64,000 nt of DNA from Pyropia yezoensis (lineage: Eukaryota; Rhodophyta; Bangiophyceae; Bangiales; Bangiaceae). Location: assembly GCA_009829735.1 (NCBI GenBank), contig CM020620.1, positions 8,138,545 to 8,202,544 on the forward strand, in the 5' to 3' direction. The translations under genes were made by a program, and so were the position numbers. The notes under the pieces were generated by a model. The model saw only the letters and a list, made by a program, of their open reading frames with translations, was not told where the DNA came from and ran no database searches. This document shows, one piece after another, positions 1-64,000 of the stretch. Position 1 is the stretch's first letter, and every line of letters starts with the position of its first letter.

Positions 1-883
1 ACACGGGCAATGGACTTGCGGACGTCCTTGCTGCGCACGGTGATTGTAGACAGGGGCGGGCGCACATGGGCAAGGGGGGACAATGGAGAGCAGAAATACC
101 ACAATAGGCACAATAGATGGTCATGGCGGGACCGTTAGAGCTCCGTACACGGTCGCACAATGTGCCGAGGGTTGCATCGCCCAACTTGGCAGCCCACAAG
201 CTACGCGACAGCGCCCGTGGCTCGCCGTCAGCGACGAGCAGCGGTCCGCTTCCGTTCCAAACGAGAAGCACAGGCAGTCGATATCCACCATCCAGTTCGA
301 TATCAAGCATCCGGTGCAGGCCTTGCACACAGCCAGCCGCGCAGAAGATCGATCGAAAACGTACATCTTAGAGATCTTGGACGCAGCGCCGCCAGTCACC
401 TTCGCCACGCGAAGCTGCCCAAGCTCTTGCTTGAGGTCATCCTGCAAGCGCAAAAATAGTGACAAGAACGAAGGAGAGGAACGCATGCGCGAGTTGGACG
501 TCAGCAAAGCTGCTCCAAAGGGCAATAATACAGCACCACAGAGAACCCGCCCATACATCACGCTGGAAACAAAGAACACAAACATAGCAGAACACAAACC
601 ACCCTCTCTCCACGCGCGACGTACCAGTTGCTTGACCAGGTCGGCCTTGGTCTTGGTACGCAGCTCCGTGGCCTTCACCGTCGCTGCGCAGTGAGATAAG
701 TGAGACGAGAACACAGGATTCCAGAAAAAGTGTACGATGTAGATGCAGGGGGACGTCAGTTGTGCTCGAGGCCATCAGAGAAGAAAGCCGGACAGAAGAG
801 CGGCCCCCTCGCCAGGCTCACCGCTCCTGTCGCAACGGAGAGCGCAGTTGCAGAGTTCGTCCACAGACTCATCACGTACTCAT
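1..883 (-). CDS. RPL35: Ribosomal protein L35 (uL29), N-terminal part, four exons, runs off the left edge
   Basis: Component of the large ribosomal subunit, near the polypeptide exit. Coding exons read right to left: 883-880 (ATG plus one base), 683-625, 441-365 and 30-1. The spliced N-terminus aligns with eukaryotic uL29 without gaps: an M-x-x-x-K-A-x-x-L-R start, LVKQLDDLK, the diagnostic [14 protein letters not shown], then [10 protein letters not shown] at the window edge. All three donors read GTACGT (879, 624 and 364 downward) and the acceptors end GCGCAG, TTGCAG and GCGCAG. Introns are 196, 183 and 334 nt. A coding exon of only ATG+A is typical of ribosomal protein genes. The C-terminal half lies outside the window. 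Exon structure is inferred by reading; the family assignment is secure. Confidence 0.93.
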
Positions 884-1485
884 GGTGAAGTCGTACCGCA
901 AGCGGCAGTAAAATGGAACAGAACCGCGGGGAAGGGGGGGGGAAGAGTGCAGCGATGAAGAGGGCGCGGTCACCACGACGGCCAGGGTTGGACGCCGACG
1001 GTACTGACGTCGCAGCCACCGCACCGGCGCAAGGATCGATCGTCGTGGGGTGTCATAATTCCGTGCCGCAAAGTTTGACTTGCCCGTTCAAGGGCGCTTC
1101 AGAAGAAAGCAATCATGTTTCACGGTAGTCAAATTGTACTATTTACCTGTCCACGACAGGTGTCTCATACGTAATGCAGCAAGAGAGTGGGTTTGTATTG
1201 ACGGCACACGGTGTCGACTACTCTGATGCGCCTCTTTGCGTTGAGGTCGGGTGTCATATGTCGAAGTGACCGTGCGGTACGGCATTGCTCGGTGCGCTTG
1301 TCGCAATCAGCCGTAATGGCAGTTTTTTTTTTTTCTCTGCTTCAGGTGCAGCGTACTGTACCCGCTCGACCATGAAGTCTTGCAGATTTTAGTACGTCAT
1401 GCTGGGGCGGTAAAGGAGAGCGTCACGATGAGGCAAATGGATGCAAAGTACCGTCTCGACACTTCCCCATGACAAGGCCTGATGT
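884..1485. other. Intergenic: RPL35 5' flank and NOG1 3' flank
   Basis: Both neighbours are on the minus strand, so this stretch holds the 5' UTR and promoter of RPL35 and the 3' end of NOG1. A run of about twelve T lies near 1323. I see no further gene and no clear core promoter motif. Confidence 0.6.
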
Positions 1486-3711
1486 CTACCTGCGGTCGTT
1501 CTTGCCCACCCCCCGCTTGCCCACAATCATGTGCTTGGGGTTCTCGTTGTAGATGAGGCGGTCGCCCTCGCCCTTGCGAGCCTCCCGACGGATCCGCTTC
1601 TCTGTCTTCGCACGAGCCGCCTTCTCCGCCATCTTGGCATGGCTCAAATCCCGGATGCCTGAGGTACTGCCCACCCGAATGCGCTTGGATGCACGCGGCC
1701 CAACGCTGACGCTGCGGCTGTTGCTGCGGCCGCCCGCGTCCGCACCCGTAGCGGCCACCACCGACGTCGAACGGTTGCGCTTTGAGCCAGACGCTGCCAC
1801 CGCCGAGCCTCCATCGGACGAGCCGTGGCCGCGGGGACCCTTGGAGCGCCCACGAGACCGGCCCCGCACCTTCTCAGTCAGGTCTTCCACGTCCTCGTTC
1901 TCCATCCCCAGTGACTGCAGGTGGCTGCGGAAGTCCTCCACGTCCAGGCCCTTGCGGGCGCCGGCGCTACGGCTCACCGACATGCGGCCGCGCTGCCGTT
2001 CGCGCGCAGACGTGGCACGAGCCAACAGCTTCTTGTCCCGAATGGCTGCTACTGTCGCGCGCTCCTGATCGGTCAGGGCTCGGTAGCCATCCAGCACAGC
2101 CTCAGACGCATACTCAACCTCGCCAACGGCCGTGCGGGCGTCCTCCTCCGCCTCCAGGGCAACGAGCTTGGCTTCGATGTCGGCGTCCACAAAGTCCGCC
2201 ACGTTCTTTCCATTGACAATCTCGGGGATGACATCGTAGGCCCAAGCAGGGCGCTTGAGCTCATATAGCTTGCGGTAGTCCATCGAGTAGACACCAGGGC
2301 CACCGCCCTCCGCCTCCAGGTCCCGCTCCAGCCTCCGCCGAGAGGCGCCGTCCATCGCCTCATCCTCGTCGTCGTCTGCGCGACTGTCAACACGCGCACC
2401 AGGCTTCGCCACCAGGCGGCGCAGGAACGGTGCGTCATCGTCAGGGACGTGCGACGCCTCTGCTGCTGCCGCCTCGGCGGCACGCTTGGCGCGCACGCTC
2501 GCAGGGATCGTTGGTGGCCGCTCAGGGTTCGTCTGATCCCCACCTACCGGTTGCGCCAGGTGCAGACGGTTAAGCACCGCCTGGGCCTTGCGAGACTTCA
2601 CCTTGGCGTCCACGCGTTGAGCCAGCAGAAGCTCGCATGCCGTCCGCTTGACCGCCGCAATGCCCGTGGCGTCCCGCGCCGACGTCTTGAGGAGAGCATC
2701 GGCGGCGCGCTGCGCTAGCGGCTCAGCGGGCAGCACGTCCTCCCCTGGCGCCGGAACAGTGGCCACAGGGGAGGTAAAGTCGGCGAGCAGCGCCTCCGAG
2801 TCGGGCGTGAGCTCTTGCTCCCAGCCGAGGTCAGTCTTGTTGGCCACCACGATGAGGGGCTTGGCGGCAAACAGAGGCGCAACGTTCCGGAAGAGAGCGT
2901 GCTGCTGCTTGAGAGTGTAGCCACAAGCCTCAGACGGGTCGACAAAGAACAGCACCGCCGCCCTCAGGTGGGCCAGCGCCGTGATGGACTGCATCTCAAT
3001 GGTGTTGCGCTCGTCCAGCGCGTGGTCCAAAATTCCCGGCGTGTCAATTACCTGCCACCGCAGGTAGGCGTGGTCAGTGTGGCCGATGAAAAGGGACTTG
3101 GTGGTGAACGCATACGGCTGTACCTCGACGTCCGCACGGCTGACAATGTTGAGGAAGGAAGACTTGCCCACGTTGGGAAAGCCCGCAATCAGCAGCGTCC
3201 GCGCGGTGGGGTCAATGGACGGCAGGCGGGCCATGTGCTGACGGACCTGCTCCAGGTAGGCCAGCGACGAGTTGTGACGCTTGATGAGCGTGCACATGCG
3301 GCCGAGCGCCGCCTTCTTCAGCTGCTTGCACCGGTAAAGCGAGTCACCATACTTGAGCATCCGCACATAGTCCCGCGCAATACCGTCAATGAGGGAGCGT
3401 GCGTGCGCCAGCTGTCCCAGCGCCAGCTTGTAATGGTCGCGATCATAGAGCACGTTGAAGAGGTCGGCGTAAAAGGGATGCAGCGAGTCAAAGTGGGGAA
3501 AGTCGTCAACGATGCGCGTCAGCTTATCATGGAAAGATTGCTGTGCAAACTTGACCTTGCGGGTGTAAAAGTCCCGGATGCGGGTGATGGCATAGTGCCG
3601 GTGAATCTCTGTGGGCGTCTTCCGCTGCGTCTTGGACAGCACCACATCGATGAGGGCGGTGCTGCCCGTCACAATCTGAATGCGCTTGAAGTTGTAGTGG
3701 GACTGGGCCAT
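1486..3711 (-). CDS. NOG1: Nucleolar GTP-binding protein 1 (NOG1), intronless, 741 aa
   Basis: GTPase needed for late nucleolar and nucleoplasmic maturation of pre-60S ribosomal particles. The helical N-terminal NOG1 domain (residues 1-170) includes the conserved LSKTQRKTPT, HPFYADLFNVLYD and KYGDSLYRCKQLK stretches. The GTPase domain has G1 GFPNVGKSS (177-185), the switch stretch PYAFTTKSLF, G3 DTPG (223-226) and G4 NKTD (291-294). The C-terminal third is charged and SR-rich and ends GKRGVGKNDRR, as expected for the family. The frame is open 21 codons further upstream to a TTG, but ATG 3711 (MAQSHYNFK) matches the family start and is chosen. Length is normal and there are no introns. It lies 602 bp upstream of RPL35 in the same orientation. 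The stop codon is TAG. Confidence 0.96.
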   Translation of the reverse strand: MAQSHYNFKRIQIVTGSTALIDVVLSKTQRKTPTEIHRHYAITRIRDFYTRKVKFAQQSFHDKLTRIVDDFPHFDSLHPFYADLFNVLYDRDHYKLALGQLAHARSLIDGIARDYVRMLKYGDSLYRCKQLKKAALGRMCTLIKRHNSSLAYLEQVRQHMARLPSIDPTARTLLIAGFPNVGKSSFLNIVSRADVEVQPYAFTTKSLFIGHTDHAYLRWQVIDTPGILDHALDERNTIEMQSITALAHLRAAVLFFVDPSEACGYTLKQQHALFRNVAPLFAAKPLIVVANKTDLGWEQELTPDSEALLADFTSPVATVPAPGEDVLPAEPLAQRAADALLKTSARDATGIAAVKRTACELLLAQRVDAKVKSRKAQAVLNRLHLAQPVGGDQTNPERPPTIPASVRAKRAAEAAAAEASHVPDDDAPFLRRLVAKPGARVDSRADDDEDEAMDGASRRRLERDLEAEGGGPGVYSMDYRKLYELKRPAWAYDVIPEIVNGKNVADFVDADIEAKLVALEAEEDARTAVGEVEYASEAVLDGYRALTDQERATVAAIRDKKLLARATSARERQRGRMSVSRSAGARKGLDVEDFRSHLQSLGMENEDVEDLTEKVRGRSRGRSKGPRGHGSSDGGSAVAASGSKRNRSTSVVAATGADAGGRSNSRSVSVGPRASKRIRVGSTSGIRDLSHAKMAEKAARAKTEKRIRREARKGEGDRLIYNENPKHMIVGKRGVGKNDRR

Positions 3712-4442
3712 GGCTCCCAGCAGCTGCGTCGCGGCAGCCCCTACTCCCCGGGTGATGGCGAGAGGGCGGGCCAAGCGCAGGGAGAGAAGACCGTCGCCGA
3801 AAAAAGGGAGGGGTCAACGAGGTCGACCAGTCGCCAGCGGTGGAAAAGGGATGAAAGGGGCGCGGAGCACAACGGCAGCCCTCGCGTAGCCAAGCTCTTG
3901 GTGCTTGACGCTGCAGACTGCCGTTCGCGAGAGACAGGGTCCGCGCCAGTAACGGACGGGCACTCGCACAGACCCCGCTCGTGCGCCGACGGCGCCGCTT
4001 CGGGCCATTTTACAACGAAAAAAGGGCTTGTCCGGTAGTAATTCCAATAATGTATCCGAATACATACCCATCAACACAACACGTGGCTCTCAAAAAAAGG
4101 TGGGGATCACGATGAGCGGCCATCCATGCCCGCTTCTACCAAGTCTCGGCATACCGTGGCCAAGCCCGAGGCAGGTACACCGTACAGTCATTATTCGACT
4201 ATATCATGGGGGGCTACGCCGAAGTAGCCTGCTACTCATTTCCGATATTCAGCTGTGACGCACTAAGTCGTGGCTGACAGAAGAGGCAATTTCAGCTGTA
4301 GTTCCGGCACAATTTCTGTTCGGACGTCACGCTGACGAAGACAGAGATGGGAGAGGCGGGCGCGGCTGGTGTGCACAAAAGACCAGAGGCGGCCGTCCAC
4401 GTGCGCCATGATGGAGAAAAGACGAATGTCAGCGCACCTATT
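3712..4442. other. Intergenic: NOG1 upstream region
   Basis: This should contain the NOG1 5' UTR and promoter. The plus-strand frame that is open here continues antisense into NOG1 and is its shadow. I recognise no RNA gene or repeat. The far right part abuts the transposase remnant. Confidence 0.5.
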
Positions 4443-4796
4443 CTACTCTCTGTCCTCCCCAGCCAAAACCATGACAACCGTCTCGTCTACGGCCTCTACA
4501 TCGTCCTCCGCAGCAAACGACCCCTCAACGGCGCGACCAAACACCCCTACGGACAGCCCCTCAAAGTCACCCCACATGCTGCTATTGGCCAACAGGGCTA
4601 CCACCTCTGACACGTCGGTGTGGACGTCGTCCGCCAGGGGTGCAACCCCGTGGAGTTGGCGCCGTACCTCAGCGACCGCCTCGATGGGCAGCACGCCTGC
4701 CGTGAGCCAACAGTTGGCAATCTGCACCGGGGTCAGCTTGTCCCACTCCTCCCCAATACAGTCAGTATTGAGTATTGTTTGACTGGGTATTGTCAC
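4443..4796 (-). pseudogene. C-terminal remnant of a pogo/Tigger-type transposase
   Basis: The 117-codon frame has no start of its own. It contains a stretch of the form EEWDKLTPVQIANCWLTAGVLP that corresponds to EEWASTTPESLARCWIKAKCLP near the C-terminus of the complete transposase at 5054-6688, followed by an acidic tail. The HTH and the whole DDE core are missing. Its coding end runs directly into the terminal repeat at 4779-4818, so the 5' part of this copy was deleted internally. It points away from the complete copy (head to head). The two sequences differ widely, so this is another Tigger subfamily rather than a duplicate. Confidence 0.62.
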
Positions 4797-4818
4797 GCGC
4801 GTGACAATACCCAGTCAA
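4779..4818. repeat. Perfect 40-bp palindrome at the junction of two Tigger elements
   Basis: Each half is TTGACTGGGTATTGTCACGC and its exact complement, with the centre between 4798 and 4799. It is most simply two terminal inverted repeats joined head to head, with the remnant reading left and the complete transposase gene reading right. Just left of it (4765-4790) GTATTG recurs three times. Confidence 0.85.
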
Positions 4819-5053
4819 GATCGATCGCAACAATTTGAACGCGGTCGACCAGTCGAGCGGGCGATTTGAACTGTGGATAACACTGTATGCCGGTCACACC
4901 ACAAAAGGACGCTCGGCTGGTCACCGTCGTCGCCACCCTCCCCCCGCTCCCACCGTCGTCGCCACCCTTCCCCCACCCCCATAGTTGTCGTGCACCCACC
5001 CTCACCGTTGCCCCAGTCTGGCCGTACCTCTCCCCACCACCCGTGGATCAAGC

Positions 5054-6688
5054 ATGGATCCACCAAGTGGACCTTCCCCCGTGCTCCCCCCACTCCCCAA
5101 CGAGGGCAGCACAGGATATCCACCTCGTGGACGTCTACTGACTCCAATGGAGGCTGTTTCGTCAGTTGCAGAGGCTGCTTTCGCCCAATCGGCACCCACC
5201 CTCGCCTACTCTAGCCCCGCGGCTGTGCGCCACGCTGCTCGGGCGGCCGCTCTGGCGATCGACGGAGTACATGGGGATCCTGGAGCGTCAGCCAACTCGG
5301 CGATGCCTGCCCGCCGACATGGTCAACAACGCAACCGGCCGGCTACTCGGGCCCCTTGTTGTGCCGTAACCCTAGGAGTCAAGTTGGAAATTTTTAAAGC
5401 CCGTGAGGGCGGGCGGACGTTTCACGATATCGAGAACTGCATCGCTCCGTCTCTGTCCGTGGCCAATCTGAGGCAGATTTGGGCGCGTCGGGTGCAGTAC
5501 CAGACTTTGGCGGCGCGGGGGGCGCGACTGGACCGGAGCAGCGGGCGTTCCTCCGCCTTCCCAGCGGTTGACAAGCGTCTGCACGAATGGTTTCTCCATT
5601 TGTCGCAGCAGGGGCGCAAGCGCATCCCTTTCACTATCTCCCTGTTGCAGGAAAAAGTGCGGCAGCTGGCAGCTGAGTTAGGTGTTCAAGGTTTCACGGC
5701 ATCTCGGGGATTTGTGCAAGGATGGGCAAGACGTCACACCGTGGCGAGTGTTGTTCTTCACGGTGCGGGCGGGTCGGTCGACGTGGCGGAAGCTGAAAGT
5801 CGGATGGCAGAAATTCGGGAAGCGCTCCAGGACTTTGAACCCGACCATGTTTTCAATAAGGACGAGACCGGTCTTTTTTTCCGCTGCCTACCCAACCGCT
5901 CGTACATCCGCGCCGAGCAGCGTCGGGCCGCGCGCGGCACCAAGGCCATGAAGGCCAAAGAGCGGGTCACGCTCGTGCTTGCGTGCAACGTCACGGGGAC
6001 CAACAAGGTGCCGGTAGCCGTCATAGGCAAGTCCGCGCGCCCGTTGTGCTTTCGACCCGACGGGTGCGAGTCGCCTTTGCCCTACTTTAGCCAGAAAAAC
6101 AGCTGGATGGACGGCACGGTTTTCAAGCGCTGGGTTGAGGAGGTCTTCCTGCAGCACGTGCGGGCGTTTACGGACGAGAAGGTCGCCCTGATTGTCGACA
6201 ACCTGGCATCCCACGCCGACATTGACGACCCGCAGCTGGTGCTCATCTGCCTGCCCCCAAACAGCACGGCGCTGTTCCAGCCCCTCGACGCTGGTGCGAT
6301 CCAGGCGTTGAAAGGGCGCTACAAGCGACGACACTTGCTTTACACTGTGGCTTTCTTGGACGGCACAAGCGAGGCAGGGGCTGTGTCGCGGGCCAGAGCC
6401 GCTGTGGAGAGCACCGGCGGGGTGTCTCTGTTAGGCGTTACCCGCATCATCCACGAGGAGTGGGCAAGCACTACACCAGAGTCCCTGGCGAGGTGCTGGA
6501 TCAAGGCCAAGTGCCTGCCGGCCCCGATGGAGGCCACCCTCAAGAGCATGTACGCGGACTACCACGAGCGAGACAGTGCCGACGTGAGCAACATGACGGC
6601 CGAGATCACCCAAGTCCTGCAGCGGGCGACACTCACCGACGGACTTTTCCCGGATACGGATTTGGTGGGCCTCCAGTCCGGCGTGTAG
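5054..6688 (+). CDS. Pogo/Tigger-type (CENP-B-like) DDE transposase, complete ORF, 544 aa
   Basis: Cut-and-paste transposase of the Tc1/mariner superfamily, acting on its own terminal repeats in the nucleus. After a low-complexity N-terminus, residues ~100-150 resemble the psq/CENP-B N-terminal HTH and ~175-250 the CENP-B-type HTH. The DDE_1 core follows, with first Asp in VFNKDETGLFF (~272), second in LIVDNLASHAD (~382) and third 30 residues later in QPLDAGAIQALKGRY. The DD30D spacing fits pogo/Tigger. The frame is open further upstream only from a TTG; ATG 5054 is chosen, and ATG 5147 is possible because the first ~30 residues are Pro/Ser-rich. The ORF is uninterrupted. I could not locate the right-hand terminal repeat, so mobility is unproven. 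Confidence 0.9.
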   Translation: MDPPSGPSPVLPPLPNEGSTGYPPRGRLLTPMEAVSSVAEAAFAQSAPTLAYSSPAAVRHAARAAALAIDGVHGDPGASANSAMPARRHGQQRNRPATRAPCCAVTLGVKLEIFKAREGGRTFHDIENCIAPSLSVANLRQIWARRVQYQTLAARGARLDRSSGRSSAFPAVDKRLHEWFLHLSQQGRKRIPFTISLLQEKVRQLAAELGVQGFTASRGFVQGWARRHTVASVVLHGAGGSVDVAEAESRMAEIREALQDFEPDHVFNKDETGLFFRCLPNRSYIRAEQRRAARGTKAMKAKERVTLVLACNVTGTNKVPVAVIGKSARPLCFRPDGCESPLPYFSQKNSWMDGTVFKRWVEEVFLQHVRAFTDEKVALIVDNLASHADIDDPQLVLICLPPNSTALFQPLDAGAIQALKGRYKRRHLLYTVAFLDGTSEAGAVSRARAAVESTGGVSLLGVTRIIHEEWASTTPESLARCWIKAKCLPAPMEATLKSMYADYHERDSADVSNMTAEITQVLQRATLTDGLFPDTDLVGLQSGV

Positions 6689-6990
6689 GCGTGGTTGGGG
6701 GCTGAGACAGAGGCAGAGATTGTGGCTGACATGGTTGACATGGCCATCGGAAGTGAGGAGAGCGAAGAGGAGGAGCAGCGAGATTCTAGTCTTGTCTGAG
6801 CGAATCGTACACAACGTAGCTGTCTGTACAGACAACCAACGTCTCACGGGAGAACGAACAATGCGTCATAAAAGCCAACAGTGGAAAAAAGCATGAGACA
6901 AAACCACAGTCTCACCCCCCCACCTATCCGCACAACGAAAGCGCGGCGCACCAAAAGCAAGACACCTGCACACAGCCAAAGGTACTGCAA
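6689..6990. other. Right flank of the Tigger element, no gene seen
   Basis: A short perfect palindrome with core GTCTGTACAGAC lies near 6823-6834. No repeat matching the left palindrome is visible. No supported ORF. Confidence 0.5.
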
Positions 6991-7440
6991 GCACACAAAA
7001 GTCGACGGCAGGGGGGGGGGGGGTGGGGGGCAAACTCACATGGAGGCGGGGCAGCAGCGCCAAAGATACTCCAAGCACAAAAGGTCGACGGCAGAGGGGG
7101 GAGGGGGGGACAAGCACGAATGGCGGGGGTGGGGGAAGGGGGGGGGGAAATTCACACAGCGGCGGGGCAACAACGCCAAAGGTATTCCAAGCACAGGAAG
7201 GTTGACGGCAGGGGTGGGGGGTGGGACCAGCTCGCATGGTCGGGGGCGGGGGGGCGGAGGCAAGCTCACTCGGCGGTGGGACAGCAGCGCCAAAGGTAAT
7301 TAAAGCACACAAAAGTCGACGACAGGGGGGGGGGGGCGTGGCAAGCTCACATGCGGGGGGGGGGGGGGGGGGGAAAAGCGCACATGGCGGCGGGGTAGCA
7401 GCGCCAAAGGTACGCCGAGCACAAAAGAGACGACGGCAAC
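6991..7440 (+). repeat. G-rich minisatellite, about four and a half units
   Basis: Units start at about 6991, 7075, 7191, 7305 and 7419 with GCACA...GTCGACGGCAG, continue with G tracts of 6-18 bases, and end with GCAGCAGCGCCAAAGGTA-like sequence. Unit lengths are roughly 84, 116, 114 and 114 bp plus a partial fifth. Differences lie mostly in G-run length. The plus strand has strong G-quadruplex potential. Frames open here are artefacts of the G runs. Confidence 0.85.
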
Positions 7441-7590
7441 AAGGCTTGTGTCCGTGGCGTAGGGGGGGAGAGCTGGTCTTGCCATGATACGAAGGACGGG
7501 CGGCGCGAGCGTTCGTCGGGACCGTGGGGGGAGGCGGCGGTAGGGAGGGTTAAGGAGTGGCAGACTATTTATGAAGGGACGTGGGGCGGT

Positions 7591-7680
7591 CAGACGACGT
7601 GCCCGGTCGGAGTCGAGGCCGGTCGAGAGGGGGGGCAGACGACGTGCCCGGTCAGAGTCGGGGCCGGTCGCGCGCGTGTG
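7591..7680 (+). repeat. Two-copy 45-bp tandem duplication
   Basis: CAGACGACGTGCCCGGTC starts at 7591 and again at 7636, with the following GAGTCG(A/G)GGCCGGTCG also repeated. It lies just left of the element A target site. No gene is seen between 7441 and 7691. Confidence 0.75.
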
Positions 7681-7696
7681 AGTGCGAGGTCAGGCG

Positions 7697-8396
7697 TGTA
7701 GCGTTATGGCCCTTCTGGCCCAGGATCCACACACACAAGAAACCACAACGGGGTCAGGAAGGAACGGGTAAAGGTCCCAGCGTGATCCACTCGCCCGCCC
7801 CTTCAGAGGCAAGGGTAAAAGGACAAAAGCCCGAGGGAGCAAGAACCCAAAGAACCGTTGATTTTACAAGTTGGCCCCGGGGAGACCCCGGAGCACCCCT
7901 CAAGAACCTCCCCCTTGGCCCCTCCAGGGGCCTGGAGCGGGGCCCCTACAGGGCGCCTCTGGCGGGTCAAGCGCCAGCAAGGCGTCTGACCTCCACCAGG
8001 TCCTCAAGCGCATCCCCTACACCGGGGTTACACTGGGGCGCCGAGGGTCACCAATCAACCCCCGGTCGCCGAACACAAGCGAAAAGCAAGCGAAAATCCC
8101 CCCACACACAGATGCCAATCCCCGAAAAAAACCCAGTGGGAAAAAGGGGAAAGACACGAAAACACGCAGTGAAAACAAATACGAAACAAATGGCCACAAT
8201 GGCCAGTAAGGCCACCTCCACCGGCCAAATCCGCCTCCCTGGGTGGGACCAATCAGGATCCCGGGTGTGTCGCCACAGTCCCGAGTCACTGACAGAGGGG
8301 GCCCCGGCAAGAGAAGGGCTTCACGTAGGATAGCCCGCCGGGTCCCACGTCACCTCCCCAAGGGCCCGCCTGTCCCCAAAGGCTCAGAACGCCGCA
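7697..8396 (-). repeat. 3' LTR of element A
   Basis: 700 bp, begins TGTAGCG and ends CGCCGCA on the plus strand, preceded by the AGGCG duplication. It matches 17005-17065 plus 25069-25707. The long plus-strand frame through it (about 7581-8333) also occurs in the other LTR copy and is not a gene. Confidence 0.95.
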
Positions 8397-9101
8397 TGGC
8401 CCCCTCACAAAGGCCGAGCGTCCTGCCGGCCAACAAAGTACAGGATTCGAGCGGGCCGAGGGGAGGAACCGATGGGTCCGGGGGGTGAGAACCGCACACA
8501 ACGACTCGCTGGGCCAGTGTCTCCGACAGTGGTCGCCTTCTAGAAGGGGGGGAGGCGTGGTCCACGGGTGTCGGAGAGGGCCCGACGAGAGGGGTCACAA
8601 CGGGGGCCACACGCGCCAGGGAGAGAGAGAGGGGAAGGGGGGAGGGCGTAGCAGAGAGAGAGAGAGAGACAGGGGGGAAGGGGCGAGGGGAGGGCGCGGC
8701 ATGCCACCCCCACGGCACGCCTGACCCCATCCCCCTCTGCCGCAGAGCGTCACGGGAGGGGTCGAGTGCTGTGGTACGGGGGGAGGGGGGGGGGGGGGGG
8801 AGTTGCCGCGGCCATGCCGCCGGGTCCGCCTCCTGTCGGGGAGGGAGACCCGGACATAAGCGGGCCCCCTCGGGTCCCTTCGACCGTCTCTACCCTGGCC
8901 ACACGACTCACTCATACCCAGCGCGGGCCCTCGGACCCACGCGCGCCATCGCGTCGACCGCCACCACCACCATACTCATCGGTCCCTCACCTGGCCAGCT
9001 ACCTTGCGGATCCTCTGGCCCCTCCACCTCCTCTCTCACCTTCGGGCCCCCTGTTTTCCTAGGGCCCTTACGTTCCCGACACAGCGGCGTCGCGGACCAC
9101 G
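8397..9101 (+). other. Upstream region of the element A antisense ORF
   Basis: The polypurine tract abuts the LTR. A GA-rich simple repeat occupies about 8626-8695 and a G run lies near 8780. If the accessory ORF is expressed, its promoter and 5' UTR must be here or in the 3' LTR; no TATA box is evident. Confidence 0.5.
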
Positions 9102-10740
9102 ATGGACGTCGACGGCGGAGCGGTTCCTGATGGGCCCCTTGGTCACGATGGGCCCAACGACCACGGCGGACAAGAGGAGCCGGGGGCGGGCAAGCTGTAC
9201 ACCGACATCATCGGCGTGTTCCCGGAGCAGTTTGGGCCGGAGGGCCGTGTTGCGTGGGACCGCGAGAGGGCCAGGGGTTGGGTTACTTCCTCAAGGGCCC
9301 ACACGACCCTGCGGTTCATCGACGGGCCCTGTACTGGCTACTCCTTCTTCCGCCAGATGGTCACCATGCCCGAGGCCCGTGTTCCAATGCGGGCCGACCG
9401 GTCCGAGTCGATCACCGTGGTCCGTCATGTGGACGAGGTGGGCTACGTGGTTCGGTTCAAGGAGGAGCGGGACAAGGCGATTGCCGAGTCCGCACCGTTG
9501 CCGGCGGCCCCTTCGGGCCAGTACGTCATCAAGGCCTCTCCATTTCTCGGTTACGACGGGTTCCAGCCGGCCCGTCAGTACCTGGTGACCAACCGGCACC
9601 ACCGGGACAAGCATCGGATCTTCGTGGACTGGCATCAACAAGAGCTCCCAAGCTGTCCTGCCATGGACCGTGGGGCCCATTATGTCCGGGTCCCTCAGTG
9701 GTGGGTTGGTGTCGAGGTCCCTTTCGGGGCCATCACGGAGCTGCCACCGGTCCTTTGTTACTTCGGGGACCTACTGCGGGCCAACGATACCTTCACCTGG
9801 GCCGTGTTTCGGTCCGAGTGGGCCGTGCACGCGGGGGTCCTTCTGCTCCGTACGGCCCGGCTATCCTGCCAGTTGTGGCTCTTCTCCCGGACCCTTCGAA
9901 CCTGGATCCGTCGTGTAGGGACCAAGGTGATCTGTCGCACCCAGTGGGAGTTGGACTCCGTGGCCGAGCGGGACTTTGAGCTTCTTCTGGACCTACTTGA
10001 CAAGGTGGCCCCGGTCCCCGGTTTAGTGGCCCGTCTCCACAAGGTGAACCCGAAGGACCGTATGCGAACTTCTTGGGTCCAAGTGCGGTTCGAACCAACG
10101 GACGGGACCTGGGGGGTCCGGGTCGATGAGGACCTGGCCCCATTGGACCTACCTTATTCTTCTGACGTGTTGGAGAGTCGGGAGCTCGCAGTGGACCTAG
10201 GGACCGAGGGTGCCGCTTATTTAAGGCGCTGCTCTTCCCGGTCCGGTCGTGGCCCGCGCTGCTGGGTCAGCCGGTTCCACGGGTCGTCGCCAAGGGCCCT
10301 CCTTGGGTCCGGCCATCCTCGTCGCCAACCTCATGGGCCACCGAGACGTCCCTGACTCCGAGTTGGCCCAATTGGGGGGTGGTATCCCACCGCAAGCCGT
10401 CGGGGCCCTTCGCGGTGTGGTCGGGGGCCCTATGGACAACCTTGAGGGGGCCCAGGTCGGACCCCTCCTCGCGGCTAGTCTCCATACGATGGTGAGCCTT
10501 GGGACCCGTGTAGCCGGGTGGGCGCAGGATTAAGTGGGCTCGGAGGTCCCAGACTACAAGCGGCTCCTGGACCTCGTGGACCGGCATGGGATCCGCCAGG
10601 ACCTTGGGAAGGAGTTGGTCTTTGCGACCCGGGAGGCTCAGCGGGAGTGGGGGACCACGCCGGGGTCGCGGGTACGTGGTCGGTCCGATGTGGACGACAA
10701 AGAGGAGGACCCTCGGGCCGAGAGCCGGGCCCGATACTGA
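9102..10740 (+). pseudogene. Accessory antisense ORF of element A, two lesions
   Basis: Lies between pol and 3' LTR, convergent with pol, which ends 268 bp away. ATG 9102 (MDVDGG) starts the frame. The N-terminal domain (to ~10215) shares spaced motifs with the family C accessory protein: QYLVTN, QWWVGVEVPFG, LCYFGDLL, a helical block rich in Trp/Leu/Arg, and FELLLDLLDKV. After a frame change near 10210-10230 a second domain (10225-10740) contains LAQLGGGIPP and LLDLVDRHGIRQDLGKE, matching the element B accessory protein. An in-frame TAA at 10531-10533 interrupts it. Intact length would be about 545 residues. No signal peptide or membrane span, so an env-type role is unsupported. Not a family I recognise. 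Confidence 0.72.
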
Positions 10741-11008
10741 GTCAACTTGGGGTCGTTGATAGATGGAGGGTTGGCTATTTTGTTTAGTAGAGCCCATGTT
10801 GTCCATTATAAACCTGTGATTGCTTGCCATCCGGGGGGGCGAGAGCAGTTCGAGTCCAGCGGATCGAGTGTCCAAATCAACTGACACTTGTGGCCCTTCT
10901 AACACTACACGAGTCCAAGGGATAAGTCCCAACTCAGTCAGGCATGGGACCCATGGTCAATGGCAATGTGGGCCCATACTTTCCACCATTGTCTCACGGA
11001 CCATGGGC

Positions 11009-12469
11009 CTAGTGAAGGCCAGGAGGTGGGTCACATGGGACAGGGCCAGAGCATCGAGGGCCAGGGTACTCCAGCGGTCCACCACGAGGGCACATGTCCG
11101 CCCCCGGCTCCAGACACCAGGGCCAAACAGAGTAGATGGCCTTCAATGGTTCCAGTAGAGCTAGGGCCCTTTCCTCCAGCATAGGGGGCTCGGTCCCGAC
11201 TCGGAAACAATACTGGGTCACCTTGCGCCGGTCGAACTTGTACCAGGGTTCCCAAGTGTCCTCGCTGGGGGCGTACCCCCACCAACGTACCTTGAGCCAG
11301 AGGTCCCCATCAGTGTCACGGTCCCAAGCGACAAAGCGTTCCCAGACAAAATGCTTCCCAGTGTCCTCATGGTCCAGTGGTACAACCTGTTCCTGCGGGC
11401 CATGAAGCATTGTTGAGGAGTCCATCTCTCCCGCTGGGGTCGGGGCTCGGGCCACATGGTCACTGCTGACTCTGTCAGGGAACCCCTTGGCCATCACCGT
11501 GAAGGTGTGGCCATCGCGTCTTAGGATCCGGTAGGGCCCTTCAACAATCTGGTCCAACTTCTTGCGCTCCTTGTCGTGAGTGTCCACATAGACCCAATCG
11601 CCGGCCTTGAAGGTCTCGTTAACCGTATTGACCCGACGATCATAACTCTTCTGGTATCTCTTCTGGGCCAGCTCGAGGTTGTTACGGACCTTAAAGGCCA
11701 GGTCACGAAGATGGGCCCGTCGAGCCTCACGCATCTGCTTAGCGGACCCGGTGAACTTCTTGGGATACGGAGAACTCGGCAACTGGTCCAAAGCATATGA
11801 CCGGACCCTCTCTGGGACCACGAACTCCAACGGGACCGCGCCTGTGCTCTGCTTGGGCCTTGAGTTGTATGCCACCGTCAACACGGATACAAGCTCGTCC
11901 CATCGGTCCTGGTGGTCCTCAATGTAGGTCCTCAACTGGGCCACTATGGTCCTGTTATAACGCTCTACCTGGCCCTTGGTCTGTGGGTGGTATGTGGTCG
12001 AGGTAAGATGCTTGATACCAATCATACTACACACGGCCCGGAAGTGAGTTAAGGTAAGCTCGGGCCCATTGTCGGTTAGCAAAGTATCGGGGGGTCCATA
12101 GGAAGCTACCCAAGTGTCAAAAAAGGCCGACGCTACGGTCTCAGCGTCTTCACGGTCCACAGGGACAACACGGGTTAGTTTTGTGAAACGGTCCACCATG
12201 ACCACCAAATACTTGTTGCCATTAATGGTCTCCGGTAAGGGGCCCAGCAGGTCAAGACACACATCGGCAAACGGTTCAGTGGCCGGGAAGAGCCGAAGTG
12301 GGTTGGTCCGCCGGCGCCTTTGGACCTTGCCTTTCGCACAGGCCGAACATCGGGACACAAAGGCGTACACGTCCGTGATCATTGAGTCCCAGTAAAAGGA
12401 CCGACGGAGCGACGTGTACATCTTATTGACTCCCGGGTGTCCCGCGTGGCCCGGCTCGTGTTCGAGCAT
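11009..12469 (-). pseudogene. Element A integrase and chromodomain
   Basis: C-terminal pol segment, 486 codons. The zinc-binding HHCC region runs from HAGHPGVNKMY to CSACAKGK. The catalytic core has Asp in CLDLLGPLPE, Asp in LLTDNGPELT and Glu in QVERYNRTIV after TTYHPQTKG. A GPY/F-like region follows, then a chromodomain (HFVWERFVAWDRDTDGDLWLK to DTWEPWYKF), expected to direct integration to marked chromatin. A Gly/Pro-rich tail follows it. It is in the same frame as the RNase H segment but separated by TAG at 12476-12478, so the polyprotein is truncated before integrase unless the stop is an error. Confidence 0.9.
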
Positions 12470-12475
12470 AAGGAT

Positions 12476-13237
12476 CTACATCTGTAGGCTCTTCGGGACC
12501 AGTATCTGCACCGCACGGTCCAAGGGGGCCAGGCGAACAAGTACGCCATCGGGAGTCTCCCCAAACCGAGAGTTAGCATTCTGGTTCATGTGGTCCCTTA
12601 TCTCCTTGCATCGGGGGTCCTTGGCTTGGGCCTCAAGAATCCTCTGAACCGTCATGGGCGGGTACCGCTTGTCGCTTTTGAAACTCGGTTGGACCCAGCC
12701 CCTTGCGAAGTTCGCTAGGGTCAGTAGGGCCGGGATCTCTTCCGGTATGGGTCCGCGGTCCGCGCCCGACGTGGCCAGTCGCGACATAACGTCCGCCGCG
12801 TGGTGGTGTTGACCGGGCCTTGACTCCACGGTATTGTTGAACTCTGAGAGCCTTAAGCGCCAGAGTGCCAGACGTCCATGAGCCCCATCCATATGTAGCA
12901 TCCATTTGAGGGCCGTGTGGTCCGTGCGGACAATAAAGCGGGTCCCTTGAAGATAGGGCCTTAGCAAAAACAGGGCCCACACGACGGCCAGACATTCCCG
13001 CTCCGTCGTTCTGTATTTCCTCTCTGCCGCCGTCAGGACCCGACTCCAGTATCCAACGGGCCGGTAGGACCTGTCCTCTTGCTCCTGGAGCAAGACGCAC
13101 CCAATTTGGGCTGCGCTGGCGTCGGTATCAACGATGTACAGACCCGTGCGTCTCGGTAGGGCCAGAATAGGAGTGTGGGTCAGGCGGTACTTGAGGTCCT
13201 TAAACGCGTCCATTTGTTCCGGGGTAAATGGTGGCAA
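12476..13237 (-). pseudogene. Element A RNase H segment
   Basis: 253-codon frame with the RT connection and RNase H domain: LYIVDTDASAAQIGC, the TTERECLAVVWAL motif and RTDHTALKWMLHMD, then the start of the integrase zinc region. It overlaps the upstream PR-RT frame (13180-15183) out of register; a single missing base near 13236 accounts for this. It ends in a TAG directly before the integrase segment. Degrades the RNA strand of the RNA-DNA hybrid in reverse transcription when intact. Confidence 0.9.
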
Positions 13238-15183
13238 GGGGTCAGGACCTTAGAACTCGTCAGGGCCAAAGGGGGACGAGCGACCTTGGCGTAGTCCCTT
13301 ACGAACCGACGGTACACGTTGCACATACCAAGGAAACTTCGCAGGTCCTTCTTGGTCCTTGGGGACTTGGCTTGACGGAGCCCGACCAGGTTCTTCTCAT
13401 TGACCCGGAGCTGGCCCTTGCCGACGATGTGGCCCATGTACTCGACTTCATCCTGGAACAGGTGACACTTCGTGGCCTTGAGGGACACACCAGCCTTAGA
13501 TAGCAACTCAAAAACCTCCTCAAGATGGGCCAGATGCTCCTCATGGGACCTAGAGAAAACAATCACGTCATCCAAGTAAACCAAGCACGTCTTCCACCTG
13601 ACTCCAGAAAGGATCATATCAATGGCCCGTTGGAACCTAGCGGGCGCGTTAGTGAGGCCAAAGAGGAGCCGGACGTACTTATAGGTCCCTTCGTGACAGG
13701 TGAATGTCGTCTTGTCCTGGTCCTCGAGGGCCACAGGGATCTGCCAGTATCCAGCGTTGGCATCCAACATAGAGAAAACGGTCGCCTCCCCCAGGAAGTC
13801 AATACAATCGTCCATCCGGGGGAGGGGGCAGGTGTCCTTGACCGTGAGGTCGTTGAGCCGACGGTAATCAACACAGAATCGGGGGGTCCCATCAGACTTA
13901 GGGACCAAAACGACAGGAAAGGACCATTCAGCTTGCGACGGCTTGATGACTTGGAGCTTCAGCTGCTTCTCGACTTGCTCCCTAATGAGGTCCCGATGGT
14001 GGAGCCCAGTACGATACGGCTGGGACCTTATGGGCCGTGCCCCCCCCTTCAACGTGATGCGATGAGGGGTGATGTCCAACCGGCCCAGCTGGCCATCCCA
14101 GAGTCCCTTGTATCGGTCCAGCAGTTCTCGTACCGCGCCATGTAGGGCCGGAGGGATCAGTACATAGGCCACCCGCGGCATGGGCTTCGGACCAACGTTG
14201 TCCATCTTGGGCCTCTCAGTCGGGGGAACAGGGTCACCGGTCTGGACCATCTTGGCCCGCGGTTCCTCCAGTTCCGCCACTTGCGACGTGGCTCCCTCAG
14301 CGGGCACCAACGTGGCCAACGGGTCGGCCCCCTCACAAGGCTCTGGCAACTCCTCGAACGGGATCTCTTGAACCGGACCATCATATGGGATCGCGAGGCC
14401 CACTGCAAAGTTCTTGGGCAGGTTCACGGGCCTCTTGGACAGATTCGTCAGGCACAGTCGGAAATCCCTTCGGGTCTTAACGTGGGCCGAAGCATTGTGG
14501 AGTCGTAGGCCCTCCTTGGCCATCTTGTGGGGCCGTTCGTATAACAGGCATCGGCCCTTGGTCCCGCAGCGTACGTAGACGGCCTGGATGGACCTTGGGG
14601 CCAACGTTACGCCCTTTGACAGGCACAGGGCGCTCGGATCATATCGGACCGGGTTCCCCTTGAGGGACAAGGCCTTCTGTTTCTTGCCGTCCCATGCCCG
14701 CTTGGCATACGTAAGGATCCCACTAGACCAAAGTACCGACTCGGTCCCAGGGTAGATGGCCTTCACGTGCTCCTTCTGGAAGTCCATCCCCAGGATCACA
14801 GGGACAGAAAGGGCCTTCACGACCATAAACTCAAACGGCATGGCCCTTCCTTCCACAATAACGGATAACTCAACGAGTCCACTGGCCTTCAACAACTGGC
14901 CCGAGGCATCACAAACATGGGTCTTCATAGGGGCCCGCGCTGCCTTGTTTCTCCAGTCCTCAGGAGGCACGTCCTCCCTTACTACACTGGGCCCGGCTCC
15001 AGTGTCCAAGACCGCCATCGTCGGTCTCGGGTCCTCGGTATCCAGCCGGACCAAAGCATCTAAAGCAAAGTTTCTTTCGCGCAAAACGAGCAGTGTCCCC
15101 GTTGTGTGTACCCGTAGGGCCGTTTCATCCCCGCCCGACGTTGACGCCACGTCTTGGACCGACGAGTCAGGTGAAGTAAACAC
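13180..15183 (-). CDS. Element A protease and reverse transcriptase
   Basis: 667-codon frame without its own ATG (opens at GTG), so it depends on gag or a frameshift for translation. The aspartic protease motif is AVLDTGAGPSVV. The RT palm has [42 protein letters not shown] and the catalytic YLDDVIVFS. The family is Ty3/gypsy, close to elements B and C in this window. It lies in a different frame from gag (ends 15329) with about 145 bp between, and is out of frame with the downstream RNase H segment because of an apparent one-base deletion. Confidence 0.92.
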   Translation of the reverse strand: MFTSPDSSVQDVASTSGGDETALRVHTTGTLLVLRERNFALDALVRLDTEDPRPTMAVLDTGAGPSVVREDVPPEDWRNKAARAPMKTHVCDASGQLLKASGLVELSVIVEGRAMPFEFMVVKALSVPVILGMDFQKEHVKAIYPGTESVLWSSGILTYAKRAWDGKKQKALSLKGNPVRYDPSALCLSKGVTLAPRSIQAVYVRCGTKGRCLLYERPHKMAKEGLRLHNASAHVKTRRDFRLCLTNLSKRPVNLPKNFAVGLAIPYDGPVQEIPFEELPEPCEGADPLATLVPAEGATSQVAELEEPRAKMVQTGDPVPPTERPKMDNVGPKPMPRVAYVLIPPALHGAVRELLDRYKGLWDGQLGRLDITPHRITLKGGARPIRSQPYRTGLHHRDLIREQVEKQLKLQVIKPSQAEWSFPVVLVPKSDGTPRFCVDYRRLNDLTVKDTCPLPRMDDCIDFLGEATVFSMLDANAGYWQIPVALEDQDKTTFTCHEGTYKYVRLLFGLTNAPARFQRAIDMILSGVRWKTCLVYLDDVIVFSRSHEEHLAHLEEVFELLSKAGVSLKATKCHLFQDEVEYMGHIVGKGQLRVNEKNLVGLRQAKSPRTKKDLRSFLGMCNVYRRFVRDYAKVARPPLALTSSKVLTPCHHLPRNKWTRLRTSSTA

Positions 15184-15328
15184 GACTTGGGTCCCTTAGA
15201 ATCATTTGTAGACGCAGTAGGTACAGGTACAGCAGGGCCCCGAAAGGTCTTCGAGAAGCCCAGCGCAGAGGCAATCGAACATGAACTATCGGGCAGACGG
15301 GGAGTGGACCTTTTGGGCCCGCCCCCCC

Positions 15329-16918
15329 TTACTCTTTTCCCAGGGGCTTGGGGTCCTCAGGGCCATCGTTCTCGGGATCATCACGGTCCGCCTCGTCGTC
15401 CGAGAGGTTGATCCCCTCGCACAGCGCCTGGACCATAGCGATCCGAGTCTTACGATGGAACTCGCGATCCGCCTTAGGATGGACCTCGGTAGACTGACTC
15501 CGGCCCCGTGTGGCTCCAAGGAAATTATCACGGGCCTTCTGGACCATCCTGCGTTGAGCCTCCGTCAGGGTGGGATATTGGTGGGCCATGTGGCCCGTCT
15601 CCCAACAGAGGTAGCACCGAAAGGGGAGTCGACTGTCCAGAGTTCGGCCCCTGACATACGGAACCGAGGGGGCCTTGAGCCCATACGTCCTGCCAGGGTC
15701 AATCTTGTCTGTTTCCTTTCCCACGGGCCGCTGCAGAACCGTCGTAGGGCCCGTCGAGTCCACCGTCAGCAGCGGTTCAGAATCAGTGGGCTTCCGGGGC
15801 TTGAAATCAACGGGCCGACGTGTGGCCCCGGATGTAGAGCCCCGCGAAGAAGACGCTTGGCCCTAGGCCATCTTGATCACGTCGGTGGCCGCCTTGTGCT
15901 TTCCAGAAGCAAAGGTAACGAGCTGCTGATAGGTCCGTTTCGGACCGTTAAAGACGTACGCATCGGTCCGTAGGAACTCAGGGAGCCCTTGGATCAGTTG
16001 CTGCTTCATGGTCCCTTCCGAGTGGATGTTTCCAACCGACTCGGTGAGCCCACGGAGCCGCAGAGCAAAGGCCTCAATAGTCTCATCCGGTTCCTTTGTG
16101 GCCCTGCTAAACTTGTCCTGGGCCACCGCGAGAGCATGGGGTTCAGCATAGGTCTCCAGGAACCAATTGACGGCCTCCGGGTAACTAGTAATCGAGGCGC
16201 AACCCGACGCGCTGGTGGAATCAGGTAGGGCCCGTGAGTACCGCAACTTCGCGTTGCCCGAGAGGAACTGAGGGATCACATAAAGGGCCATACCCTCAGA
16301 GACCCCATTGTCGTTACAGGCCTTTACCAGCTTACGGAGCCAGGTAAACACTTTGAGCCCATCCTTACCGGAGAAGTTCAGATAAGCGGAAAAAGAGTGT
16401 CTCATGTTACGGGCCACACGGCCCATCTTCCTCGCTTCACGGGTCCCATGCGTGTTCTTCTTGTTCAGGAGTCGATAGGTACGATAGTCTAGGACCTTGG
16501 AAAAGCGATCATCGGAACAGCTAAGGATCTCGGGGCCAGGTCGCACGCCATCCTGCGCGCCGGTGGACTCCGCACTAGAGGAAGAGGACCCAGAGGTCCC
16601 GGAAGAGGATGAGGAGCCCGATGAACGGCGACGTCGGGACCGACGGCGACGGGAACTAGTACGATTGGACCGTCGGGAACCAGGGGATCGTTCGGGACCA
16701 ACGGACCCACCCTGACCAGCGGGGCTCTGGCTCAGGGCCTGCGATACTGTGGCCAAAATCTCGTCACGGAAAGTCTCAAGGACCGAATGAAGCTCTGTCG
16801 GCCCGGAATCATCTGCGGGACCGGGGACACGGGTTCCACTTCGAATCCCGGTCCCTTCGTCTCGACGCGAATCAGACGGAATCACAGCCGGCGTACCTCG
16901 AATAGGTTCAAGGGACAA
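15329..16918 (-). pseudogene. Element A gag, internal TAG, defective zinc knuckle
   Basis: Capsid/nucleocapsid precursor. One frame runs the whole length but contains TAG at 15863-15865. The N-terminal third is Pro/Ser/Arg-rich. The capsid-like core has YLNFSGKDGLKVFTWLRKLVKACNDNGVSEG, closely matching B and C gag. The knuckle reads CYLCWETGHMAHQY: Cys-X2-Cys-X4-His-X4 but with Tyr where the fourth ligand Cys should be. No ATG opens the frame (first codon TTG 16918), so the start is lost or lies in a spliced leader. Followed by pol in another frame. Confidence 0.88.
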
Positions 16919-16982
16919 AAAGAACTACAGCGCCACCAAGGATAGGAGAGGGCCTTCCCGATACGGGAGAAGAATATGGCCC

Positions 16983-17000
16983 TCCCCTGCTGCTCCACCA
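16983..17000 (-). other. Putative primer binding site of element A
   Basis: On the minus strand TGGTGGAGCAGCAGGGGA follows the 5' LTR after a 4-nt spacer. The same sequence occurs at this place in element D and, with one change, in B. It would pair with a tRNA ending TGCTCCACCA; I do not assign the isoacceptor. Confidence 0.65.
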
Positions 17001-17004
17001 AATA

Positions 17005-17065
17005 TGTAGCGTTATGGCCCTTCTGGCCCAGGATCCACACACACAAGAAACCACAACGGGGTCAG
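17005..17065 (-). repeat. 5' LTR of element A, left piece
   Basis: First 61 bp (TGTAGCG...GGGTCAG) of the LTR, cut by element B. The remaining 639 bp resume at 25069. GTCAG at 17061-17065 is one copy of the element B target duplication. Confidence 0.95.
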
Positions 17066-17636
17066 TGTGGTATAAAACTCGATCCTCTCAGACACGTGTC
17101 TATATCCCTCGGGGGAAAGGGACAGGTAACATAGAAAGGGGAACTACGAGAATGGTATGCCTGTTGCCTCACGTGCCTGCTCGCAGAGCAAACAGATACG
17201 CACGGTAGTGCACACGGGGAAGAGGAAAGCAAACGCGCAGTTGTCTTTTTCCTGAGGGCGCGGGCCAAGGGCGCCTCGCTGTCCCTCTTAACGTGCATCT
17301 GGGGGAGCCTCGGCACGTTGGCCAGGTAGCCCCCCCATAACCCCGAGTGGCCCCGACCCGAGTCTAACCTCGTCAGGTCGGGGGCCACTATCACTACTAA
17401 TTCTATTCCCACTCACTAATCTCACACTCAAATTCTCTCAAATCAAGTCCCTCACAAGTATGCAAAAACCCATCAGCAATCCCTCTCTCACGTGTGGATA
17501 GCGTAGTCCAACGCATCCCAGTGCCGGGCACGGGCCACGGCCGCCAACCATCACCACACGGCGGGCGTGTTCTGGCACCTGGTGCCCTCTGGTTGTAGTC
17601 CCGGGTCGGCGCCAAGTCGGGGCCAGGGATGCTACA
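17066..17636 (-). repeat. 3' LTR of element B
   Basis: 571 bp, TGTGGTATA...GATGCTACA. Paired with 24493-25063. The same LTR family forms the 5' LTR of element D. Confidence 0.96.
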
Positions 17637-17820
17637 TAGCTCCCTCCCTAGTCCGGCACGTCCTCGGGCCGAACCAGGTGCCACCGTGCACAGCCTCGAG
17701 CACGTCCACACCGGTGCCGAGGTCGAGCGTCTTCACCCTGGTCACGATCACCTGCTCCGGTTCTCTGCCCCCCTTCTCTCCTTCACCTTGGCCCTCTCGT
17801 TCCCCCGGAGTCTGGACGTC

Positions 17821-18285
17821 ATGTCCAGTTCCGAGATCCAAGCTGGGCCGACATGCGACCAGTACGACGTCGGTATGATTGAAGACCAGCTGGGTCGTCT
17901 TCCGGTGCAGGTTGAAGGCGTTGGGTCCTCCCTGGTGCTGGGTACTTACGCCAGCGTCTTGAACAACGTGGTCGACCGGGTGTTTGCTTGCGCGGACAGC
18001 GGCCAGATGTCGAACAGCCCGGTGGTTGGAGAACTTCTGGCGACCTTGACGCGGCATGGCTTGGCCCAGCAGTGGTCAGAAACCTTCACTGGCTTCCAGG
18101 GGCGCCGACGGGCATATCTGGATGAGCGGGAGCCCCCGGCAACTACCGGTACTACTCCGATGGCGTCATACCGGGATGCACCGCGTCCACCGCACTACGT
18201 CATCCCGTCTTCCTCCGGTTCCCGTCGTGCCGCGGAGGCAGCGCTGGAGGACACTTCCGCGGCTCAGCGTCTGCGCCGGGAGTAG
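17821..18285 (+). CDS. Short accessory antisense ORF of element B, 154 aa
   Basis: Convergent with pol and located between pol and 3' LTR, the same place as the accessory ORFs of A and C. ATG 17821 (MSSSEIQAGP) starts it; the frame is open further upstream but without ATG. It resembles only the C-terminal domain of the element A protein: EDQLGRLPVQVEG against LAQLGGGIPPQAVG, then ELLATLTRHGLAQQW against RLLDLVDRHGIRQDL, both followed by a charged Arg-rich segment. The N-terminal globular domain is absent. The C-terminus is basic (AAQRLRRE). No known domain recognised. Intact, while the adjacent pol has lesions. The role is unknown. Confidence 0.6.
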   Translation: MSSSEIQAGPTCDQYDVGMIEDQLGRLPVQVEGVGSSLVLGTYASVLNNVVDRVFACADSGQMSNSPVVGELLATLTRHGLAQQWSETFTGFQGRRRAYLDEREPPATTGTTPMASYRDAPRPPHYVIPSSSGSRRAAEAALEDTSAAQRLRRE

Positions 18286-18430
18286 TAGTTGGAGGCAAGG
18301 AGGGTGAGGGTCTTGGGAGAAGCGAGGAGGGAAGAGGCGGAGAGAAGGGTTGCCCGAGCGGGTGCTTGTTTTCCTTGATTGTTCCATGCTTGTATTGCGT
18401 GTTCTCCTTGATATACCCGTTCCCTTCTTC

Positions 18431-20449
18431 TCAATCCTCTTGTTCCGCATCCGTTGCGGATGAGCTCGGCTCGTCCCGAGGGTCTTGGTTGGCCCCATCC
18501 TCTTGGTCCTCCTCCGAGTCCGACTCCAGAATCTTGCCGGCTCTGGCCACTGGAGTGCCCTCTATCCCGTTCCGTCGCGTGTAGGCACAGACATCCGCGA
18601 TGGGTAGCCGGTTTGAGGGTTCTCAGGTATCATCTGCCGGGTTAAAACCGAACCAGCGTACTCGCAGGTACAGGCGTCCGTCTCTCCAGGCATGGTCCAC
18701 AAACTTGACGTAGACATACTCCCGACCTTCTTCTTGGGATAGCCAGGGTACTGCGGCCCGCTTGCGCCGGGTCAAGTCCCGTTGGCTTGGCGGTGGAGCT
18801 CGGGTGACATGGTCGCTGCTCACGCGGTACGGGGAGCCATCCACGTCTTGAAGAAAGGTCCAACCGTCCGTATTCAGGATCTCATAAGGTCCATCCGTCT
18901 TCGAGTCCAGCTTCCCCCGGGTCTTGCTATGGTTGTCCACAAAAACCCAGTCGCCACCACCCAGTTCCTTGTTCTTTTCCCGAACGCCCTTGTCATAGCC
19001 CCGCTTGTGTCGCTCCTGGGTCTTCGAGATTGACTCCTTGACTCTTGGGAGCAGGAGCTTCAGTTGTTCCAGGAACTCATCCTTTGCCTTGGGACCTGAC
19101 TTCAGTGCAGGCTGGAGACCGTCTGGTATTCTTTCCAGGGAGAAGTTGGTCAGCCGCCTTGGGGTGACAAAGTCGAGTGGAGCGACCCCCGTTGTCCGGT
19201 GAACTCGGGAGTTGTAAGCTAGAGTGAGGACAGCCAGGAGCTCGTCCCAGTGTTCTTGGTGCTCCTCCACGTAGTGCCGTAGCATGTCCACTAGGGTCCG
19301 GTTGAATCGTTCCATCTGGCCGTTCGTTTGCGGGTGGTACGTCGTGGTGTACAAGTTCTTGATGCCCATCAGGTCACAGACTCCTTGGAAGAACAGGGAT
19401 GCAAACTGGGGACCGTTGTCGGTTAAGACGGAGTCTGGAGGGCCGTAGGCAGCTATCCAGTACTCGCAGAAGGCTGACGTGACATCCAGAGCCGTGATGG
19501 TCCTCAGCGGGATTGCTCGAGTGGACTTGGAGAACCGGTCACAAATGATGAGCAGGTATATGTTGCCACTGGATGCTTCAGGTAGGGGCCCCAGGATGTC
19601 CATGCTTAAGCTTGCAAAGGGCTCCGCCGCCGGGAATAGGCGTAGCTTAGAAGTCTTCTTCCTCGGGGACAACCGGTTCCTTGCACACGAAACACAAGCC
19701 TCCAGGTACTTATGGACGTCACTGGCCATGGTTTCCCAGTAATAGTGTCGTCTCATGGAAGCATACATCCGATTGATATCAGGATGTCCGGCCTGGGGAG
19801 ACGAGTGCTCCAGGCGTAGGATGTCGGCTCGTAGGCCCCGGGGTACGTAGACTTGAGTGGCCCCATCGAAGGGTGACACCCGTACTAGGAGTCCGTCCGT
19901 AGACTTGAAGAAACGACTGTTCCGGTTCAGGTCCATTTGGTGGCGAAGCTCCAAGCATTGAGGATCCGTCAGTTGTGCCTCCAGCATCCGGTGAATGGTC
20001 ACCGGTTGATGAGCTTCAGGTGTCTCATACAGGGGAGCATGCCAGCCACGTCCGACATTCGGGAGGATGAAGCAAGGTATTTCCTCCGGGATAGGACCGG
20101 TATCGGCTGCAGGAGTCTCCAGCCGGGACATGGTGTCGGCGCAGTGGTGCTCCCTCCCTGCTCTGGTGCACACCTTGTACTTGAACTCCGAAAGGCGTAG
20201 GCGCCACCGGGCGACCCTTCCTTGACTGCTGTCCATGCATAGCAGCCACCTTAGACTGGCGTGATCCGTCCGGATGAGGAACTCTTGTCCTTCAAGATAT
20301 GGCCGTAACAGGAAGCAAGCCCAGACGACTGCCAAGCACTCGCGCTCCGTCGTGGAATAGTTCTTCTCGGCTGGAGTCAAGACGCGACTGTAGTAGCCTA
20401 TCGGGAGGAAGTGCCCATCAGGATGCTGCTGGAGTAGTGAGCACCCCAC
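18431..20449 (-). pseudogene. Element B RNase H, integrase and chromodomain
   Basis: Open from 20449 to a TGA at 18623-18625, then in the same frame to TGA 18431. RNase H motifs YSTTERECLAVVWAC and RTDHASLRWLLCMD; integrase zinc region HPDINRMY to CVSCARNRL; core Asp in SMDILGPLPE, Asp in LTDNGPQFAS and Glu in QMERFNRTLV. The chromodomain reads YVYVKFVDHAWRDGRLYLRV, and the first stop falls exactly at the conserved Trp after ADDT (TGG to TGA), removing the end of the domain and an acidic tail. It lies in a different frame from PR-RT because of the T7 run at 20477-20483. Confidence 0.9.
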
Positions 20450-20465
20450 CTGGACGCCACAGGCA

Positions 20466-22391
20466 TCAGTCTCCAGAAAAAAACTGGCCCTCCCGCTTGG
20501 GTAACGCCAGTACTGGAGTGGTGGTCAGGCGCTTCTTGAGCTTTTCGAAGGCCGCGGTCTGCTTCTCGTCGAGCACCGGGAGTTGTGCGGGAAGCTTCTT
20601 GCTGGTCAGCTTGGTCAGTGGCCGGGCAATCAGAGCATAGTCCCGTACGAACCGGCGATAGACGTTGCACATACCCAGGAAGCTCTTGAGTTCCGTCTGG
20701 GTTTTGGGTTGCCGTGCATGCCGGAGGGCCTTGATGTTCTTCTCATTGACTCGGAGCTCCCCCGGACTCAGCACATGCCCCAGATACTCCACCTCAGTCT
20801 CAAACAGGTGGCACTTCTCGGCCTTGAGCGTAACTCCAGCCTTGGACAGGAGGGCCAGGACCTCCCGAAGGTGCTCCAGGTGTTCCGCTGGGGTCTTGGA
20901 GAAAACGATAATGTCATCCAGGTAGACCAAACATGTTCTCCACCTGAGCCCGGACAGGATGATGTCTATGGCTCTTTGGAAGGTCGCCGGAGCATTGGTG
21001 AGACCAAAAGGAAGACGCTTGCACCGGAATAGTCCCAGGTGGCACGTGAAGGTGGTCTTGTCCTTGTCCTCGTCAGCCAGAGGGATCTGCCAGTACCCGG
21101 CATTACAATCCAGCGTCGAGAAGAGGGTGGCATCACCAAGAAAGTCGAGGCAATCATCCATCCGGGGTATCGGGTATACGTCCTTGACTGTCATCTCGTT
21201 CAGGCCCCGGTAGTCAACGCAGAAACGGAAGTGACCGCCGGTTTTCGGGACGACTACCACCGGGAAAGCCCACTCGCCATCAGACGGCTCGATAACATCC
21301 ATCTTGAGCATCTTGTTAACCTGCTTCTCAATCTCATCCCGGCGATGAGGTCCGGCCCGATATGGTTGCATGTGCACTGGCTTAGCTTCCGGCTTGAGTT
21401 GAATCCGGTGTAGAGTGGCGTCCATCTTGCCCAGCTCTCCCGACCACAGGTGCCGATATTCCTGGAGAAGCTTCTCCAGCGCCTCCTTCAAGTCGGGAGG
21501 GACATTCTCTTGCTTGACCTTCGGCATCCCGGGTGGTGCTTGTTCGGGTTTCGGAGTAGCGCTGCCAGCCTGCTCTTGTTTCGGAGGTACGTCTAAGGCC
21601 GTCAAGTTGGATGCCAGTTCTTGTTGCAGGTTCAGGAGGTCTTCCTTGCTCATAGCACGGGCGGATCCCCGGTAAGGCTCTGCTGTACCAACTCGGGTGC
21701 CCTTGGCGAGGTTTATTGGCTTCCGGCTCACGTTGACGATTAGCACCGAGAACGGGGTGTGCCTTTCTACCTTTTTGTGATGTCCGTGGGCCAAGTATAA
21801 CCGGTGTTTCGCCAGAAATTCCTTACGTCCGTAGATCAGGCATTGACCTGCAATCCGGGTCGTTACTTGAACCTTGGTCTCCGAGCGAGGAGGTAGGAGC
21901 ACCGGTTTGAAGAGAGTCAAGGTAGAGGGTGGGATGCGTTCCCTCTTGCTCTTGGCTACACGAACCTTGGCGTCCAGATGTTCCAATACTGGTGACACAA
22001 ACCCATGGTTGAACTGGACCTTCCCTTCTCCGGGTAGGATGCTCTTGACATGCTGCTTCTGGAAGTCCCAGCCTAGGATGAGGGGGACTGATAGGGTCTT
22101 GACTACTAGAAAGGGAAAAAGCATTGGTTCATTGTTGACATAGATGGCGACAGGAAGACGGCCAAGCGGTCGTAGGGTTTGACCCGAAGCGTCGACGATA
22201 TGGGTCCGGGTAGGCGCTCTCCAGGCATGTCGACGCCAGCCCGGAGGTAACAGGTTCTCAGTGATGACGCTTGGTCCGGCTCCCGTGTCAACCACCGGCG
22301 TAACAGCTTGGGGGAGGCTATCCCCCACACGCATACGAGCATTAATCTTGAGGTTTTCTTTACGCAGGACGAGCAATGTCCCCTTGAACAA
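20466..22391 (-). CDS. Element B protease and reverse transcriptase
   Basis: 641-codon frame opening without ATG, in a different frame from gag. The protease motif is VVDTGAGPSVIT. RT has [42 protein letters not shown] and the catalytic YLDDIIVFSK, followed by the connection domain. It ends shortly after a run of seven T (minus strand, 20483-20477); the RNase H frame continues one base out of register. Element D has the same T7 at the same codon, so this may be a frameshift site rather than decay. Close relative of the RTs of A, C and D. Confidence 0.93.
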   Translation of the reverse strand: MFKGTLLVLRKENLKINARMRVGDSLPQAVTPVVDTGAGPSVITENLLPPGWRRHAWRAPTRTHIVDASGQTLRPLGRLPVAIYVNNEPMLFPFLVVKTLSVPLILGWDFQKQHVKSILPGEGKVQFNHGFVSPVLEHLDAKVRVAKSKRERIPPSTLTLFKPVLLPPRSETKVQVTTRIAGQCLIYGRKEFLAKHRLYLAHGHHKKVERHTPFSVLIVNVSRKPINLAKGTRVGTAEPYRGSARAMSKEDLLNLQQELASNLTALDVPPKQEQAGSATPKPEQAPPGMPKVKQENVPPDLKEALEKLLQEYRHLWSGELGKMDATLHRIQLKPEAKPVHMQPYRAGPHRRDEIEKQVNKMLKMDVIEPSDGEWAFPVVVVPKTGGHFRFCVDYRGLNEMTVKDVYPIPRMDDCLDFLGDATLFSTLDCNAGYWQIPLADEDKDKTTFTCHLGLFRCKRLPFGLTNAPATFQRAIDIILSGLRWRTCLVYLDDIIVFSKTPAEHLEHLREVLALLSKAGVTLKAEKCHLFETEVEYLGHVLSPGELRVNEKNIKALRHARQPKTQTELKSFLGMCNVYRRFVRDYALIARPLTKLTSKKLPAQLPVLDEKQTAAFEKLKKRLTTTPVLALPKREGQFFSGD

Positions 22392-22519
22392 ACAGGGTGT
22401 CCAGGCGGCTACCGGTTGAGCAGGTAACCGCCGTCCTTTCTCCCGGCACGCAAGGGGAGAACAGGTAAAAGTACCCTGCCGTCGGAGATTCGGGAAGACA
22501 CTTGGGGAGAGCGCCTGCC

Positions 22520-24280
22520 CTACTCGTTTCCCGGGTCCGAGGAGTCCTTAGAGGTTTCGGTCTCCAGGTCGAAGTCCGTAGGAGCTTCCCTTGCCAGAGC
22601 CTCCGTGATGCTCTGTAAGGTTGCCACTCGGATTGCATGTACCTGTGCCTTGTCCATCTTGGAGGGTGCCCGCCGGTCAGCCCAGTTGACCGCCTTTGCA
22701 AACACCAGTCCTTGACGCTTGAGTTTCTCCTGGAGGTCCTTGGGAATGGTCGGGCACTGGTAGGACATGTGATCCTCCTTCTGGCACAGCCAACAAGACC
22801 GGAACCGCTGGTTCTTGACTTGCTTGGGGGCGACCAGGGATGGTCGCTCCTTAGAAACGAAGCCGCCCCACTTGTCCCCTGACCCCATGAGTGAGGTCTC
22901 GCCAACTGCAAGTACCGGTACAGGGCTATCACCTCCCTTATACTTGTCGGGTCCGGGTCGAACTCGCGACAACGGCTTGGGAGTTGATACCATGGGAGCT
23001 TGGAGGGCCCTGGCTTGCCGGTGCTTGCCCTGGGTGTAGGCCATCAACTGCTGGAAGGTATGTTCTTGATGTTCCTGGTTGTAGTTCTCCGCATCCACTT
23101 GAAGATATTCAGGAAGCCCTTCCGAGAAGATCATCTTGAGCCTGTCCTCAGGGTAAACGTTGCCACAAGCATCGCTCATCTCCCGGACACGACGGGCGAA
23201 CGCCTCTGGAGTCTCTTGTCTTTCCATGGTTGCCCGGTTCAGCCTGGCGACTGCTTTACGCAGAGAGTCCGCGTCAGCGTAGTTGGACAGGAGCCAGATG
23301 ACCGCCTCCGGATAACTCGCGACGGTACGTCCGACAATGTGTCCGGCAGAGTCTGGTAGAACCTGTGCAAACCGCTGTTCCGCTTCTCCGGTCATGAAGT
23401 TAACCAGGAGGTAGAGAGCCTTGCCCTCGGACACATCGTTGTCATTGCATGCCTTAACAAACCGGCGCAGGAAGGCAAAGATAAGCGCCGGTCTCTTCCC
23501 GGAAAACTTAGGATGTCCCCCGAAGCTCGGCTGCATTCGCCGGTTCAGGGACGCCATCTTCTTGGCCATCTTCCGGGTGTAACCTTGGTCTTGATTCTCC
23601 AGCCGGTAGTTACCCCAATACGTGACCTTGTCCAGGGTGGCATCTCCCACTTGGTGGGCAGGGAAGTCAAACTCGACTAGCCTGCGCCGGGTGAGACCGG
23701 GAGATGCATCCCAATCATATCCCTCCTCAGAGCTGGAGGAACTGGTCTCGCTGGTGCTAGAGCGACGGCGATGACGCCGACGCCTTCGGCTGCTCCGGTT
23801 ACCGGTCTTGGAGCTCCCCGCCCCATAGGATGCAAGGGGAGGAAAAGCTTGGCCGGTCCCAGGAGTCGAGGTCTCAGGGAGACCCGTAGAACGAGTCACA
23901 ACGGTGCCTCTGGCATCGCTAGTGCCCACAGGAAGAGGTGTATACACCCAACTGCCATGTGTGGGTCCAGGTGTAAACACACCAGGGGCTATCCCTGGAG
24001 GTTGAGGAGTAGAACCGACAGGAGGGAGACGTCTGCTGCGAGCGGACTCAAACGCCGTTGACCCCGGGGTGGCTCCCACAGGAGGAACTGCCGGAGGAAC
24101 GGGAGCAGGTGGTACTTGGCCGCCTGTGGACTCCAGTCCGCTACCGGATGTCACACCCAGGTCTGCTTCACCCGTAGGGAGAACGCCGGGTTGGGCACCG
24201 TCGCCCGCGGTGACCAGGGATGCGTCAAGGGACGCGGGGTCTACCCCTTCGGGCACCGTCGTGCTAGGGAGGGTAGCCAT
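22520..24280 (-). CDS. Element B gag, intact, 586 aa
   Basis: Structural precursor that would form the virus-like particle. ATG 24280 (MATLP) is chosen because element D has the same start; the frame is open upstream only from a non-ATG codon. Residues ~1-190 are Pro/Thr/Gly-rich, followed by an Arg-Ser-Ser tract. The capsid-like core has HPKFSGKRPALIFAFLRRFV and KACNDNDVSEGKALYLLVNF. The nucleocapsid knuckle CWLCQKEDHMSYQC is a complete CCHC. It ends in an acidic tail at TAG 22520. It is the best preserved gag in the window. Confidence 0.93.
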   Translation of the reverse strand: MATLPSTTVPEGVDPASLDASLVTAGDGAQPGVLPTGEADLGVTSGSGLESTGGQVPPAPVPPAVPPVGATPGSTAFESARSRRLPPVGSTPQPPGIAPGVFTPGPTHGSWVYTPLPVGTSDARGTVVTRSTGLPETSTPGTGQAFPPLASYGAGSSKTGNRSSRRRRRHRRRSSTSETSSSSSEEGYDWDASPGLTRRRLVEFDFPAHQVGDATLDKVTYWGNYRLENQDQGYTRKMAKKMASLNRRMQPSFGGHPKFSGKRPALIFAFLRRFVKACNDNDVSEGKALYLLVNFMTGEAEQRFAQVLPDSAGHIVGRTVASYPEAVIWLLSNYADADSLRKAVARLNRATMERQETPEAFARRVREMSDACGNVYPEDRLKMIFSEGLPEYLQVDAENYNQEHQEHTFQQLMAYTQGKHRQARALQAPMVSTPKPLSRVRPGPDKYKGGDSPVPVLAVGETSLMGSGDKWGGFVSKERPSLVAPKQVKNQRFRSCWLCQKEDHMSYQCPTIPKDLQEKLKRQGLVFAKAVNWADRRAPSKMDKAQVHAIRVATLQSITEALAREAPTDFDLETETSKDSSDPGNE

Positions 24281-24470
24281 GTTGGTCTCTTGACAGCCAC
24301 AGTCTAGTTGTCTGCGTGTCCAAAGATCGCCAGACCACAAGAGAGGGGTTGGAGAGCCAGGAATAGGATTCCCGTGAACGGGTGCAAATAATTCCCAAAC
24401 CACAGAAAAAGACAGAACAGGAACAACCCAACCGCTGCTCCCAAATGTCTCTTCTCAAACACTCCAATCA

Positions 24471-24488
24471 TCCCCTGCTGCTCCACTA
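24471..24488 (-). other. Putative primer binding site of element B
   Basis: The minus strand reads TAGTGGAGCAGCAGGGGA four nt after the 5' LTR. It differs by one base (TA for TG) from the sites in A and D. Confidence 0.6.
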
Positions 24489-24492
24489 AATA

Positions 24493-25063
24493 TGTGGTAT
24501 AAAACTCGATCCTCTCAGACACGTGTCTATATCCCTCGGGGGAAAGGGACAGGTAACATAGAAAGGGGAACTACGAGAATGGTATGCCTGTTGCCTCACG
24601 TGCCTGCTCGCAGAGCAAACAGATACGCACGGTAGTGCACACGGGGAAGAGGAAAGCAAACGCGCAGTTGTCTTTTTCCTGAGGGCGCGGGCCAAGGGCG
24701 CCTCGCTGTCCCTCCTAACGTGCATCTGGGGGAGCCTCGGCACGTTGGCCAGGTAGCCCCCCCATAACCCCGAGTGGCCCCGACCCGAGTCTAACCTCGT
24801 CAGGTCGGGGGCCACTATCACTACTAATTCTATTCCCACTCACTAATCTCACACTCAAATTCTCTCAAATCAAGTCCCTCACAAGTATGCAAAAACCCAT
24901 CAGCAATCCCTCTCTCACGTGTGGATAGCGTAGTCCACCGCATCCCAGTGCCGGGCACGGGCCACGGCCGCCAACCATCACCACACGGCGGGCGTGTTCT
25001 GGCACCTGGTGCCCTCTGGTTGTAGTCCCGGGTCGGCGCCAAGTCGGGGCCAGGGATGCTACA
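24493..25063 (-). repeat. 5' LTR of element B
   Basis: 571 bp, partner of 17066-17636. Followed by the GTCAG duplication and then the rest of the element A LTR. Confidence 0.96.
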
Positions 25064-25068
25064 GTCAG

Positions 25069-25707
25069 GAAGGAACGGGTAAAGGTCCCAGCGTGATCCA
25101 CTCGCCCGCCCCTTCAGAGGCAAGGGTAAAAGGACAAAAGCCCGGGGGAGCAAGAACCCAAAGAACCGTTGATTTTACAAGTTGGCCCCGGGGAGACCCC
25201 GGAGCACCCCTCAAGAACCTCCCCCTTGGCCCCTCCAGGGGCCTGGAGCGGGGCCTCTACAGGGCGCCTCTGGCGGGTCAAGCGCCAGCAAGGCGTCTGA
25301 CCTCCACCAGGTCCTCAAGCGCATCCCCTACACCGGGGTTACACTGGGGCGCCGAGGGTCACCAATCAACCCCCGGTCGCCAAACACAAGCGAAAAGCAA
25401 GCGAAAATCCCCCCACACACAGATGCCAATCCCCGAAAAAACCCCAGTGGGAAAAAGGGGAAAGACACGAAAACACGCAGTGAAAACAAATACGAAACAA
25501 ATGGCCACAATGGCCAGTAAGGCCACCTCCACCGGCCAAATCCGCCTCCCTGGGTGGGACCAATCAGGATCCCGGGTGTGTCGCCACAGTCCCGAGTCAC
25601 TGACAGAGGGGGCCCCGGCAAGAGAAGGGCTTCACGTAGGATAGCCCGCCGGGTCCCAAGTCACCTCCCCAAGGGCCCGCCTGTCCCAAAAGGCTCAGAA
25701 CGCCACA
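25069..25707 (-). repeat. 5' LTR of element A, right piece
   Basis: The 639 bp that complete the split LTR, ending CGCCACA and followed by AGGCG. GTCAG at 25064-25068 is the second copy of the element B target duplication. Frames through this piece are also found in the left LTR. Confidence 0.95.
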
Positions 25708-25712
25708 AGGCG

Positions 25713-26023
25713 ATCGACCCGGGCCGGTGGCGCGCTCTCGCCTGACCGAGGGATCGTGATAAGCCCAGGGCATCACACATTCTATGCAACTGTAAATGGG
25801 CCCGGCAATGCGATTGGTCAACAGCATTGGCCTTTCAACCTCGATCAGGTCGTCGCTCGCATTTAAGGAGTCTCCCACATGCGTGGGCGTGGCCAGAGCA
25901 ACCAGGACTGCTGCCATCCCGCGTGACAGTAGCCAATACTCACTGTAATCCGACCTGCATCCAGCAGGTGCGCCTGTCCCCCTTGGTCCAATCCCGCGCC
26001 CCGTGGCACGCAAGGAGGCGCAG
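25713..26023. other. Single-copy-looking flank between element A and the solo LTR
   Basis: About 300 bp of pre-insertion DNA. A minus-strand frame is open here but has no ATG and no recognisable motif. I see no gene. Confidence 0.4.
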
Positions 26024-26605
26024 TGTGAGGACCCACCCAAAACCGGGGAGCCCTCAACGTACTCGTGGGGGTGTCAGCGGGCTCTGCGAGCCAATAGGGC
26101 GGCGGGGCACGGGGAAGAGGACGGTGGTCTCGACGGGGGTGGGTCTGGGGAAGAAGATGGGCGCGACGTCGGTGGGGATCGAGGGTACAAAAGGTGAACA
26201 GTGTCTTTGGTATGTGTTTGTCGTTGCCCCTCTCGTCTCCCCCGGTGGCGCCGACACCCACACACTATATACTCGCGTCGGGGCACCCGAGGTACCCCAA
26301 TGCATGCGTTTCCCCATCGCACCGCCGGTAGGCACAGAACGGTCCAAAAACAAAGCATGTATCTCTGAACAAAGCATGGGCGGGCGTGCGCACTAAAGGA
26401 GTGCAGCCCCAGTTTGCCCGAAACGAAGGGGGTCCCGTGGATGACGCCCAGCGCGCCCCACCAGCCGGCTCCACACGCGGGACGGCCAGAAGGTCCGCCC
26501 GGCTGTGAGGGCCTGCAAGGCTAAATTCAATCAATCCCTTGACCGGCCAGTCAGTCACCAACCAGCTGGCCGAATTCAGTCAATCCAAAAGCCGGCGAGC
26601 CAGTC
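26024..26605 (-). repeat. Solo LTR (E-related family), left piece
   Basis: Begins TGTGAGGACCC. It is interrupted by element E and resumes at 34063-34449, giving about 969 bp in total. CGCAG at 26019-26023 and 34450-34454 is the target duplication. On the plus strand it is a diverged reverse complement of the element E LTR, including the TATA region (CACTATATACTCG, near 26264). Confidence 0.92.
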
Positions 26606-27452
26606 TGTGAGGATTTCCCCCCTAATCCCATGCCTAATACTTAAGGGATAATATCTGGGACCTCGCCTTACAGATCCTGCCGAATCAACTCCTGGCAACA
26701 TGGATCAACTCCTTGTATTGTGGGGCATGACGCGGTGTACCTTCCAGACGCAAGATGAGTCAGCCGCTGTCTCACGGTGTCTGCCGGCCGCACGACAGCA
26801 GCCATCGACAGCCCATCATGGCCTGTCGAAAGGCGCCACCGTCAGCACCCATGACGAGCCACATCTGCCACAGCTGGCGAGTCCGTTAAAATGTCCTCGC
26901 TGCAGCATTGCAGCGATGTGACTGGCTAGCCGGCTGGCCGATTCGGCCGACTCGATCGAATCGTGCTTACACGCCTCTCGGACCTTCGGGCCGACTGGCG
27001 TCTGGAGCCGGCTGGGGCGGCGCCCTAGGCGCCGCACGCCGGACCCCTTCGTTTGGGGCAAACTGGGGCTGCACTCCTTTAGTGCGCACGCCCGCCCATG
27101 CTTTGTTCTGAGAGCCATGCTTTGTTTTTGGGCCGTTTTGTGCCTACCGGTGGAGCGACGGGGAAACGCATGCTTTGGGGCACCTCGGGTGCCCCGACGC
27201 GAGTATATAGTGCGTGAGTGTCGGCGCCACCGGGGGAGACCGGAAGGGCAACCACAGACACAGACCAAAGACGACCTTCACCCTTTGAACCCTCTCGATC
27301 ACCACCGACGTCGCGCCGTCCTCTTCCCCAGACCCACCACCGTCACCACCTCCATCCTCTTCCCCGCACCCTGTCGCCCTATTGGCTGGCACGGGTCGCT
27401 GACACCATCACGAGTACGTTGAGGGCTGCCCAAGTGTGGGTGGTTCCTCACA
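26606..27452 (+). repeat. 5' LTR of element E
   Basis: 847 bp, TGTGAGG...CCTCACA. Contains the likely Pol II core promoter (TATA at 27204). Frames through the LTR recur in the 3' copy and are not genes. Confidence 0.96.
27204..27210 (+). promoter_or_regulatory. TATA box in the element E 5' LTR
   Basis: TATATAG in the context GACGCGAGTATATAGTGCG. The same motif is at 33809-33815 in the 3' LTR and is conserved in both E-related solo LTRs. It would place transcript starts near 27235. Confidence 0.6.
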
Positions 27453-27455
27453 TGT

Positions 27456-27473
27456 GGTAGCTTCAGGTAGTTT
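27456..27473 (+). other. Putative primer binding site of element E
   Basis: TGGTAGCTTCAGGTAGTT starts 3 nt after the 5' LTR. It differs from the site used by A, B and D. The primer tRNA is not assigned. Confidence 0.45.
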
Positions 27474-27691
27474 GGCTTTTCTACCTGGCGGTGACTTGCG
27501 ATTCCGTTTTTGATTTGGCTCTCCCTGCGATTGTGCAGTCGTGTTGCCCCCTACGTTCGGCTTGCCACGGGCATTGTAATACGAACGTAGCGGGTTCCAC
27601 GAATCACACCGAACGAACAATTTCCTGACACAACCCTTGTGGTTTTTTTTTCACGGATTTTTTCTTTTGGTCAACCGATTGTTGAATCCCA

Positions 27692-28471
27692 GTGAGATCC
27701 ACATCAGATTCGGAATACTCTTCCTCAGCACTGGCGGCCGGCCCGACATCCTCGGCGGCCTCGGCGCGCGATACCGGGTCCACGTCCCGTGGCACCCCCC
27801 CGGTACGCACACCCTCGACGATCCGCGCACCCCCGACGGTCCGCGCACCCCCGACGACCCGTGGCGCCTTCACGGCCCACGGTCCGTCGGCACGCGGCCC
27901 CCCTTCGGCACGCGGCCCCCCGTCGGCACGCGGCTCCCCGCAAGCACACGCCCGCCCGAGGGCACACAACCCCCCGGCGGGCGCCCACTCGATTCCTACC
28001 CCGGCGGTCCCAGTCCGCCTCGCCTCGGCGGGCCGGGCCGCACCCAAGCCCCCCCTCTCGGGCAAGGGCAAGGGCCCTGCCACCAAGGACACGGCAGCCC
28101 GCGTCAACCGTCGCCTGTTACTGCCCCCCCAAGAATCGGGGCGCCGTTACACCGCCCCGCCGCCACCGGTGATTGGTCACATCAAGCCAACCACGGCGCG
28201 CGCGGTTGAGCAGCGTGAGCAACGCCGAATTGCCAAGAGCCACCGTGGGGCGCAACGGAAATTCCTTTGCAATCCGTGCGGTGTGCGGTGCAACAGCCTC
28301 ACTGTGCTGCGTGATCACCGTGGATCCCGTCGCCACCGATACGTAATTAACCGCCCGGACACCCTTCCCCGTTGCGAACCCTGCGGTCGCGAATTTGAGT
28401 CGGTGGAACATTTCGAGCGGCACACACGTGGCAAGTATCATCACTGCACGCTGGCGCGCCGCACCGATTGA
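27692..28471 (+). CDS. U1-type C2H2 zinc-finger protein in the leader of element E
   Basis: Between 5' LTR and gag, sense orientation, up to 259 codons. The N-terminal two thirds are low complexity with Arg-Ala-Pro-Pro and Ser-Ala-Arg-Gly-Pro-Pro repeats. The C-terminus has two fingers of the U1/JAZ type (C-X2-C-X12-H-X5-H): C193, C196, H209, H215 and C228, C231, H244, H250, each in a Cys-x-Pro-Cys-Gly context. Such fingers bind RNA, often double-stranded. The frame has no ATG at all: it opens at GTG after a TGA, and the start is preceded by a pyrimidine-rich stretch ending in CAG, so a spliced first exon or non-AUG initiation is needed. Not a usual gypsy component. Confidence 0.68.
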   Translation: MRSTSDSEYSSSALAAGPTSSAASARDTGSTSRGTPPVRTPSTIRAPPTVRAPPTTRGAFTAHGPSARGPPSARGPPSARGSPQAHARPRAHNPPAGAHSIPTPAVPVRLASAGRAAPKPPLSGKGKGPATKDTAARVNRRLLLPPQESGRRYTAPPPPVIGHIKPTTARAVEQREQRRIAKSHRGAQRKFLCNPCGVRCNSLTVLRDHRGSRRHRYVINRPDTLPRCEPCGREFESVEHFERHTRGKYHHCTLARRTD

Positions 28472-28817
28472 CACCTGTTGACACGCCCCTGGATCTGGCC
28501 TAGGAGCCCGATTTTCCCCCATTGATCCCCCCGCTTGGAAATCCGACAGGACCCGACTCGGGCCTGTGCACGGACGCTTCTGAATAATCCGTTTGTGTGA
28601 TTTCAACCGAATTTCTTGTGCTTTTCGAAGTAGTGCTGTACATCATTTGGAACGTTGCAGCAACTAGCGCAGCACTCATCCAAATCGTGTACACCACTAC
28701 TGCTGCAGACAAACTCCTATCCCACATCTCCGAGATCTTCCTTGGGGTCCTCCCCAAGCAAGTCTTGTGAAATCTGGGTTGTAAGTTTGTTTGCCTCGGA
28801 CTTGAACCCAAGACAAC
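28472..28817 (+). other. Leader between the zinc-finger frame and gag
   Basis: No ORF or motif that I can support. The gag start context is ACAACATGG. Confidence 0.5.
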
Positions 28818-29687
28818 ATGGATGTACCAATCCCAGGGGGTGTCAACCCGGCCAATCCGGGCTCGGGCTCGAACGCACCGACCATGGAAGCCTGGACCCA
28901 GCTTACCGCGTTTGTCGCGCAAATGAGCGAACAACTCGAGGCTCATAAGATGGAACTAGCCGACGCTAAGCAGCAACTGTCCGAAGCCAAGGCCAGGGCC
29001 ACTACTAGTGGCATGAAATCCGCGAGGCCGAACAAACCCGTGGCTTTCTCCGGTAAACCTGGGACGGTTGAAGCGTGGTGCTCGCATATGGATTTCTATG
29101 TGCGACTGAGTGACCCCGACGATGCGTGCAGTATTGCTTGCACCTTCCTCGACGGCGAAGCGTTCGACTGGTGGAAGGTCTACAGTCAGACTACAGCTGT
29201 CCCGAACTGGGAATCCTTCCGTTCTGCTCTAATTCGCCGCTTCAGTCCACTGAACAAGACACAAGCGGCACGAGACAAGCTGCACTCGTGGCGCCAAATC
29301 AAAGACGTCAGAACGTTCAACAGGACGTTTCTGAGCGTCCTCTTGGACATCCCTGACATCACGGAAGCCGTGAAGATTGACCGCTACACCCGAGGCTTGA
29401 AGCGGGACATCTGGCAGGCTCTTTGTCTCAAGTCCTACTCGGATCTTGAATCTGTCATGACTGACGCTCTGCGCGTGGAGGCTGCCAAGGCTGGTGCCTC
29501 GACGCACCTCGGCGGCACATCTGCGAGGCCATCCACGACGGGTGTCATTCCCATGGAAATCTCCAGCATCAAAGTCGAGAAACTCACGCCTGAAGAGCGT
29601 CAGCGCTGCATGCGTGAAGGCCTCTGCCTCCGCTGCCGTGAGAAAGGACATATGGCCAAGGACTGCCCAAAAGGCCAGCGGAACTGA
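28818..29687 (+). CDS. Element E gag, 289 aa
   Basis: Intact precursor from ATG 28818. It has an N-terminal Gly/Asn/Pro stretch and a coiled-coil-like segment (EQLEAHKMELADAKQQLSEA). The retrotransposon gag core follows, with PVAFSGKPGTVEAWCSHMDFY, FLDGEAFDWWKV and FRSALIRRFSPLNKTQAARDKL. A complete CCHC knuckle (CLRCREKGHMAKDC) lies at the C-terminus. Much shorter than the gags of A and B because it lacks their long Pro/Ser-rich N-terminus, and typical of fungal and plant chromovirus gags. Pol continues in another frame 24 nt later. Confidence 0.94.
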   Translation: MDVPIPGGVNPANPGSGSNAPTMEAWTQLTAFVAQMSEQLEAHKMELADAKQQLSEAKARATTSGMKSARPNKPVAFSGKPGTVEAWCSHMDFYVRLSDPDDACSIACTFLDGEAFDWWKVYSQTTAVPNWESFRSALIRRFSPLNKTQAARDKLHSWRQIKDVRTFNRTFLSVLLDIPDITEAVKIDRYTRGLKRDIWQALCLKSYSDLESVMTDALRVEAAKAGASTHLGGTSARPSTTGVIPMEISSIKVEKLTPEERQRCMREGLCLRCREKGHMAKDCPKGQRN

Positions 29688-29710
29688 AGCAGCAACCGTC
29701 ATCAAAACCG

Positions 29711-30190
29711 GTGCCAGACGCTTCTTCGGTTCCTGAAAACATGTCGTCACCATTTGAAGGCCCGCGTCTCGGGCTTCTGCTTTCTACTGCCTCTGTCAAT
29801 GGACATCTTGTTAAGGTGCTGTTTGACGACGGATCTCCCATTAACGTCGTATCTAGGCGCCTCGTGAATACCCTGAATGTGACCACGAAAGAAACGGACT
29901 TCGCGGCTAACATGCCCGATGGTCGCTCCCACGTCCTCGCAGAGACCATTGAACCCTTAGAGATTCACATCGGCCCATACCAAGAACGTCTTCGGTTTGC
30001 TGTATGCGACCTAAGTGCGTACGACATCATCCTTGGAAAGAAATGGCGTGACAACAAGGACGCCAAAATCCTCAACAAGAAGAACAAGATCTCCTTCAAG
30101 TTTAACCAAAAGAACATCTCCATCACTGCCTCCCTCAAGAAACCCCATGGCCTGATTAGTAGGCAACGCCTCGCCAAGGACCTTATTTAA
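29711..30190 (+). pseudogene. Element E protease segment
   Basis: 160 codons containing the retropepsin-like motif VLFDDGSPINVVSRRL, with Asp-Asp-Gly in place of the usual Asp-Thr/Ser-Gly, and a second conserved stretch AYDIILGKKWRDN. It ends in TAA 30188-30190, in frame with the RT segment that starts downstream, so the polyprotein is interrupted by one stop. It is in a different frame from gag, implying a frameshift for gag-pol expression. Confidence 0.85.
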
Positions 30191-30262
30191 AAAGGTCCTG
30201 TCTTCGCCATTTACCTGCAATCCGAAGATCCTTCCAGCACCTTTGACATCAATGCGATCAAA

Positions 30263-33214
30263 ATGGGAGAAGCTGAAGACAAGAATGACGTCCAAGAGAT
30301 TCTCAACGAGTACGCCGACGTCTTCCCGGAAGAGCTTCCCGATGGACTTCCTCCTGAACGCAGTCACAAGTTTAGCGTCAAGCTTACGGAGGACGCTCAA
30401 CCACGTCGCAGTGGCATTTATCGCCTATCTGAATGGGAACTCGATGAACTCAAGACACAACTTGCAACCCTCATACGAAAGGGGTTCATCCAACCAAGTG
30501 CCTCACCGTGGGGCTCTTCTGTACTCTTTGCCGCAAAGAAGGACGGTGGCTGGCGAATGTGCATCGATTATCGAGCATTGAACAAAGCCACTATCAAGAA
30601 CGCATATCCCTTACCAAGAATTGACGACATCTTCGACCAACTGCGAAAGGCCAAGTACTTCACGAAGATCGACCTCCGATCAGGTTACCACCAGATCCGG
30701 CTTGACCCTGATACTATCCCACTGACGGCGTTCCGAACAAAATACGGGTTCTACGAATTTACCGTGCTACCCTTTGGGCTAACAAATGCCCCCGCGGTCT
30801 TCATGAACCTAATGAATGACGTCTTCCGACCCTATCTCTACGAGTTTATCTGCGTCTACCTCGACGACATCCTGGTCTACAGTGAAGCTTACGAAGATCA
30901 TCTAAAGCACCTAAGGCAAGCCCTGGACAAGCTGCGAGAGCAGAAGCTCTACGCCAAACTCAGCAAATGCCAATTTGCGCGAACAACTGTGGACTACCTC
31001 GGCCATGTCATTTCCATCGAAGGCTTCTCTATGGAGGACTACAAGGTCCAAGCCATTCGATCATGGGCAACGCCACAGAGCAAAAAAGATGTGCAATCTT
31101 TCCTCGGCATGGTCAACTTCTATCGTCGATTTATTAAGGGAATGGCGTCCGTGGCTGCACCCCTCACAAGGCTTACTGGAAACGTCGACTTCGAATGGAT
31201 CTCTGACGCCCAGAAGGCTTTTGAGCAACTACAAACCCTGACGACAAGTGCACCAGTACTGAGGCCATTCGACAAGAGGTACCCAATCTTCGTCTCCACA
31301 GATGCCAGTGGGTATGCTGTTGGCGCTGTCCTTGAACAAGATGACGGAAAAGGACGACGCCCAGTGGCCTACTTCTCATTGACGCTGAACATCCACGAAC
31401 AGCGCTACAGTATCCGTGAGCGCGAACTGCTCGCAGTTGTACAAGCCATTCGACACTGGCGCTGCTACCTCCATGGAAGGTCGTTCGAGGTGCACACCGA
31501 CCATGAGTCCCTAAGGTACTTGAAAACCCAAGAGAAGCTCAACGACCGCCAAGTCAAGTGGCTAGAGCTGTTGGAGCAATTCGATTTCAAGATCATCCCC
31601 ATCAAGGGCACTTCCAACCCCGTAGCTGATGCTCTTTCAAGGCAACCACAAGACGCCCCCGGTAAGCACGCTCCCAATCAAGATCTCCTTAGTCGCGTGC
31701 TAACCAAGACCATCGAAAGCCTACCCAAGAAAACTGAAATCAACAACCTCATGACCATAAGCCAAAGTGATCAAGACCTTGCCACCTTAGACCAAGAGTA
31801 CAACGCGGATCCCGAGTTTGCCGACCTAGTCAAAGACCCGGTATCTCCCTACCGGCTTCACATGAGGTTGTTGAAACGAGGTGACCGTACGTGCATCCCC
31901 GTTGGTACTCTACGCCAAAGACTACTCCATGACTACCACGACATCCCAAGCCAAGGACATATGGGAGTTAAGAAAACCACCAACGCTATTGCTTCCAAAT
32001 ACTACTGGAAGACAATGCGGAAGGACATCCAAAGATACGTACAATCATGTGATTTGTGCCAGCGGAACAAAGCTGGCACCCATTCACCCTGGGTCACCTC
32101 AAACCACTAGATCCACCGAACCAACGATGGGCAAGTGTCTCCATGGACTTCATCACCCCTCTTCCACTGACCCAAAGGGGCCACAATGGCATTTACGTCA
32201 TTGTGGACAGACTGTCGAAGATGATTCGACTAGCACCAATGAAGCCCGACTGTACTGCACCAGTCGTAGCGCAACTCTACCATGATCACGTCTACCGTCA
32301 TCACGGTCTGCCATCCGACGTCGTCTGCGACCGAGACCGTATCTTCTTCTCCAACTTCTGGCAGTCGCTCACCGAAATTCTCAAGGTCAAGATCCAGGCA
32401 TCTTCAGCCTATCATCCCCAGACGGACGGACAAACCGAGATCATGATCAAGAAGATTGAAGAAATCCTGCGAAACTTCGTGAACCATCATCAGGGTGATT
32501 GGGACCTCTTCCTTGTTGCTGCAGAAGTAGCTTACAACCGGTCACCCAATGCGGTCACGACGTACTCCTCATTATTCCTGAACTACGGCTTTGAACCAAG
32601 GACAGTACCTGTCGACATCGTCGAGAGCAAGGAATCGAAACTACCAGCAGTCTCAGATTGGCTAAGCAGTCTGCAAAAGCTCAGGAGACTGCCATTACTG
32701 CTATCAAGAAGGCCAATGAGACGCGCTCGGCGTACGCTAACCGTCGACGCCGACCATGTACGATCGCTGTCGACGACCTCGTGCTCCTGAGCACCAAGAA
32801 CCTTATGCCGGACGCCTTCCAGGGCGCTCGCAAGTTGATGCCCAAGTTTTCGGGACCATACCGAGTCACTGAAAACATCATCATGTTACGTTCCGTCTGG
32901 ATCTGCCTCAAGCAGTCCTTGATCGAAAGGTGCACAACGCCTTTCACGCCAGTCTACTCAAGCCGTACAACGCTGATCCGTATGGTCAACTTCCTCCCGC
33001 TCCAGCTCCGGTCGCATTTCCGGACGGATCGGTTGAGTACGAAGTGGACTCCATTATTCGGTCACGAAAACGCCGTGGACGACTGCAGTACCTGGTCAAG
33101 TGGAAAGGCTGCGATGTCAGTGAGAACACCTGGCTAACCACGCAAGACCTCGACAACGCACCTGAGGTTCTCGACGCCTTCCTTCGATGCACGTCCTATG
33201 GGGGGGAGGTGTAA
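30263..33214 (+). pseudogene. Element E RT, RNase H, integrase and chromodomain, three frame breaks
   Basis: RT (from ~30500): [41 protein letters not shown] and the catalytic YLDDILVYS. RNase [18 protein letters not shown] and [13 protein letters not shown]. Integrase: zinc region to [10 protein letters not shown], then after a break near 32080 Asp in SMDFITPLP, Asp in CDRDRIFFS and Glu in DGQTEIM. Further breaks lie near 32670 and 32890. A chromodomain (EVDSIIRSRKRRGRLQYLVKW to NTWL) follows, and the frame stops at 33212-33214, inside the first bases of the 3' LTR. Lesions are single-base shifts; the copy cannot make a full polyprotein as assembled. Confidence 0.92.
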
Positions 33215-34057
33215 GGATTTCCCCCCTAATCCCATGCCTAATACTTAAGGGATAATATCTGGGACCTCGCCTTACAGATCCTGCCGAATCAACTCCTGGC
33301 AACATGGATCAACTCCTTGTATTGTGGGGCATGACGCGGTGTACCTTCCAGACGCAAGATGAGTCAGCCGCTGTCTCACGGTGTCTGCCGGCCGCACGAC
33401 AGCAGCCATCGACAGCCCATCATGGCCTGTCGAAAGGCGCCACCGTCAGCACCCATGACGAGCCACATCTGCCACAGCTGGCGAGTCCGTTAAAATGTCC
33501 TCGCTGCAGCATTGCAGCGATGTGACTGGCTAGCCGGCTGGCCGATTCGGCCGACTCGATCGAATCGTGCTTACACGCCTCTCGGACCTTCGGGCCGACT
33601 GGCGTCTGGAGCCGGCTGGGGCGGCGCCCTAGGCGCCGCACGCCGGACCCCTTCGTTTGGGGCAAACTGGGGCTGCACTCCTTTAGTGCGCACGCCCGCC
33701 CATGCTTTGTTCTGAGAGCCATGCTTTGTTTTTGGGCCGTTTTGTGCCTACCGGTGGAGCGACGGGGGAAACGCATGCTTTGGGGCACCTCGGGTGCCCC
33801 GACGCGAGTATATAGTGCGTGAGTGTCGGCGCCACCGGGGGAGACCGGAAGGGCAACCACAGACACAGACAAAGACGACCTTCACCCTTTGAACCCTCTC
33901 GATCACCACCGACGTCGCGCCGTCCTCTTCCCCAGGACCCACCACCGTCCCCACCTCCATCCTCTTCCCCGCACCCTGTCGCTCTATTGGCTGGCACGGG
34001 TCGCTGACACCATCACGAGTTCGTTGAGGGCTGCCCAAGTGTGGGTGGTTCCTCACA
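33210..34057 (+). repeat. 3' LTR of element E
   Basis: 848 bp, TGTAAGG...CCTCACA, preceded by the purine tract GGGGGGGAGG. Partner of 26606-27452. Confidence 0.96.
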
Positions 34058-34062
34058 CAGTC

Positions 34063-34449
34063 ATATCGCACTCAGCCGCCAGCGAGGATGCGTGGTGTCC
34101 TCAGTGTCGGAGAATCATGTGACTGGTCCTTGATGCCAGCTTTCAAGCAGCGCAGAGAATAAAATTCAGGCAGCACAGACGGGGATGTCCGCCCGTGGTT
34201 GGTCGACGATGTCACTCGCTACTCGTTGTCGAGTTTCGACGTCCATGACAGGGTTCCGACAGTGCGTTGACGGCGGCTTTCGTGCGGTCGGCCGACGTCC
34301 ACAAAATGTCAGGGATATAGCGTGGTGTCGCCCAGGGTAGTGGGGAATTGATGTGTGTTGGGGGAGTTATCGGGGCCGGACATGTAAGGAGAGGTCCCAG
34401 TCCATATCCCATGGGTTCCGGGTTGGGAATTAAGGGGCAAATCTTTACA
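34063..34449 (-). repeat. Solo LTR (E-related family), right piece
   Basis: Completes the solo LTR split by element E, ending CTTTACA and followed by CGCAG. It matches 57210-57604 of the uninterrupted solo copy. Confidence 0.92.
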
Positions 34450-34454
34450 CGCAG

Positions 34455-34551
34455 GAACCAGAACTGGTGCGGGTGTTCGACAGACATGCGTCGAAATACT
34501 GTTGGGGTGGTCGCATCACAACTGCGGAAGTACTCTACTGGAAGCGCAGTT
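34455..34551. other. Host flank right of the split solo LTR
   Basis: About 100 bp of unassigned sequence between the CGCAG duplication and the gap. No feature seen. Confidence 0.4.
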
Positions 34552-35051
34552 NNNNNNNNNNNNNNNNNNNNNNNNNNNNNNNNNNNNNNNNNNNNNNNNN
34601 NNNNNNNNNNNNNNNNNNNNNNNNNNNNNNNNNNNNNNNNNNNNNNNNNNNNNNNNNNNNNNNNNNNNNNNNNNNNNNNNNNNNNNNNNNNNNNNNNNNN
34701 NNNNNNNNNNNNNNNNNNNNNNNNNNNNNNNNNNNNNNNNNNNNNNNNNNNNNNNNNNNNNNNNNNNNNNNNNNNNNNNNNNNNNNNNNNNNNNNNNNNN
34801 NNNNNNNNNNNNNNNNNNNNNNNNNNNNNNNNNNNNNNNNNNNNNNNNNNNNNNNNNNNNNNNNNNNNNNNNNNNNNNNNNNNNNNNNNNNNNNNNNNNN
34901 NNNNNNNNNNNNNNNNNNNNNNNNNNNNNNNNNNNNNNNNNNNNNNNNNNNNNNNNNNNNNNNNNNNNNNNNNNNNNNNNNNNNNNNNNNNNNNNNNNNN
35001 NNNNNNNNNNNNNNNNNNNNNNNNNNNNNNNNNNNNNNNNNNNNNNNNNNN
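34552..35051. other. Assembly gap, exactly 500 N
   Basis: A run of exactly 500 N is probably a placeholder of unknown true size. By comparison with C2, the missing part should hold the 5' LTR, PBS, gag and start of pol of copy C1. Frames drawn through it are artefacts. Confidence 0.98.
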
Positions 35052-38000
35052 CGGGTGAGAACTTCCAGGTGGCTGGACGGGTGCAACTTGCCCCGGCCGC
35101 GCCTGTTGTGCCCGTATCGTACTTGATACCGGGTCAGGAGCCTCCTTGATACGCAAGTCGCTATTACCAAAGGGGATGAGGCTCCAACGCTGGAAGTCTA
35201 AAGCTGACCATCTGATCGATATCAATGGTGGGGTACTTCCCATCGTTGGTGCCGTGACCCTACCAACTCGGTTGGGGACCCATGAGGTCGACGTGACCTA
35301 TGGTGTAGTCGAGAATATATCGGTACCCTGCTTCTGGGTACCCCTTATGTCGTAACACAAGTGCCTTTGATTTGTGGCCCTGAGTACTGGGTCAAGTTGA
35401 TGAATGGGGAGACTATCCCCATCCTTGGTAAGGGAAAGTCTGTGGCTCCTGTGACAGTTTCACAGTCGAAGCCTGTTTGTTCTGTGAGGGAAGGGTTTAC
35501 TGCTACTCTGCGTTTAGCCCGTAAAGTCACGTTGCCCCCCAACTCGGTGGCGCACGTGGATGTTGTAACTGATTATGCGGGGAACGGGTTGGTGCACCCT
35601 AACCCCCGTCTTGCTCGCAAGCACCAAGTGCATGTTGCCCTGGGCACGATGGACTCCAAAGCCGGAGTCCCGTGGAGGATCCAGGTGATGAACCTGAGCT
35701 CGTCGCCCAAGTTCTTCAAGTCGGGGGCCAAGTTCGGCTATATCGACCAACACGAGGGACCGGTAGTAGCGGTCACCCTCAGCGCGGGCGCAAGTAGCGA
35801 CCCGAAGTCCGGAAAGGAGAAGCATCAAGCCAAGTCGGCCGCCTCTCCTCGGCCCCAGGTAAACATGGAGGGTGTTCCACCCAGGTTGAGGGTTCAAGTT
35901 GAACGCCTCTTGGACCAATATCACAAGTTGTGGGATGGTCAATTGGGACTCATGAGAGCTACCCAACACCGGATCGAGTTGAAACCCGGTGCGCCCCCTA
36001 TACGCCAACAACCGTATAGGGGGGGACCCCGTTCAAGGGCCCTCGTTAAGGAGCAAGTTGCTCGCATGGAGGCCCTCGATGTGATCGAGGCCAGCAACGC
36101 CGAGTGGGCGAGTCCGGTGGTGATCGTCCCCAAAGTTGATGGGACCCCCCGGTTCTGTATCGACTACCGTAAGCTCAACGAGAGCACGGTGAAGGATAGT
36201 TATCCCCTACCTCGGATGGATGACTGTCTGGACTCTCTGGGGGAGGCAAACGTGTTCTCTACCCTGGACTGTAACGCGGGGTACTGGCAAATTCCCATTG
36301 CCCCGGAGGACAGGCATAAAACTACCTTTACCTGTCACTGTGGTACCTACCAGTGCAAGCGTCTACCGTTTGGCCTGTGTAACGCGCCGGCAACTTTCCA
36401 GCGCGCTATGGACATGATTCTGGCCGGAGTACGGTGGCAGATCTGTCTCGTGTACCTAGACGATATCATTGTGTTCTCCCGAAGTCCGGAGGAACACATT
36501 GGCCATCTTGGCCAGGTGTTCAAGCTACTTGCTGACGCCGGAGTGTCACTGAAGGCGAGTAAGTGCCACCTCTTCACTCAAGAGGTGGAGTACTTGGGAC
36601 ATGTTGTCCGTCCGGGGCGTCTCAGTGTCAACGAGAAAAACTTGAGGGCCATCCGCAAGGCTCAGTACCCCCGGACCCAGACCCAGATGAGGAGCTTCCT
36701 CGGGATGTGTAACGTGTACCGACGTTTCACTAAGGGCTTCGCCAAAGTGGCGAAGCCGTTGAATGAGTTAGTGAGCTCAACGCTACCGAAGAGCCTGCCT
36801 CCCCCAAGTCGGGTGGAGCAGGAATCCTTTGAGACTCTTCGGGACCTTCTGCTGAAGCCCCCTATCCTGGCTATTCCCAGGTTGGGAGGCCACTACATCC
36901 TGGATGTGGACGCTAGCTACGACCAACTTGGTTGTGTGTTGCTTCAGCAACAGCCGGACAAGGAGTACTTGCCGGTGGGATACTTCAGCAAGGGGCTAAA
37001 CTCGGCCGAGAAGAACTACGGAGTCACCGAGTTGGAAGGACTCGCAGTGGTATGGGCGGTGACGTCACTTCGTCACTACCTAGAGGGGAGAAGTTCCTCA
37101 TCCGCTGTGACCACCGCGCGTTGCAGTTCATCTTCAAGACGGACTGTACGAACACTCGTCTCAACCGGTGGAGGGTGCGACTTGCACCCTTCAACTTTGA
37201 TATTGAGTACCGACCTGGCAGGCAACATGCCCTTGCCGACGGCCTCTCTCGGGTACCTACCGAGGGACTGGACACCACCCCAGTCGATGAGGACATCCCC
37301 ATCGTGGGGGTAGTCACGCGCTCGGGTCAGGCGTTGAATCCCGAGGCGCCAGGGAACAAGAAGTACTTGCCCCTGTCCCTGGACGAAGTAGTGAAGGCCC
37401 AGGCCGAGGATCCCTTCTGCAAGTCGCAGAGGGATACCCTGGATACAGTGGCGGAGACGCGGTTCTTCCTGGGAGACGATGGCCTCCTCATGAGGAGGGG
37501 GGTATTCCAGGGGACCGAACAACTTGTCGTCCCCGCATCCCTCAAGGACAGTATCCTTGAGAGGGAGCATAACGCTCCCACGGGTGGACACCTGGGGTCT
37601 AGTAAACTGTACCAGACCCTGAGGACCAGGTACTACTGGCCGTCCATGGTGGTGGACATCTACAGTTGGGTGGCTGCCTGCACAAGTTGTGCACAGAACC
37701 GTCTGATGGAACGGCGGCCTACTACGGCTATGCTATTGTTCCCGGCCAAGGAGCCCTTCGCCGCGTTGGCGATGGACATCCTTGGGCCACTGCCAGTGAC
37801 CGAGGAGGGCAACCAGTACCTCCTGGTCATCTGTGACCGCTTCACGAAACTTACGCGAGCGATCCCACTGGCAGAGATCACGGCCATGTCGGTCGTGTCA
37901 GCCTTCCTAGATCACTGGGTTGCCGCGTATGGCATTCCGGATAGTACACTATCGGACAATGGACCGCAATTTGCGTCTGTACTGTTTCAAGGAGTGCTGG

Positions 38001-38865
38001 ATATGTTGGGGTTAAGGCAAACTATGCCACCCCCTACCACCCACAAACTAATGGGCAGGTGGAGCGCTTCAACAAAACTATTGTTAGGCAGCTGCGCCAT
38101 TATGTGAGTGAGCACGTGAAGACGTGGGACCAATACATTTCTATTCTGACCACTGCCTACAATTCGCAGGTTCACTCATCTACCGGGGAAGTACCCCTCG
38201 CTTTTGTGACCCCCCGTCGCGTGCGGTCTATTGCCGTGCGGCGGCCGCTCCCAACTAGGGAGGATGGTGGCAGTACGCCCACTCCTACTGAGAGTAAGGC
38301 GGAGTTCGCTGCTAGGCTTGAAAACCTCATCCCTAAAGTCAGGGCTGAGATGGACAAAGCACAAAAGCGCTACAAGCGTACCTTTGACAAAAAGGTGCGC
38401 AACGCCAAGCATGTCCCCGAGCAGGGTGACTGGGTATTGGTCCACTCACACACCCCAACTGGGGGTAAGTTGGTGTTCCAGACGAAGGGGCCGTACCAGG
38501 TCCTTCGTACTGATGGGCGGCGCTTCACCATCGAAAGTGACGATGGGGTCCGCACAGTGAACGGACAGGACGTGGTCAAAGTTGCACCACCGCCTGCAGG
38601 CGACCCAGCTTGGGCGCGTGCTTTGAAAACGTGGCGCCTGCCCTCGCTGCCTGCAGCCAAACAGGGCCCGCAGGAGTACGTGTTCGACAAGTTCATCGAC
38701 CACGGCTGGGATGAGGATACTGACCGCCTCATGTTGAGGGTGCGTTGGTTTGGCTACAAAGCCAAGGATGATACGTGGGAGTATGTGGAGGACCTTCCTG
38801 CTGAGAAGGTCCGGGCGTACTGTGCCCGGAACGAGATAGACCCTAACAGCCCTCCCTCAACGTGA
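35052..38865 (+). pseudogene. Element C1 pol, four frameshifts
   Basis: Starts at the gap inside the protease region. RT: FCIDYRKLNESTVKD, LDCNAGYWQIPI, FGLCNAPATFQRAM and the catalytic YLDDIIVFS. RNase H: ILDVDASYDQLGC and RCDHRALQFIFKTD. Integrase zinc region CTSCAQNRLM; core Asp in AMDILGPLPV, Asp in LSDNGPQFAS, Glu in QVERFNKTIV. A chromodomain (YVFDKFIDHGWDEDTDRLML to DTWEYVEDL) ends the frame. Compared with C2, single bases are missing near 35093, 35327, 37087 and 38010, mostly in C or G runs. The Leu codon that is TAG in C2 is intact here. Not translatable as one protein. Confidence 0.92.
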
Positions 38866-38976
38866 GGGAAGGCCGAGCAACAGTGCCAAGAGAGTGCTTC
38901 AAGTCGAAGTGGTACGCAGAGTGGCTTTAAACTACAGCCCTAACCCTCACACTCTCACAACAAAAGCAGCTGCCAA

Positions 38977-40920
38977 CTAGGCACGCATGCTAGACTCTCC
39001 CACTCCACGGCCCTCGCCCTCACGTGGAGGCGAGCGGCGAGACCCACGCCGATAACGGTCACCACTCGTTGGAGGGGGCGGCGGCTCCAAGTCGGAACCG
39101 TCGCGCCCCTCACGGTCGCGCAAGTGGCGCCGACCGTGGCTACTCTTCTGCCTGGTCTTGCGCGCAAGTTTGCGACGCAGACGCTGGACAGACTCCGTCT
39201 CCGATGGGGTAGAGGACTCCGAGACGGAGTAAGACAACTCGTCTTCCGACACGGAGGGAGAGCGCCGCGAGTGACGGCGACGACGGCGAGGAGGCGAGTA
39301 TGCCCGGCTCGCACGACGCTTGCCACGCCCAAGTGGGGTTGGCTGGGGCATAATAGCCCCAATGCGAGCCAACTCGGCCGTCATAAACTCCGCCACCGAC
39401 TCGCAACTCGCGGTCGCCACTGCAGTACGAACGCGCTCCTCAAGTTGAGGAGTCTCGGAACTTTGGAGGGTTGCGGTCGACGCGGCCAACCAGGAAATGG
39501 TGCGCACCAACGTGGTGATCATCATCTCTGAGGTTAGAGGCGTGGGCGGTAATACCAACTTGGGGTATACCGTCAGGAGGGTGGCCCCCAAGTTGGGAGA
39601 CACCGGTGTGGATGACTCCACGGCCACGCTGATCGGGATGTTCCCGTGAGGCTGGAAAGGAACAGGAGGAAGCGGAGGGGCACGCCGAGGTGGCGGTACC
39701 CGGGTGTAACTGCGACCCCGACTTGGGGCCCCCGCAGTAGGTTGAGTCATATGGTCATCATATGAGGGCACAGCCATAACTATGGGCTTGTCTGGGGGTG
39801 GCGCAGTGTGACGATCCACCCCCGGGGCATACGGGTAGTCCCCGATGCCCAACCCCTCTCGTAGGACCACACGGCCGTCGTGAAGTTCACGAGCGACCCA
39901 TACGAACTGGCGAAGTGCGCCATCGTCCTTGGGCCCCCGAGTGGGGCGGCGCAACTTGTGCTCAATGCTCTCCCACTCGATAAACTTGTGGAGGCGGAGC
40001 ATCTCCTCAAGTAGAGTGAGTTGTCCTGACGAGCACCCCTCAGCAACTAGCTGAGGGGTGAGCTGTTCCAAACCCTGGATGAGCCGGAGGGGGAGATGCC
40101 AGAGCATCCCCCGCCGCTGAACACATGACACCCAGGTCGACATGACCTCGAGGAGCCACTGGGTGGCCAACATGGCCCACACCAGATGATCAGGGCCAGC
40201 CGTCAACATGACGGAGCCGAAGTGGTCAAGCAACCGTGGCAACAATGCCGGGAACCCGTAGGGGACCTCAACTTGAGGCCACCACTCGGGCTTCTTCGGG
40301 TAGTATTGCTCCTTACTGGCAGCAGACTGCTGAGGAAACTCAAGTTGAGCCGAGGTCACCAAGTAGGGACCTCGCCGGAAGTCCTTCTCCATCCGCACAT
40401 CAAAGTGATGAGTGTGCGGATCGGCCTCGTGAAGGTACGGGGGGCGAGTTGCCACCGCGTCCCAAGTGAAGGTCGGCAAGTCGCCGGGACCCGGGATAGT
40501 TCCCCCGCGGTCCACCATGGCCTTGGCCCGCTGCACGTCCTCGACCTCCTCGTCGTCCAGGAAGGCAAACTGGTCCGTCCTGAAGCCGGCAGGGAACCCG
40601 ACCCTACGGGGATACTTCTCCCGTAGGCGGTCCCATACCCGACCCATCGCTGCGCCGAGTCGGCCACAGCGAAGAACAGTCAACCCCTCCTCATACAGAG
40701 GCCAAGCGGGGTAAAACCACCGCCCCAAGGCCTCACGCGGGACAACTTGTCCCGCCTCCGGGGGAGATCCTGCCGTCAACCCAAAGCCGGGTGACGCGGG
40801 AGTCCCACCCCCCGGAGCGATCGCGGAGCCCCCGCCGGAAGTCCCGGCAGGCGCTGCACCGTAGGAGGTGTCCTCCATACGCTCATCGAGAGAGTCCGTC
40901 TCCACTCCCGGAGTCGCCAT
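38977..40920 (-). CDS. Accessory antisense ORF of element C1, intact, 647 aa
   Basis: Convergent with pol (stop codons 111 bp apart) and starting about 340 bp inside the 3' LTR. ATG 40920 (MATPGVETD) is chosen; the open frame upstream has only TTG. Layout: Gly/Pro/Ser-rich lead (1-65); globular domain (66-370) with RWFYPAWPLYEEGL, GPYLVTS, EWWPQVEVPYG, LLDHFGSVML and a Trp/Leu/Arg-rich helical block; Pro-rich linker (371-430); helical domain (431-522) ending VAEFMTAELARIGA; Arg/Ser-rich basic tail (530-647) resembling SR domains, suggesting nuclear or RNA association. No signal peptide, membrane span or enzyme motif seen. It is uninterrupted although C1 pol has four frameshifts. Function unknown. 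Confidence 0.8.
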   Translation of the reverse strand: MATPGVETDSLDERMEDTSYGAAPAGTSGGGSAIAPGGGTPASPGFGLTAGSPPEAGQVVPREALGRWFYPAWPLYEEGLTVLRCGRLGAAMGRVWDRLREKYPRRVGFPAGFRTDQFAFLDDEEVEDVQRAKAMVDRGGTIPGPGDLPTFTWDAVATRPPYLHEADPHTHHFDVRMEKDFRRGPYLVTSAQLEFPQQSAASKEQYYPKKPEWWPQVEVPYGFPALLPRLLDHFGSVMLTAGPDHLVWAMLATQWLLEVMSTWVSCVQRRGMLWHLPLRLIQGLEQLTPQLVAEGCSSGQLTLLEEMLRLHKFIEWESIEHKLRRPTRGPKDDGALRQFVWVARELHDGRVVLREGLGIGDYPYAPGVDRHTAPPPDKPIVMAVPSYDDHMTQPTAGAPSRGRSYTRVPPPRRAPPLPPVPFQPHGNIPISVAVESSTPVSPNLGATLLTVYPKLVLPPTPLTSEMMITTLVRTISWLAASTATLQSSETPQLEERVRTAVATASCESVAEFMTAELARIGAIMPQPTPLGRGKRRASRAYSPPRRRRRHSRRSPSVSEDELSYSVSESSTPSETESVQRLRRKLARKTRQKSSHGRRHLRDREGRDGSDLEPPPPPTSGDRYRRGSRRSPPREGEGRGVGESSMRA

Positions 40921-41262
40921 GGCTCTCCCCAAGTTGGGGAGAGACGTCCTGGCTATCGCGGCACGAGACCCGCCTCGAGTTGAGGGGGACTCGGATCGTG
41001 GGTAAACGGGTGGCCTCCCCAGCGTGGGGTGGCCCCGTGTAAGGTGAAGGAGAAGTGGTGGTGGTGGTGAGGTGTGAACCGAGGAGAGCAAGCTGCCGAG
41101 TGGGCAAGCTTGAGGAGAGGGGCGGCCAACGTGACCGCCTCCACATCCGCGTTACGTACTCAAGGGGGGACAGCAAGTCGCGTCCCCCCCCAACGCCGAG
41201 ACGTGCGTTTACGCACCCCCTCACAGGGCCGACCGGGTCGGTCGGAACTGAGGAGAGGGGAG

Positions 41263-41730
41263 TGTGGCAGTATTGACCCCCAGGTAGGGGGCAACACGTG
41301 CCATGCAAGGGGCGGCAGGCCACTAGCCTGATCCGTTCCTCCCCCTGCATTTGGGTCCATATTCCCTAAGTTCGGGATAGTTAGCTTAGTAGTAAATCCA
41401 ACTTGGATTTGAGGGTTTTCTGCATTTATCGTCTTGAATTTTCGTGTGGCCCGGTGGGCAGGTGCTGGGGTGGGAGATTCTGAGTGGCGAGATTCTGAGT
41501 GGACCCTGGGGGGATAAGGGGAGGGACAGCGGGGCTTGGCCCTGCGTCCCCGTCCCGACCAAGAAACTGTTGGACCACACACCATCTTCTTGTTTGTCCG
41601 TGGGGGGATTGCCCCACAACAGGGATAGAGTGTGTGCGACTTGCACTTCTTCCGGTTCCCCCGACACGGGAGGCAGCCCTCGCACACCGCCCCAACTTGG
41701 GTACTGTGTGTGCGAGTGGTTTTTGCCACA
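41263..41730 (+). repeat. Central LTR shared by C1 and C2
   Basis: 468 bp, TGTGGCAG...TTGCCACA, acting as the 3' LTR of C1 and 5' LTR of C2. Directly after it (41731) no TGG-type primer binding site is present, suggesting that C2 lost its PBS by deletion. Confidence 0.93.
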
Positions 41731-41816
41731 GCGGCTACACCAAGCGCGCCGCGCCGGACTACAGGCACTGAGGGTGAACTTACCCCAGTGCCACAGCGGC
41801 TGTTCCCTCAACGTGA

Positions 41817-42911
41817 GGTGCCGCCCAAGATCCAGGTAGCCAACCCGGTCTACCAGAGGATCTTGACTGTGAGACCTACGCCCTCCACAACAAGTCGGTG
41901 GCGTATGGTCCTGACCAGGCCCGAGCCATGGGCCGTGCCAAGAAGAATGCACTTCATTCTTTTGGGCACAAAGCGGAGTGGGACGGAACTCCCCCCCTCC
42001 GTGTCTTTGAGTTCCTACGTCGTTTCACAAAAGCCTGTGACGACAATGCCATAAGTGAAGGCATGGCTTTTTACATGCTACAGGAGTTTACGAAGGGCGA
42101 CCTACGGACAGAACTTATGTCCGTCATGCCCAGCTCCTCAAGTGGAGGCGCTCGGGAGGTGACGTCCTATTTGGAGCTCGTCAACTGGTTGTTGAGAGCC
42201 ATGGTTGATGAGGCAGCGCTGGCTTCTCAAGTCGAGGAGTGTACGCAAGCCCATCAGGAAGAGGCGGAGGACGAGTTGTCCTTTGCGGAGCGAGTCCGTA
42301 AGCTCAACAATCTTCGTGGGTTTCTTCATCCACAAGCTGTGGTGAAGAGTCGGTTTGTGGAGGGACTCCATTGGTCAGTCCGGATGGAGACCCGGGAGCA
42401 TAACACTGCCCGGGCGACCCTGGCCGAGTTGGCCAGGTTCGCCTATCGCAGAGGCGAGGCCTACCGCAAAATGCGGGAAGAACAACGCCAGGAGCGTCAG
42501 GCCGAGTTGGCCAAGGAACGGGAGGAGGCGCGCCAGGCCAGAGAGTTGAGAGAGGCACGCCGAATCCGCAAGGAGAGGGTGGTAGCTGCCGTGGGAACTT
42601 CCCAGGGTATCCCTTCGTCTTCCCCAGTTGGGAAGACCCCTCCCGGAACGGACCATCGGTGTTGGAACTGCAACTCCGATGGTCACTGGGCATATGATTG
42701 CCCCAAGTTGAGTAAACGCATCCAACAACTTGTTAGGAATGCGAGTAAAAAGTCGGCTACGAACGAAGTACGTTCACGCCGCGAGGGTGGGTCTCGACCG
42801 GTCGTTGCGGTCGCCACACCCTCGGCGGAGGGGGCGGACACGTCGTCCTCGGACTCGTCGTCTTCCTCCCCGCCCTCAGATTCGGACGCCAAGTCGGCGG
42901 GAAACGAATGA
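41817..42911 (+). pseudogene. Element C2 gag, N-terminally truncated
   Basis: The frame is open from just after a TGA (41814) with no ATG until 41928. The capsid-like core has TPPLRVFEFLRRFTKACDDNAISEGMAFYML and a coiled-coil, highly charged segment (EEQRQERQAELAKEREEARQ). The nucleocapsid knuckle CWNCNSDGHWAYDC is a complete CCHC. An acidic Ser/Asp tail ends at TGA 42909-42911. Only about 90 bp separate it from the LTR, and the long Pro/Ser-rich N-terminus seen in A and B is missing, so the leader and 5' gag were probably deleted. The stop overlaps the pol start in ATGA. Confidence 0.88.
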
Positions 42912-45900
42912 CCGTTGGGGCTGGTCGTCCGAAGCTCACAACGGCAGCCTCGGCCAAGTGGGCCAGGAGGACGAACCAACCGTGCCGGATACTGCGGCGA
43001 CCTAAGGGAGTCCGCCCACCTCGGGTAGGACTCCCCAAGAACGTAAACCCACGTCGGGTCATCGCGGTGCTGACGGGTGAGAACTTCCGGGTGGCTGGAC
43101 GGGTGCAACTTGCCCCCGGCCGTGCATGCTGTACCCGTATCGTACTTGATACCGGGTCAGGAGCCTCCTTGATACGCAAGGCGCTATTACCAAAGGAGGT
43201 GAAGCTCCAACGCTGGAGGTCCAAAGCTGACCATATGATTGACATCAATGGTGGGGTACTTCCCATCGTTGGTGCCGTGACCCCACCAACTAGGTTGGGG
43301 ACCCATGAGGTCGACGTGACCTATGGCGTAGTTGAGAATATATCGGTACCCCTGCTTCTGGGTACCCCTTATGTTGTTACACAAGTGCCTTTGATTTGTG
43401 GCCCTGAGTACTGGGTCAAGTTGATGAATGGGGAGACTATCCCCATCCTTGGTAAGGGAAAGTCTGTGGCTCCTGTGACAGTCTCACTGTCGAAGCCTGT
43501 TTGTTCGGTGAGGGAAGGGTTTACTGCTACCCTGCGTCTAGCCCGTAAAGTCACGTTGCCCCCCAACTCGGTGGCGCACGTTGATGTTGTAACTGATTTT
43601 ACGGGGAACGGGTTGGTGCACCCTCACCCCCGTCTTGCTCGCAAGCACCAAGTGCATGTTGCCCTTTGCACGATGGACTCCGAAGCCGGAGTCCCGTGGA
43701 GGATCCAGGTGATGAACCTGAGCCCGACGCCCAAGTACTTCAAGTCGGGAGCCAAGTTCGGCTATATCGACCAACACGAGGGACCGGTAGTAGCGGTCAC
43801 CCTCAACGCGGGCGCAAGTAGCGACCCGAAGTCCGGAAAGGAGATGCATCAAGCCAAGTCGGCCGCCTCTCCTCAACCCCATGTGAACATGGAGGGTGTC
43901 CCCCCCAGGTTGAGGGTTCAAGTTGAACGCCTCTTGGACCAATATCACAAGTTGTGGGATGGTCAATTGGGACTCATGAGAGCCACCCAACACCGGATCG
44001 AGTTGAAGCCCGGTGCACCCCCTATACGCCAACAACCGTATAGGGGAGGACCTCGTTCAAGGGCCCTCGTTAAGGAGCAAGTTGCTCGCATGGAGGCCCT
44101 CGATGTGATCGAGGCCAGCAACGCCGAGTGGGCGAGTCCGGTGGTTATCGTCCCCAAAGTTGATGGGACCCCCCGGTTTTGTATCGACTACCGTAAGCTC
44201 AACGAGAGCACGGTGAAGGACAGTTATCCCCTACCTAGGATGGATGACTGTCTGGACTCTCTGGGGGAGGCAAACGTGTTCTCTACCCTGGACTGTAACG
44301 CGGGGTACTGGCAAATTCCCATTGCCCCGGAGGACAGGCATAAAACTACCTTTACCTGTCACTGTGGTACCTACCAGTGCAAGCGTCTACCGTTTGGTCT
44401 GTGTAACGCGCCGGCAACTTTCCAGCGCGCTATGGACATGATTCTGGCCGGAGTACGGTGGCAGATCTGTCTTGTGTACCTAGACGATATCATTGTGTTC
44501 TCCCGAAGTCCGGAGGAACACATTGGCCATCTTGGCCAGGTGTTTAAGCTACTTGCTGACGCCGGTGTGTCACTGAAGGCGAGTAAGTGCCACCTCTTTA
44601 CTCAAGAGGTGGAGTACTTGGGACATGTTGTCCATCCGGGGCGTCTCAGTGTTAACGAGAAGATCTTGAGGGCCATTCGTAAGGCTCAGTACCCCCGCAC
44701 CCAGACCCAGATGAGGAGCTTCCTCGGGATGTGTAACGTGTACCGACGTTTCACCAAGGGCTTCGCCAAGGTGGCGAAGCCGTTGAATGAGCTAGTGAGC
44801 TCGACGCTACCGAAGAACCTGCCTCCCCCAAGTCGGGTGGAGCAGGAATCCTTTGAGACTCTTCGAGACCTTCTGCTGAAGCCCCCCATCTTGGCTATTC
44901 CCAGGTTGGGAGGCCACTACATCCTGGATGTGGACGCTAGCTACGACCAACTTGGTTGTGTGTTGCTTCAGCAGCAGCCGGACAAGGAGTACTTGCCGGT
45001 GGGATACTTCAGTAAAGGGCTGAACTCGGCCGAGAAGAACTACGGAGTCACCGAGTTGGAAGGACTCGCAGTGGTGTGGGCGGTGACGTCACTTCGTCAC
45101 TACCTGGAGGGTGAGAAGTTCCTCATCCGCTGTGACCACCGCGCGTTGCAATTTATCTTCAAGACGGACTGTACGAACACTCGTCTCAACCGGTGGAGGG
45201 TGCGACTGGCACCCTTCAATTTTGACATTGAGTACCGACCTGGCAGGCAACATGCCCTTGCCGATGGCCTCTCTCGGGTACCCACCGAGGGGCTGGACAC
45301 TAACCCAGTTGATGAGGACATCCCCATCGTGGGGGTAGTCACGCGCTCGGGTCAGGCGTTGAACCCCGAGGCGCCAAGGAACAAGAAGTACTTGCCCCTG
45401 TCCCTGGACGAGGTGGTGAAGGCCCAGGCCGAGGATCCCTTCTGCAAGTCGCAGAGGGATATACTGGATACAGTGGTAGAGACGCGTTTCTTTCTGGGAG
45501 ACGATGGCCTCCTCATGAGGAGGGGGGTATTCCAGGGGACCGAACAACTTGTCGTCCCCGCATCCCTCAAGGACAGTATCCTTGAGAGGGAGCACAACGC
45601 TCCCACGGGTGGACCCCTGGGGTCTAGTAAACTGTACCAGACCCTGAGGACCAGGTACTACTGGCCGTCCATGGTGGTGGACATCTACAGTTGGGTGGCT
45701 GCCTGCACAAGTTGTGCACAGAATCGTCTGATGGAACGGCGGCCTACTACGGCTATGCTATTGTTCCCGGCCAAGGAGCCCTTCGCCGCGTAGGCGATGG
45801 ACATCCTTGGGCCACTGCCCGTGACCGAGGATGGCAACCAGTACCTCCTGGTCATCTGTGACCGCTTCACGAAACTTACGCGAGCGATCCCACTCGCAGA

Positions 45901-46891
45901 GATCACGGCCATGTCGGTCGTGTCAGCTTCCCTAGATCACTGGGTTGCCGCGTATGGCATCCCAGATAGTACACTATCGGACAATGGACCGCAATTTGCG
46001 TCTGTACTGTTTCAGGAAGTGCTGGATATGTTGGGGGTTAAGGAAAACTATGCCACCCCCTACCACCCACAAACTAATGGACAGGTGGAGCGCTTCAACA
46101 AAACTATTGTTAGGCAGCTGCGCCACTATGTGAGTGAGCACGTGAAGACGTGGGACCAATACATTTCTATCCTTACTACTGCCTACAATTCGCAGGTTCA
46201 CTCATCTACAGGGGAAGTACCCCTCGCTTTTGTGACCCCCCGTCGCGTGCGGTCTATTGCCGTGCGGCGGTCGCTCCCAACTAGGGAGGATGGTGGCAGT
46301 ACGCCTACTCCTACTGAGAGTAAGGCGGAGTTCGCCGCTAGGCTTGAAAACCTCATCCCTAAAGTCAGGGCTGAGATGGACAAAGCACAAAAGCGCTACA
46401 AGCGTACCTTTGACAGAAAGGTGCGCAATGCTAAACATGTCCCCGAGCAGGGTGACTGGGTGCTGGTACACTCGCACACCCCAACTGGGTGTAAGCTGGT
46501 ATTCCAGACGAAGGGACCGTACCAGGTCCTTCGTACTGATGGGCGGCGCTTCACCATCGAAAGTGACGATGGGGTCCGCACAGTGAACGGACAGGACGTG
46601 GTCAAAGTTGCACCACCGCCTGCAGGCGACCCAGCTTGGGCGCGTGCTTTGGAAGCGTGGCGCCTCCCCTCACTGCCTGCGGCCAAACAGGGCCCGCAGG
46701 AGTACGTGTTCGATAAGTTCATCGACCACGGATGGGATGAAGACACTGACCGCCTCATGTTGAGGGTGCGTTGGTTTCGCTACAAAGCCAAGGATGATAC
46801 GTGGGAGTATGTGGAGGACCTTCCCGCTGAGAAGGTCCGGGCGTACTGTGCCCGGAATGAGATAGACCCTAACAGCCCTCCCTCAACGTGA
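42908..46891 (+). pseudogene. Element C2 pol, one nonsense codon
   Basis: One frame of 1328 codons from ATG 42908 to TGA 46891, interrupted only by TAG 45791-45793 just before the integrase AMDILGPLP motif. Protease IVLDTGSGASLIRK; RT FCIDYRKLNESTVKD, FGLCNAPATFQRAM and YLDDIIVFS; RNase H RCDHRALQFIFKTD; integrase zinc region and D,D,E core (Glu in QVERFNKTIV); C-terminal chromodomain through DTWEYVEDL. The start codon overlaps the gag stop (ATGA), so pol may be made by termination-reinitiation instead of frameshifting. It is the most complete pol of the window. Confidence 0.94.
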
Positions 46892-47001
46892 GGGAAGGCC
46901 GAGCAACAGTGCCAAGAGAGTGCTTCAAGTCGAAGTGGTACGCAGAGTAGCTTCAACTACAGCCCTAACCCTCACACTCTCACAACAAAGGCAGCTGCCA
47001 A

Positions 47002-48945
47002 CTAGGCACGCATGCTAGACTCTCCCACTCCACGGCCCTCGCCCTCACGTGGAGGCGAGCGGCGAGACCCACGCCGATAACGGTCACCACTCGTTGGAGG
47101 GGGCGGCGGCTCCAAGTCGGAACCGTCGCGCCCCTCACGGTCGCGCAAGTGGCGCCGACCGTGGCCACTCTTCTGCCTGGTCTTGCGCGCAAGTTTGCGA
47201 CGCAGACGCTGGACAGACTCCGTCTCCGACGGGGTAGAGGACTCCGAAACGGAGTAAGACAACTCGTCTTCCGATACGGAAGGAGAGCGCCGCGAGTGTC
47301 GGCGACGACGGCGAGGAGGCGAGTATGCCCGGCTCGCGCGACGTTTGCCACGCCCAAGTGGGGCTGGCTGGGGCATAATAGCCCCAATGCGAGCCAACTC
47401 GGCTGTCATAAACTCCGCCACGGACTCGCAACTCGCGGTCGCCACTGCAGTACGAACGCGCTCCTCAAGTTGAGGAGTCTCGGAACTCTGTAGGGTTGCG
47501 GTCGACGCGGCCAACCAGGAAATGGTGCGCACCAACGTGGTGATCATCATCTCTGCGGTTAGAGGCGTGGGCGGCAACACCATCTTGGGGTATACCGTCA
47601 GGAGGGTGGCCCCCAAGTTGGGAGACACCGGTGTGGATGACTCCACGGCCACGCTGATCGGGATGTTCCCGTGAGGCTGGAAAGGAACAGGAGGAAGCGG
47701 AGGGGCACGCCGAGGTGGCGGTACCCGGGTGTAACTGCGACCCCGACTTGGGGCCCCCGCAGTGGGTTGAGTCATATGGTCATCATAGGACGGCACGGCC
47801 ATAACTATGGGCTTGTCCGGGGGTGGCGCAGTGTGGCGATCCATCCCCGGGGCATACGGGTAGTCCCCGATGCCCAACCCCTCTCGTAGGACCACACGGC
47901 CGTCGTGAAGTTCACGAGCGACCCATACGAACTGGCGAAGTGCGCCATCTTCCTTGGGCCCACAAGTGGGGCGGCGCAACTTGTGCTCAATGCTCTCCCA
48001 CTCGATAAACTTATGGAGCCGGAGCATCTCCTCAAGTAGAGTGAGTTGTCCTGATGAGCACCCCTCAGCAACTAGCTGAGGGGTGAGCTGTTCCAAACCT
48101 TGGAGGAGCCGGAGGGGGAGATGCCAGAGCATCCCCCGCCGCTGAACACAGGACACCCAGGTCGACATGACCTCGAGGAGCCACTGGGTGGCCAACATGG
48201 CCCACACCAGGTGATCAGGGGCAGCCGTCAACATGAAGGAGCCGGAGTGGTCAAGCAACCGTGGCAACAACGCCGGGAACCCGTAGGGGACCTCAACTTG
48301 AGGCCACCACTCGGGCTTCTTCGGATAGTACTGCTCCTTACTGGCAGCAGACTGTTGAGGAAACTCAAGTTGAGCCGAGGTCACCAAGTAGGGACCTCGC
48401 CGGAAGTCTTTCTCCATCTGCACATCAAAGTGATGAGTGTGCGGATCGGCCTCGTGGAGGTACGGTGGGCGAGTTGCCACAGCGTCCCACGTGAAGGTCG
48501 GCAAGTCGCCGGGACCCGGGATAGTTCCCCCGCGGTCCACCATGGCCTTGGCACGCTGAACGTCCTCAACCTCCTCATCGTCCAGGAAGGCAAACTGGTC
48601 CGTCCTGAAGCCGGCAGGGAACCCGACCCTACGGGGATATTTCTCCCGAAGGTGGCCCCATACCCGACCCATCGCTGCGCCAAGTCGGCCACAGCGAAGA
48701 ACAGTCAACCCCTCCTCATAGAGAGGCCAAGCGGGGTAAAACCACCGCCCCAAGGCCTCACGCGGGACAACTTGTCCCGCCTCCGGGGGAGACCCCGCCG
48801 TCAACCCGAAGCCGGGTGACGCGGGAGTCCCATCCCCCGGAGCGATCGCGGAGCCCCCGCCGGAAGTCCCGGCGGGTGCTGCACCGTAGCTGGTGTCCTC
48901 CATACGCTCATCTAGAGAGTCCTTCTCAACTCCCGGGGTCGCCAT
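47002..48945 (-). CDS. Accessory antisense ORF of element C2, intact, 647 aa
   Basis: Same position, length and layout as the C1 copy: stop 111 bp past the pol stop, ATG 48945. The two proteins differ by a few dozen scattered substitutions at most (for example VETDSLDER against VEKDSLDER, RRPTRGPK against RRPTCGPK) with no insertion, deletion or stop over 1944 bp, whereas the matching pol genes carry five lesions between them. The globular motifs EWWPQVEVPYG, LLDHSGSFML and GMLWHLPLRLL, the Pro-rich linker, the helical domain and the Arg/Ser tail are all kept. It would be transcribed leftward from within or near the 3' LTR. Function unknown. Confidence 0.8.
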   Translation of the reverse strand: MATPGVEKDSLDERMEDTSYGAAPAGTSGGGSAIAPGDGTPASPGFGLTAGSPPEAGQVVPREALGRWFYPAWPLYEEGLTVLRCGRLGAAMGRVWGHLREKYPRRVGFPAGFRTDQFAFLDDEEVEDVQRAKAMVDRGGTIPGPGDLPTFTWDAVATRPPYLHEADPHTHHFDVQMEKDFRRGPYLVTSAQLEFPQQSAASKEQYYPKKPEWWPQVEVPYGFPALLPRLLDHSGSFMLTAAPDHLVWAMLATQWLLEVMSTWVSCVQRRGMLWHLPLRLLQGLEQLTPQLVAEGCSSGQLTLLEEMLRLHKFIEWESIEHKLRRPTCGPKEDGALRQFVWVARELHDGRVVLREGLGIGDYPYAPGMDRHTAPPPDKPIVMAVPSYDDHMTQPTAGAPSRGRSYTRVPPPRRAPPLPPVPFQPHGNIPISVAVESSTPVSPNLGATLLTVYPKMVLPPTPLTAEMMITTLVRTISWLAASTATLQSSETPQLEERVRTAVATASCESVAEFMTAELARIGAIMPQPAPLGRGKRRASRAYSPPRRRRRHSRRSPSVSEDELSYSVSESSTPSETESVQRLRRKLARKTRQKSGHGRRHLRDREGRDGSDLEPPPPPTSGDRYRRGSRRSPPREGEGRGVGESSMRA

Positions 48946-49283
48946 GGCTCTCCCCAAGTTGGGGAGACACGCTCTGGCTATCGCGGCACGAGACCCGCCT
49001 CGAGTTGAGGGGGACTCGGATCGTGGGTATACGGGTGGCCTCCCCAGCGTGGGGCGGCCCAGTGGAAGGTGAAGGGGAGGTGGTGGTGATGGTGAAGTGC
49101 GAACCGAAGAGAGCAAGCTGCCGAGTGGGCAAGCTTGAGGAGAGGGGCGGTCAACGTGATTGCCTCCACATCCGCGTTACGTACTCCAGGGGGGAGAGCA
49201 AGTCGCGCCCCCAACGCCGAGACGTGCGTTTACGCACCCCCTCACAGGGCCGACCGGGTCGGTCGGAACTGAGGAGAGGGGAG

Positions 49284-49752
49284 TGTGGCAGTATTGACCC
49301 CCAGGTAGGGGGGCAACACGTGCCATGCAAGGGGCGGCAGGCCACTAGCCTGATCCGTTTCTCCCCCTGCATTTGGGTCCATATTCCCTAAGTTTGGGAT
49401 AGTTAGCTTAGTAGTAAATCCAACTTGGATTTGAGGGTTTTCTGCATTTATCGTCTTGCATTTTCGTGTGGCCCGGTGGGCAGGTGCTGGGGTGGGAGAT
49501 TCTGAGTGGCGAGATTCTGAGTGGACCCTGGGGGGATAAGGGAAGGGACAGCGGGGCTTGGCCCTGCGTCCCCGTCCCGACCAAGAAACTGTTGGACCAC
49601 ACACCATCCTCTTGTTTGTCCGTGGGGGGTTTGCCCCACAACAGGGACAGAGTGTGTGCGACTTACACTTCTTCCGGTTCCCCCGACACGGGAGGCAGCC
49701 CTAGCACACCGCCCCAACTTGGGTGCCGTGTGTGCTAGTGGTTTTTGCCACA
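49284..49752 (+). repeat. 3' LTR of element C2
   Basis: 469 bp, TGTGGCAG...TTGCCACA, preceded by GAGGAGAGGGGAG. Confidence 0.93.
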
Positions 49753-49896
49753 GTTAGGACCGCTGGTGGCGGCGGTGATGGCGGCAGCGGTGGGCGGTGG
49801 CGGGGGCGATCGTGGACACGACGGCTTTGTCAGCGGCCGTGGCGGCGGCGGCACCGGCGGCGGCGCCCTGGTCGGCCGCAGCGCCGCGGCCGGTGC
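49753..49896 (+). repeat. GGC/GGT-rich low-complexity stretch between C2 and D
   Basis: About 144 bp dominated by imperfect GGC/GGT triplets. It may be target DNA of both elements. No gene. Confidence 0.6.
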
Positions 49897-50468
49897 TGAA
49901 GCATCCCTGGCCCCAACTTGGCGCTGACCCGGGAAGGCGACCAGGGGGCACCAGGTGCCAGAACACGACCACCGTGTGAGAATGATTGGCGGCCGTGGCC
50001 CGTGCCCGGCACTGGGATGCGGTGGGCGACGCTATCCACACGTGAGAGAGGGACTTCTCATGGGTTTTTGCATATTTTTGAGGGACTTGATTTGAGAGAA
50101 TTTGAGTGTCAGAATAGTGAGTGAGAATAGAATTAGTAGTGATAGTGGCCCCCGACCTGACGAGGTTAGACTTGGATCGGGGCCACTCGGGGGTAGGGGG
50201 GGGCTACCAGTCCAGCGTGCCGAGGCTCCCCCAGAGGAACGTCCAGAGGGACAGCGAGGCGCCCTTGGCCCGCGCCCTCAGGGAAAAAGACAACTGCGCG
50301 TTAGCTTCCCTCTTCCGCGTGTGCACTACCGTGCGTATCTGTTCGCTCTGCCAGCAGGCACGTGAGGCAACAGGCATACCACTCTCGTAGTTCCCCTTTC
50401 TGTGTTACCTGTCCCTTTCCCCCGAGGGATATCGACACGTGTCTGAGAGGATCGAGTTTTATACCACA
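49897..50468 (+). repeat. 5' LTR of element D
   Basis: 572 bp, diverged member of the element B LTR family in the opposite orientation. No partner LTR. Confidence 0.9.
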
Positions 50469-50472
50469 TATT

Positions 50473-50490
50473 TGGTGGAGCAGCAAGGGA
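50473..50490 (+). other. Putative primer binding site of element D
   Basis: TGGTGGAGCAGCAAGGGA, 4 nt after the LTR, nearly identical to the element A site. Confidence 0.65.
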
Positions 50491-50680
50491 TAGTCGGAGT
50501 GTTTGAGAAGAGACATTTGGGAGCAGCGGTTGGGTTGTTCCTGTTCTGTCCTCTTCTGTGGTTTGGGAATTAGTTGCACCCGTTCACGGGAATCCCATTC
50601 CTGGCTCCCCAACCCCTCTCTTCTGGTCTGGCGATCTTTGGACGCGCAGGTCACTGGACTGTGGCTGTCAAGAGACCAAC

Positions 50681-52440
50681 ATGGCTACCCTCCCTGACAC
50701 GACGGTGCACGAAGGGGTAGACCCCGCGTCCCGTGACGCATCCCTGGTCACCGCGGGCGACGGTGCCCAACCCGGCGTTCTCCCTACGGGTGAAGCAGAC
50801 CTGGGCGTGACATCCGGTAGCGGACTGGAGTCTACAGGCGGCCAAGTACCTCCTGCTCCTGTTCCTCCGGCTGTCCCTCCTGTGGGGGCCTCCCTGGGGT
50901 CAATGGCGTTTGATTCCGCGCGAAACAGACGACTCGCTCTTGTCGGTCCTACTCCTGACATTCCAGGGATACCCCCTGGTGTATTTACTCCTGGACCTAC
51001 ACATGGTAGCTGGGTGTATACACCCCTTCCTGTGGGCGCTAGCAGTGCCAGAGGCACCGCTGTACCTCGTTCTACGGGTCCCCCTGAGACCTTGACTCCT
51101 GGGACCGGTCAAGCTTTTCCTCCCCGGCGTCCTATGCGGCGGGAAACTCCAAGACCGGTAACTGGAGCAGCCGGAGGCGGCGGCGTCGTCATCGTTGCTC
51201 TAGCACCAGCGAGACCAGTTCCTCCAGCTCTGAGGAGGGATACGGCTGGGGCGCATCCTCTTGTCCCACCCCGCGCAGGCTGGTCGAGTTTCACTTTTCT
51301 GCCCATCATGTGGGGGACGCCACCCTGAACAAGGTCACGTGTTGGTGCAAATGCCCGCTGGAGAACCAAGACCAAGGTTACACCCGGAAGATGGCCAAGA
51401 AGATGGCATCCCTGAACCGGCGCATGCAGCCGAGTTTCGGGGGACATCCTAAATTTTCTGGCAAGAAGCCGGCGCTTATCTTTGCCTTCCTGCGCCGGTT
51501 CGTCAAGGCATGCAACGACCACGATGTGTCCGTGGGCAAGGCACTCTACCTTCTTGTTAACTTCATGACCGGAGAAGCGGAGCAGCGGTTCGCACAGGTT
51601 CTACCAGACTCAGCCGGACACATCGTCGGGCGTACCGTTGGGAGCTATCTGGAAGCGGTCAACTGGCTCCTGTCCTACCACGCGGACGCGGATTCCCTGC
51701 GCAAGGCACTGGGAAAATTGAACCGGGCAACCATGGAACGACAAGAGACTCCAGAGGCCTTCGTCCGCCGTGTCCGGGAGATGAGCTAGGCTTGTGGCAA
51801 CGTTTACCCTGAGGACAGGCTCAAGATGATCTTCTCGGAAGGGCTTCCTGAATTTCTTCAAGTGGACGTTGAGAACTACAACCCGGAACACCAAGAGCAT
51901 ACCTTCCAGCAGCTGATGGCCCACACCCAGGGAAAATACTGGCAAGCCAAGGCCCTCCAAGCTCCCGTGGTATCGACTCCCAAGCCATTGTCGCGAGTTC
52001 GTCCCGGACCCGACAAGCATAAGGGAGGTGATAACCCTGTGCCGTTCCTGGCTGTTGGCGAGACCTCACCCATGGTGTCAAGTGACAAGTGTGGCGGCTT
52101 CGTCTCAAAGAAGCAACCTTCCTTAGTGGCTCTTAAGCAGGTCAAGAACCAGCGTTTCCGGTCTTGTTGGCTGTGCCAGAAGGAGGACCATATGTCCTAC
52201 CAGTGCCCAACCATCCCCAAGGATCTACAGGAGAAGCTCAAGCGTCAAGGACTAGTGTACGCTAAGGCCGTCAACTGGGCTGACCAGCGAGCGCCTTCCA
52301 AGACGGACAAGGCCCAGGTACATGCCATCCGGGTAGCAACCTTGCAGAGCATTACCGAGGCTCTAACCAAGGATGCTCCTACGGACTTTGACCTGGAGAG
52401 CGAGACCTCCAAGGAATCCTAGGACTCGGGAAACGAGTAG
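50681..52440 (+). pseudogene. Element D gag, degenerate
   Basis: ATG 50681 (MATLPDTT) matches the element B gag start. The Pro-rich N-terminus is intact to about 51120, where the frame breaks in the Arg/Ser tract. The capsid-like core resumes in another frame near 51310 (HPKFSGKKPALIFAFLRRFV). TAG 51787-51789 and TAG 52420-52422 interrupt it. The nucleocapsid knuckle CWLCQKEDHMSYQC is preserved. Clearly a relative of B gag, decayed by at least two stops and two shifts. Confidence 0.9.
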
Positions 52441-52660
52441 TGCAGGCGCTCTCCCCAAGTGCCTTCCCGAATCTCCGACGGCGAAGTACTTCTACATGTT
52501 TTTTCCTTGCGTGGCGGGAGAAGGGACGGCAGTTACCAGCTCAACTGGTAGACGCCTGGACACCCTGTTTGTTCAAGGGGACCTTGCTCGTCTTGCGTAA
52601 GGACAACCTCAAGATTAATTCTCGTATGCGTGTGCGGGACAGCCTCCCCCAGGCTGTGTG

Positions 52661-53308
52661 GCGCCGGATACGAGGCTCGGTAATACCCTGCTGAAGGGGC
52701 TCCACCTTAAACCCGGCGGGGCTTCGCCCGACGACGGGACACCTCACGCCCCCCACCCGCAAAGTCCCACTCTCGGGGACGACGGCTAACCGCGACCGGT
52801 ATCGGGTTACCGAACCACGGGGCAAGGACCTGAAGAGGGTCATGGATAACCATGGGAATACCCAGGTCAGCAACAGCCTCGGTGGACGCCCACCCACGGC
52901 GATTGGGCTCACCCGGCTGAGTACGCCGGATACGCAACGAGTGACGAGGCAAGGGGGAAGCCCCAGCCTGCGGGTCCCGGTACGGGGGAAGGGCCAACAC
53001 CCCAGCCCAGTTCACGGCATCGTGAACAGCCAGCAGGGCCTCGAACTCCCGGGCCAACCCGGTCTTGGCAGCTATCAGGTCCACGCCCAACTTCGCGATG
53101 TGCCGACGGACACCCGTCGGAAGATGAAACAGGCGCCCCTGCCGGCGGACGGACAGCAAGAAGGAGGAAGCCTGCCCGAGGGTAACCTCAAGGGTGAAGG
53201 TCCCCTGCAACGGGTGGACCGGCCGGGAGGCCAACACACTCCCGAAGTATCGGAGGCAGGAGCCGGTGTCAAACCGGGACGCAGGGGCGGGTTCCCAAAC
53301 GGGGGTAC
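52661..53308 (-). pseudogene. Fragment of an accessory antisense ORF inserted in element D pol
   Basis: About 650 bp replaces roughly 115 bp of protease sequence. Read on the minus strand it gives a frame containing LRYFGSVLASRP, RRQGRLFHLPTGVRR, EFEALLAVHDAVNW and ADLGIPMVIHDP. These match, in the same order, LLDHFGSVMLTAG, QRRGMLWHLPLRL, LTLLEEMLRLHKFIEW and GLGIGDYPYAP of the family C accessory protein. It lies antisense to pol, as the accessory ORF does in intact elements. There is no start codon of its own, no LTR and no obvious target duplication. It could be a rearranged piece of the element's own accessory gene or one captured by template switching. Confidence 0.6.
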
Positions 53309-53587
53309 CAAGACCCGGATTGTAGACGCCTGGGGTCAAACCCTACGACCGCTTGGCCGCCTTCCTGTCGCCATCTTTGTCAACAATGAACCAATGCTAT
53401 TTTCCTTTCTAGTAGTCCAGACCCTCTCGGACCCCCTCATCCTAGGCTGGGACTTCCAGAAGCAGCATGTCAAGATTATCCTGCATGGAGAAGGAAAGGT
53501 GCAGTTCAACCATGGGTTTGTGTCGCCGGTGCTGGAGCATCTGGACGCCAAGGTTCGTGTAGTCAAGAACAAGAAGGATCGCATCCC

Positions 53588-53950
53588 TGTAGCAATATGG
53601 TTGGCCGTATTGTGACCCTAATATTAGGGGGGCTACTTCAAACCCTTAACTTTCTATTTGAGAGTCCGTACTGGTCACGGTATCTGTAAGTTACGTATGA
53701 CCAGAGGGACTTGCATCTTGGGGTGGAGGGTAGTTAGTAGTGTCTCCGAGGGTTTATAACGAGGGGGCCAGCGGCGAATCCACCGCCGGCCAAGGTAGAA
53801 CAACAAACCCCTCCCATTTGGGCTCCCATCTTGGTCCCGTGGCTTGCGCTCCAAGGACAGCAACCTTGGCCTCCCGGTGACGTTGGTGCCGATCCCCCTT
53901 GGTGAGTGTTCCCTGAGAGTGGACGTGCAGCGGATACCTATTGTGCTACA
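53588..53950. repeat. Solo LTR of a further family, inserted in element D pol
   Basis: 363 bp beginning TGTAGCA and ending TGCTACA, flanked by the target duplication ATCCC (53583-53587 and 53951-53955). No other copy in the window, so its orientation is undetermined. Confidence 0.85.
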
Positions 53951-55411
53951 ATCCCACCCTCTACACAATAACACTCTTCAAACCGGTGCTCCTTCCTCCT
54001 CGTTCGGAGACCAAGGTACATGTGACCACCCGGACTACGGGTCAATGCCTGATCAACGGACACAAGGAGCTCCTGGCGAAACACCGGCTATACTTGGCCT
54101 ATGGGCATCACAAGAAGGTGGAAAGGCACATCCCATTCTCGGTGCTACTCGTCAATGTGAGCCGGAAGCCGATAACTCTTGCCAAGGGTACTCGAGTTGG
54201 AACGGCCGAACCTTACCGAGGGTCTGCCCGTGCCATGAGCAAGGAGGACCTCTTGAACCTGCAACAAGAACTGGCATCCAACCTAACCGCCCTAGGCGCA
54301 CCTCCGGAACAAGCGCAGGCTGGCGGCGTTACCCCGAAACCCGATCAAGCACCACCCACGATGCCAAGTGTCAACCAAGAAAATGTTCCTCCCGACCTGA
54401 AGGAGGCACTGGAGAAGCTTCTCCAGGAATATCGGCACCTGTGGTCTGGGGAGCTGGGCAAGATGGACGCCACCCTACATCGGATTCAACTGAAGACAGA
54501 TGCCAAGCCAGTGCACCTGCAACGGTATCGGGCTAGACCACACCGCCGGGATAAGATTGGGGAGCAGGTTAACAAGATGCTCAAGATGGATATTATCGAG
54601 CCCTCTGTTGGCGAGTGGGGCTTCCCGGTGGGAGTCGTCCCGAAATCTGGCGGTAACTTCCGTTTCTGCGTCGACTACAGGCGCCTGAACGAGATGACAG
54701 TCAAGGGTGTATACCCGATACCCCGGATGAATGATTGCATCGATTTTCTCGGTGATGCCACCCTCTTCTCAACGCTGGATTGTAACGCCGGCTACTGGCA
54801 GATCCCTCCGGCTTATGAGGACAAGGACAAGACTACGTTCACGTGCCATATGGGGCTATTCCGGTGCAAGCGTCTTCCTTTTGGTCTCACTAATGCTCCG
54901 GCTACCTTCCAGAGAGCCATTGACGTCATCCTGTCGGGACTAAGATGGAGGACATGTCTGGTTTACCTGGACGACACTATCGTCTTCTCCAAGACCCCGG
55001 CGGAACACCTAGAGCACCTCCGAGAAGTTCTCGCTCTCCTGTCCAAGGCTGGAATTACCCTGAAGGCCGAGAAGTGCCACCTGTTCGAGACTGAAATGGA
55101 GTACCTGGGGCACGTGCTGAGTCCGGGGGAGCTCCGGGTCAACGAAAAGAACATCAAGGCTCCTCGGCAAGCCCGGCAACCTAAGACCCAGACAGATCTT
55201 AAGAGCTTTCTGGGTATGTGCAACGTCTACCGCCGGTTTTTACGGGACTATGCCTTGATCGCCAGGCCGTTGACCAAGCTCACCAGCAAGAAGCGTCCCG
55301 CACAACTCCCGGTGTTCGACGAGAAGCAGGCAGCTGCCTTCGAGGAGCTTAAGAGGCGCCTGACCACGACTCCAGTACTGGCGCTACCCAAGCGGGAGGG
55401 CCAGTTTTTTT

Positions 55412-55735
55412 CTAGAGGCTGAGGCCTGTGGCGTCCAGGTGGGGTGCTCACTACTCCAGCAACAACTTGATGGGCACTTCCTCTTGGTAGGCTACTACAG
55501 TCGCGTCCTGACTCCCACCGAGAAGAGCTATTCCACAACGGAGCGTGAGTGCTTGGCGGTCGTCTTGGCTTGCTTCCTGTTACGCCCCTATCTATAAGGA
55601 CAAGAGGTTCTCATCCGGACGGACCACGCCAGTTTAAGGTGGCTGCTACGCATGGACAGCAGCCAAGGAAGGGTCGCCCGGAGGCGTCTACGCCTCTCGG
55701 AATTCAACTGCACGCACGGCCGCAAATAGCACCCG
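55412..55735 (+). pseudogene. Element D RNase H fragment
   Basis: Continues pol one base out of frame from the RT segment: EAEACGVQVGCSLLQQ, YSTTERECLAVVLACFLLRPYL, a TAA stop, then IRTDHASLRWLLRMD and RLRLSEFN, after which similarity to element B ends. Integrase, chromodomain, accessory ORF and 3' LTR are absent. Confidence 0.85.
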
Positions 55736-56632
55736 GTCCATGTAAGGCCACAACCACTGCAGCGGGGAAGCCATGAGTTGCCGCCAGCACCAGCCGCGGC
55801 TACGGTGGGCGACTTTGGCGACAGCTGTAACCTCAGCCCCCGTGGGTCAGCCCCTGAACTCGGAGCGGCCAGCCGGCGCGGCCAGCACTCTCAGAGGGGC
55901 TCCTGCGGTGGCACCTCGGGAAAGACAGCAGCCGCGATGGGCATGGCGGGGGGGGTGTTCAGCGCCCCACCTCGGACACCAACAGCACCCGTGGCAGGAG
56001 CGACCACCAACACCCGCGTTTCTGCCGCCGCCTGCCTGCTAGACGTCCCCTCCCCGGCGTCCCACGCCGCCCCTGGCGCGGCAGTCGCAGCAGCCACCAG
56101 CCGAGGCGGGGAGGCGGCGAGGCGGCGGCAGCCGGCGGAGGCAGCCCACGGCTGGTGGGAGAGGCTGTGAGCGGCGAGATGGGGGGGGGGGGGCTGGGGG
56201 GGGAGGCTGCGCTGGCGGGACCGTGCTGGCGGGAAATGGCATCGCTAAGCAATTCCGGGCTAGGCTAAACTGGATGGGTCAATATTTACATGGCGGGGTA
56301 GCTGCTTTTGTTGCACACGTGGTCCTCCCCGTTTCAGCGTCAGGGGGGAGGCCAGGAAAGGCTTCGTCAACACGCACAGCTCGCACAGCTGCCTTGGTGA
56401 CCGCGGACCCATTCGCATTTGGCGTGCATGTGGCGTCCTCGGCTGCGACTGGGTACGTTTTGTCCGTTTCGTACTTGAAGGATGGGGGAGGGAACATGCA
56501 GGAAGCTGCTTGGTGTTTGCCTCTCCCCGATTGTCTGGGCAACGCCATTAGTTGAATGAACCCGGCCTGCTCACTCGGCGTTCTGGCTTTGTTGTTCTTC
56601 TCTCCCTCGCCTCGTGCCGTCTCCTGTGTATG
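55736..56632. other. Unassigned GC-rich region between element D and a solo LTR
   Basis: Contains G runs (about 56180-56210), Ala/Gly/Pro-coding low-complexity frames and short inverted G/C tracts. Open frames at 55778-56170 (+) and 56223-56555 (+) have no recognisable motif and I do not call them genes. The last ~100 bp may belong to the gene whose decayed exon follows the solo LTR. Confidence 0.4.
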
Positions 56633-57604
56633 TGTGAGGACCCACCCAAAACCGGGGAGAACTCAACGTACTCGTGGGGGATTCAGCGGGCCCTGACAGC
56701 CAATAGGGCGGCAGGGTACGGGAAAGAGGACGGTGGTCTTGACGGGGGTGGGTCTGGTGAGGAAGATGGTCGCGACGTCGGTGAGGTCCAAGGGTACAAC
56801 GGGTAAATGGGGTTCTTTGTCTGTGTCTGTGGTTGCCCCCCTTCTCCCCCCCGGTGGCGCAGACACCCACGCACTATATACTCGCGTCGGGGCACCCGAG
56901 GTGCCCCAAAGCATGCGTTTCCCCGTCGCGCCGCCGGTAGGCACAGAACGGCTCAAAAACAAAGCATGTCTCTCAGAACAAAGTATGGGCGGGCGTGCGC
57001 ACTAATGGAGTGCAGCCCCAGTTTGCCCGAAACGAAGGGGGTCCCGTGGATGGCGCCCAGCGCGCCCCACCAGCCGGCTCCAAACGCCGGTCGGCCGGGA
57101 GGTCCGACCTGCTGTAAGGGCCAGCAGGGCCAAATTCATTCAATCCCTTGGCCGGCCAGCCAGTTACCAGCCAGCTGGCCGAATTCAGTCAATCCAACAG
57201 CCGGCGAGCCAGTCATATCACACTCAGCCGCCAGCGAGGACATGTGGTGTCCTCCGTGTCGGTTAATCATGTGACTCGTCCTTGGTTGCCTGCTTTCGGG
57301 CAGCGCAGAGAATAAAGTTCTGGCAGTCACAGACAGGGATGTCCTCCCGTGGTTGGTCGACGATGTCACTCGCTCCTCCTTGTCGAGTTTCTACATCCAC
57401 GACCAGGTTCCGACAGTGAGTTGACGACGGTCTTCGTGCGGCCAGCCGACGTTTGCAGAATGTCAGGAGTACAGCGTGGTGTCGCCCAGGGTAATGGGGA
57501 GTTGATCTGTCTTGGGACGAGTTAGCGGGGCAGGTCATGTAAGGAGAGGTCCCAGTCCATAACCCCTGGGTTCCAGGCGTGGATTTAAGGGGCAAATCCT
57601 TACA
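56633..57604 (-). repeat. Uninterrupted solo LTR (E-related family)
   Basis: 972 bp, TGTGAGG...CCTTACA, target duplication GTATG at 56628-56632 and 57605-57609. It shows the empty state of the site that element E entered in the copy at 26024-34449: the two sequences join across AGCCAGTCATATC near 57210. The TATA region is conserved near 56873-56885. Confidence 0.95.
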
Positions 57605-58021
57605 GTATGCGTGTTTTGCTGTGTTGCAGTCGCACGAGCCTTGCGAAGACGGCGGCGATGGCGTCATCTGTGGCTTCCGTCTCGCTGATTTCATCGTTGC
57701 CGACTCGGGGGTAAGCGCGACGACCGGGGTGACCACCATGATCGTGGTGCTGCTGTCCCTCCGCGACTTGAAACCCTTCAACGTGACACCTGTTGGGCGA
57801 GACGAACGTTTGTGTGCAGTGACAACGCGGGGGCGAGGACCCCATCTCTGTGTATCTTTGTGTTTGGATGTTTTCGCGCTGCGGAGCAGTGCAATTTCTA
57901 TAGGCTCTCGCCTGGCTGGATGTCGCCGGAGTGACTCTCTTCTGTTGTTGTGTGGTCTTGTGCCTTTTTTTTTGCCCATGCTGGACGCTCGCGATCCGCG
58001 TTGCTGTGTTTGGCATTACAG

Positions 58022-58267
58022 TGTGGAAAAGTGATGGTTTGGCTCTGCTCGGACTTGCACGTGCACGACAACCCGGCTCATACACAGTCCTTCGAGGAGG
58101 CGGAAGCGGTCGTGTCGGTTTACTGCTGTGACCCGCGCCAGCGCGGCAAGTCGTCATTCGAGTTTGAGAAGACGGGTACGTGGCGCGTAGAATTGCTTCG
58201 GTGTGCTCTGAGGCTTCTCCAAGCTTCAGCGGGCCACAGACGCTACATGTTGTTTGGCGTGTGGTGA
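58022..58267 (+). pseudogene. Cryptochrome-DASH/photolyase N-terminal exon remnant
   Basis: After an acceptor-like GGCATTACAG the frame reads VMVWLCSDLHVHDNPA, then VVSVYCCDPRQRGKSSFEFE and KTGTWRVELL. This follows the start of the CRY-DASH photolyase alpha/beta domain (Trp-Phe-Arg-x-Asp-Leu-Arg-x-His-Asp-Asn, Val-Tyr-Cys-x-Asp-Pro-Arg, Lys-Thr-Gly-x-x-Arg). Key positions have changed (WLC for WFR, LH for LR) and nothing resembling the FAD-binding domain follows. Probably a decayed gene. A possible upstream exon (about 57627-57711, ending G|GTAAGC) lies next to the solo LTR, but the exon phases do not agree in the ATG-bearing frame. Confidence 0.68.
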
Positions 58268-59570
58268 GGGGCGTGAAGATGAGTGAGTGCTGGTCGCACG
58301 CGCCCCGCTGTATCTGACACTCGCCTGTACATCTACGCCTAAGTTGTATGCCATGATACGTGATACGGCTGATGATGGCAGGCCGCCACTACGCCAAGTT
58401 GCGCCGGCGGCACAGAGCGGTGGCCGCGTCGCCGAGCGCGGCTGTGTAATCAGCGGTGGTGATAGCAGCTGCGCGTGTATGAGCGCTGTGGCGGGAAACG
58501 ACAAGGCAGGCCGGCGTAGCAGTAGTGAGGGCGTACCCGCGGCGGCGCCGGTGGCGGGGGAATGGTATTTCTGTACGGTTTGTGAACTTAAAATAACAAA
58601 ATGGCTTATGCAGGCGCATGATATGTTGACAGTGAGATCGTCACGAACTAACTATTCCCAATCAAGGGCTCAAATTCGTCGGACCTCGACGTGCGTGAGA
58701 TATGCCATCAAGGCGCTTTCTCGTTCGAGTCCCGATGGACTTCAGGATGCGTAACAGTCGACGAAGCCTCGACGAGCACGGATCTCGAGACTAGAACTTA
58801 CTGTAGAGCTCGTCCAATAGTAATGGGAGAAACAGGTGCCTTCAATGTACCGTCAGTCCACAATGAAGGCCCATCTGATGAGGCTGGCATCCCAAGATGG
58901 GGGCATCCTGAGACACTGGCACCGCATGACGGGCGGATCCTGAGATGCGCATCTGGCGACAGGTATCTCAAGATGCCGGAGGATGACACTTGTGGACCAC
59001 ACGCACCGACTGTGTGCGCTCCACGGCATGGGGGCTGCGGCGTGCCGAAACGCCAACATAACGGTGGCGCCTTTATGCATGCCAACTATCGTGCATATCA
59101 CACGGTACGGTGTGGAGAAGCTCCAATCCAAGCAAAGGAATCAAAGCAAAGAAGAGATAGTCCAAGACACACAGGCACACACGCCCACACACGCACAGAA
59201 AGAGGACAGCGCAAGACAGGCACGCCGGAGGCAATGCCCAGCAGCAGAATTATGGTGCAGACTCACCGGCGCTGGATGACAATAGAGCGCAAGCACAAAC
59301 AAGCAGCACGCACGAGCTCGCACTCCAGTGCTCACAACCGGGTGCATGGCTTGTGAAGACAGAGAGGAGGGCGCCACAGCACGCAGCAAACGCAAACACA
59401 CAAAGAGCTGCATTCCGAGGAGCGCTCAAGATCAGGCTTGCAACGGGCCAGCGCGTACGCACTCGCACGCGGCCACGTCCCCACAGCTGCCGCCCATGTG
59501 ACCGCACACGCAACACGCTTCACACTGCACCCCCCGCGCGGCAGTTGAGGCAGTGCCGCCATCTTTGCTA
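58268..59570. other. Unassigned region downstream of the CRY-DASH remnant
   Basis: Several frames are open (for example 58691-59356 on the plus strand) but none has recognisable motifs, and short repeats such as (A/C)TGAGATGC near 58910-58970 suggest non-coding DNA. I call no gene. Confidence 0.4.
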
Positions 59571-61310
59571 TCAGGGCGCACCCGCCCCGGCGGCCGCAGC
59601 AGGGCCAGCGGCATCATCGGCCGCAGCCTCAGCGTCTGCCATGACCTGGTCATTGGCCACCTCGGCCAAGGCGGCGTTGATGTCGTGGGGAGGAACGACG
59701 CCGTCTCCGTTTCCACTTTCGTCAACGACAGCACGATTGACGTCACGGCCGTCGATCAGTCGCAGGCCAGAGTGCACCTCGTTATCCTTCGGCAGCACCG
59801 CATCCACGCGTGCCAGCTCCGCAACCCACATGTCATAAATGCCCTCCCCGACGCCCGAGCGACGACCCGAGCGCACGCCGGCCTTGCTCTCCAACGTGGC
59901 ACGCACAAAGCACGAGCCAAGCGCGATGTGGCCCGTCGTCGTGTGGATGACCGGCCGCGCGCCAAAGTTCAGGGCCTCCTCCTCCATGCTGTTGGCCCCA
60001 ACATGGCGGAGCATCCCCGCCATACCAGTCATCAAGGACGGCCGCCCACGCTCCGACAGCAAGTACGCCAGGTTGTTCAGCCAGAGCGTGGAGGTCTCAG
60101 GGGAGAGGTTCTCGCGAGGCTGCCCAATACCGATGAAGAAAGCAGAGCACACAATCTCCTTCAAAGTCTGCATCAGGTGCGGCTTCGCGCGGAGGACGGG
60201 CACGCAGGCGCGCGTGGAAACTAGGACGCTCGCATCGCGGCGAGTTGGCAAGCGGATGGTGCTCAGAAGCCACTGCGCCGCAGCCGACCGATCCATGTCG
60301 AGGGATTGCATGGTCACCTCCGTGACGTCATTCCACGTCCGAGCGGTGTCCAGGTAAACGTCGGCACTGCGGGCCGCGTCGGTGATGCGCTTCATCTCGC
60401 GCTACCGAAAGCCCCGCTTGATGGTCTGGACCTTGCCAAGCGTCTCGGCCACCTGGGCGTTGGTGGCCGGCGCACCGCCATCCACACCTGTCGCCATCTG
60501 CTTAATCGCGTCAGACAGATCCTTGAAACCAACTGTGACAGCCCCATGCAAGGTAGTGACAGACGTGGCCAGAAGCTCTTGGCCCCGGGCAAGCAGCTCG
60601 ACCTTGACGAGAATGTCCCGTACAGTCTCGAGGATGTTGTCCACGTTTGTGGACACGGCAATCAGCTGGAGGCGCAGAGGACGCGTACCACTATGGATCC
60701 TCTCTGCCAGCGTGGACGATCCCTGCGGTGTAGACGGGGTGGTAGAAGGTGCCGTAGAGGGCGCCGACGTCGACCCCGGAGAGGTGCGGGGCCGCGCAGA
60801 GCTCGTCCCAGGCGATGGAGAAGAACCAGCCACGGCGGCCGTCGGCTGCTGCAGCTCGCTCGTGCAGCGCGCAATGGCGGCGCCCCCAGCCGGACCAGGA
60901 CTCGAGGGCACCGTAGCCTCCGTGGTCACAGTTGTATCACTGGCGGGAGGGCGGACAGCGTCGCGCAGCACGGCGAGAGCTGCGGCGCGAGCCGCAGACG
61001 CTCCCCCGTCCCCGTTGGTCTCGCCCGTCGGGGCCGTAGGCGGCGCCAGAGGACTGCCCTCGCCAGCAACGGCAGGCCCTGCAGCAGCAGGCACGGTAAG
61101 TGCGCTGCCAGCGGGTAGCACCGGCAGGGAAGGCGCAGCAACAGGGACGGCTGGCGGGCAAGTGCCAGCTGTGGCGGAGGCACCCGCGCCTCCGTTGGTG
61201 TTGATGGCCGGCGTCGCAGTGCCGGGGATGACGCGTCCAGTAACGCGGCGACGCTGCGCAGCGGCAGGGGGAAGCGCCGGGCGAGCACGTCGCTTAGGCT
61301 GCCGCGGCAT
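59571..61310 (-). CDS. Unrecognised two-part protein gene with one in-frame TAG
   Basis: One frame runs from ATG 61310 (MPRQPKRRARPAL) to TGA 59571, broken only by TAG 60402-60404. ATG 61319 is also in frame, but the bases before 61310 look like a splice acceptor. The N-terminal part (~300 residues) has a basic nuclear-localisation-like start, a long Ala/Pro/Thr/Ser-rich region and a helical stretch (LIAVSTNVDNILETVRDILVKVELLARG cut short here). The C-terminal part (~270 residues) looks globular and ends with an acidic Ala-rich tail. No domain, catalytic motif or TE signature recognised. The single stop may be a mutation, an error, or the end of a shorter first protein. Confidence 0.55.
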
Positions 61311-63282
61311 CTGGAGCATACAATCAACAGTAAAATCAAAAAGGAAGCCACATAAGACGCATACACGAAGCAATCACAGCAGGTAAAGAGAGAAAGGCAC
61401 AGTCAGCCGTGGACAGAGAAAAGCGTCAGGATCAATGTGCGCTTTTAGGCAAGGTTGAACAGACCACGTCCACTCTGACAAGAGAAGCATGATGACAGAA
61501 CACGCCCAAGCGCCAAGAGGACGAAGAAAGTGCGTTGCGTAGAAGCAAGCCATCAGCAAGAATGCCACATCGAACATACACTGCAGCATACAAGGGCAAA
61601 ACAGAGGGCTCACGATGAGAAGGATGGGCGGAGGCAGGGGTCAAGAGATGGAGATCGGGTACAGCAAACTGGAGCGATGTTGGTGCGGTGATGAGAGTGC
61701 CGGCAGTCCCGTGCTCCCCCACGAGCTCGTCCACAGCACACTCTTATGCAGTCCGGCGCCTCCCCTCCCACTGCTGCAAGCTGCCCTCTACCCGCATGGC
61801 GGAGCACCCGCTGGGGCTACTCGCTGCGAGGCGAGAGAGAGAGCGTCGGCACTGCCCGGGGTCACCCCGCAAGGTGCTGCTGTCGTGCCAAGAGCGCCTG
61901 ATTCCAGACAAATATATTGGACGAGCCCTCCACAAAGCAGAGCCACACGTTAGCATCAGCGCGGAAGGCGATTCAGCTGCCATCTTGCCGCAGCTTGGCG
62001 TGCCAGTGTCGGGAGATGGCGTCCCAAAGCGCTCTTCGAACGGCGCAGCGCCCCGTCCCGGAAAAACCAAAGTCAGCACCGTGAATGAACCCCACTTGGG
62101 CCACGGTGGCACCGTTCGAGCACACTCAGAAGGGAGGGAGAGTCCTAGGCAGGCGGGAGACCGAACGTGATCCTCGTCCGGAAAGCGTGGCAGGGCTTTG
62201 GACGGTGCCGGGCCGAGGGGAGCTCCTGGTTCAACGCGTGGTGACGCCCAAGGGCGCGCAGCTCGCGTAAGTCTCGCGCCAAGTGCGATCAAAAATGGAC
62301 AGCGCGGCAAGCGAAGGAGACCGACGATGATCCAGTGAATTGGCGTGCTCAAAAGTGAGCAGCACTTGACCACCAAGAATAATTGTAACTCGTACGTATC
62401 GCGCTCTTGATTGGCTGATGAGGCTGCTTGGCACATATAACTCCATTCAATCTCGTTCCCAGCAGTCGACGATACATGTTGGTTTGTGGAGTTCGACAAT
62501 GGTACGCGATACGCGCCGCGGATGCGTTTGACCGACGTGCGCCGCTCCATCACAGGCACGAAACTGGGCGCGCTGGGCGAGCACCCGGTCCTTTTGGGTG
62601 CCCCGCTCGGGAGACGCTGCCATCTTGTGACAGGGTGGCGATGCAGGCCTTTGAGGTCGGCACCGCGACGACTCGGCCTCATGCGGTGGCCCACCGCCTG
62701 CAAGTTCTCGAGTTCACCGGCGCCCCCTTACCTCCCAAGCACCAATTGAGGCACGCCTCCGAGTGCCTGCCAGCAGACGCCCTGCCGAGGTAAGCTTTGA
62801 AGCTCTTGGTGCCTGCCGCGCTTCTGAGTGCGTTGGCAACTATGCTGAACGAGCAGCAGCAATGTGTGGTTCTCAACCGGCCAGCATGTCTTAAGAGAAG
62901 GAGCCATCACAGCCTTCCGCTGCCGTAGGCGCTCTTCATTCACTGTTGAGCCTTCGGTTCGGCTTGGCTTGAGACCGTGCCGTGCCTACCGCACCGACAG
63001 CGACGTGACGTGGCCGTCGCAAGGCCGTCTTGGCTTCCTGGCCACTGATGTTCTTGGTCTGTGCTCCCTGGCGTGTCTTGCTCGCTGTTAGTGCTGAGCC
63101 GCCTCTGCATCATGTTTGACCTCTGAGAGAACCAGCAGGGACGTTCTCGTGCGGCTGTACTTGGGGATTGTCGAGTAAGTCGTGTTGAGTTCCCTGCAGG
63201 CGCGGCGACCCCCGCGCCCTCTTTGTTGAGCGCCGGATGAGAGACAGCACGCAGCTCTGAGAGACTGACTTGGCGCGAGCCC
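61311..63282. other. Intergenic between two divergent unrecognised genes
   Basis: A minus-strand frame at 61744-62703 is long but lacks ATG and known motifs. A plus-strand frame at 62428-62793 is likewise uncharacterised. The promoters of both flanking genes should be here. I support no feature. Confidence 0.4.
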
Positions 63283-64000
63283 ATGTTGCATCGTACCCGC
63301 GTGCGTGGTTGTGCAGCGTGCTTGGTGCGGCTGCCCTATTTCACCACAGGCACCATGTCTGATGTGCCCATTCACCGCGCTTCTCTCCAGTGCCTTATTT
63401 GCGGGCGCTCCCCCTTCTCTCGAGGCACCCTCCGGCGGCACCAGCTCACAGCTCACGGGGGCGAGACACACCCCCGCTCCGATGTCGCTGGCCGCCCTGC
63501 CAATGCTGGCCGTTCTGGGAGTGCTGCCGGGGCTGCTCCTGAAGTTCCTGAGCAGGGGGCTGGGACATTGGCGCTGGGTGGACGCTCGCTGCAGCGCGAC
63601 TCCGGGGCTCCCCAGCTTGCCAACCACGACTTCCAAGACAAAGACGGCGTCGACGGTGCTGCGAGACAGCCCAACACCGGTACCCCTCAATGTACGTAAC
63701 CAGATGCTGGGCGTGACGTCGTCGAGAACCACGGTCAGCAAGCGATGTGACAGGAACCAGAAGACGAGATCGTCCCTCTGCTGAGGTCTACGCGACAAGA
63801 GATCCTACGGCCAGAGCGACGCCAAAAGCGGCGGCGGGGTCCACAGTCGGGCGGGTGCAAAGCGGAGGTGGCCCACCCTTCTGTCACGACGCACGTCCGT
63901 GGCATCTACGAGGCCGTTAGGGATGCTGCTCGCAGCGCTCCGCTTGTCGAGCAGCGGGCGCGCTCGAAAGCCGGCATGTTTAATACGCGCCGGCTGCGCT
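63283..64000 (+). CDS. C2H2 zinc-finger gene, 5' part, runs off the right edge
   Basis: Exon 1 runs from ATG 63283 (or ATG 63355, MSDVPIHR) to 63691. It contains a single C2H2 finger, C37-X2-C40-X12-H53-X4-H58, within LQCLICGRSPFSRGTLRRHQ, followed by a Gly/Ala/Arg-rich region. The frame would stop at once after 63691, where CAAT|GTACGT offers the same donor sequence used three times in RPL35. Downstream, a frame open to the window end reads VTTHVRGIYEAVRDAARSAP and looks protein-like; AG at 63762-63763 keeps the phase, giving a short 72-nt intron, but the acceptor is not certain. Function unknown; a DNA- or RNA-binding protein is likely. Confidence 0.55.

What the first reader, a model, noticed from the sequence alone, without database searches (positions are those of the whole stretch)
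38977..40920. Intact 647-codon antisense gene in the 3' region of a Ty3/gypsy element (C1)
A long ATG-initiated ORF lies between pol and 3' LTR on the opposite strand, with a domain-like layout (globular domain, Pro-rich linker, helical domain, SR-like tail) matching nothing I know. It remains open although pol in the same copy has four frameshifts. Extra antisense ORFs at this position are known from some plant Ty3/gypsy elements, but I know of none with this architecture.
Basis: partly seen in the sequence, partly recalled or inferred. Interest (0 to 1): 0.9.

Follow-up and report, generated by a model that had tools for sequence, protein, structure and literature searches.

The report
Antisense retroelement gene with palindrome targets
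A family of jumping genes in a nori-type red alga carries an intact extra gene written backwards at its 3' end, kept by natural selection, and most of the related families that carry it are also peppered with their own family-specific short palindrome, which suggests, but does not yet show, that the extra protein recognises and protects or controls its own element.

Summary
The 647-codon antisense ORF is real, exactly at 38977-40920(-), and not chance: a 724-codon open run against at most 423 in 1000 shuffles. It lies between pol and the 3' LTR of a Ty3/gypsy element; the second copy in the window is open too (47002-48945). In the host genome, 120 of 121 scored matches to a 332-aa piece have no stop. 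dN/dS between the two copies is 0.12, between subfamilies 0.23-0.41. Homologues lie antisense to pol in divergent families of one clade. No Pfam family or fold was recognised. It is a selected accessory gene of the known positional class 'aORF-3R'. New: five of six families with the gene show strong family-specific dispersed palindromes (A: CRASTYG 43 vs 4.5; B: GGNCC 267 vs 97; others TGGNCCA, GGNNCC, GNNGGCCNNC), surviving synonymous-codon shuffles. Best mechanism: a protein binding its own element's motif, like Arabidopsis VANC anti-silencing proteins; inferred, about 0.45. Against it: family C has the gene but a weak palindrome, A's sites show hairpin-like symmetry, and no binding data exist.

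The parts
38977..40920 (-). aORF of element A copy 1, 647 aa, ATG start; the finding
   Evidence: stop-free run 724 codons against at most 423 in 1000 shuffles
47002..48945 (-). aORF of element A copy 2, 647 aa, 97.5% identical, also open
   Evidence: dN/dS 0.12 against copy 1
35361..38865 (+). pol of A copy 1, four frame changes relative to copy 2 in the part right of the N gap (34552-35051)
41898..42911 (+). gag part of A copy 2 with CCHC zinc knuckle
   Evidence: Pfam zf-CCHC E 8.8e-6
42908..46891 (+). pol of A copy 2: RT, RNase H, integrase, sub-threshold chromodomain; one in-frame TAG at 45791-45793
41261..41730 (+). LTR between copies 1 and 2 (TGTGGCA...TGCCACA)
   Evidence: 458 of 472 aligned columns identical to the stretch 49282-49753
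49283..49753 (+). 3' LTR of A copy 2
41731..49282 (.). stretch of A copy 2 with dispersed CRASTYG palindromes (41 sites, 5.4 per kb)
35052..41260 (.). stretch of A copy 1 with dispersed CRASTYG palindromes (38 sites, 6.1 per kb)
48955..48961 (.). example site: CAAGTTG core inside a 19-base palindrome
9102..10355 (+). homologous aORF of element B, first piece (417 aa)
   Evidence: tblastn E 3.6e-8 with the A aORF; profile match
10225..10737 (+). remaining aORF pieces of B in other frames (10225-10530 and 10534-10737); frame broken in this copy
   Evidence: profile E 3.2e-25 and 7.7e-14
11009..15183 (-). pol of element B (integrase, RT), opposite strand to its aORF
   Evidence: Pfam rve, RVT_1
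7753..17065 (.). element B stretch with dispersed GGNCC (267 sites in 8401-17065, 30.8 per kb; 4.3 per kb in 4500-7752)
17821..18285 (+). C-terminal remnant of the aORF of family C, antisense to its pol; longer frames exist in other genomic copies

Best explanation
Shown: the ORF is a protein-coding accessory gene of a clade of Ty3/gypsy retrotransposons in a bangiophyte red alga, placed between pol and the 3' LTR on the opposite strand, under purifying selection and retained in a recently amplified family. Inferred: it is expressed from an antisense promoter in or next to the 3' LTR; its product enters the nucleus and binds DNA of its own family as a dimer at the short palindromes spread through the element; this marks the element's own copies and keeps them from being silenced, or controls their transcription. 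Protein and motif diverged together between families, so that each family serves its own copies and spares the host. That would be the logic of the Arabidopsis VANC anti-silencing proteins, reached independently in an LTR retrotransposon.
For: Gene: open run beyond all 1000 shuffles. dN/dS, from loci chosen for a full-length open frame: 0.12 in family A; 0.23-0.64 in 20 of 21 pairs within c2 (the pair L026/L027, with one synonymous difference, gives 4.8); 0.19-0.68 in 21 of 21 pairs within c3b; 0.37-1.26 within the young c3a; 0.23-0.41 between c1, c2 and c3. 120 of 121 scored matches to a 332-aa piece without a stop (3324 candidates). Integrase on the opposite strand in 25 of 30 loci and 8 of 8 A loci, never on the same strand. 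Motif: CRASTYG 43 seen against 4.5 expected in A; GGNCC 267 against 97 in B and 154 against 63 in c1 L047; TGGNCCA 18 against 2.4 in c2; GGNNCC 128 against 67 in c3b; GNNGGCCNNC 22 against 3.9 in c4; the RT-distant element D, 1-7.7 kb and 57.6-64 kb of the window have z of at most 2.5 for every motif of that table. With protein and codon usage held fixed the excess remains: z 7.2-9.0 in 6 of 7 pol and aORF pieces of A and B, 3.9 and 5.7 in their gag pieces. It follows element borders: B 30.8 per kb, nested element C 6.3, B LTR remainder 18.5. In A, the bases within 2 of a core differ between copies at 1 of 160 positions against 251 of 6238 elsewhere. B-type motifs show no strand preference. 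The aORF diverges faster than RT (A-B RT 74%; aORF 24% over the 107 residues that align).
Against: No binding, expression or methylation data. Family C carries a homologous aORF (92.7 bits; best of 200 shuffles 4.1) but only a weak palindrome: ACCGGT 11 against 1.9 in C and 4 against 1.6 in C2, z 3.8 with a second-order null, and none in the 1.15-kb aORF piece of another C copy. In A the flanks of the core are complementary without base preference (39 of 43 at +-1, 35 of 43 at +-2, about 12 expected) and the loops are somewhat strand-biased (17 against 5), which looks more like a hairpin than an ordinary binding site. The motifs of c1, c2 and c3 overlap, and within the c2 aORFs TGGNCCA itself is only z 2.7-2.9 after synonymous shuffling. 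Motif and aORF co-vary by family, but so do gag and integrase. The integrase C-terminal half of A has no site (0 in 45797-46888). Only one element without an aORF (D) was available as a contrast. No DNA-binding fold was recognised, and the models are weak.
Confidence: 0.45

Rival explanations
1. The aORF is a selected accessory factor (nuclear import, transcription or RNA handling, as supposed for Grande gene23 and Retand ORF4), but the palindromes are read by something else: Gag, integrase or a host protein.
For: Selection and retention do not need the motif. Family C has the gene with only a weak palindrome. Motifs lie in gag, pol and LTR as well as in the aORF.
Against: The RT-distant element D has its own pol but none of these motifs; five of the six aORF families looked at (A, c1, c2, c3, c4; not C) have a strong one.
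Confidence: 0.38
2. In element A the sites are hairpins of the sense RNA (or single-stranded cDNA), with a variable stem, a C-G closing pair and a five-base loop RASTN, bound by Gag as dispersed packaging signals; the aORF is unrelated.
For: Perfect stems of at least 4 with 5-base loops: 106 against 34 expected in 41731-49282; loop bias 17 against 5 towards one strand in copy 2, 15 against 3 in copy 1, which is not independent.
Against: No excess of G-U over A-C at non-Watson-Crick positions (12 against 13 at distances 1-4), as expected for DNA rather than RNA. The B, c2, c3 and c4 families have palindromes without paired flanks, and B has fewer short hairpins than its shuffles at nearly all spacers. 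The core is nearly self-complementary.
Confidence: 0.12
3. Only the antisense RNA matters (dsRNA or lncRNA regulation) and the reading frame is incidental.
For: Antisense transcripts are known in several LTR elements (PMC7264820, passages).
Against: Purifying selection on the protein and frame retention in over a hundred copies.
Confidence: 0.03
4. Chance or passenger ORF, for instance a captured host gene without a role.
For: No Pfam family and no solved fold recognised.
Against: Shuffle test, dN/dS, presence in divergent families at the same place and orientation.
Confidence: 0.02

Closest known systems
aORF-3R genes of plant Ty3/gypsy elements (maize Grande gene23, rice RIRE2, Silene Retand ORF4, PvRetro13; also fungal Boty)
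   [quoted passage not shown] PMC11963269, passages).
   Different: Red alga; no TRP28 (PF04195) match; a protein family without a recognised relative among them; dispersed family-specific palindromes. The Retand passages describe family-specific tandem-repeat arrays in the same region, not dispersed palindromes.
VANC anti-silencing proteins of Arabidopsis VANDAL transposons
   Same: A transposon-encoded protein family; each element family is dense in its own short motif, rare elsewhere, and motif and protein diverge between families (PMC5735166, passages; PMC10398659, abstract).
   Different: VANDALs are DNA transposons (recalled). VANC21 motifs are arrayed in one orientation, mainly in non-coding tandem repeats, the word 'palindrom-' does not occur in the main text of PMC5735166, and binding and demethylation were shown by experiment. 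Here the sites are palindromes spread through coding and non-coding DNA, and nothing was shown by experiment.
Retroviral antisense proteins such as HBZ of HTLV-1
   Same: An antisense gene of a retroelement with a nuclear product (PMC11963269, passages).
   Different: No Pfam match of any kind here; different host and element class.

Membership tests
aORF-3R of LTR retrotransposons (positional class) | lies between pol and 3' LTR, antisense to gag-pol | tested here: met
   A. Elsewhere: integrase on the opposite strand beyond the 3' end of the aORF in 25 of 30 B-type loci and 8 of 8 A loci, on the same strand in none; 1 lies beside an A-type pol piece and 4 have no pol in the flank
aORF-3R of LTR retrotransposons (positional class) | present and conserved in most copies of the family | tested here: met
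   A: 120 of 121 scored pieces without stop; B-type: 22 of the 30 best places without stop in the match. Copies lacking the gene altogether were not counted
Retand-type antisense ORF | TRP28 domain (PF04195) | tested here: not met
   hmmscan against Pfam-A up to E 10: PF04195 is not listed for any of the 11 members of alignment A2 or the 7 proteins (HMMER's filters drop most very weak matches)
VANC anti-silencing system | encoded by a VANDAL DNA transposon | tested here: not met
   the host element has gag, RT, RNase H and integrase
VANC anti-silencing system | family-specific short motif dense in its own elements and rare elsewhere | tested here: met
   matrix of six motifs over 13 stretches; overlapping motifs in c1-c3; family C is a weak case
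VANC anti-silencing system | motifs arrayed in one orientation in non-coding tandem repeats | tested here: not met
   sites are palindromic and lie in gag, pol, aORF and LTR
VANC anti-silencing system | protein binds the motif; loss of silencing marks | not testable with these tools
   needs in vitro binding and methylome data
Ty3/gypsy element | gag with zinc knuckle; RT, RNase H and integrase in that order; LTRs | tested here: met
chromovirus | C-terminal chromodomain of integrase | tested here: inconclusive
   Pfam Chromo E 0.0011, 19.2 bits, below the cut-off of 25.1

The most novel reading that the evidence does not exclude
A clade of red-algal Ty3/gypsy retrotransposons has evolved, on the antisense strand, a fast-diverging protein that recognises a family-specific palindrome written tens to hundreds of times across its own element, including inside gag and pol codons: a self-recognition and anti-silencing code in an LTR retrotransposon, convergent with VANC, and a first mechanism for the long-unexplained aORF-3R genes.
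Probability: 0.35. Interest if true: 0.92.

Novelty: new variant of a known kind. Interest (0 to 1): 0.8.

Why it matters
Antisense ORFs at this place have been described in plant elements since the 1990s without a known function (PMC7264820, passages). Here the gene comes with a ready hypothesis: a target motif per family, several families with different motifs, and a clear binding test that would decide it. If right, it shows that retrotransposons, like VANDAL DNA transposons, can write their own address code and read it with their own protein, which could also be a source of sequence-specific tools for chromatin editing. It also adds a protein family with no recognised domain, open over the piece tested in 120 of 121 scored places of one genome.

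Tried and rejected

Considered and rejected: a shadow of a sense gene (longest sense run 195 codons); a chance ORF; the motif as a by-product of codon usage or protein sequence (synonymous shuffles); a purely RNA-hairpin reading for all families. I first took family C as a control without an aORF; one search showed 150 scored places (of 580 candidates), the commonest open frame being 779 codons by eye, and one search showed homology. So C is no such control and counts against a strict link between gene and motif. Weak leads left open: a minus-strand piece 52710-53342 with profile E 0.0026; the palindrome GANGNCNTC in D (22 against 4.8 counted on both strands, z 7.1, within the range of top patterns in the control stretches). 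L070 turned out to be a decayed c2-like copy and was not used as a family.

Literature searches behind the statement that I found no report of this: (search listings only). Papers opened: PMC7264820 passages and section 7; PMC11963269 passages; PMC5735166 passages; PMC10398659 abstract. Recalled, from no call: the genome size and chromosome number of Pyropia (Neopyropia) yezoensis, the transposon class of VANDALs, and the packaging-signal idea.

Full report
WHAT WAS CHECKED. On the minus strand 38977-40920 codes 647 residues from an ATG; the frame is open for 724 codons in all. In 1000 dinucleotide shuffles of 38866-41260 no run on either strand reached 724; the longest was 423. The sense strand of this stretch has no run above 195, so the frame does not come from an overlapping sense gene. 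Pol of this copy changes frame four times relative to copy 2, as claimed. Left of 35052 there is an N gap (34552-35051), so the 5' side of copy 1 cannot be read.

THE ELEMENT. Two copies of one Ty3/gypsy element (A) lie in tandem, 96% identical. Between them, at 41261-41730, is an LTR with TGTGGCA...TGCCACA ends, 458 of 472 aligned columns identical to the one that closes copy 2. Copy 2 has gag with a zinc knuckle, then RT, RNase H and integrase, with a sub-threshold chromodomain, and one in-frame TAG at 45791-45793. The aORF sits between the end of pol and the purine tract before the 3' LTR, on the other strand, in both copies, and is open in both although pol is damaged in both.

THE GENE IS SELECTED. 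Between the two copies there are 50.5 synonymous and 18.5 nonsynonymous differences in 647 codons, dN/dS 0.12 (Nei-Gojobori). The own genome (107.5 Mb, 11 contigs) holds many copies: all 40 scored places (of 1463 candidates) are about 100% identical over 1401 bases. A 332-residue piece of copy 2 finds 121 scored places (of 3324 candidates) at 97-100% identity, 120 without a stop, 104 of 121 (counted by eye) in frames of exactly 724 codons. Family A has thus multiplied recently with this frame intact.

RELATIVES. The window holds a second, divergent copy of the same gene in another element, B: tblastn E 3.6e-8, and a profile built without any A sequence finds the two A frames at E 4.6e-18 and 7.9e-17. 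In B the gene again lies antisense, beyond integrase, but this copy is broken into three pieces. The B protein has eight relatives in public data, among them two hypothetical proteins of Pyropia vietnamensis (P0008, P0009), so the host is probably a bangiophyte red alga; three large contigs and 107 Mb fit Pyropia yezoensis by recall. In the own genome the B query has 102 matches at 40-100% identity. Of the 30 best places, 22 have no stop in the match. In 25 of these 30 the integrase lies on the opposite strand past the 3' end of the aORF, one lies beside an A-type pol piece, four have no pol in the 1.5-kb flank, and none has pol on the same strand; all 8 A loci have it opposite. I call the subfamilies c1 (B itself), c2, c3a, c3b and c4 (L069). 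Family C (17066-25063 in the window, nested in B's LTR) has only a 154-codon remnant here, but the remnant matches 150 scored places of 580 candidates, the commonest open frame being 779 codons (by eye), and a 1.15-kb piece of one such copy scores 92.7 bits against the aORF profile (best of 200 shuffles 4.1). By RT, A, B and C are 72-74% identical to one another, and element D is 38-44% from them; D has no minus-strand ORF of 200 codons. So, among the elements I could see, the aORF belongs to one clade, and it diverges faster than RT (A against B: RT 74%, aORF 24% over the 107 residues that align).

dN/dS ELSEWHERE. I took seven loci per subfamily with full-length open frames, which favours intact copies. 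Within c3b the 21 pairs give 0.19-0.68; within c2 20 of 21 pairs give 0.23-0.64 and one pair with a single synonymous difference 4.8; within c3a 0.37-1.26 (young copies, dS 0.01-0.06, the highest values at the lowest dS); between c1, c2 and c3 0.23-0.41 at dS above 1. The young within-family values include copies that may be decaying; the between-family values measure the selected past.

THE PALINDROMES. Reading the DNA, I noticed that A is dotted with CAAGTTG/CAACTTG and B with GGNCC. Counted against dinucleotide shuffles: CRASTYG 43 against 4.5 in A copy 2 and z of at most 2.5 in the other twelve stretches; GGNCC 267 against 97 in B, while A, C, C2 and the 1-7.7 kb stretch are below expectation; TGGNCCA 18 against 2.4 and 17 against 2.3 in two c2 loci; GGNNCC 106 against 56 (c3a) and 128 against 67 (c3b); GNNGGCCNNC 22 against 3.9 in c4. 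The motifs of c1-c3 overlap (c3b is also rich in GGNCC and TGGNCCA, and c1 in GGNNCC), so the difference is of degree there; A and c4 stand apart. Holding protein and codon usage fixed by synonymous shuffling, CRASTYG is 14 against 2.7 in the A copy 2 aORF and 15 against 3.3 in the first pol ORF, but 0 against 0.6 in the integrase C-terminal half; GGNCC is 43 against 20.6 and 50 against 19.6 in B integrase and RT; GGNNCC is 62 against 35.6 in a c3b aORF; TGGNCCA is only 7 against 3.0 in a c2 aORF; D pol and the NOG1 gene show no excess of these. So the excess is at the level of nucleotides. The density follows element borders: B internal 30.8 per kb, B LTR 20.1, nested C 6.3, the B LTR remainder on C's other side 18.5; outside B 4.3 on the left and 10.1 in the 894 bases to the right. 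A copies 1 and 2 differ at 1 of 160 flank positions (within 2 of a core) and 7 of 287 core positions, against 251 of 6238 elsewhere (sites were taken if present in either copy, which inflates the core count).

SHAPE OF THE SITES. B-type motifs are strand-symmetric, and c1-c4 show no pairing between flanks, as for a dimer on double-stranded DNA. A is odd: beyond the core, positions +-1 to +-4 are complementary far above expectation (39, 35, 24 and 18 of 43; expected 12, 12, 14 and 10) without base preference, giving palindromes up to 19 bases with different arms. Hairpins with 5-base loops are in threefold excess (106 against 34), with some bias of loops to the sense strand (17 against 5 in copy 2). 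Wobble pairs are not preferred over A-C (12 against 13), which speaks against RNA. I cannot decide between a cruciform- or hairpin-binding protein, a dimer site extended by a mutational process such as fold-back synthesis by RT, and single-strand signals.

HOW IT MAY WORK. Step 1, shown: a protein-coding gene on the antisense strand, selected. Step 2, inferred: transcription from the 3' LTR side. Step 3, inferred: a nuclear protein; A ends in a basic RS-like tail and the c families in a RVRGRD-like stretch. Step 4, inferred from the co-occurrence of gene and family-specific palindromes: the protein binds the palindromes of its own family. Step 5, inferred by analogy: binding counters silencing or controls transcription. 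VANC proteins do this by experiment in Arabidopsis: VANC21 binds YAGTATTAY, which is dense in VANDAL21 and rare in other TEs, and VANC6 has other motifs (PMC5735166, passages). The weak points are family C (gene present, weak palindrome: ACCGGT 11 against 1.9; none in the 1.15-kb piece) and the fact that gag and integrase are inherited with the same families. I put the binding hypothesis at about 0.45.

WHAT IS KNOWN. [quoted passage not shown] their function is unknown (PMC7264820, passages and section 7). In Retand elements 97% of clusters encode a TRP28 protein that may bind DNA, and about half of the elements hold tandem-repeat arrays there (PMC11963269, passages). The red-algal protein has no TRP28 match. 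My searches (listings) showed no report of this gene or of such palindromes in red-algal elements. Verdict: the gene is a new member of a known positional class with an unrecognised protein family; together with the family-specific palindromes it is a new variant, and a test of it is within reach.

Noticed in passing
17066-25063 within 7753-25711: Element C (LTRs 99.65% identical) is nested in an LTR of element B, with the 5-base target duplication GTCAG on both sides.
   Followed up: yes
45797-46888 and the matching part of copy 1: The integrase C-terminal half of element A has no CRASTYG site in either copy, while other parts have about 4-9 per kb; synonymous shuffles expect only 0.6 there. 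It may have been exchanged with another element recently.
   Followed up: partly
17066-24492 and 50469-56631: In family C the tetramer CAAG is strongly biased to the sense strand (104 against 28 CTTG in C, 73 against 30 in C2), perhaps codon usage, perhaps another kind of motif.
   Followed up: no
26606-34057: A distant Ty3/gypsy element D (RT 38-44% identical to the others) with LTR-like repeats of about 850 bases 99% identical, without an antisense ORF of 200 codons and without the motifs; GGCGCC is mildly enriched (13 against 3.1 with both repeats counted).
   Followed up: partly
1486-3774: Intronless-looking gene for the nucleolar GTPase NOG1.
   Followed up: no
4985-6688: ORF with Tc5-type DNA-binding and DDE_1 transposase domains.
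   Followed up: no
52707-53339: Minus-strand ORF in element C2 with a weak match to the aORF profile (E 0.0026), probably chance.
   Followed up: no
whole elements: CpG observed/expected is 0.76-0.88 in the A, B, C and c-family stretches but about 1 in D and the NOG1 gene, which could reflect cytosine methylation of the aORF-bearing clade.
   Followed up: no
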